Assembly (NCBI GenBank): GCA_003569165.1 | Contig: BGOI01000014.1 | Coordinates: 1 to 32,995, forward strand | Length of the DNA stretch: 32,995 nucleotides | From: Opitutia bacterium | GTDB taxonomy: Bacteria > Verrucomicrobiota > Verrucomicrobiia > Opitutales > UBA953 | Direction: 5' to 3' | Part shown: piece by piece, positions 1-32,995 of the stretch | Layout: each line of letters opens with the position of its first letter | Numbering within the stretch: the stretch's first letter is position 1 | The notes under the pieces: model-generated | What the model saw: only the letters and a program-made list of their open reading frames with translations | Told to the model about the DNA's origin: nothing | The model's database searches: none | Translations under genes and position numbers: made by a program

Positions 1-3000
1 GGTCTCACCACCCATGCGACCGCCGGCGCTCCGGTGATTTCCAACGGAACTGGGTCCTCTGGTGTCACCGTCAACATCGCCTCGGGTACGGACACCTTCG
101 GCGGTTCATCCAGGGCAACCTCTATCTCATCAAGGCCGGCGCGGGTACGTTGCGCCTCACGGGCGCGAATACGAACAGCAGCACCGGTGTCAGTGAAGGG
201 ATCCTGGAAATCGGGCAGGGCGGTTCCATGCTCAATGTCGATGTCGGCGGCGGCGTCCTTTCCTTCAACCGTCCGGACAGCTTCACGCGTTCCTCCGATA
301 CTTCTGGCTCGGGCTCGGTGACCATCCTCGGCGGCGGTAACATGACGCTGACGGGTACCTTCAATCACAATGGTGGCACGAACGTCGCCTCTGGCCAGAT
401 TCTCACCCTCGGTAACGGTGGTTCCATCGGTGGTGCCGGCGTCCTCACGGTCGACGGTTCCCTCAAGGTCAACAACACCGGCTCGGCTTCGATCGGCGCC
501 ACCATCGGCGGCTCGGCAGCCTCTCCGTCGATGCGGGTATCCTCGTCCTCACGGGCTCCAATGTCTATCAGGGGACGACCACGGTCGCTTCCGGGGCCAC
601 CCTGCAGGTCGGCAACGCCGGCACCGTCGGCGCCCTGCCTCCGTCCGCAGTCGTCATCAACAACGGCACCCTCGTCATCAGCCGCTCGGGCAGCCTGACC
701 TTCGCCAACCGCGTCAACGGCTCCGGCGACTTCGTCAGCCGCATGGCCGCCGGCGGCACGCTCACCCTCTCGGGCAGCAATGGCTACTCCGGCGCCACGC
801 GCGTCGAGAACGGCACCCTTGTCATCGGCTCCGCCGCCGCCTGGGCCAGCTCCAATTCCGTCGTCCTCGGCAGCGCCGGCAACTCCGCTACACTCGAGCT
901 CAACGGCCTCAGCAAGTCCTTCGCCAGCCTCACGACCGCCGGCACGGCGGGCAATCAGACCGTGCGCAACAGCGCGGTCGGCACCGCCACGCTTACCTTC
1001 TCCAGCGCGGGTACCGTCTCCTTCGGCGGCTCGTTCGTCGAGAACTTTGCCAACACCAAGATCGCCATCGGCTACTCCGGCGGCGGCACGCTGGCCTTCG
1101 GCAGCACCAATACCTACACCGGCGGCACCGTCATCTCGAACGGCACCGCGCAGCTCGGCGCCAACGACGCTTTCTCGGTCGGCGCGCTCACCCTTGGCGG
1201 CAGTGGAACCGTCGGCATCCTCGACCTCGGCGGCTTCAACCAGACCGTGTCCGCCCTCACCGTCGGCGTCGGCGCCACGGCCGCCAGCCAGCTCATCGGT
1301 AACAGCAGCACCTCGGCCGATTCCATCCTGACCTACGCCGGCGGCACCACGTCGCTCGGCCTGACGATCCAGGACGCCCTCGGCTCCGGCACGCGCAAGA
1401 CCAGCCTCGCCTTCCCCTCCGCCGGCATCGTGACGATCCTCGGCGCCAACACCTACACCGGTGCCACCACCATCAGCGCCTCGACGACCGTCCAGGTCGG
1501 TAGCTACGGCACCGTCGGCGCCATCGGCCGCGGTCCGATCGCCAACGCGGGCTCCCTCGTCTTCGCCCGCACCGACACCTACGTCATGCCGCGGGCAACA
1601 TCGTGACCGGCAACGGCGCGGTCACCCTCGGTAGCACCGGCGCGGTCACCGTCTCCGCCCCAGGTCAGTTCAACACGAACGGCGTGCTCAATTTCGGCGA
1701 CGTCGCGGGTTCGACCGTCGTCTCGACGCTCGACCTCGCCAACGGCGGCGCAATCTTCGGCAGCCTCGTCGTCCGTAACCGCAATGCGGGCGCCGACAAC
1801 GTCATCACCATCGGCGCGGGCCAGACCTTCCGCGTCAACGGCGCCGTCACCATCGGCTACAACTCCGGCGCCACGACCGTCACGCGCGTCGTCATGAACG
1901 GCGGCGGTAATTTCCTGATCGGCAGCGTCGGCAACTCCGCGCTCATCAATGTCCAGTTGGGCGGCAACATCACGAGTGGTGTCACCAACCGCGCGGTCCT
2001 AGACCTGACCGGCCTCAGTTCCTTCTACGCCGGCCTCGCGGGCGGCTCCTTCCGCGTCGGCGACTTGACCAACTCCGGCGGCGGCGCTGGCGGCGGCGCG
2101 GGTTCCGTGCTCCTCCTCGCCCCGACGAGCACCATTGTCGCGGCCAACTTCCTGATGGACGCACCGGTCAGCGGCGTCGTTCAGACGGCCCTCCTCGGTA
2201 CGGGCGTCAACACCTTTAACGTCAACACCCTCAGTGTTGCCGAGGATCGCTCCAGCGGCCTCTTCAGCTTCAACCACGCCACTCTCGGCACCCTTGTGCT
2301 CCGCAATCGCGCCGGCACGGGCCGTGCTGCCATCACCGTCGGATACATGAGTGGGTATACGGGCTCCACCCCGACGGCCACCATGGACCTGTCCGGCCAC
2401 ACCGTCGACATCCTTGCCAGCACCCTCCGCATCGGCGGCCGCACCGGCGTCGGCGGGTCGAATAATACCGCCTCGTTCACGATGAGCGCGGGTACCCTGG
2501 ACGTGACCTCCGTGCTCGTCGGCGACCGCCGCAATACCGGTACCGACTCCGCGACCTATTCGATCACCGGCACCACCACCGGCACGCTGACGATTACGGG
2601 CGGCGTCGCGAATATCGGCACGACCGGCCTGAACATCGCGCAGAGCCTCTCGACCAACGTCAGCAACACCTCGGTCGGTACCGTCGCCATCTCCGGCGGC
2701 AACGTGACTATCCTCGGTCCCGTCACCCTCGGCAGCTCGACCAACGTCAACGGCACAGCTAACGCCTCGTTGCTCATCACCGGCGGTACGGTCGATGTCC
2801 GCAACTCGATCACCAAGGGCGCGGGCAACGGTTTCGCCTCGGTCACCTCGACCCTGCGCCTCGCGAATGGCTCGCTGGATCTCAACGGCTTCTCGATCGG
2901 CACGTCCGCCCGTCCGATCAACAACATCCAACTCGAGTCGGGCACGCTTCGCAACGTCGCTGAAATCAACGGCGGCGGCGCTCTCTCCAAGACCACGACG

Positions 3001-6000
3001 GGCACCTTGATCCTCGAGGGAACCCACGGTTTCACGGGGGCCTTCACCATCGCGGACGGCACGCTCCAAGTCGGCACGGGCTTGGACTCCGGCACGCTCG
3101 GCCTGGGCGCGGTCGTCAATAACACGGTGCTTATCTTCAATCGCGCTGGCACCTACGCCGCCGCGAATGCCATCTCCGGCCCGGGCACCCTCACGCTCAA
3201 CGGCACCGGGACCATCGTGCTCACGGGCGCGAGCAGTTATACCGGCCTCACGACGGTCTCCTCCGGCCTCCTAGCTGTCGGCCACTCGACCGCCCTCGGC
3301 AATACGACCGGCGGCACCCTCGTCGCGAACGGCGCGGCCCTCGAGCTGCGCGGCGGTATCGCCGTCGCCGATGAAGCCCTCGCCGTCACCGGCACGGGTA
3401 TCGGTTCCACCGGTGCGCTCCGCAACCTCAGCGGCGTCAATTCCTTCGGCGGTACGGTCACCCTTGGTGGGGCTACGCTGTTCCAGTCCGACGCCGGCAC
3501 GCTCACCTTGGGCGGTACGCTCGCAGCGGATACGCACGTCGTCACCTTCGACGGTGCGGGCAACCTCGTCGTCAGCGGGGCCCTCACCGGCACCTCGGCC
3601 AGCCTGGTCAAGAACGGCGCGGGCAAGCTCACGCTCTCGGGCGCGAACACCTTTGACGGTGCCATCGCCGTCAACGTCGGCACGCTCCGCGTCTCGAACG
3701 CAGGCGCGCTCGGCACCGCAGCCGGTGCCACGACCGTCGCCTCGGGCGCGGCCCTCGAACTCTTCGGCCTCGCGTCCATCGCTGCCGAGGACTGTCGGTC
3801 ACTGGCACGGGCGTCGGTGGCACCGGCGCGCTGCGTAATCTCAGCGGTAACAACTCCTTCAATGGTCTCATCACCCTCGCAGGATCGACGTTGATCCAGT
3901 CCGACGCCGGCACGCTGTTCCTCGCTGGTACGACCGCGATTGTCGCCGGGGCGAACGCCCTCACGGTGGGCGGCGCGAGCAACGTCCTGATTTCCGGTAC
4001 CATCGATGGCGTCGGTGCGAGCCTGACCAAGGTCGGGGCTGGTACGCTCTTCCTCTCGGGCGTCAATACTTACGATAGCGGCACCACCGTCACCGCGGGC
4101 ACCTTGTCGCTCGGTGCGAGCGGCGTCCTCAACGACACCTCTCTCCTCACTGTCAATGGCGGCACGTTCAACGTGACGACCTTCGATGAGACCGTGGACC
4201 GCGTCGTTCTCACGTCCGGCACGATCTCCGGAACTTCCGGTAAGCTGACCTCGACCCAGCCCTTCGACCTCCAGGCGGGCACGGTCTCGGCCATCCTCGC
4301 GGGCGTCAATGTCGTCAAGTCCACCTCGGGCCTCGTTACGCTCTCGGGCGCCAATAGCTTCACCGGCCAACTCCAGGTCAATGCCGGCACCGTGGCCATC
4401 AGCGCGGGCGCCAACCTCGGCGCAGGCTCCGTCGTCGTCGACGGCGGCACGCTCTCCTATGTCTCCGTCGGTACCCAAGCGGTTCCGGTCAGCACCTCGG
4501 CGGCGCAGAACATCAGCGTCGGCGCCACCGGCGCGACCGTCAACGTCGCCAACCGCTTCGCGACCCTGAATCTCGCTGGCACCGTCGGCTCGACGGGCGC
4601 GGCTAACCTGACCAAGACCGGCCTCGGCAAGATTGCCATCGCCGGACCGGTCAACCTCAACGGTGGCGTCGTCACCGTCTCGCAGGGCACCCTCGGCGCT
4701 GGCTTCACAACGGGCGGGGTCTCCGCGCTCAACGTCGCCAGCGGCGCGACGCTCAACCTCTTCGACGGCACGGTGGCTCCGCTCGGCTCGACGATCCTCA
4801 GCCTGACCACCGGCTCCGCCCTCGGCTTCGACCTCGGCCTCGTCGCCGGTTCCAACGACTCCATCGTCGTCGACGCCGCCTCCGTGATCGGCGGCTCGGT
4901 CAAGCTCAACCTCAACGGGCTCGGTGCCGTCAGCGCCGGTTCGTACACGCTCCTGAGCGCCGCCGGCGGCCTCAATCTCACGAATTGGATTCTCGGCAGC
5001 GCTCCGGCTGGGTTGAACTACAAGTTCGACACCACGTCCTCCGGCGGCACCGCGTTGATGCTCAACGCGAGCCCGATCACCAACCGTTACTTCAACGGCG
5101 TCACCGGCGCCTCCTGGAATACCGCGGGTTCCTGGTCCACCGACCTCGCCGGCACCACGCCCGCGACTTCCGTCCCGTCGCTCACCGACACCCTCATCTT
5201 CAGCACCGCCAACGCGGTCGGTCCGACCGTCGCGACCACCCTCAACGCGGCCCTGACGGTGGACAGTCTCATCTTCACGTCGACGCCGAGCGGTGTCACT
5301 GCCTTCACCGTCGCTCCAGGTATCGGTGGCGCGCTCTCCGTCTATCCGGGCAGCTCCAACAACGGCATTGAAGTCCAGTCCAACGCCGGCGTCATCACGA
5401 TCTCCGCTCCGCTCACCACCCTCGGCGTCCAGGCTTGGACGGTCGACGGCACGGGCCTCAACGGCTCCTCGCTGACCCTCTCGGGTGGCGTGACTTACAC
5501 CGCCCCGGTCACCAAAGCCGGCGCTGGCACGCTCACGCTTTCGGGCGCGGGCACGGGCGCGGGCGGACTCAACATCGAGCTCGGCACCGTCAACATCGGC
5601 TCCGCCTCGGCCTTCGGTACCGGACCGCTCTTCTTCGGCTCTGGCATCACCCTCAACAACACCTCGGGCGTGGCCCTGGCCAACACGGGCGCCAACACCC
5701 TCGAGTGGAATGCCGGTTTCACCTTCACCGGCTCGAATTCCTATGACCTTGGCGCGGGTGCCGTGGCCCTCAAGGATTTCCCTGCTCTGACCGTCTCCGC
5801 CAACACCTTGACTGTCGGTGGCGCCATCGGCGACGCCGCTCAGGGCTTCGTGCTCACCAAGTTGGGCGCAGGTAACCTCGTCCTCAACGGCGTGAATTCC
5901 TTCGGGGGCGCGGGTCGCACCGTCGACGTCCAAGGCGGCCTGCTGACCATCAACTCCGACGCGGCCCTGGGCCATGCCGGCAACTCCGTCACCCTTGCTG

Positions 6001-9000
6001 TCAATGGCGGCGGGGCCACCACTGGCCTCAATGTCACCGGAACCTTCTCCACCAGTCGCGTCATCAACCTCAACGCCGCCGCGAACGGATTGGGCGTGCA
6101 GTTGGGCCAGACGCTCACCCTCGCGACCCCCTTCATCTTCTCGGCGCTGACGAATAACCTGACCAAGAACGGCTCCGGTAAACTCATCCTCTCCTCGGCC
6201 AACCCCGGTTGGACGGGCGGTCTGACCATCAACTCCGGCGTCGTCCGCCTCAATAACGCCCTCTCCGCGGGCACCGGCCCGATTTCGATCTCGCCGACCA
6301 CGAACGCCATCGGCACGGCCCTCCAGCTCGCTGGCGGCTTCGAGCTCACCAACGCCATCACCCTCCAGGGTAACGCGGGCCAGCTCCAGGGTGGCGTCAA
6401 CTTCGGCGGCCAGCTCCAGAGCGTCACCGGCGTAAACACCGTCTCCGGCCTTCTGACGTTGCCCTTCGACGCGGTCATCGGCGCCGATGCGGGTTCGACC
6501 CTCCGGATCTTCGGCGGCATCCTGAACGCCGGTCCCGCCAACAACGTGCTTCGACTCGTTGCCTCCGGTGACATCATCCTCGGTCAACTCGAGATGTCCG
6601 TCCCCGAGTCGTCCGCCATCCGATTCGGTCGGGTGGAGAAATTCGGCGCGGGCACCTTCCGGATCGCCGGCGCGAACGGCACTGAGGTCATCGACCAGGC
6701 CGGCACTGGGCTCGAGATCCGCCAGGGCACCGTGTTGGCCGATGGCAACGGCTCCTGGCGCTCCCGGGTTTTCCTGGACGTGGGCTCGACCCTTCGCCTC
6801 GACAACACGTCCGTCAACCTGGCCAACGGCCGTTTCAGCAATTCCCAGCAGAATAACTACAAGAACATCTCGTTCCGTGGCGGCAACCTGGACCTGATCG
6901 GTACCATCAACATCGCCGGTAATTCCACCGAGAATTTCGCCGACACCACGTTCCTCAAGGGCCTTTCCGTCGTCAGCCTCAAGGCGCAATCCAACTTGGC
7001 CGGCGCGGTCATCCTGACTTTCCGTGGCGCCGCCTGGGGAAATAACGCACCGGTGCAGACCGCCGCCGCTCCCGGCACCTCGATGCTCTTCCGCGGAGTC
7101 GGCATCGCGCCCGGCCCGGGTCGGGCCTCGATCAATTTCATCAACATTCCGACGCTTTCGGGCGAGAACGGCAACGCGCTAGCCTTGAACCGCGGTATCC
7201 TGCCGTGGGCCGTCGTCGACCTGAATTACTCGGGCGCCCATAACGCGAACCTTTCGTTCGCGACCCCTGGCGTCAACTCCGGCGTCAATTACCTCCGCTC
7301 GTTGGACATCGAGCGGGAGTATGAGATCAATCCGAGCCTCTTTGGCGGCACTGCCCAAGGCGTGACGACGAATTCGAACGTGCTGCTCACCGCGGCGAGC
7401 CCGGGTAACCTGGCTGTCGCGCTCAACACCCAACGCAACTCGCTCACCATCGAGGGCGGGGCCGGTCTGGCCATCGCCGATGGGGTGCAATTCAGCCTTC
7501 GCTCCGGCGGCATTCTCGTCCGCCCGGGCAGTATCTCCACCATCACCGGTGGCGTCATCAATCAGGTTGCCGCCAGCACCGCCGCCCTCCACGTCTGGGC
7601 TTTTGGTGACCTGACGATTTCCTCCGCCCTTGCCGGCGGCAACGGCGTCGGCAGCGGCAGCCCGTCGCTCATCAAGGCGGGGTCGGGCACGCTCACGATC
7701 AATCCTCCGACGTCGGCGGTCAACGGGCTCAACGGTCTGGGTGTGAACACCCTGAGCGGTCTCTTCATGCTCAACCAGGGCACCGTCAAGCTTGGCAGCC
7801 TCAACGCCATTCAGGCGAACAACTACTTCGCTGCCATCGGCGGCACCCTGGACCTCAACGGCAACTCCCAGCTCTTCTTCGGCAGCTTTACCGAGTCGAC
7901 GATTACCAACCAGGGCACCACGATCACCAGCACCAGCGGGCCCGGTCACCTGCTCATCAACGCCGACAACAGCGGACGCCAGTTCGCGGCCCGCCTGACC
8001 GGCAACGTCAGCCTGACCCGTTCCGGTCCGAACACCCTCAACCTCTGGGGTGTCAACAGCCACACCGGTTCCACGACCATCAACGGCGGCTTGACCGTGA
8101 TGTATGGCGACGCCGCCTTCACCGCCACCAGCGCGTTGAATATCAATTCCGCCAACCTCTACCTCGAGAATGCCAACAGCCTGACGGATAACCCGGATCG
8201 CATCAATGACGCGGCCGTGGTCAACCTGCGGGGCGGCCTGCTCGAGTTGCGCGGACGCCAGCAGTCGGCCAGCTCGGAGACCCTCGGTACCGTCAACCTC
8301 GTGGCCGGTGGTTCGCAGTTCATCGTCACCGCGGGCGATGGCTTCCAGGCCAGCTCGGTGCTCGCCATCAACAACCTCGTCCGCACCCCGGGCAGCGTCG
8401 TCAACTTCACCGCGGAATTGACCAACCGCATCACGCTCGGTGCCATCAATGGCGTCTCGACCACCGCTCCGGCCACGTTGACCAACGGCATCCTCGGCGG
8501 CTGGGCCGTCATGGGCACGCCTAACACGGGCACGCATCACTTCGCCTCCTACTCGCCCGTCTACGGCGTCGGTTCGATGGGCACCACGGGCTTCCCGGCT
8601 TACTCCAACGCCACGACCGACGCAGGCACCCTGCTGGCGGCGACGGCGACCTCGAACATCAGCCTCGACTCGGCCACTGCCTTCACGCACCCGGTCGCCA
8701 ACGACCTCACGCTCAACTCGCTGCGTTTCGCCAATCAGGCCACTCAGACCATCGCTCTCGCGGCTGGCAAGACCCTCACTGTGGGTACCGGTGGCCTGAT
8801 GTTCTTTAGCACCGCGCAACAGGTCCTCGGCGACGCCATCAATCAAGGTAGCCTCACTTCCGGCGGCGCCGAGCTCTTCGCCTACGCCCAAGGCGGAGCC
8901 TGGCACATCATCCGTACCAATATCGTCAACCCCTCCGCTGGCGTCGACATGGCCCTCGTCAAGAGCGGCCCCGGCACTTTCTGGATGGAAAACGCCAACA

Positions 9001-12000
9001 CCTATACCGGCGGTACCTTCATCAACAACGGCACCCTCGTGGTGACCCCAAATGGCGGTGGCGGCGTCATCCCGTTGGCGACGGATGTCACCAAGGGCTT
9101 GGTCGTCAACGGCTCATGGGCGAATGCTGGTCAGCTTCTGACTTATCGTAGCGGTGCCATCAATCCGGGTAACGAGGTCACCATTAATGACAACGGGTCC
9201 GTCATCCTCTCCGGTGATAACACCCTCCGCAAGGTGACGTTCAACAACCGCGGTTCCAACGGTACCGGTTACATCCGCACCTTCGCCAATAACCAAGTCA
9301 GCGGCGCCGGCTCCCGCGGCGTCCTGACGATCGGTGTCGGCGGACTTTTCGCCACGTCGGCTAACGTCACCACCACCTCCTTCATCGAAGGTCGTGTCGA
9401 CTTCGGCGCCTCCCCCAACTTCATCGATGTCGCCCCGGTCTCCGGCGGTGGATTCGCCAACGTCGACCCCTTCCGCCCAGCGTTCGCCCTCCAAGGTGTT
9501 GTCGGCTCGACCGGCGGCATCACCAAGACGGGCAACGGCGTGCTCGATTTCCGCGCCCAGAACGTCTTCACCAGCGAGTTCCTCGTCGCCGCCGGCGGTA
9601 TCCGCACGGGCGTCGCCAACGCCGGCTCCCGTTTCTCGACGCTGAACCTCGGCGGCGGCACGCGCCTCGACCTCAACAACCTCGCCACCACCTGGGGCGG
9701 GCTGACCGGCTCCGGCGACATCTTCAGCTCGTTCGGCACCCCGACCCTCAATGTGGGCTTCAACAACGCGGACACGACCTTCGCCGGTCGCTTCATGCGC
9801 TTCAACGACGCCGCCTTCGGCCAGATCAACAAGATCGGCACAGGCAAACTGACGTTGTCCTCGGTGCAGCCGACCACGGGCTCCTTCGGCGCCATCTCGG
9901 TCAGCGGCGGCACGCTCGCCTACGCTGGCGCTGGTCGGGCCTTCGTGTCCTCCGCCACGGCAAACTCGATCTTCAACGTCAATACCGGCGGCCTCCTCCA
10001 GCTCGACAACTCGGTCACCAATCTCAGCAACCGCCTCGGCACCGCCGCCGGCGGCACGGTCAACATGCAGGGCGGTCGCCTCCTCATCGGCGGTTCCGCC
10101 GCGGGTGCGACCACCGAAGGCATCGCGAACCTCTCCGCCCTCAACGGCGGCGGGCGCATCGAGCTCTCGGCCAACGCCGCGCAGGGTATGTCGCTCAATG
10201 TCACCACGCTGACCTACGCGAACGCCTCGCTCAGCGCCTCGACGACTCTCAACTCGACGAGGGTGACTGTCCCGAGCACCGTGGGCCTCATCCCGGGCAT
10301 GCTCGTCACGGGTGCCGGTATCAATGCCAACACGACGATTGCCAGCATCCTCGACGGTACGACGATCTTCCTGAGCGCCAACGCCACCGTCACCGGCGTG
10401 GCCACGCTCAATGCGGTTCAGACCAACGGCTCCCTCGTCATCGCTGGCCTCAGTGAGCTCACAGGCAACGGCCTGGCCAACCTCGCCATCACGAACGCTG
10501 GCTTCTCGGCGGGGCAGGGCGTCGGCGCCAATGCCAGCTTCACTAAGGCCGTCCGCGGCGATATCCTCGCCGATGCCTCCGCCACGGGCGTGGGCACGGG
10601 GTTCCTGACCATCGACAGCGTCACGGGCAACGGGCGGGCCCTCGACGCCACCACCGAGACGCGCATCCTGGCCAACACGCTGGGCGGCACGTTCAATGCC
10701 CGGCTTACCGGCGCGACCACCCTCACCGCGCCGACGACCGTCAATACCCTGACTACCAGCGGCACGGCCTCGGTCGTCTCGGGTCTCGCGTCGAGTGTCT
10801 TCGGCAAATACGGCCCCTCGGGCGAGCTGCTCTCGCTGACCCTCGCCAATGCCGCGGGCCTCCTCGTCAAGGATGGCACGACGACCTTCAACATGGGTAC
10901 GCTCGTCGGTCCTGCGACCGGCTCAGCCTACTTCCACGTCCTGCCGGGCGCCACGCTCGCCGTGAACGCCTCGCTGCTTCCGGCTGCGACGGGCGGTTTC
11001 GTCCTGGATAACGGTGGCACCATGGTGCTCGGTGAACGCACCGGGTTCTTCACCGGCACGGTCGCCATCAACAACGGGACGCTGCGCCTGAATTCTGGGC
11101 TGGATAACACGTTGGCCATCTCGGCCACGGCTGGCCCGATGGGCTTACCCTTCGTCACGCTCAACGGGACGGGCGCCGTCCTCGATCTTGGCGCGAAGAA
11201 CCAGACGGTCCGCGGCCTCTCCAGCTCGAACCCGCTGCCCGGCATGGGCGGCACGGTCACTGGCCTGACCGGCGCGGTCTTCACCACGACCGACAACAGC
11301 ACCTTCGGGGGCAGACTCACCGGCGGCCTCAGCTTCGTGCGCTCGGGCAACACCACGACCACGCTGACCTCGGCCAGCGATTACACCGGTGCGACCGTGG
11401 TCCGCGGCGGCACGCTCGAACTCCGTGACTCTGGTTCGCTCGCCAGCACGGCTGGCCTGCGTCTCGCGCAGGGTACGCTCCTCCTCAATAACTTCGGTCT
11501 CAACCCGGTTGACAGCCCGGTCCGGATCGCGGCGGCCAACGCCGTCACGCTTGCCGGCGGCACCTTGACCTTCATCGGGGGTGGCTCGGTCGACAATCTG
11601 CTGACCATTGATCGCATCAACATCGAGAGCGGGAGTGTCCAAATCAACTCCAACCCCTACATCAGCATGGGGGCGACCAACCAGATTAACATCGGCAACC
11701 TCGTTGTCGCCTCGGCGGGCGTGCGTCCGATGGTGAACTTCAATGGCTGGACCACGCTGAATAACGGCGGGATCAACACCCTTGGCGGCCAGGGCCTCAC
11801 CCAGAACTCCAACATCCTCCTCACGCAGCTCAACAGCGCTCCGTTTGGCACCGCCAGCCTTGTCAATGGGCTCATCGGTGGCTGGGCAGTCGCGGATGGT
11901 TCGACCTTCGCCACTTACAGCGCCACCTTCGGAGTCGTCGCCATGGGCCAGCAGTACGCCTTGGGCAACGGCTACCCCGCCACCAATTTCACCGGTTACG

Positions 12001-15000
12001 ACATCAACGCGACCGTCGTCACGGGTAATTACAATGATGGTGCGACGGTTCGCACCATCACGGGCCCCCATTCGGCCAACAGCTGGCGTCTTTCCGCCGG
12101 CGCCAACCAGGATTTCACGTTCGTCAACGCCCCGATCACCCTCGGCGTGGGTATCATCACGAACAACGGCAGCACGATCACCCTGCAGGGCGACACCTCA
12201 GTCAGCTCGCTCACCGCGGCGGGTTCGGACCTGTATGTCTACACGAACCAGGGCACGATGAACCTCAACATGACGCTCACCGGCGCCATGAACTTCGTGA
12301 AGTCTGGCGGCGGCACGCTGGCCCTCCGTACTCCCTCCAGCCCGGTCTCCAACGACTTCCTGGGCACGACTTTCGTCAATCAGGGCACTCTGAATCTCAA
12401 CGCGCCTCCCGGCGGCTACGTTCTGATCCCTGGGGACATCGTCGTGTCCGGCTGGGGCAGCGGCACCAACACCACGGTGGCCATGTTGAACAACCAGAGT
12501 CAGATCGCCGCGACCTCCAGCATCTCTCTGCTGGGCGGCGCCAACCTGAATCTCGTCGGGACCAACACCTTGAATGCCGTACTCTTCGACAACGAAGGGG
12601 GCATGTCCAACCCGACCCTGGCGACCGCCGTCAAGCTGACGCTGACCGCCGCCAACGCCGTCACAGCGACCAATCAGTCGCCCGTCTCCGTCCCAGTCAT
12701 CTCCGGGACTTCCCTCGAATTCAGCGCCACCCACCCCGTGCTCACCGTCCATGCCGGCTTGGCGGCCACGGGTCTCGTCATCAGCGCCCCAATTCTGCAG
12801 AGCGCTGGTATGCAGTCCTTGACCAAGCAGGGCACGGGCGTGCTGGCTATGAGTGGGGCGAGCACCTTCAATTCGTTCTTCAATCTCAACGCCGGCGCGT
12901 TGATGCTCGGCACTGATACCGTCCTCCTCCTCGGGGCCATCACCAGTGGCCCGGTCGGTCGCGGCGACCTGCGGGTCGGCGCGGGCACCTCGTTGCTCAG
13001 CGACGGCACGGTCCGTACGATCGCCAACCCGGTCACGGTGAACGGCGACTTCGCCTTCGGTGGCTCGGGCGCGGGTGCGGGCGTCATCCTGGCCGGCAAG
13101 GTCAGTCTTGGGGCGGCCATGCGCACCATCGGGGTCACGAACTACGGCGTCACGGCCACGCTCAACGGCGGACTGCTGACCGACCTCCTCGATCGCTCCA
13201 CGGCCTTGACCAAGACCGGCAATGGGGTCCTCCTGCTGGGCGTTCCCTCGACGCAGGCCGACCTCAAGGGGGCGGGCGTCACGGTGTCCGGCGGCGTCAT
13301 CCGCTGGGCGAACAACGACAGCCTTCCTCCGGACACGTTCCTCACGGCCGGCGTCGCCTCGGGCTTCGACCTGGCGGGCTTCAACCAGATCACCCACCGG
13401 ATCTTGGGCACGGGCTTCTTCACTAACTCCTCGACCCTCACCCCGAGCACCTTGACGGTCGGCGGCGACAACGCGTCATTCACCTTCAGCGGGGCCCTCA
13501 CGGACAACCTCGCCGGCGGTGGGCAGGCCCTCAACCTGACCAAGACGGGCTCGGGTGTTCTGGCCTTCGGCGCGGTGAATAATTACGCCGGTCTCACCGA
13601 CATCCGGGCCGGTCGTCTCGACATCACCAACATCGGTTCCTTCGGCCTCGGTCCGGTGAACATCGAGACTGGTGCAGAGCTCCGTATGGATCGCACGGGC
13701 ACCCTGAATTTCCCGAATGAATTGAGCGGGTCGGGCTTCGTGCGCTCCGTCGGCTCCGGCATCACCATCCTCACCGCCGCCAACTCTGGCTTCACGGGTC
13801 GTTTCCTCGTCGACAATGGTATCCTGCAGGTCGGCGATGGCACCCTAGCCGGTGACACCGGCGATCTCGGTAGCGCCAACAAGGTCGTTGTGACCACTCC
13901 CGGACAGTTGCGCTTTAACTACACCGTCGACTATCAGCTGTTCCGTCCCATCGAGGGCACGGGCGATGTCGTCCAGCAAAGCCGGATGACCTTGGACCTG
14001 GCGACCGCTAGCAGCGCCTTCAGCGGCAGGGCCGTTGTCAACAACGGCATCATGACGGCCTCGGCTGTCTCGGCGCTGGCCGCCTCGACGGGTATCGTGG
14101 TCAACCTCGGCACATATTATGATACCATCAGCAGCACTTATCTCCCGGGCAGCTTCTTCAAGGTCATCGGCAATGATTCAGTGGGCACCGTTTCCTACGG
14201 CGTCCCGCTCACGCTCAATGGCGGTACCGCCGACGCGTTGACTCAGACCGCTTACCTCGGAGCGATCACGCTCAACGGCGGCGAGTTGACCAGCGACTTG
14301 GTGTCCCCGGCCGTCTCTGGTTCCTGGGTCTTCCTGGGTAATGTCACCGCGTCGGCTGATTCCACAATCTCCGCGGAGAACATCAACGTGGGTCTCACCA
14401 GCGCCTCGCGCGACTTCAACGTCGCCACGGGTAAGGTGCTGACCTTCTCGGGTTCCTACGCCGACGCGGTTCCGGTTACGGGTACCTCGAGCCTCTCGAA
14501 GTCTGGCGCGGGCACGCTCGTCCTGAGCGGCTCCGCCAAGACCTACACGGGCACGAACACGGTGACGGGTGGCTTCCTGAAGTTCGCCGACGCGGCCCAG
14601 CTGGGCGCCTCGTCCGCCTCGGTCCACGCGAATCTTATCTTCAACGGCGGCGCAATCGAGTTCACCGGCGGCGGCTTCGGCCGTAAGTTCCTCGTCAAGG
14701 ACGGCGGTGCGGGCTTCCACGCCACCAGCGCTGTGAACCCGCTGCTCGTCAACGGTGCCGACCAGATCGACTTCGATGACACCGTGCCGGCCACGGCGAC
14801 CAGTCGTCCGCTGACGCTCTCGGGTACGAGCATCTTGGATAATACCTTCAGCGCTGGCCTCTTGCAGGGTGGCGATGCGGCCCAGGCCTTCTCCTCCATC
14901 GTGAAGAACGGCGTCGGCCAGTGGATCATCGACGGCTTGGGCAGCACGCTCGCCCCGAATGCCGAAGTGAACGTCAACGGAGGCCTCCTCGGCTTCTACT

Positions 15001-15999
15001 TGAACGCTCTCGGCGGACCCAGCAGCACGGGCAACGTCAACCTGGCCAACAGCTCGACTCTTCGCTGGGAAGTGACCAATAACCAGGACCTCGGCTCTCG
15101 CCTCAAGGTCGCTGACGGTGCGACGGCGACGATCAAGTTCGATAACACCACGAGCGCGACGACCTTCACCGGCGGCATGTCTTCGGCACCGGCGCTCTCG
15201 TCAAGTCCGGCGCGGGCGACCTCATCCTCGCGGCCGCCAATACCTTCTCGGGCGGCCTCACGGTCGCGCAGGGCAAGGTCACCGTGAACGACACCGGCGC
15301 CCTCGGCACCGGGCCGCCACGGTCGGCAATGCTGGCACGATGGTCATCAACCAGTCCGTCGCGAATAACATCAACGTCAACGGTAACGGCACCATCGGCG
15401 GCACGCTCGTGGCGCCGGTCGCGCTCGGTAACGTCTCCGTGGGCGACCACGGCACGGTCGCGCGCGGCGTCTCGATCGGCAACTTCTCGGCGAGCAGCCT
15501 GACCCTCGCGGGCGGCGCCCGTCTCGAGTTCAAGATCTGGGACATCACCAAGGCGGCCGGCACCGGCTACGACCAGTATGTCTTCAACAACCTCGACCTC
15601 AGCGGCGCCTCGGCGTCCAACAAGGTCGTGATCAAGCTGGTCTCCCTCACCGACGGCACGAACCTCGGCGCGGCTGGTGACCTCTCGCTGATTTGGGGTG
15701 CGGCCGGTATCCAGAAGTTCTCGTTCGGTTCGTTCAATACGGCCGGCCTTAACCTCGGCACTAGCAACCAGGGCGTAAATATCACCGACCTGTTCACCTT
15801 CGATACCAGCCAGTTCACCTACACCGGTGGCACGGCCTCTCATGCGAGCCTCTGGTCAATCGACTTCAACACCGCCAACGGCGCCATCACGCTGACCGCA
15901 GTTCCGGAGCCCTCGACCTACGGTATCGGTCTCGGTGCGCTGGCCCTTGCGGCTGCCGCCATCCGCCGTCGCAAGCGACTGCAGCAAAAGAAGGCCTGA
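1..15999 (+). CDS. Giant PEP-CTERM autotransporter-repeat surface protein, 5' end outside window, frameshifted
   Basis: About 5,330 codons are visible and the start lies upstream. The product is almost wholly Gly/Thr/Ser/Asn/Ala-rich beta-strand repeats of the autotransporter-associated (PATR, PF12951) type, with cores such as LTKxGxGTLxLSGxNTYTG and GTLxVG recurring more than 20 times. It ends in AVPEPSTYGIGLGALALA, a hydrophobic stretch and a basic IRRRKR tail, which is a classic PEP-CTERM sorting signal, so it is expected to be exported and processed by an exosortase. No beta-barrel translocator is present. The reading frame must change near 105, 522, 1590, 3790, 15178 and 15313, and each change fits the loss of one base; repeat homology continues smoothly across every break. 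I read it as one intact gene with consensus errors. An adhesin or matrix role is inferred from the family; no enzymatic domain is seen. Confidence 0.85.
3190..4035 (+). repeat. Tandem repeat of about 410 nt inside the giant gene
   Basis: Two neighbouring blocks encode nearly the same series of motifs: a GAxxLTLSGA/NTF-type strand, then ALG-TTxGGTLVA, GAALEL, VTGTGxGxTGALRNLSG, NSFxG, and QSDAGTLxLxGT. The TGALRNLSG core appears near 3410 and again near 3823. The second copy carries the frameshift near 3790, and comparison with the first copy shows which frame is right. This is a recent internal duplication compared with the more diverged PATR copies elsewhere. Confidence 0.65.
8161..8760 (+). 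repeat. GGWAV-type module, copy 1, inside the giant gene
   Basis: This section encodes a non-PATR-looking module: a run containing NLRGGLLELRG, then a VNF-containing linker, then NGILGGWAV followed by FASYSPVYGVGSM and an aromatic/Thr-rich stretch. A second, diverged copy lies at 11485-12140 with NGLIGGWAV and FATYSATFGVVAM at the matching place. The pair suggests duplication of a block about 3.3 kb long. Confidence 0.6.
10240..10405 (+). other. Distinct beta module within the giant gene (VTVPSTVGLIPGM type)
   Basis: The frame encodes TRVTVPSTVGLIPGM, then VTGAGI, NTTIASI and IFLSANATVTG. This pattern (a VxVxSTxGLxxGMxVxGxGI core followed by TTIxSI and LSxNAT) is one I know from scattered bacterial surface and phage structural proteins. 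It differs from the PATR repeats around it. Its function is not known to me. Confidence 0.45.
11485..12140 (+). repeat. GGWAV-type module, copy 2, inside the giant gene
   Basis: This matches the module at 8161-8760: an AGGTLTFIGG strand, a VNFNGW-like linker, then NGLIGGWAV and FATYSATFGVVAM. It is clearly diverged, so the duplication is old. Confidence 0.6.
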
Positions 16000-16021
16000 G
16001 CGATCAGGTGACACGGCAGGG

Positions 16022-16047
16022 AAGGGCGGCTCCGGCCGCCCTTTTTT
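16022..16047 (+). terminator. Rho-independent terminator of the giant gene
   Basis: A perfect GGGCGGC / GCCGCCC stem (16024-16030 with 16035-16041), loop TCCG, is flanked by AA on the left and followed by six T. It starts 23 bases after the TGA of the giant gene. Confidence 0.92.
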
Positions 16048-16284
16048 GTGCCAGTATTCGAACTAGGTATTAGCGGTTAGCGGTAAGCGGTTGGGTGAGA
16101 CATTTTCAGGTCCCAGGTCTCGGCCATCAGGTGCCTGGTTCGGGTAATCGGGTTCAGGTACGGGTGGCGGGAAATCTGTCCTCCGTCATCGACTCAGTCA
16201 TCCGTCATCGATTCAGCGATCAATTCAGCCCTCCATTCATTCCCATCCATTGACTCCCCCCTCTGTCTGCCTCACAAACTCCCC
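16048..16284. repeat. Spacer with degenerate intergenic repeat, inverted orientation
   Basis: After the terminator there is a short ACCGCT/AGCGGT-type repeat near 16070-16092, then, read on the minus strand, the same modules seen in other spacers: 12-nt units (TCAATTCAGCCC at 16220-16231 and TCCATTCATTCC at 16232-16243 on plus), GTCATCGACTCAG words, and a CCCGCCACCCGTACCTGAAC block. No ORF or RNA gene is apparent. The promoter of the downstream phosphoesterase gene must lie here, but I see no convincing -35/-10 pair. Confidence 0.6.
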
Positions 16285-17337
16285 ATGCGCTCACCCCTAC
16301 CGCTTATCCTTTCCCTGTTGCTGCTCGGATTCGCCCCATGCGCACAGGCGGCCCGTGACCTGACCTTTTACCTCATCTCGGACGTGCACGTGGGGATGGA
16401 TTACCGCAAGACTGCCCCGCCGTTTGGCGCGGACGCTTTCAATGCCCACGTCGCGCAGACGCTCGAGGTGCTCGCCAAAGTCCCCGGCACGCCGTGGCCC
16501 ACCGAGGGCCCGGTCGCTGAGGCGATGAAAGGGAAGGGCCCCGTCCCTCGTCCCCTCGGCATGATCGTCGCGGGCGACCTTACCGAGGTCGGTAATGCGA
16601 AGCAGTGGCAGGATTTCGACCGGATGCTGCCTTGGCAGGGTTCGACGCCCGCAAAGTATCCGACCTTCGCCCTGGCGGGTAATCATGACGGCGGTACCAC
16701 CAGCCCGGTCCGCTTAGGCCTGCGCGAACGTAATCGCGGCATGCTCGCCGCCGGTCTCGTCACGAAGCTTTCCGCCGATGCGCTCCACGCCGCCTGGACC
16801 TGGCAGGGCGTGCACTTCATCAACGTCAACCTGTATCCCGGCGACGGCGTCAAGGCAGGCGCCAAGGCGGGCTCGATGTGGGATCCGGAGAGCAGCCTGA
16901 GCTTCCTGAAGGCGCGGCTGGCCGAGATCGGCGCGACCGAACCGGTCGTGATCGCGATGCACCTCGACTTTAGCGCCCGCAGCACCTGGTGGGACCAGCC
17001 CAAGCGCAAGGCGTTCTACGAAGCCATCCGCGGGCATAACATCATCGCCCTCCTGCACGGCCATACGCACGACATCACCCGACTCACTTTCCCCGAAGAT
17101 AAGGATTACGCCGACTTCGGCGGCCAAGGACCCCGCTTCGATTGCTTCTCGGCCGGCGCCTTCAAGCCCGACGCCAAGGAAGGTAAGCCGTATCCCGGCC
17201 CGCGCTATCCCTGTGAGTGCTATGTGTTCCGTATCGTCGACGATGTTCTCGTCGCCGCCCATTACACCGCCGAACCCGGTGGCTGGAATACCAGTAAGCA
17301 CGCCCCGCAGCTGACGTTTGTGAAGAAGATTAAGTGA
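16285..17337 (+). CDS. Secreted calcineurin-like metallophosphoesterase
   Basis: The 350-residue product has a Sec signal peptide (hydrophobic residues 6-20, cleavage likely after AQA at 20-22). All metal-binding motifs of the calcineurin-like phosphoesterase fold follow in order: D33-x-H35 in SDVHVG, GD98 in AGDLTE, GNHD at 132-135, H226 in AMHLDF, and GHTH at 259-262 in LLHGHTHD. It should bind two divalent metals and hydrolyse phosphate esters outside the cytoplasm; the substrate cannot be told from sequence. The start is the only one that gives a signal peptide; no Shine-Dalgarno sequence precedes it. It stands alone between the giant gene's terminator and a repeat-filled convergent spacer. 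Frame and motifs are intact. Confidence 0.9.
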   Translation: MRSPLPLILSLLLLGFAPCAQAARDLTFYLISDVHVGMDYRKTAPPFGADAFNAHVAQTLEVLAKVPGTPWPTEGPVAEAMKGKGPVPRPLGMIVAGDLTEVGNAKQWQDFDRMLPWQGSTPAKYPTFALAGNHDGGTTSPVRLGLRERNRGMLAAGLVTKLSADALHAAWTWQGVHFINVNLYPGDGVKAGAKAGSMWDPESSLSFLKARLAEIGATEPVVIAMHLDFSARSTWWDQPKRKAFYEAIRGHNIIALLHGHTHDITRLTFPEDKDYADFGGQGPRFDCFSAGAFKPDAKEGKPYPGPRYPCECYVFRIVDDVLVAAHYTAEPGGWNTSKHAPQLTFVKKIK

Positions 17338-17489
17338 AGTGAGGAAGAGGGCAGATGACGGATGGCAGAGGACAAGGGCGCCAATGGAAAAGTCCCGCCA
17401 CCTGCCACCTGGGGCTGCCACCTGCCACCCGAAACGAACCCCCCAGCCAATCATCTGGCCTCCCTTCGAGTGCTGTCGCGCCTGCATCG

Positions 17490-17545
17490 GGTAGGGCTGG
17501 CCATCCTTGGCCGGCCGCGGCCGAGCAGGGATGCTCGGCACTACC
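17490..17545. repeat. GGTAGGG-anchored double hairpin (element C)
   Basis: It begins GGTAGGG and ends ACTACC. The left arm has GGCCA-TCCT-TGGCC (17499-17512); the right arm has GCCGAGCA-GGGA-TGCTCGGC (17520-17539), with CCGCGG at the centre. Read from their own ends the two arms share the layout GGTAG, stem, loop TCC, stem, but the stem bases differ while pairing is kept. Confidence 0.6.
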
Positions 17546-17562
17546 TAAATGCGAAACAACTT

Positions 17563-17667
17563 AGGACAGCACGTGGTGCTGTCCCTACCTAGATGCAGGC
17601 TATGTCGTGACGCGGGCCCGACCCTACCCGCGGCAAACTAGGGCAGCACGCGGTGCTGCCCCTACCC
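17563..17667 (-). repeat. Three phased GGTAGGG hairpin arms (elements D)
   Basis: Read on the minus strand, GGTAGGG boxes end at 17666, 17628 and 17589, and the end of element C continues the series at 17545, giving spacings of 38, 39 and 44 nt. Perfect stems follow: GGGCAGCAC/GTGCTGCCC (17641-17661), a CGGGCCCG palindrome near 17613-17620, and GGACAGCAC/GTGCTGTCC (17564-17584). The first and last differ by one compensated base pair. Confidence 0.6.
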
Positions 17668-17733
17668 AAGGCAGGCACTCCCCCGATACTCGATACTCTC
17701 AGCATCCGGCCCTCGTGCCCTCGTTAACCTACT

Positions 17734-20352
17734 TCACTTCCCGCTCCGCCACACTTTCTTGTCCGGCGTGACGAGCATGACGTCGAGCTTCTCGCGCTGG
17801 GCGATGCGCTTGGCTTCTTCGAACCCGACGGCCATCAGGGAGGTCGACCAACCGTCAGCCTGGAAGCAGCTCTCGTGAGTCACGACGACCATCTCGAGCG
17901 TAGGTTCGACGGGCCGTCCGGTCTTGGGCGAGAGGATGTGCGAGACGGGCTTGCCGGCAGCGAGTCGTTTGGCGCGGTAAAGGCCGGAGGTGCTCAGCGC
18001 CCGGTCGGTCAGCAGCACGGTCTGCAGCATGACCCGGGGATTGAAAGGGTCTTCGATGCCCACGCGCCACGAGCCCGCGGCGAGGATCTCGCCGCCGACC
18101 TCGATGAGGAACTCGTGTTGACCCTGCGCACGCAGGATCTTGGCGGCGCGGTCGGCCGCCAGGCCTTGCAGCACGGACCCGAGGTCGAGGTGCAGGCCTT
18201 CATGGCTCTTGGAGAGGGTAAGGTTCTCCTTGTCGAGTTTGAGCTTCGACCAGCCCACCTTCGCAAGCGCGGCCTGGAGTTGCGCCGGCGTGGGATCGGG
18301 CAGTTTGCCCGCCGGGCCGTAGCCCCAGAGACTCGTCAGCGGCGCGATGGTGATGTCGTACATCCCGCCGGAGGCGGCGCTCAACTTCAGCGCGAACTCG
18401 ACGGTATCGGCGAGCTCCTGGGTGATGCCAAAGGCTTGGGTGGACTCAAGGCGGTTGAAGTCGGTCGTCGCGGAGGATTCGCGCCAATGCGAGAGCGAGA
18501 ACTCGACGCGATTGATCTCGGCCTCGAGCTCACGCTTGAGGATCTGGGCGTCGACGTCACTGCCGCGCACCTTGACGGTCCAAGTCGTGCCAAACGCGGC
18601 GCCGTGCAGTTCGGTGACGGCTTGCCGCGCCGAGGCCTCGGGGGTTTCTTCCGCGGCGAAGTCCGCGCGGGGGAAGAAGGCCACCACGGAGCCCAGCGCC
18701 AAGACGACGGCCGCCCACGTGTCGCGACGTCCCCAGGTCTCGGCTTGGTTGGCGGAGCGCACGAACTTGAAGAGGGCGCCGGTCGGGCAGCCATATTTGC
18801 AATAAGCCTGCGGCACGACGACCGAGGCGAGCAGGCCGACCACGGCTAAGGTCAGGGGAATCGCGACCCCGATCCCGAGAATCCAGGCGTCGAAGGGCTC
18901 GACATGTCCGATATTCCAGCGGGGCCAAACCAGGGCGGCCAAAAAGGCCCCGGCGAGGGCGATGGCAGGCAGTTTGCTCAGCCAAGCATGCCAACGGGCG
19001 GGGACGGCCAGATGGAGGCGCTTAAGGCCTCCTAGGAGCTCCTGGGCTGCCCCGTGAGGGCAGATCTGATGGCAATAAGCCTGGCGGCGAGACCCCCAAG
19101 GGACGAGGAGGGCGATGCCTCCGAGGATCAGCAGGGCGGGGGCTTGGGACCACGGGATACCATGGCGGGCCCAGCCAGCGAAGAGGGAGAGCGAAAGCAG
19201 TTGGCCGAGCCAGAGGCCGAGGCCACCAACGAGGAGAATCTGCCAGACTGTCCTCACCACGGGTCGGCCGTGCAGGGGCGTGAAGGTCATCAGGAGCGCA
19301 CCGACAAGGAAGCACCAAAGCGCCGCGGTGCGGAGGCGTTGCTGGGCGTCCTGCTTGGAGCGATGGCCGCCGTGCGCGTCATCGGCGAAGCGCGTCTGTA
19401 ATCCCTTGGCGATCCCGTAACTCGTGAGCGTCGCGCCGGAGACCGTGTCGAGCTCGCCTTTCCGGAAGTCGAACTCCGCCCACTCGCGGGTAGTCCACTT
19501 CGTCAGGTCCTTGAAGAAGGTGCGCCCCTGCGGGTCGGGTTCCTGCTCCTGGATGCGGCTGACGTATTCCGCGGTGTCGTAGGTCGTGCGCAGTTTGACT
19601 TGGCGCAGGCGGAGGCCGTCGACTTCGATGGCGATCAGCGTCTCGCTCGGGCCAGCGTAGCCGACGACTTCGTCGGCGGAAGGCGAGGAACGCACGACGT
19701 AGCCGAGGTGGGCGCGGTTGGGCCCGCGCACGAGGTTCCAGCCTAGGCGCGGGATGTTCGGCTCGAAGCTGGTCGCATCGGGGAAGCCGGAGCCTTGGAT
19801 TTCCTTGAGTGAGAGCGCGGTCGGAAAACGCAGCGAGACGTAATTGCCGGAGAGACGTTTTTGGATGGATTCGGTAATCGCGTAGGCGGTGAGCGTGGAG
19901 CCGGCGTAGGCCTCGAGCTTCGGGGTGGGTTGCGTCGTGGGGCGCCAGTCCTTGAAGGCTTTCTCGAACGCGGCATTGCCACGCAAGGTATCCACGTGCT
20001 CTGGCGTGTCTTCGCTCGAGAGGATACGGGTGCCGACGATCTTCTCCTGGTTGTCGAGCGCCACGAGCACGTTGCTCGGGCCGGCGTAGCCCAGGATGCT
20101 GTCGGCGTCGGGCGAGGTCGTGACCAGGCGCCCGAGGCGGTTACCAGACTCGTCTTGGACGAGGAGTGTCTGATTAGGGCCGGACTTCAGCCGCTTGGCA
20201 CCGGGGAAGAACGCCTTGGCGTCATCGAGCCCCAGACGCGTCAGCGCGGACTCCGTGAGGGGAGTCGTGCGCTGCAAGAGCAGGGCGGCGAGGAGCAAAG
20301 CCGCGAGACGCCAGCCTTTGACCAGCCAGGCGCTGACGCGGGGTGACGGCAT
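17734..20352 (-). CDS. Membrane flavoprotein fusion: two FMN-binding domains, NosR-like CxxxCP core, ApbE flavin transferase
   Basis: The 872-residue product has an N-terminal membrane anchor (14-27), then two FMN-binding domains. The second has the canonical flavinylation motif SGATLT (305-310, acceptor T308); the first has a variant, AGSTLT (150-155, T153). Six more hydrophobic segments (about 341-358, 370-392, 404-420, 460-476, 490-513, 545-560) carry two CxxxCP motifs of the NosR/NapH polyferredoxin family (C427/C431 and C518/C522). Residues 580-872 form a complete ApbE domain: FGTTW, MYDITIAPLTSLWGYGP, DLGSVLQGLAADRA, TSGLYR, HILSPKTGRP, FQADGWSTSL. Topology counting places the FMN and ApbE domains outside the cytoplasm and the cysteine motifs near the inner face. 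ApbE attaches FMN from FAD to Thr, so this protein may flavinylate itself. The C-terminal ferredoxin domain of true NosR is absent. It starts 3 nt after the upstream oxidoreductase gene, so the two are probably co-transcribed. Confidence 0.88.
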   Translation of the reverse strand: MPSPRVSAWLVKGWRLAALLLAALLLQRTTPLTESALTRLGLDDAKAFFPGAKRLKSGPNQTLLVQDESGNRLGRLVTTSPDADSILGYAGPSNVLVALDNQEKIVGTRILSSEDTPEHVDTLRGNAAFEKAFKDWRPTTQPTPKLEAYAGSTLTAYAITESIQKRLSGNYVSLRFPTALSLKEIQGSGFPDATSFEPNIPRLGWNLVRGPNRAHLGYVVRSSPSADEVVGYAGPSETLIAIEVDGLRLRQVKLRTTYDTAEYVSRIQEQEPDPQGRTFFKDLTKWTTREWAEFDFRKGELDTVSGATLTSYGIAKGLQTRFADDAHGGHRSKQDAQQRLRTAALWCFLVGALLMTFTPLHGRPVVRTVWQILLVGGLGLWLGQLLSLSLFAGWARHGIPWSQAPALLILGGIALLVPWGSRRQAYCHQICPHGAAQELLGGLKRLHLAVPARWHAWLSKLPAIALAGAFLAALVWPRWNIGHVEPFDAWILGIGVAIPLTLAVVGLLASVVVPQAYCKYGCPTGALFKFVRSANQAETWGRRDTWAAVVLALGSVVAFFPRADFAAEETPEASARQAVTELHGAAFGTTWTVKVRGSDVDAQILKRELEAEINRVEFSLSHWRESSATTDFNRLESTQAFGITQELADTVEFALKLSAASGGMYDITIAPLTSLWGYGPAGKLPDPTPAQLQAALAKVGWSKLKLDKENLTLSKSHEGLHLDLGSVLQGLAADRAAKILRAQGQHEFLIEVGGEILAAGSWRVGIEDPFNPRVMLQTVLLTDRALSTSGLYRAKRLAAGKPVSHILSPKTGRPVEPTLEMVVVTHESCFQADGWSTSLMAVGFEEAKRIAQREKLDVMLVTPDKKVWRSGK

Positions 20353-20355
20353 CCG

Positions 20356-22728
20356 TTAGTCGGCGAGCATCAGCTGGAAGGCGTCGGCGTGGACGTTGCC
20401 CTTGGCGCCGTCGGCCGAGAGAACGATCGTGTGCGTGCCAGCGGCGAATTGGAACTTTCCAAGTTTGTTGGCCTGCTCGATTTCGCCGACCTTCTGATTG
20501 AGGCGTAAGGTGACGGGCTTTTCGCCGTTACGATTAATCGTTAGCAAGGAGTTGCCCGAGCGGTTCTCGTGCCCTTGCCAGTAGCCACGGAGCTCATACT
20601 TGCCGGCGTCCTTGACCTCGAAGGTGTAGGTCGCCCGATTGCCGTTGCCGGAGGCGTAGTGATAGCCGGCGCCGAGGTGCGCGATTCCGTGTCCTTGGGT
20701 CCACTTGCCTTCGAGCTTCGCCTGAGCGTCGTCGACGACGATGCCGCCGAGCTTGGCCAGTTCCTGGAGGTCGTCAGGGGAGAGTTTGGTGGGCGTGCCT
20801 TTGGTGAGGTCGAGGTTCATCCGGCCGGTGGGCAGTTCCTTGAAGTCCGCAATCGACGTATCGAGGAAGAGGTCTGCGCGCAGGTCGCTGCGGCGCATCC
20901 GGCCGGGCTGTTCCATGAGCTTGATGAGGTCGGGCAGATGCTTCTGGTAGACGCCGCGTGGGTCGGTGTTTTCGCGGACAGCGAGGTAGGCGGCCTTGCC
21001 GACGACTTCGCCCATCATGCCGATGGTGCGCATGACGCGGACGGTACCGAGGGCTTCGTGGGTGACCGAGATATGGCGGCCGGCGAAGAACAGGTTGTTG
21101 ATGTTCTTCGAGTAGAAAAGGCGGTAGGGCAGCGGGTAGCCGTTGCGGCGATCGACGGCGTGGACCTGCTTGCCGCTGGCGTCGGTGTAGCCGAACGCGG
21201 CGCGAGAGATGAACGGATTGTCGGGGAACTTCTTGGCGTACTGTTCCTTGGCGTAGTGGAGGTCGATGTCCCAGGTGGTGGGCACGCAGCCGTCATCGAA
21301 GTCGCGGCGGGTGATGATGTCTTCCTTGTTCAGGATGATGTCGCCGTCAAAGAGGCGGGATTCGCGGGGGCCGCCGACGTGCGAGGCCCACTTGAGGTCG
21401 GAGTGGGCGTACTTAGCCTTGTCGGGGCCGTTCTTGAGGGCGGAGAAGGCGCCATACATCGCGCGGAAGTTCCAGTCGCGGATATATTCGAGGTCCTTGA
21501 TTGGATCCTTGTCGAAGCCGGATTCCCAGAACCACTCGGCCTTCATGAAGGGCTTGTCGTCGATCTTGGCCTTGGATTTTTGGAGGAGAGGGAAGTCGCC
21601 CATCTCGAGCGGCAGCGCCCACGGGGTGGCGGGCCAGCTTGAGGCTTGGTCGGCGTCTTGGTAGAACCACATGTTGGACATCCCCATGCGTTTGTCGGGC
21701 TCGGTGCGGAAGGTCGCGCCGGCGTAGGCGCCCACCCAGCCGTGGCCGGTGGTGTCGGCCACGAACTTGGCGCGGAAGACCTTCTCGCGGCCGGTCTTGA
21801 CGTCGATGGCCTTCACGGCGGCGATACGGTTGCCATCCATGATCACTCCGGTGGCGAAGTGCCCCAGGAAGAGGGCGATATTCTTTTCGTTGCGTACGAC
21901 CTTTTCCTTGAGGTCATCGCCAAAGCTGTCGACGCGGCCGGGGCTGTCGGGTGAGCGGTCACCGATTTCTTCGATCATCTCGCCGAGGTGCGGGAACTTG
22001 CCGCGGGTGGTGCCACCCATGGCCCAGACGCCGATTTCGGAGCTGCCGTTACCGCCGAGGACGAAGCGGTCCTGAATGAAGGCGACCTTGAGCGACTGAC
22101 GAGAGGCGGAGAGCGCCGCGCCGAGGCCACCGTAACCGCCGCCGACGACGACGAGGTCGAACTCACCTTGGTCTTCCGAGCCCTTGGGGCTGTTCCACTT
22201 CGAGCGGGCGGCGACGAGCGCTTCGCCTTCGGGCGGGGTGAAAGAAGCGTCCTTGCTGAAGAGGATGGCGTCGGCGCGACCGGCGAAACCGGTGAGGTCA
22301 TGGAGGGCAATCTTCACGTCGCCCGCGGGCAGGGCGACCTTGCCGCCAGCTTGCCAATGCCACTCGGCGCCCTTCGTGCCGAACTCAGCGGCGACGGGCT
22401 GTCCGTTGACGATCAACTGGAAGCGGCCGGGGGTGCCGGGGGCGTTCCAGTGGGCGACCCAATCCTTGGTGCGCACCCAGACTCGGTATTCGCCCGCGGA
22501 GGCGATACGGACCGAGCCCGTGGCATCAGCGACCGGCTTACCGAGACCGTGGGCCAGGAGGTAAGGCGAGCCGACGATGTTCGTGAAAGAGGTGTCGAGC
22601 TTCCAGCCGCCTTGAGACGCGAGGGATTCGGCTTCGACGAAGACCGTATCGGTGGACTGGGCGCGGCCGACGACGGCAGCCAGCAGGGACAGTCCAAGGA
22701 AGGGGAGGACGCGAGGGGACATGGACAT
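20356..22728 (-). CDS. Secreted FAD-dependent oxidoreductase with N- and C-terminal carbohydrate-binding-like domains
   Basis: From the start MSMSPR the product is 790 residues with a Sec signal peptide (hydrophobic 7-21, cut near GRAQS). Residues 25-160 form a beta domain (VEAESLASQGGW opening, YRVWVRTKDW) like those on polysaccharide-active proteins. Residues 190-620 are a FAD_oxidored (PF12831) domain: DLVVVGGGYGGLGAALSASR dinucleotide fold, the LGGNGSSEIG signature, and the FAGRHISVTHEALGTVR and MRTIGMMGEVVG motifs near its end. Residues from about 660 form a golvesin/xanthan-lyase-like beta domain (YTFEVKDAGKYELRGYW). The substrate is unknown; a sugar or glycan is a guess from the flanking domains. 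The open frame extends upstream to 23322, but that part runs through spacer repeats and would bury the signal peptide, so it is not used. A second in-frame ATG lies at 22722. It is followed after 3 nt by the FMN/NosR/ApbE fusion gene. Confidence 0.87.
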   Translation of the reverse strand: MSMSPRVLPFLGLSLLAAVVGRAQSTDTVFVEAESLASQGGWKLDTSFTNIVGSPYLLAHGLGKPVADATGSVRIASAGEYRVWVRTKDWVAHWNAPGTPGRFQLIVNGQPVAAEFGTKGAEWHWQAGGKVALPAGDVKIALHDLTGFAGRADAILFSKDASFTPPEGEALVAARSKWNSPKGSEDQGEFDLVVVGGGYGGLGAALSASRQSLKVAFIQDRFVLGGNGSSEIGVWAMGGTTRGKFPHLGEMIEEIGDRSPDSPGRVDSFGDDLKEKVVRNEKNIALFLGHFATGVIMDGNRIAAVKAIDVKTGREKVFRAKFVADTTGHGWVGAYAGATFRTEPDKRMGMSNMWFYQDADQASSWPATPWALPLEMGDFPLLQKSKAKIDDKPFMKAEWFWESGFDKDPIKDLEYIRDWNFRAMYGAFSALKNGPDKAKYAHSDLKWASHVGGPRESRLFDGDIILNKEDIITRRDFDDGCVPTTWDIDLHYAKEQYAKKFPDNPFISRAAFGYTDASGKQVHAVDRRNGYPLPYRLFYSKNINNLFFAGRHISVTHEALGTVRVMRTIGMMGEVVGKAAYLAVRENTDPRGVYQKHLPDLIKLMEQPGRMRRSDLRADLFLDTSIADFKELPTGRMNLDLTKGTPTKLSPDDLQELAKLGGIVVDDAQAKLEGKWTQGHGIAHLGAGYHYASGNGNRATYTFEVKDAGKYELRGYWQGHENRSGNSLLTINRNGEKPVTLRLNQKVGEIEQANKLGKFQFAAGTHTIVLSADGAKGNVHADAFQLMLAD

Positions 22729-22766
22729 ATTAGATGGCAGTAGGATGAAAGAGTTCCAGCGGAAAA

Positions 22767-22798
22767 GGGGGTGGTGGAAAGGGTTAGGGGTGGGTGGG
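22767..22798 (+). other. G-rich tract with quadruplex potential
   Basis: Runs of G (GGGGG, GGG, GGGG, GGG, GGGGG) separated by short T/A/GT linkers, including GGGTTAGGGG, lie 40-70 bases upstream of the oxidoreductase start, on the strand opposite the gene. The transcript leader would be C-rich there. A similar tract lies before the gene starting at 24703. Confidence 0.4.
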
Positions 22799-22836
22799 GG
22801 TCTTAAAAGAGGACTGAGTCGATGACGGATGACAGA

Positions 22837-22896
22837 GGACTGAATTGAGGACTGCGTGGAGGGCTGAATGGAGGACTGAGTGGAAGGCTGAATGGA
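22837..22896 (+). repeat. 12-nt minisatellite array (GGACTGAATGGA type)
   Basis: Five adjoining 12-mers: GGACTGAATTGA, GGACTGCGTGGA, GGGCTGAATGGA, GGACTGAGTGGA and AGGCTGAATGGA. A less regular copy GGACTGAGTCGA and GATGACGGATGACAGA words precede them from 22809. Related arrays occur at 23957-24004 (+) and 24080-24115 (-). Confidence 0.8.
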
Positions 22897-22976
22897 TAAT
22901 TCCTGCCACCCGCCACCTGAAACGAACCCCCAGCACACGATCCGGTCTCCGGTCTCCCTTTGAGTGGATGCCTCGA

Positions 22977-23092
22977 GGTAGGGGCGCCACTGCGTGGCGT
23001 CCGTGGGCGGACGGACGCTGGAAGGGTCAAAGAGTCTGCCCGTGGTCATCACGTGCCTCTGCGAACGGACGCGACGCAGTCGCGCCCCTACC
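22977..23092. repeat. GGTAGGG-anchored hairpin element A
   Basis: This 116-bp element has perfect 11-bp terminal inverted repeats, GGTAGGGGCGC and GCGCCCCTACC. Next to each end is a hairpin: CGCCAC-TGC-GTGGCG (22985-22999) on the left and CGCGAC-GCA-GTCGCG (23070-23084) on the right. The arms are identical over about 28 bases, apart from two positions that pair with each other. The centre shares GTCCGTGGG, GGACGGA, TGCCC, CACGTGCC and CTGCGAACGG with element B at 26009-26127. Confidence 0.75.
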
Positions 23093-23149
23093 TTCGGCTC
23101 CCCCTTAGTTCTTCCCATGGCCGAGAACCTTGGCTTCATACGATGCATC

Positions 23150-23950
23150 ATGAAGTTCAGCCTACTCCTCTCATTATCTTTGATCAGCCTCGCCGCCGTC
23201 GAAATTCCGTCCACCGGCTTAATGGTCGATCTCGACGCATCGAAGGGAGTCACGGTGGATGCCCAAGGACGAGTCACCGCGTGGCAGAGCCAGTCCGGTC
23301 CAATCGCGGCCCGTGATTTCATCGGCCAGCCGAAGGGGCGCGCTGACGCTACCTCCGGCCTGCCAACGCCCGTGAAGGGTTCGCCCGCGGCGCTGTCTTT
23401 CCGTCAGCAGGAACTGGTCTGTCATGATGAGGCGGCTTTCGACGGACTGATCCGCGGCGACGGTTGCACCTGGGTCACGGTGTTGAAGGTCTATCCGCAA
23501 CGCGTCGGTCTAAAAGACGTCAACTCATTCTTCGGTAACCTGCGCAACGGCCAGAAGTACGAAGGCCTCTGGGGCTGCCTCGACGACGACAACACCGTCT
23601 GGTGGGGCGCACGTAATGGGCTCACCTTCGGGCGCTTCGACGTGAATAATCCCAAGCTCGTCGGACCGAAGCTGGAGGAAGGACGTTTCCATTTCCTCGC
23701 CGGTCGCCTCGGCGCAGGGCCGGGCGAGGTGCTCGCCGAATTCTTCGTCAATGATCTCAAGGCCTGCGTGTCCGCGCGCTTTCCGATTAACCCTCAGGCC
23801 GATGCGTCTAAACTCGCCATCGGACAGGAACGCGACGCGATCCAGCACCCCGGTAAAGAATCTTTCGATGGCGAAGTCGCGCGCTTCCTCCTTTGGAACC
23901 GTCCGCTGACTGATGCCGAGTTGAAGACGGTGTTTGAGAAGGTCAGGTAA
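23150..23950 (+). CDS. Secreted LamG/concanavalin-like domain protein
   Basis: The 266-residue product starts at MKFSLLLSLSLISLAAVE, a clear Sec signal peptide. An in-frame ATG at 23117 would add 11 residues and spoil the signal. The mature part opens GLMVDLDASKGVTVD with AWQSQSG and closes with FDGEVARFLLWNRPLTDAEL, which is the usual pattern of the Laminin_G_3/concanavalin-like fold. Such domains bind carbohydrate or other ligands; no catalytic motif is visible. It is transcribed away from the FAD oxidoreductase operon and ends in a spacer with inverted 12-nt arrays. Ligand and partner are unknown. Confidence 0.75.
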   Translation: MKFSLLLSLSLISLAAVEIPSTGLMVDLDASKGVTVDAQGRVTAWQSQSGPIAARDFIGQPKGRADATSGLPTPVKGSPAALSFRQQELVCHDEAAFDGLIRGDGCTWVTVLKVYPQRVGLKDVNSFFGNLRNGQKYEGLWGCLDDDNTVWWGARNGLTFGRFDVNNPKLVGPKLEEGRFHFLAGRLGAGPGEVLAEFFVNDLKACVSARFPINPQADASKLAIGQERDAIQHPGKESFDGEVARFLLWNRPLTDAELKTVFEKVR

Positions 23951-23956
23951 CTCAGA

Positions 23957-24004
23957 GGACTGAATTGAGGTCTGAGTTGAGGACTGCGTTGAGGACTGGA
24001 TGGA
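23957..24004 (+). repeat. 12-nt minisatellite array, forward arm
   Basis: Four adjoining 12-mers: GGACTGAATTGA, GGTCTGAGTTGA, GGACTGCGTTGA and GGACTGGATGGA. They begin 6 bases after the stop of the LamG-like gene. Confidence 0.8.
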
Positions 24005-24079
24005 TTTAATCTCGAGGGCTCGGAATGGCGCTTCTGTCATCGATGTAGTCCTCTGCCATCGACTCAGTCATCCCCCTTT

Positions 24080-24115
24080 TCAATTCAGCCCTCCATTCAG
24101 CCCTCGATTCAGTCC
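24080..24115 (-). repeat. 12-nt minisatellite array, reverse arm
   Basis: Three adjoining units in the opposite orientation: TCAATTCAGCCC, TCCATTCAGCCC and TCGATTCAGTCC. They are preceded by GTCATCGATGTAGTCCTCTG-like words from 24036. With 23957-24004 they form a long imperfect inverted repeat between converging genes. Confidence 0.75.
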
Positions 24116-24133
24116 TCCTCTTTTACTGCGGCC

Positions 24134-24703
24134 TCACTTCTTCTTCCCGCCCTGCTGGAACTGCTGGCGGCGCTGCTTCATTCGCTCCTCGACAGCGTCC
24201 AGGACCTTATCGGCGAGGTCGTTGGTGATATCGGCGTCGGCCGCCATCATCGCGGCCTTAGTGGCCGTGCGGATATCGAGCTGAATCTCCTCGAACTGCT
24301 TGCCCATGTCCTTCTTGTCTTCGTCCGAGGCATATTGGGCTTCCTTAATGAGCTCGCCTTGCTTGGCGCGCGCGGCCCTCACGTCTTCATCCTGCATGGA
24401 TTTCATCATCGCGACCTTGCACTTATCGAGCTGTTCCGGCGTGACGCCGTCGATCTCCTCGGGGAGGAAGCCACCGGTCTTGCCGCCGAACTTCGAGTTG
24501 CCAGGCTGGCGCGGGGCTTCGGTTGCGGGAGCATCAGCGCTCGGGCGGGTGGACTTACCGGCGAACTTGCTCGCCGACTTCGGTGCTACGTTCTTCTCGG
24601 CGCCGCTGGGCGCGTTCGCGGCGGACTGCCTGGCGTCCATGGTGAAGTAAGTCGCGGCAGAACCGATGGCTACGCCGAAAAGGATGGGGAAGAGTTTGTT
24701 CAT
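24134..24703 (-). CDS. Small membrane-anchored helical protein, family member 1
   Basis: This 189-residue protein has an N-terminal hydrophobic segment (residues 4-20, signal or anchor), a low-complexity Ala/Pro/Ser/Lys linker to about residue 78, and a helical domain. The domain opens LPEEIDGVTPEQLDK, has charged helices, the stretch SDEDKKDMGKQFEEIQLDIR, and ends VLDAVEERMKQ before a Lys tail. The same domain occurs twice in the product at 25041-25958. It faintly resembles the LTPEQ-type periplasmic helical proteins of the Spy/CpxP group, but I cannot assign it there. It has its own spacer on both sides, so it is probably a single-gene unit. Function unknown. Confidence 0.7.
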   Translation of the reverse strand: MNKLFPILFGVAIGSAATYFTMDARQSAANAPSGAEKNVAPKSASKFAGKSTRPSADAPATEAPRQPGNSKFGGKTGGFLPEEIDGVTPEQLDKCKVAMMKSMQDEDVRAARAKQGELIKEAQYASDEDKKDMGKQFEEIQLDIRTATKAAMMAADADITNDLADKVLDAVEERMKQRRQQFQQGGKKK

Positions 24704-24704
24704 A

Positions 24705-24736
24705 GGGGGAGGGGTTAGGGTAGGGGTAGGGGTGGG
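24705..24736 (+). other. Telomere-like G-rich tract beside a start codon
   Basis: GGGGGAGGGG, TTAGGG, TAGGGG, TAGGGG and TGGG follow one another immediately upstream of the gene that starts at 24703 on the minus strand. The plus strand could fold as a quadruplex, and the mRNA leader would be C-rich up to the ATG. Confidence 0.5.
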
Positions 24737-24889
24737 TTACAAATTTAACTCCGGGACTGGGGGAAAGTTGAGGGCAGAATCGATGACAGGGTCGATGACA
24801 GAGGACTGAATCGATGACAGATGACAGAGGGTAGAGGGCAGAGTCCCCGCCACCCGCTACCCGGGGCCGCCACCCGCCACCCGAAATTG

Positions 24890-25012
24890 AAGGGACAGGG
24901 ACACGGACGGGTTGCGATGCCTAGGGGCAGCCCTAGACGCAGGGCCAGAGCAACCTGTAACTGTCCCTGAGACTTACTCTAGGTCTAGAACCTGTCCCTG
25001 CCCCTAACCCTA
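24890..25012. repeat. Palindromic spacer segment with AGGGACAG / CTGTCCCT boxes (element E)
   Basis: AGGGACAGGGACA (24891-24903) faces CTGTCCCTG copies near 24961 and 24992. Inside are GGTTGC / GCAACC (about 24910 and 24950), GGGGCAG-CCCT and AGGTCTAGAACCT. It follows the CCGCCACC block, in the place where other loci have a GGTAGGG hairpin, so it may be a different variant of the same type of element. Confidence 0.45.
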
Positions 25013-25040
25013 TTCCTCGCGGCGCGCTCGGCGCCGCGCT

Positions 25041-25958
25041 TCACTTCTTCTCCCCGAACGGGAAAGGCTTGAGTGGGGTCTTGGTCGCCTTGGAGCCCTT
25101 CTTGGCGGCGGCGGCCTTGGCGCGACCTTCAACCGCTTCCATAATCTTCTCGAGGGTTTCTTTGGAGAGGGAAGGGGCGGCCTTGCTCACGGCGGCGAGG
25201 GTGGCTTTACGTAAATCAGCGATCAGGACTTCGAAGTCGTTACGCATGTTCTTCTTCTCATCCGGGGAGGCGAATTCGGCCTCCTTGCGCATTTCATTCT
25301 GCTTGGCCTTCAGTCCCTTCACCGTCGGATCCTTCTGGGCGACGAGCGCGGCGATACGGAATTTCTTCATGTCTTCGGCGGAGACGCCTTCGACGTCGGC
25401 GAGCAATTGGGCCGGAGTCATCGGCTTTTCTTCCACCTTGGCTTCGGTCGTCTCGGGCTTCGCCTCCGGGGCATCCTTCTGGGCGAGCTTGGCGTCGGCC
25501 ACCTCTTTTTCGCGCGCCCGTTGCGTCGCTTCCTGACCACGCTTCTTGGTGGCTTCCTCGATGGCGTTGAGCGTGAACACCAGGGAGTCCTTATTGATCG
25601 AGGGGTCGAGCTTTAGCACGGAATCCATCGTCGCCTTGACCATCGCATCGCGGGCCTTTTCGAAATCGAGACGAAGGTCTTCGGCTTCATTGCGACCTTT
25701 CGTGAAGCGGGTGCGCTCCTTGAGTTCGTTCAGGCGATTGCGGGCGACCGAGATGGTCTCGTTGCCGTAAGACATCAGCAGCGCCCGGCGGATCTTGGCG
25801 TATTCCTCGGCGGGCACGCCCTCGACGGATTCCGGGAGGACGTTTTGACCTTTGGTCTGCCGGGCAGGCTTTTGGGCCGCCGGGGCGTCAGCCGGAGCGT
25901 CGGCGGCGAAGCCAGCGAGTGCAAGCAGAGCGGCGAAAAGGAAGAGGACGGAGCGCAT
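25041..25958 (-). CDS. Secreted helical protein with two copies of the family domain, member 2
   Basis: From MRSVLFLF the product is 305 residues with a Sec signal peptide ending near FAAD (19-20). An upstream in-frame ATG at 26000 would hide the signal and is not used. Two homologous domains follow: residues 41-139 (PESVEGVPAEEYAKIRRALL to LNAIEEATKKR) and 187-279 (ADVEGVSAEDMKKFRIAALV to IMEAVEGRAK). An Ala/Lys/Glu-rich linker with DAPEAKPE joins them. Domain 2 is closer to the single domain of the 24134-24703 product, sharing an EGVxxE/DGVTPE opening, a K/R-EAE/QYASxxEKKxM block and an xAVEER/EGR end. The protein is highly charged and predicted helical. No enzymatic motif is seen. Function unknown. 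Confidence 0.72.
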   Translation of the reverse strand: MRSVLFLFAALLALAGFAADAPADAPAAQKPARQTKGQNVLPESVEGVPAEEYAKIRRALLMSYGNETISVARNRLNELKERTRFTKGRNEAEDLRLDFEKARDAMVKATMDSVLKLDPSINKDSLVFTLNAIEEATKKRGQEATQRAREKEVADAKLAQKDAPEAKPETTEAKVEEKPMTPAQLLADVEGVSAEDMKKFRIAALVAQKDPTVKGLKAKQNEMRKEAEFASPDEKKNMRNDFEVLIADLRKATLAAVSKAAPSLSKETLEKIMEAVEGRAKAAAAKKGSKATKTPLKPFPFGEKK

Positions 25959-25968
25959 GGGGTCTGCC

Positions 25969-25974
25969 TCTATA
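25969..25974 (-). promoter_or_regulatory. Possible extended -10 box for the 25041-25958 gene
   Basis: On the minus strand TGTTATAGA lies 11 bases before the ATG and fits an extended -10 (TGn plus TATAGA). There is no good -35, and the transcript would be nearly leaderless. Confidence 0.3.
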
Positions 25975-26008
25975 ACAGCAGACTCTGCCAAAAGTTGCAT
26001 GTTTTATG

Positions 26009-26127
26009 GGTAGGGACGTGATTGCCATCACGTCCGTGGGTGGACGGAGTTTGAATGGTCTAAATACTTTGCCCCGCTCTCTGCACGTGCCGCTGCGAAC
26101 GGCGGCCATGGCAATGGCCGCCCTACC
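26009..26127. repeat. GGTAGGG-anchored hairpin element B
   Basis: This 119-bp element begins GGTAGGG and ends CCCTACC. Flanking hairpins are ACGTGAT-TGCC-ATCACGT (26016-26033) and CGGCCAT-GGCA-ATGGCCG (26103-26120). The loops are reverse complements of each other, while the stems differ at several paired positions. The interior shares GTCCGTGGG, GGACGGA, TTTGCCC, GCACGTGCC and CTGCGAACGG with element A. It fills most of the spacer between two small secreted-protein genes. Confidence 0.75.
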
Positions 26128-26139
26128 TTTTCCTCCCTC

Positions 26140-26579
26140 TTACTTCTTCTTACCTTTCATCCCGTCTTTCGACTTCTGATGCGAGGCCTCGAGGTAGGTG
26201 CGGACGAGTTCGGGCTTAAGTGAAGGGTCGGCCTTGATCATTGCCTTGGCGAGGGCTTCGTCGGCCGTTCCACGGGGGTTGCCTTTCTTCTTTTTATCGT
26301 CCTCGCCCTTCGGCTTCTCCTCGCCTGCCTTGAGGGAGGGGTCTTCCTGCACTTTTACCCAGGCGGCTTGGAGCTTCACGCCGTCGCTGATGGAGACGCC
26401 CTCGGGAATCTCTGGGATACCCATGCCCTTTTCTTTTTCGCGGCGGGCTTGGGTTCGGCCTTTTCGGCCGGCTTGGCGGCAGGCGTATCGGTCTTCGGAG
26501 CGTCGGCGGCCTTCGGCTCATCGGCGGCAAAGAGCACGGACGTAGCGAAGAGGGTCAGGAGCAGGGCAGGGAGACGCAT
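26140..26579 (-). CDS. Small secreted Lys-rich protein, family member 3, frameshifted
   Basis: The gene starts MRLPALLLTLFATSVLFAAD, a signal peptide. A Pro/Ala/Lys linker (ADAPKTDTPAAKPAEKAEPK) runs to AAKKKR, where the frame breaks near 26428 in an A/G run. Restoring one base joins it to GMGIPEIPEGVSISDGVKLQ and a C-terminal part ending MIKADPSLKPELVRTYLEA and a KGKKK tail, about 147 residues in all. The ADPSLKPELV segment resembles LDPSINKDSLV in member 2 and KADASLESVF in member 4, which supports kinship. The break at a homopolymer is probably a sequence error. Function unknown. Confidence 0.65.
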
Positions 26580-26789
26580 GCTTAGGAAACACCGGGAGCA
26601 GGAAAAGGTTTAGGCGGTTATTGAAGATCAATCCGCTCAAGGGGGAACCGGAGACCGGATGATTGGCTTGGGGTCATTTAATATTCCCAGCTAATATCCC
26701 GGTTCCCGGTCTCCCTTTGTGTTTGGGCCTCCTCGTAAAACAAAAGACCCCGGCGAACCGGGGTCTTGTTCTAGCCTGTAATCCGAAGA
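26580..26789. repeat. Spacer with inverted GGTCTCC block
   Basis: GGAACCGGAGACCGGATGAT (26645-26664) followed by TGGCTTGGGG is the reverse complement of the AACCCCCCAGCCAATCAT plus GGTCTCC block seen at 17436-17460 and 22925-22957. A facing copy CCCGGTTCCCGGTCTCCC lies at 26698-26715. The minus-strand terminator at 26734-26767 follows. No gene is seen. Confidence 0.5.
26734..26767 (-). terminator. Rho-independent terminator of the 26790-27224 gene
   Basis: On the minus strand a perfect 10-bp stem AAGACCCCGG / CCGGGGTCTT with loop TTCG is followed by TTGTTTTAC. It lies 23 bases after the stop codon. Confidence 0.9.
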
Positions 26790-27224
26790 TTACTTGGCTT
26801 CCGGCTTCTTGCCACCCTTGTCGCCCTTGCCCTTGCCCTTGGCGCGAGCTTCGTCGAGAGCCTTGAAGACGGACTCGAGAGAGGCGTCGGCCTTGAGGAT
26901 GGCGGCCTTGGTGGCTTCCATCACAGCCTTGCCGGCTTCCTTCTTTTCTTCGTCGGTCTTGGCGTCGGCGGCCTTGGCCTTGGCGGCGATCACAGCTTCG
27001 TCTTTCTGAGCGGCCTTCTGGGCTTCGCCGAACTTCTTCCAGGTGGCTTCGTCGACGGACTCAGGCTTCTGGGGGGCCTGCTTCTTGCCGCCCTTGTCGC
27101 CCTTGCCCTTTTCGGCCTTCTTGCCAGGTTCGTCACCCTTAGGGGCGTCCGGCTTAGGCGCGTCGGCAGCGATGAGACCGGCCGAGGAGATCAGGGCCAG
27201 GAGGAATGCGAGTTTGAGTTTCAT
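26790..27224 (-). CDS. Small secreted Lys/Ala-rich protein, family member 4
   Basis: The 144-residue product has a signal peptide (MKLKLAFLLALISSAGLIAA), a Lys/Gly/Pro-rich linker with DAPKPDAPKGDEP and KGKGDKGGKK, and a helical domain from PESVDEATWKKF to VFKALDEARAK. A second KGKGDKGGKK closes the chain. The PESVDEA opening and the ILKADASLESVFKALDEA end match the domain ends of the 25041-25958 protein (PESVEGV and VLKLDPS). The high positive charge would suit binding to acidic polymers, but that is a guess. It has its own terminator downstream and a divergent promoter region upstream. Confidence 0.72.
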   Translation of the reverse strand: MKLKLAFLLALISSAGLIAADAPKPDAPKGDEPGKKAEKGKGDKGGKKQAPQKPESVDEATWKKFGEAQKAAQKDEAVIAAKAKAADAKTDEEKKEAGKAVMEATKAAILKADASLESVFKALDEARAKGKGKGDKGGKKPEAK

Positions 27225-27360
27225 GTATGTATGTTGGATTGGGGTTCGCCTTTAAAACCCCAGATTCCCGTCACAGTTGCAAGATTTGAAATCTTGTTAT
27301 GACACTCTTCATCAATGATTTAAGTCTTAATCTCTCCTTAATCTGGGCACACTGCTAGGC
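27225..27360. promoter_or_regulatory. Divergent promoter region with a 17-nt palindrome
   Basis: This AT-rich stretch separates two diverging genes and must hold both promoters. The perfect palindrome CAAGATTTGAAATCTTG lies at 27280-27296 and could be an operator. TTAAGT/TTAATC repeats lie at 27319-27345. A -10-like TTAAAG on minus (27250-27256) and TATGAC on plus (27298-27303) are only tentative. Confidence 0.45.
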
Positions 27361-28119
27361 ATGACCCCTGTTTTGCTGCATCTTCCGCATGATTCGACCG
27401 TGATTCCGCCCGCAGACCGTGCGGATTACCTGATTTCGGCCGCTGACCTTAGCCTGGAACAACTCCGGCTGACCGACTGGCACACGGCGGCGCTTTACGC
27501 CGAAGGGGTGCCCGCCGATGAGATCGTGCGCGCGGAAGTCTCGCGCCTGGTGGTCGATGTCGAGCGCTTTGCCGACGATCGGCTCGAGCGTTGCGCGGCC
27601 TTCGGGATGGGCGCGACGTATGTGCAGACCTGTGACGGTAGGCCACTGCGTACCCTCACGCCGGAACGTCGCGCTGAGCTGCTCGACCTCTATTACTGGC
27701 CGCACCATCGTCGGCTCAACGAATCCGCGGCGGAGCGACTCACCCGCTTTGGCCAGTGCGTAATCCTGGACGCGCATTCTTTCCCGACCGGACAGTTGCC
27801 GACGCAGGTCGGTTTCTCGGCGCCGCTGGAGATCGGCATCGGCACGCAGCCAGGTCACACCTCGCCCGAGCTCCAGGCGTTGGCCGAGGATTTCTTCCGC
27901 GCGCAGGGCTTCGTCGTGGGTGTCGATATCCCGTTCAGTGGAGCGATGGTGCCGAACCGCTTCTTCGGGAAGGAGCCGCGCGTGCAGTCGCTGATGATCG
28001 AAGTGCGCCGCGATCTTTATATGGATGAGTCCACCGGGGAGCGGCACGGCGGCTTTGCGCGCATCCAAGCGGTGCTGGCGGGATTCCGCGCGGAGCTCGC
28101 GCGCTTTGCGGCTACTTGA
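27361..28119 (+). CDS. N-formylglutamate amidohydrolase family protein
   Basis: The 252-residue cytoplasmic protein shows the family's main landmarks: LLHLPHDS (5-12), TDWHT (38-42), VSRLVVDVERF (60-70), YYWPHHRRLN (111-120), ILDAHSFP (135-142), and SLMIEVRRDLYM near residue 220. The conserved H, D, E and R residues are those expected to bind a metal and substrate. The family removes formyl groups from N-formylglutamate at the end of one histidine breakdown route. No hut genes are nearby, so the true substrate could differ. The length is normal. Its last 8 bases overlap the end of the convergent gene at 28112-28642. No Shine-Dalgarno sequence is seen. Confidence 0.85.
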   Translation: MTPVLLHLPHDSTVIPPADRADYLISAADLSLEQLRLTDWHTAALYAEGVPADEIVRAEVSRLVVDVERFADDRLERCAAFGMGATYVQTCDGRPLRTLTPERRAELLDLYYWPHHRRLNESAAERLTRFGQCVILDAHSFPTGQLPTQVGFSAPLEIGIGTQPGHTSPELQALAEDFFRAQGFVVGVDIPFSGAMVPNRFFGKEPRVQSLMIEVRRDLYMDESTGERHGGFARIQAVLAGFRAELARFAAT

Positions 28120-28642
28120 CGCCGGCGTTGGCTTCGCGGGCGGACTTCTCAACTTCCTCGCGGAGCAGGCCGAGCGCTTCCTTCCACATCGCTTCCATCT
28201 GCGGCACCACGGCGACCTTGGCTTCGTCGTCCTGCGTCTTCCATGCGGCTTCGGCCGCCTGCCATTGGGCGATGATTTCCTTCACGCGGGGCTGCGCGTT
28301 CCAGCGCTTGGCCGCGTCGTCAAAGACCGCCAGGTTCATCTGCTTCATTTCCTGCAATTCGCCGATGCCCGTGCGGACGATGCTTTCGCGCCGGGCGTTC
28401 GGGGGTCGTGCGTCGGCCGAAATATCCTGTTTATCGTCCACTGTCAGCCCTTGGAGGCTGCGGGGCGCGCTGGCGGCAGGACGAGTGCCAGTTGAAGCCA
28501 TATTGGTGCCGCTAGCAGTGGGGCCACGACCGGATGTTTTGCCTTCGGCCGTGTCGGAGGCGAGCCAGGTGAACCCCGCCCACACCAGCCCGAACAGCAA
28601 CAAGCCGATAAGCAAGGGGCGCCGGGCGAGAAAAGTGATCAC
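28112..28642 (-). CDS. Membrane-anchored protein of unknown function
   Basis: The 176-residue product has one transmembrane segment (about 9-27, PLLIGLLLFGLVWAGFTWLA), a Ser/Thr/Gly/Pro linker, and a charged helical C-terminal part with RVKEIIAQWQAAEAAWK and EALGLLREEVEKSAREA. It follows the 28676-29317 gene by 33 bases and shares its plan of anchor, linker and helices, so the two probably form an operon. I do not recognise a family. Confidence 0.68.
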   Translation of the reverse strand: MITFLARRPLLIGLLLFGLVWAGFTWLASDTAEGKTSGRGPTASGTNMASTGTRPAASAPRSLQGLTVDDKQDISADARPPNARRESIVRTGIGELQEMKQMNLAVFDDAAKRWNAQPRVKEIIAQWQAAEAAWKTQDDEAKVAVVPQMEAMWKEALGLLREEVEKSAREANAGVK

Positions 28643-28675
28643 GAGGAGAGGACGGCGGTCAGGCCGTCGTCGACC

Positions 28676-29317
28676 TTACTGGAAGACGATGGGAGGCGCC
28701 GGGGCTGGCACTGGAGCAGCGTCGGGGGCGGCGCCGTTGCCGGGGTTCACGACGCCTCCGCCGGTGATCGTGACGGTCGGTGCGGCTGTGGAGGGCGCGC
28801 CCGCGGCGGCCTGTTTGAGCATGCCGAGCCCGCGGGAGCGAACCGAGCCGAGTTCGTCCATGATGGATTGTTTCTGGTCGTCGGTCGCCGAACGATATTG
28901 GGATTCGAGTTCGCGCATGCGCTGGTAGTTGGCTCGGAATTCATCGTTCGCCATGGCCACACGGAAGGCGTTGTTGATCTTATCGCGGTCGCCGCCAAAC
29001 ATGTCCTCCACGGCCTTGCGACCGTCGTCGCGCCAGGTGGCGAACTTCGCGTCGAGTTCGGCCACGGGCTTGGACTGCTTCGCGAGATCCTTTTCTTCCA
29101 CTTCTGTCCCGACGTCATCCTTGCGGCTGAGGTGCAGGTTCTTGGCGCTGCGCACGGTACCTTTCTCCATGGTGAGCTTGCTGACCGGGGAGCCCGTCTT
29201 CTTGGAGGTGCTCCTGACGACAGAGACGTCCTCAGGCTGCACCCACTGGTAGAGGGCGTAGCCGGCGCCAGCCAGGATGATGACGCTGAAGGTCGCGAAG
29301 AGGCGGTTCGAGTTCAT
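28676..29317 (-). CDS. Membrane-anchored protein of unknown function with Pro/Ala-rich tail
   Basis: The 213-residue product has an N-terminal anchor (LFATFSVIILAGAGYALYQW, about 6-25), a charged region, and a predicted helical domain with FATWRDDGRKAVEDMFGGD, NNAFRVAMANDEFRANYQRM and LESQYRSATDDQKQSIMDEL. The tail is rich in Gly, Pro and Ala (APDAAPVPAPAPP). It is the first gene of a likely pair with 28112-28642. A TATATT box lies at 29333-29338 on the minus strand, just upstream. Function unknown. Confidence 0.68.
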   Translation of the reverse strand: MNSNRLFATFSVIILAGAGYALYQWVQPEDVSVVRSTSKKTGSPVSKLTMEKGTVRSAKNLHLSRKDDVGTEVEEKDLAKQSKPVAELDAKFATWRDDGRKAVEDMFGGDRDKINNAFRVAMANDEFRANYQRMRELESQYRSATDDQKQSIMDELGSVRSRGLGMLKQAAAGAPSTAAPTVTITGGGVVNPGNGAAPDAAPVPAPAPPIVFQ

Positions 29318-29332
29318 AGGGACTTTGTATGG

Positions 29333-29338
29333 AATATA
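29333..29338 (-). promoter_or_regulatory. Possible -10 box (TATATT) for the 28676-29317 gene
   Basis: GGTTATATTCC on the minus strand lies 16-21 bases before the ATG. No convincing -35 was found at 16-18 bases further upstream. Confidence 0.3.
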
Positions 29339-29382
29339 ACCCTGCGACCAAGGCGAAGTTTCCGCCCGCGGCCTGCCAGTGG

Positions 29383-30705
29383 CTATTTAGGGGTCTTCGG
29401 CCCTGCCTCGGCGCGGGTTTTGACGTGTTCTAGCACCCGGCGCTGGACCATGTGGACGATTTCCTCGGTCCAAAGGTTCCAGTAAGCGGCCGGGGCGATG
29501 TTCAGGAGGTAATGGCTTTCGCCGACCAGTCGGGTGCGGCCATCGGGCAGGGTCTCCAGTTTGAAGCCGCCTTCGAGGCTCGCGTAGGCGCTATGCAGAT
29601 GATGGGCGTCGATCGTCTGGCCAAAGAAGCCCAGCTCACGCATGGAGGGCGGGGTCGAGAGCACCTTGAAGCGCAGCTCCTGGCCGGGCTTCCAGACCGT
29701 AACGATCTCGGGCATATCGCCGGTGCTCAGCTTGCAGAGCCGCGCGGCACCGACGCCTTGGCCGTCGGTCACCGTGCCCGTCGGATGGGCGATGCCGAAT
29801 TGGAAGAGCAGGTTCTCGGTTTTAGGTAGGTCGCGGATGTCGTGCAGCTCTGCCCAGACGCGTGCAGCGGGAGCGTTGATTACGACTTCGCTCGAAGTGG
29901 TGGCTTCCAGCGGTGTGGGCGGATTCCATCCTTCCACTGCGACCATGACGACGATGCTTAGCCAGGCGGCGGACTGCAGGGTGCCATCAGCGGCCTTGGT
30001 ACGCGCGAGGAAGTAGCCAGCGACCACACCGAAGAAGGCCACGGCCGCGCCGATAGGTGCGGCCATGACGACGCAGATGATGCCTTCCATGGCCATCGAG
30101 CAAAGGATGAGGATGATCGTGCCGATGAGGCTCATCGACGCGGCGATGGCCTGACTGAAGGTGCCGCCCGCCCGGCGGAGGATCACGCCGCTGCTGACGC
30201 CGGTGGCGAAAGGCAGGCCGGCGAAGATCGCCATGCCGAAGTAGCCGCCAGTCTGCTTCAGTCCCAACGGGAGCTTCCCGAGTTCTATCAGATACTGGCA
30301 TCCCCAGGTCAGCGCCCAGCAGGCGATGGCTCCGAGGATGAAGGGTACGACGAGCCGTCCAGCGACGGCCAGCGGAGCGGCGGAATTCTTTTCCTCCTGA
30401 TCTCCGGTGGCGGCGAGCCAGAGAGCGATACCGGCGCCGAGGAAAGGAACGTGGATGAGCAGAGCGATGACCGGAGGCAGGCTCCAGCCGAGGGCCGCAG
30501 CGCGGCGGGCGGCGACGTAAGAGGCGAGTAAGGCGAAGCCGCCAGCGAGAACCAAAAGTAAAACGAAGGGCAAAATCTGATTCGTCACCAGCGCGGTGCC
30601 ATTCGGATTCAGCGGGAGGACCCGGAAGATGAGCACCGAGTGGGCGAAGGCCCAGGTCGGGAGCATCAGGAGGAGGGTCTGGAGGCGGCTAGGTTTCGAG
30701 AACAT
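29383..30705 (-). CDS. Polytopic membrane protein with C-terminal SRPBCC (START-like) domain
   Basis: The 440-residue product has about eight hydrophobic segments between residues 10 and 258, followed by a soluble domain (267-435). This domain has the SRPBCC/polyketide-cyclase layout: a SSEVVINAPAARVWAELHDI opening, a GVGAARLCKL strand, ELRFKV, and a closing helix WNLWTEEIVHMVQRRVLEHV. The fold makes a hydrophobic pocket that often binds lipids or other apolar ligands. Joined to a membrane part it may handle membrane lipids or a hydrophobic small molecule, but that is inference. It is separated by 65 bases from the 28676 gene and by 134 bases from the 30840 gene. Confidence 0.75.
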   Translation of the reverse strand: MFSKPSRLQTLLLMLPTWAFAHSVLIFRVLPLNPNGTALVTNQILPFVLLLVLAGGFALLASYVAARRAAALGWSLPPVIALLIHVPFLGAGIALWLAATGDQEEKNSAAPLAVAGRLVVPFILGAIACWALTWGCQYLIELGKLPLGLKQTGGYFGMAIFAGLPFATGVSSGVILRRAGGTFSQAIAASMSLIGTIILILCSMAMEGIICVVMAAPIGAAVAFFGVVAGYFLARTKAADGTLQSAAWLSIVVMVAVEGWNPPTPLEATTSSEVVINAPAARVWAELHDIRDLPKTENLLFQFGIAHPTGTVTDGQGVGAARLCKLSTGDMPEIVTVWKPGQELRFKVLSTPPSMRELGFFGQTIDAHHLHSAYASLEGGFKLETLPDGRTRLVGESHYLLNIAPAAYWNLWTEEIVHMVQRRVLEHVKTRAEAGPKTPK

Positions 30706-30839
30706 GGGTTCGAGGAGACCGTCGTTGGCCCGGTCTTATTAGGATATGAATACTGTCCTGGCTTTTGTCGGTCGGAAGGAAGAACTTCCCAGCCAGAGCG
30801 ACATTAGGCCTAGCCTAGGGGTACCTGTAGCCGTCCTGC

Positions 30840-31510
30840 TCAGGGAAACAGCAGCCTTAGCCACGTTTTCGAATAGGGCAGGGCCATGTGGTCCAGGCGC
30901 GCGGCCAAGAAGGCCGCGTCAAGCTCCTCGTCAGGGTGTCCGTCGAGTAGCTTCGCTCCGTCCAATTCTCGGCGTCCGCGCCGCGCGGCGTCTTGAACGT
31001 GGGTGTGCTTAAGCAGGTGAATGATGGCGATGGCGCCGGCGACGAGGGCGAAGCCAATCAGCGCCCAAGGGCGACCCTTGCTGACGAAGACGGTGAGGGG
31101 CAACAAAATCGGCCACGCGTTGCCCCAGAAGATCATGAACGAATCCCAGGAGGCGAGTCCGCCGAGTTTGCGGTCGCGGTGCTGCAGGGCGTGGCCGGCG
31201 AGACGGGCCGCGCGCGCGACGTCGAAGAGCCGCTTGCCGGAATAGACGCCACTGGAGAGTTTGATCGCCGGTTCGAAGGCCGAATAGAAATCGGTAATCG
31301 CGATGTCGCTCTCGTCGACGTCGACCTGCGAAACCTCGCCGCGCAGAGGACGATGCGGGCGGCCTGCGCACCAGTCACGCCGCGCACGAGGAGGATTCGG
31401 CCATACTTCTTCTCGAGGCTCCGCACGCGTCGCCAAGCCAACCAGGGCAGTCCCAAGGCGAAGATGCCGGCCAAGCAGAAAAGGACGAGAAGCTTGAATT
31501 CCGGGTTCAT
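30840..31510 (-). CDS. YugP-like (Zn_peptidase_2) membrane protein lacking the HExxH site, frameshifted
   Basis: The gene starts MNPEFKLLVLFCLAGIFALG, a membrane helix, and continues RGVTGAQAARIVL. There the frame breaks near 31347, where one base seems lost. The other frame continues RGEVSQVDVDESDIAITDFY, then AIKLSSGVYSGKRLF, ARAARLAGHALQHRD, and two more hydrophobic segments. The joined length of about 223 residues equals that of Bacillus YugP, and the order VTGAxxAR, then a Y/F-containing strand, then KLSxxVYSGxS/R, then a GHAxQH helix matches that family. However, the catalytic HEVGH is replaced by RLAGH (103-107): the first His and the Glu are gone. A protease activity is therefore unlikely, and it may be a non-catalytic relative. 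Confidence 0.68.
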
Positions 31511-31658
31511 GGCTTGGTCTGACCCTGCCGATTTGCGGCCCCCCATCAAGGTCTACCTAGTAGTTCCCGCATAAGGGGGATAAGCGGTGGTGGATTCTTG
31601 CCGGGGTGGTCGAGGCTTCGTTGACCAGTCCCGTTGGCTCAGATTGAGTGTCGTCACC
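31511..31658. promoter_or_regulatory. Divergent spacer upstream of hemF
   Basis: This gap separates the YugP-like gene (-) from hemF (+). TTGACC at 31621-31626 lies 17 bases before TTGAGT at 31644-31649, a weak candidate promoter with a very short leader to the ATG at 31659. No Shine-Dalgarno sequence precedes hemF. Confidence 0.25.

Positions 31659-32995
<1,337 letters not shown>

Follow-up and report, generated by a model that had tools for sequence, protein, structure and literature searches.

A candidate extracytoplasmic flavin electron-transfer pair in Verrucomicrobiota: a secreted PF12831 oxidoreductase next to an ApbE-fused NapH-like membrane protein

Two neighbouring genes of an uncultured Opitutia bacterium, one for a secreted FAD oxidoreductase and the other for a membrane protein that, from its sequence, seems equipped to flavinylate itself, probably constitute an undescribed route moving electrons between an extracytoplasmic substrate, perhaps a sugar, and the membrane. 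The window, i.e. the whole stretch of DNA analysed (32,995 nucleotides), covers positions 1 to 32,995 of the forward strand of contig BGOI01000014.1 in assembly GCA_003569165.1 (GTDB lineage Bacteria; Verrucomicrobiota; Verrucomicrobiia; Opitutales; UBA953). The FAD gene runs from an ATG at 22728 to a stop ending at 20356 and the ATG of the fusion gene stands at 20352, hence an intergenic gap of 3 nt, as reported in the initial annotation and borne out by the ORF coordinates, with the fusion gene downstream. The enzyme comprises the following features:

20356..22728, minus strand: gene for the secreted PF12831 FAD oxidoreductase, 790 aa, first of the pair (ORF, Pfam)
22657..22728, minus strand: predicted Sec signal peptide, residues 1-24, MSMSPRVLPFLGLSLLAAVVGRAQ (from the sequence)
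22255..22647, minus strand: N-terminal beta-sandwich, residues 28-158, possibly carbohydrate-binding-like (AF2, Foldseek)
20935..22158, minus strand: FAD_oxidored core, PF12831 (Pfam)
20371..20739, minus strand: C-terminal Golvesin_C domain (Pfam)

The assignment to PF12831 (FAD_oxidored) is clear, with 186.4 bits against a Pfam cut-off of 27 over positions 1-412 of the 416 of the profile, and a Rossmann GGGYGG occurs at residue 196. The N-terminus MSMSPRVLPFLGLSLLAAVVGRAQ, judged by eye from the sequence, resembles a Sec signal peptide, and a hydrophobic 11-mer upstream of the enzyme domain averages 2.62, so that the exported PF12831 oxidoreductase first proposed stands. Regarding the flanking domains, initially called glycan-binding-like, the Golvesin_C match holds (PF25275, 62.7 bits, cut-off 31.6; Pfam), and the rest of the case is one CBM35-containing chain at rank 49 of the Foldseek matches; residues 28-158 form a confident beta-sandwich in the AF2 model (blocks mostly at 83-96 pLDDT), for which a PDB sequence search yielded no usable match, leaving a carbohydrate-binding role unsupported by sequence search. 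The match to PF00890 (24.2 bits, cut-off 20.4) spans the Rossmann motif only, that is 37 of 414 positions, and the enzyme is not classed as fumarate reductase-like. The solved structures closest to it in fold are those of SdhA/FrdA and flavocytochrome c, at Foldseek TM-scores of only 0.2-0.3 that inform at the superfamily level only, and the chemistry was consequently not read from the fold search. The enzyme itself lacks any [ST]G[AS][ST] motif, and its own flavinylation was rejected.

The partner is a single polypeptide gathering flavin-acceptor domains, a membrane core and a flavin transferase:

17734..20352, minus strand: fusion gene, 872 aa, with TM1, two FMN_bind, NapH-like membrane core and ApbE (ORF, Pfam, hydropathy)
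19852..20091, minus strand: FMN_bind 1 (37.3 bits), acceptor candidate Thr153, codon 19894-19896
19396..19662, minus strand: FMN_bind 2 (30.6 bits), acceptor candidate Thr308, codon 19429-19431, in DTVSGAT
18658..19329, minus strand: NapH-like membrane region, helices 2-7 (Fer4_5 PF12801, hydropathy)
19057..19074, minus strand: CxxxCP motif 1 (C427, C431), predicted cytoplasmic side, both C in 100/100 sequences
18784..18801, minus strand: CxxxCP motif 2 (C518, C522), predicted cytoplasmic side, both C in 99/100, one gap
17776..18594, minus strand: ApbE flavin transferase domain, predicted outside, with S789, H805 and D833 (Pfam, alignment, fold)
17563..17585, minus strand: terminator-like hairpin 3' of the fusion gene

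The hairpin is weak evidence for a terminator, as 5 such sites were found vs 4.2 expected in shuffles, and a promoter scan found none. Pfam and hydropathy agree with the seven-helix protein with two FMN_bind domains and its own ApbE that had been annotated: FMN_bind matches in two stretches (58.3 bits, cut-off 22), PF12801 (Fer4_5) reaches 43.5 bits (cut-off 22), ApbE PF02424 232.7 bits (cut-off 25.6), and hydropathy peaks, merged by eye, place helices at about residues 8-26, 342-360, 370-390, 399-417, 457-475, 491-509 and 547-565. The CxxxCP core is present as annotated, but as two motifs rather than one. In the predicted topology, the FMN domains and ApbE all face outward, in keeping with the original reading, and the two CxxxCP loops lie on the opposite side. 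The context of T308 (DTVSGAT) agrees at every position with the published motif Dxx[S/T]GA[S/T], whereas that of T153 (EAYAGST) differs at D, S/T and A. The T308 column nonetheless compares closely with that of T153 (T 94 and S 6 vs T 92 and S 3, with 5 gaps, of 100 sequences), and both sites are T or S in 95/95 sequences with letters at both, which supports the two residues as acceptor candidates for a predicted covalent FMN. In the ApbE domain (fold TMt ~0.85), S789, H805 and D833 align with catalytic residues of Vibrio cholerae ApbE 6nxi and are conserved in 49, 49 and 47 of 50 fused sequences. The system does not depend on the fusion, since some other lineages have ApbE encoded by a gene of its own nearby and others show none at the locus.

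The pairing is more than a chance neighbourhood. In the order sample of 177 genomes, the 11 with a strong match to one protein are also the 11 with a strong match to the other (hypergeometric 1e-17, with cut-offs chosen after the lists were viewed), and the two are adjacent in 11/11, which answers the call for a search of conserved neighbourhoods and runs counter to a pair left unconserved among relatives. In the phylum sample (387 genomes), the 19 genomes with a membrane-protein match >160 bits all carry an enzyme homologue (19/19), the genes lying on different contigs in 9 of them; this co-occurrence gives p=5.9e-13 vs 95 enzyme genomes at E<=1e-55 and p=5.5e-28 vs 24 at E<=1e-170, the latter cut-off chosen after the data were viewed, and no p-value is an independent test because the genomes are related. 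At E<=1e-15, 27 phylum genomes match the membrane protein; the 8 excluded from the 19 reach 57-79 bits, with alignments that start no earlier than residue 219, and 2 of them (G434, G493) hold an enzyme homologue, for a full figure of 21/27. Within the 19, G310 and G491 match only from residue 282, with 421 aa and one FMN domain. The enzyme loci retrieved represent 89 of the 95 enzyme-bearing phylum genomes; matches in the other 6 are weaker or broken up.

Among 48 ApbE-fused named loci, the enzyme gene is directly upstream in 34 and 5 offer no room, which leaves 9, including L222 and L223 that are adjacent by eye. The 3-nt gap is retained in 33/80 named loci, of which many are closely related, and three pairs were found in Planctomycetota. 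At the family level, FMN_bind matches are confined to this fusion in 7/7 pair-bearing genomes, and none occurs in the 4/4 tested genomes without the pair. At the level of sequence, the two genes with their domains and motifs are established, as are their adjacency and co-occurrence; being kept together in many related bacteria, the two genes probably form an electron-moving route.

Elsewhere in the enzyme tree (132 rows, 11 of them named loci included for their membrane-protein gene), another clade adjoins a DUF4405-like membrane protein instead. In this alternative partner, the DUF4405-like segment stands at the start, fused to a domain bearing DxxSGAT, a motif present in 9/12 such proteins, the two His being present in 12/12. 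DUF4405 cytochromes are likewise described in the available text of Huang et al. (2024, PMC10979944), but not joined there to a flavin-acceptor domain. The sister clade of the NapH-linked enzyme clade (17 rows) has no flavinylation module in any row. Export was analysed for 121 enzymes (12 ambiguous, 1 of these with partner; 15 of the 121 are hand-picked order loci), and among loci taken regardless of partner a flavinylation module adjoins 14/71 exported vs 0/23 cytosolic homologues (p=0.019), with no recognised module near the other 57/71 exported ones.

Set against known systems, the pair appears to be a NapH-like flavinylated electron-transfer system in a new form. The systems presented in the available text of Meheust et al. 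(2021, PMC8238504) share with it the PF12801 core, an N-terminal extracytosolic FMN domain, ApbE and a modular use with different oxidoreductases, but differ from the two FMN_bind domains, fused ApbE and PF12831 partner found here. Both PF12801 with an extracytosolic FMN_bind and ApbE in the cluster, by which NapH-like systems are recognised, were found, the latter in the same protein; the terms PF12831 and 'FAD-dependent' have 0 occurrences in the main text of PMC8238504. As far as described in the available part of Buttet et al. (2018, PMC5928378), PceC/RdhC likewise exposes an outside FMN domain between helices 1-2 and has two CX3CP motifs, as does the fusion protein, and covalent FMN is proven at Thr168 of PceC; unlike the pair, it has six helices, one FMN domain, a separate flavin transferase and a reductive dehalogenase partner, for which no match was found among 18 scanned window ORFs. 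The RdhC/PceC motif [S/T]G[A/S]TX[S/T] is matched by SGATLT at site 2, while AGSTLT at site 1 departs at the first position. The NosR label first given to the fusion proved loose: FMN_bind and a CxxxCP membrane core are shared, but with 28.2 bits vs an NCBIfam NosR cut-off of 1000, no CxxCxxC ferredoxin motif and 6 Cys in all, membership was rejected, and NapH/PceC-like is the nearer label.

Flavinylated fumarate reductase-like enzymes (PF00890) also present an extracytosolic FAD enzyme supplied via covalent FMN, here predicted; in those systems the enzyme itself often carries the FMN domain, whereas in the present pair that domain belongs to the membrane protein and the enzyme is of the PF12831 family. 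Transferase and target share one chain in the trypanosomatid fumarate reductase and in ApbE-DUF2271 (PMC12052999, PMC8238504), from which the present fusion differs by its target and membrane topology, and the available portions of these two papers contain no mention of an ApbE-NapH-like fusion. PF12831 does appear in the accessible part of work on a Brucella flavoproteome, and the pairing is undescribed in the titles and abstract openings searched.

Adjacency, co-occurrence, the conserved FMN and ApbE residues and the module swap support the initial proposal that the two proteins exchange electrons through flavins outside the cytoplasm. On balance, and by a narrow measure, we favour the two genes as a unit for an extracytoplasmic redox chain from substrate oxidation through FMNs and quinone to a haem-copper oxidase. 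The secreted enzyme would use FAD to oxidise an organic substrate outside the cytoplasm; its electrons would pass to two FMNs attached covalently to the membrane protein's periplasmic domains and from there, through the NapH-like CxxxCP core, into the quinone pool, with the haem-copper oxidase of the genome as their last stop; the C-terminal ApbE, on the same side, would attach the FMNs at T308 and T153 from exported FAD. We infer the covalent FMN, the electron path and the quinone as membrane carrier.

Reduction is possible, since the PceC and NosR precedents feed reductases, and the same module is placed in reductase systems in the available texts of PMC5928378 and PMC8238504. Quinol would then feed the membrane protein, its FMNs and a secreted FAD enzyme reducing an organic compound outside the cell, by analogy with flavinylated fumarate/urocanate reductases. 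The Foldseek ranking, headed by SdhA/FrdA and with flavocytochrome c of Shewanella in its top 20, would suit such a direction, but this fold match is weak and generic to the superfamily, the genome has haem-copper oxidase matches (two to COX1), and an ethanol oxidase occurs in NapH-like clusters of 172 genomes according to the available text of PMC8238504, so that the module serves oxidases too; we regard this reversed flow as rather unlikely. It is improbable that the two proteins are neighbouring and co-inherited yet work separately, with the membrane protein acting in iron reduction or for a different partner in the periplasm, and the FAD enzyme discharging to another carrier or to oxygen. 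The different contigs in 9/19 phylum genomes and the 57/71 exported homologues lacking a flavinylation neighbour among loci taken regardless of partner would fit such independence, but the genomes with unlinked genes nonetheless carry both, and the retained 3-nt gap, the Planctomycetota pairs and the different flavinylation module adjoining the enzyme in another clade argue for a joint function.

A sugar or glycan as substrate, and oxidation as direction, are weakly suggested. The window's genome has 41 sulfatase match stretches; in relatives, a Sugar_tr transporter lies between the two genes in L091, such carbohydrate neighbours being suggestive only. Among the genes beside the pair in the window, the only hint of a carbohydrate-active family is a lectin-like Laminin_G_3 match just below cut-off. 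A sulfatase excess (7/28 vs 7/93, p=0.018) was dropped because the order loci counted had been picked partly for a partner; in loci taken regardless of partner it is gone (2/15 vs 6/91, p=0.32), which lowers the odds of the glycan-oxidation reading. As a special case of the redox chain, the exported enzyme could make keto-sugars along the 3-keto-glycoside route, with PF06439 hydrolases acting downstream. With neighbours scanned in part, three lineages (L255, L088, L050) have PF06439 genes close to the pair, two of them (L088, L050) also Gfo/Idh/MocA genes, and a xylose-isomerase-like gene lies upstream in L222; PF06439 has 22 matches in the window's genome; however, with 8-34 matches in each of 23 genomes, 1-2 such neighbours are expected in ~17 loci by a rough estimate, and PF06439 was dropped as substrate evidence. 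To our knowledge, the established 3-dehydrogenases of this route all belong to families other than PF12831, and we consider this variant distinctly unlikely.

Beyond the single pair, we tentatively propose, at appreciably less than an even chance, that secreted PF12831 dehydrogenases of Verrucomicrobiota and Planctomycetota took up two unrelated flavinylated modules, namely the double-FMN NapH-like protein, often ApbE-fused, and a DUF4405 cytochrome with a flavin-acceptor domain, and use them for an extracytoplasmic respiration of sugars or sulfated glycans that involves neither cytochrome c nor NAD. By the account of the published survey (PMC8238504), most NapH-like systems have yet to be linked to a reaction; one such system is now given a specific enzyme partner, backed by adjacency, unlinked co-occurrence and the change of module in another clade, which makes it directly testable. 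The self-contained fusion offers a compact object to study ApbE modifying a target in the same chain and, if the enzyme oxidises glycans, the pair would give polysaccharide degraders a point at which to feed electrons into respiration.

The initial annotation described a gene pair, and this description is borne out: an exported PF12831 FAD oxidoreductase of 790 residues is followed, after a gap of 3 nt, by a membrane protein of 872 residues, in which helix 1, two FMN_bind domains, a NapH-like core, helix 7 and an ApbE domain succeed one another. According to the predicted topology, the two CxxxCP motifs of the NapH-like core lie opposite the FMN side and the ApbE domain on the outer side. The pair and its neighbours are arranged as follows:

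16285-17337, forward strand, phosphoesterase gene, convergent, downstream of the pair
17734-20352, reverse strand, membrane protein (fusion)
20356-22728, reverse strand, PF12831 enzyme
22994-23950, forward strand, ORF with a Laminin_G_3 match (27.3 bits against a cut-off of 27.6), divergent, upstream of the pair

Because of these divergent and convergent neighbours, the pair stands alone. The window spans an entire contig (32,995 bases) of the source genome (2.03 Mb, 37 contigs), which is 86.6% complete. Among the matches listed, contigs of uncultured Opitutae and of other Verrucomicrobiota are the closest named relatives, with at most 98% identity over the membrane part.

Regarding the rest of the window, the Laminin_G_3 ORF appears lectin-like; in locus L043 the corresponding position is taken by an ORF that also matches Laminin_G_3 and has homologues in L044-L046. 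At 3-15287 (forward strand), four ORFs in a row, the largest product named having 3798 aa, carry passenger-associated-transport repeats (PATR) and form a block of autotransporter-like surface proteins. At 31587-32782 (forward strand), a coproporphyrinogen III oxidase match is divided between two overlapping ORFs, be it by frameshift, error or real split; in a relative (L043), the same gene cluster contains it as a single ORF of 318 aa.

In a set of 100 non-identical membrane proteins, which includes many close relatives, the candidate FMN acceptor at site 1 (T153) is T in 92, S in 3 and a gap in 5; at site 2 (T308), 94 have T and 6 have S. All 95 sequences having letters at both sites show T or S at each. 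The four CxxxCP cysteines are kept in 100, 100, 99 and 99 of these proteins, and the ApbE serine, histidine and aspartate in 49, 49 and 47 of 50 fused proteins. These catalytic residues align with those of the V. cholerae ApbE of 6nxi, named Ser241-His257-Asp285 in a review (PMC12052999). Two FMN domains are present in 94 of 99 relatives, the other five being two whole one-domain proteins of 421 aa and three cut or split sequences. In the predicted model, the ApbE part matches solved ApbE structures (TMt ~0.85) and the front domain weakly matches RnfG/NqrC. Within the window's family, FMN_bind matches are confined to the fusion protein in 7/7 pair-bearing genomes tested and none was found in 4/4 tested genomes devoid of the pair; no NqrB/RnfD match was found in the window's genome. 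A second, stand-alone ApbE (contig 19, 9088-9819; locus L042) coexists there with the fusion, the sole FMN_bind-matching protein of that genome.

ApbE moves FMN from FAD to Thr/Ser (PMC12052999), and covalent FMN sits on the outward domain of PceC (PMC5928378), which among characterised proteins is the one most closely related to the membrane part. From this chemistry and this analogy, we therefore infer that the fusion would flavinylate itself or sister molecules, that electrons would move between the enzyme-bound FAD and the two FMNs of the membrane protein, and that they would then cross the CxxxCP core to quinone.

As for conservation of the two genes as neighbours, which the initial annotation had proposed as a check, they are adjacent in 11/11 genomes with both strong matches in the order sample (177 genomes). 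There, fusion matches above 260 bits and enzyme matches at E<1e-160, both cut-offs chosen after the lists were seen, fall in the identical 11 genomes, including the window's. Of the 387 genomes in the phylum sample, 27 gave a match at E<=1e-15 to the first 545 aa of the fusion, and in 19 of these the match exceeds 160 bits; an enzyme homologue is present in 19/19 of the latter and in 2/8 with weaker matches, these co-occurrence counts, like those of the order sample, being non-independent by shared descent. Enzyme homologues occur in 95 phylum genomes at E<=1e-55 and 24 at E<=1e-170. In the 19 strong genomes, the genes are directly adjacent in 8, close in 2 (separated by a sugar transporter in G384 and by a single gene in G491) and on different contigs in 9.

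Among the best 80 of 321 named matches, sorted by script, ApbE is fused in 48, where the enzyme gene is directly upstream in 34 and has no room in 5; of the remaining 9, L222 and L223 proved adjacent by eye. In the 32 unfused loci, including L194, so classed solely since its contig ends, 6 are adjacent by script (7 counting L251 by eye), 2 have no room and 24 are not directly adjacent (23 without L251). Three pairs in these best 80 come from Planctomycetota (L222, L254, L258). Contigs L198, L218, L243, L250 and L251 are titled Akkermansia muciniphila yet bear these Verrucomicrobiota genes, and the title looks wrong at least for L198. The divergences of the two proteins are correlated (Spearman 0.72; 0/2000 permutations as high) over 35 pairs, including 9 whose genes are unlinked; shared species history can also produce this.

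The enzyme family divides into parts differing in partner. In a FastTree tree of 132 rows, including 11 named rows added for their NapH link, one 38-row clade contains all 27 NapH-linked rows, i.e. 16 from the samples and the 11 added, one of which lies ~4 kb from its NapH-like partner. Ten of its remaining 11 rows come from genomes with a NapH-like gene elsewhere; the eleventh (L059) is truncated at the edge of its contig, and no NapH-like match was found in its genome. Another 12 rows lie near a DUF4405-like module or ApbE, 11 in one clade and L058 apart, L056 being grouped here solely via its ApbE neighbour. This module is a protein of 308-372 residues with a DUF4405-like start and two His in 12/12, and a rear domain bearing DxxSGAT in 9/12, variants in 2 and none in 1; in one member there is a weak DUF2271 match, whose 14.5 bits fall short of the 27.3 cut-off. 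A twin-arginine-like motif starts 10/12 of the neighbouring enzymes and is absent from the window's. A DUF4405-like start joined to a DxxSGAT domain is seen beside the enzyme in L054 (9452-10495) and similarly in L055, L057, L060, L061, L062, L151, L160 and L166, and such proteins are possibly an undescribed flavinylated cytochrome fusion. Counting against the partner reading, no module is nearby in the 17-row sister group of the NapH-linked clade, whose enzymes are mostly exported, nor in a 47-row part of the tree, 21 rows of which look cytosolic.

With export called by our own hydrophobicity rule, a flavinylation module lies within three genes of 27/86 exported, 0/23 cytosolic and 1/12 ambiguous enzymes among all 121, 15 of whose loci were picked partly for their partner. 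For the 106 phylum-sample enzymes, chosen regardless of partner, the figures are 14/71, 0/23 and 1/12 (exported vs. cytosolic, Fisher p=0.019, ignoring kinship between genomes).

Provided that the pair is real, oxidation by the enzyme is somewhat favoured, considering two haem-copper oxidase matches in the window's genome, its 41 sulfatase match stretches (some being pieces of one gene) and 22 PF06439 matches, together a degrader's gene set, and the sugar transporter within one related locus. Fold resemblance and precedent speak for reduction instead, which on the same proviso seems less likely. By its sulfatase and PF06439 matches, this 2.03 Mb genome has a strong degrader profile. As substrate hints, both were rejected: sulfatases near partnered enzymes show no excess in loci chosen regardless of partner, and PF06439 is frequent throughout these genomes.

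A term search of the main text of a survey of NapH-like systems (PMC8238504) found no mention of PF12831; the survey's supplement lists neighbours and may contain the association as an uncommented entry. Judging from sequence, the pair would work like, and by the features tested belong to, the NapH-like flavinylated systems, from which it differs by a new partner enzyme family and by a double FMN domain with ApbE fused; these two features, together with the change of module between clades, are what is novel here.
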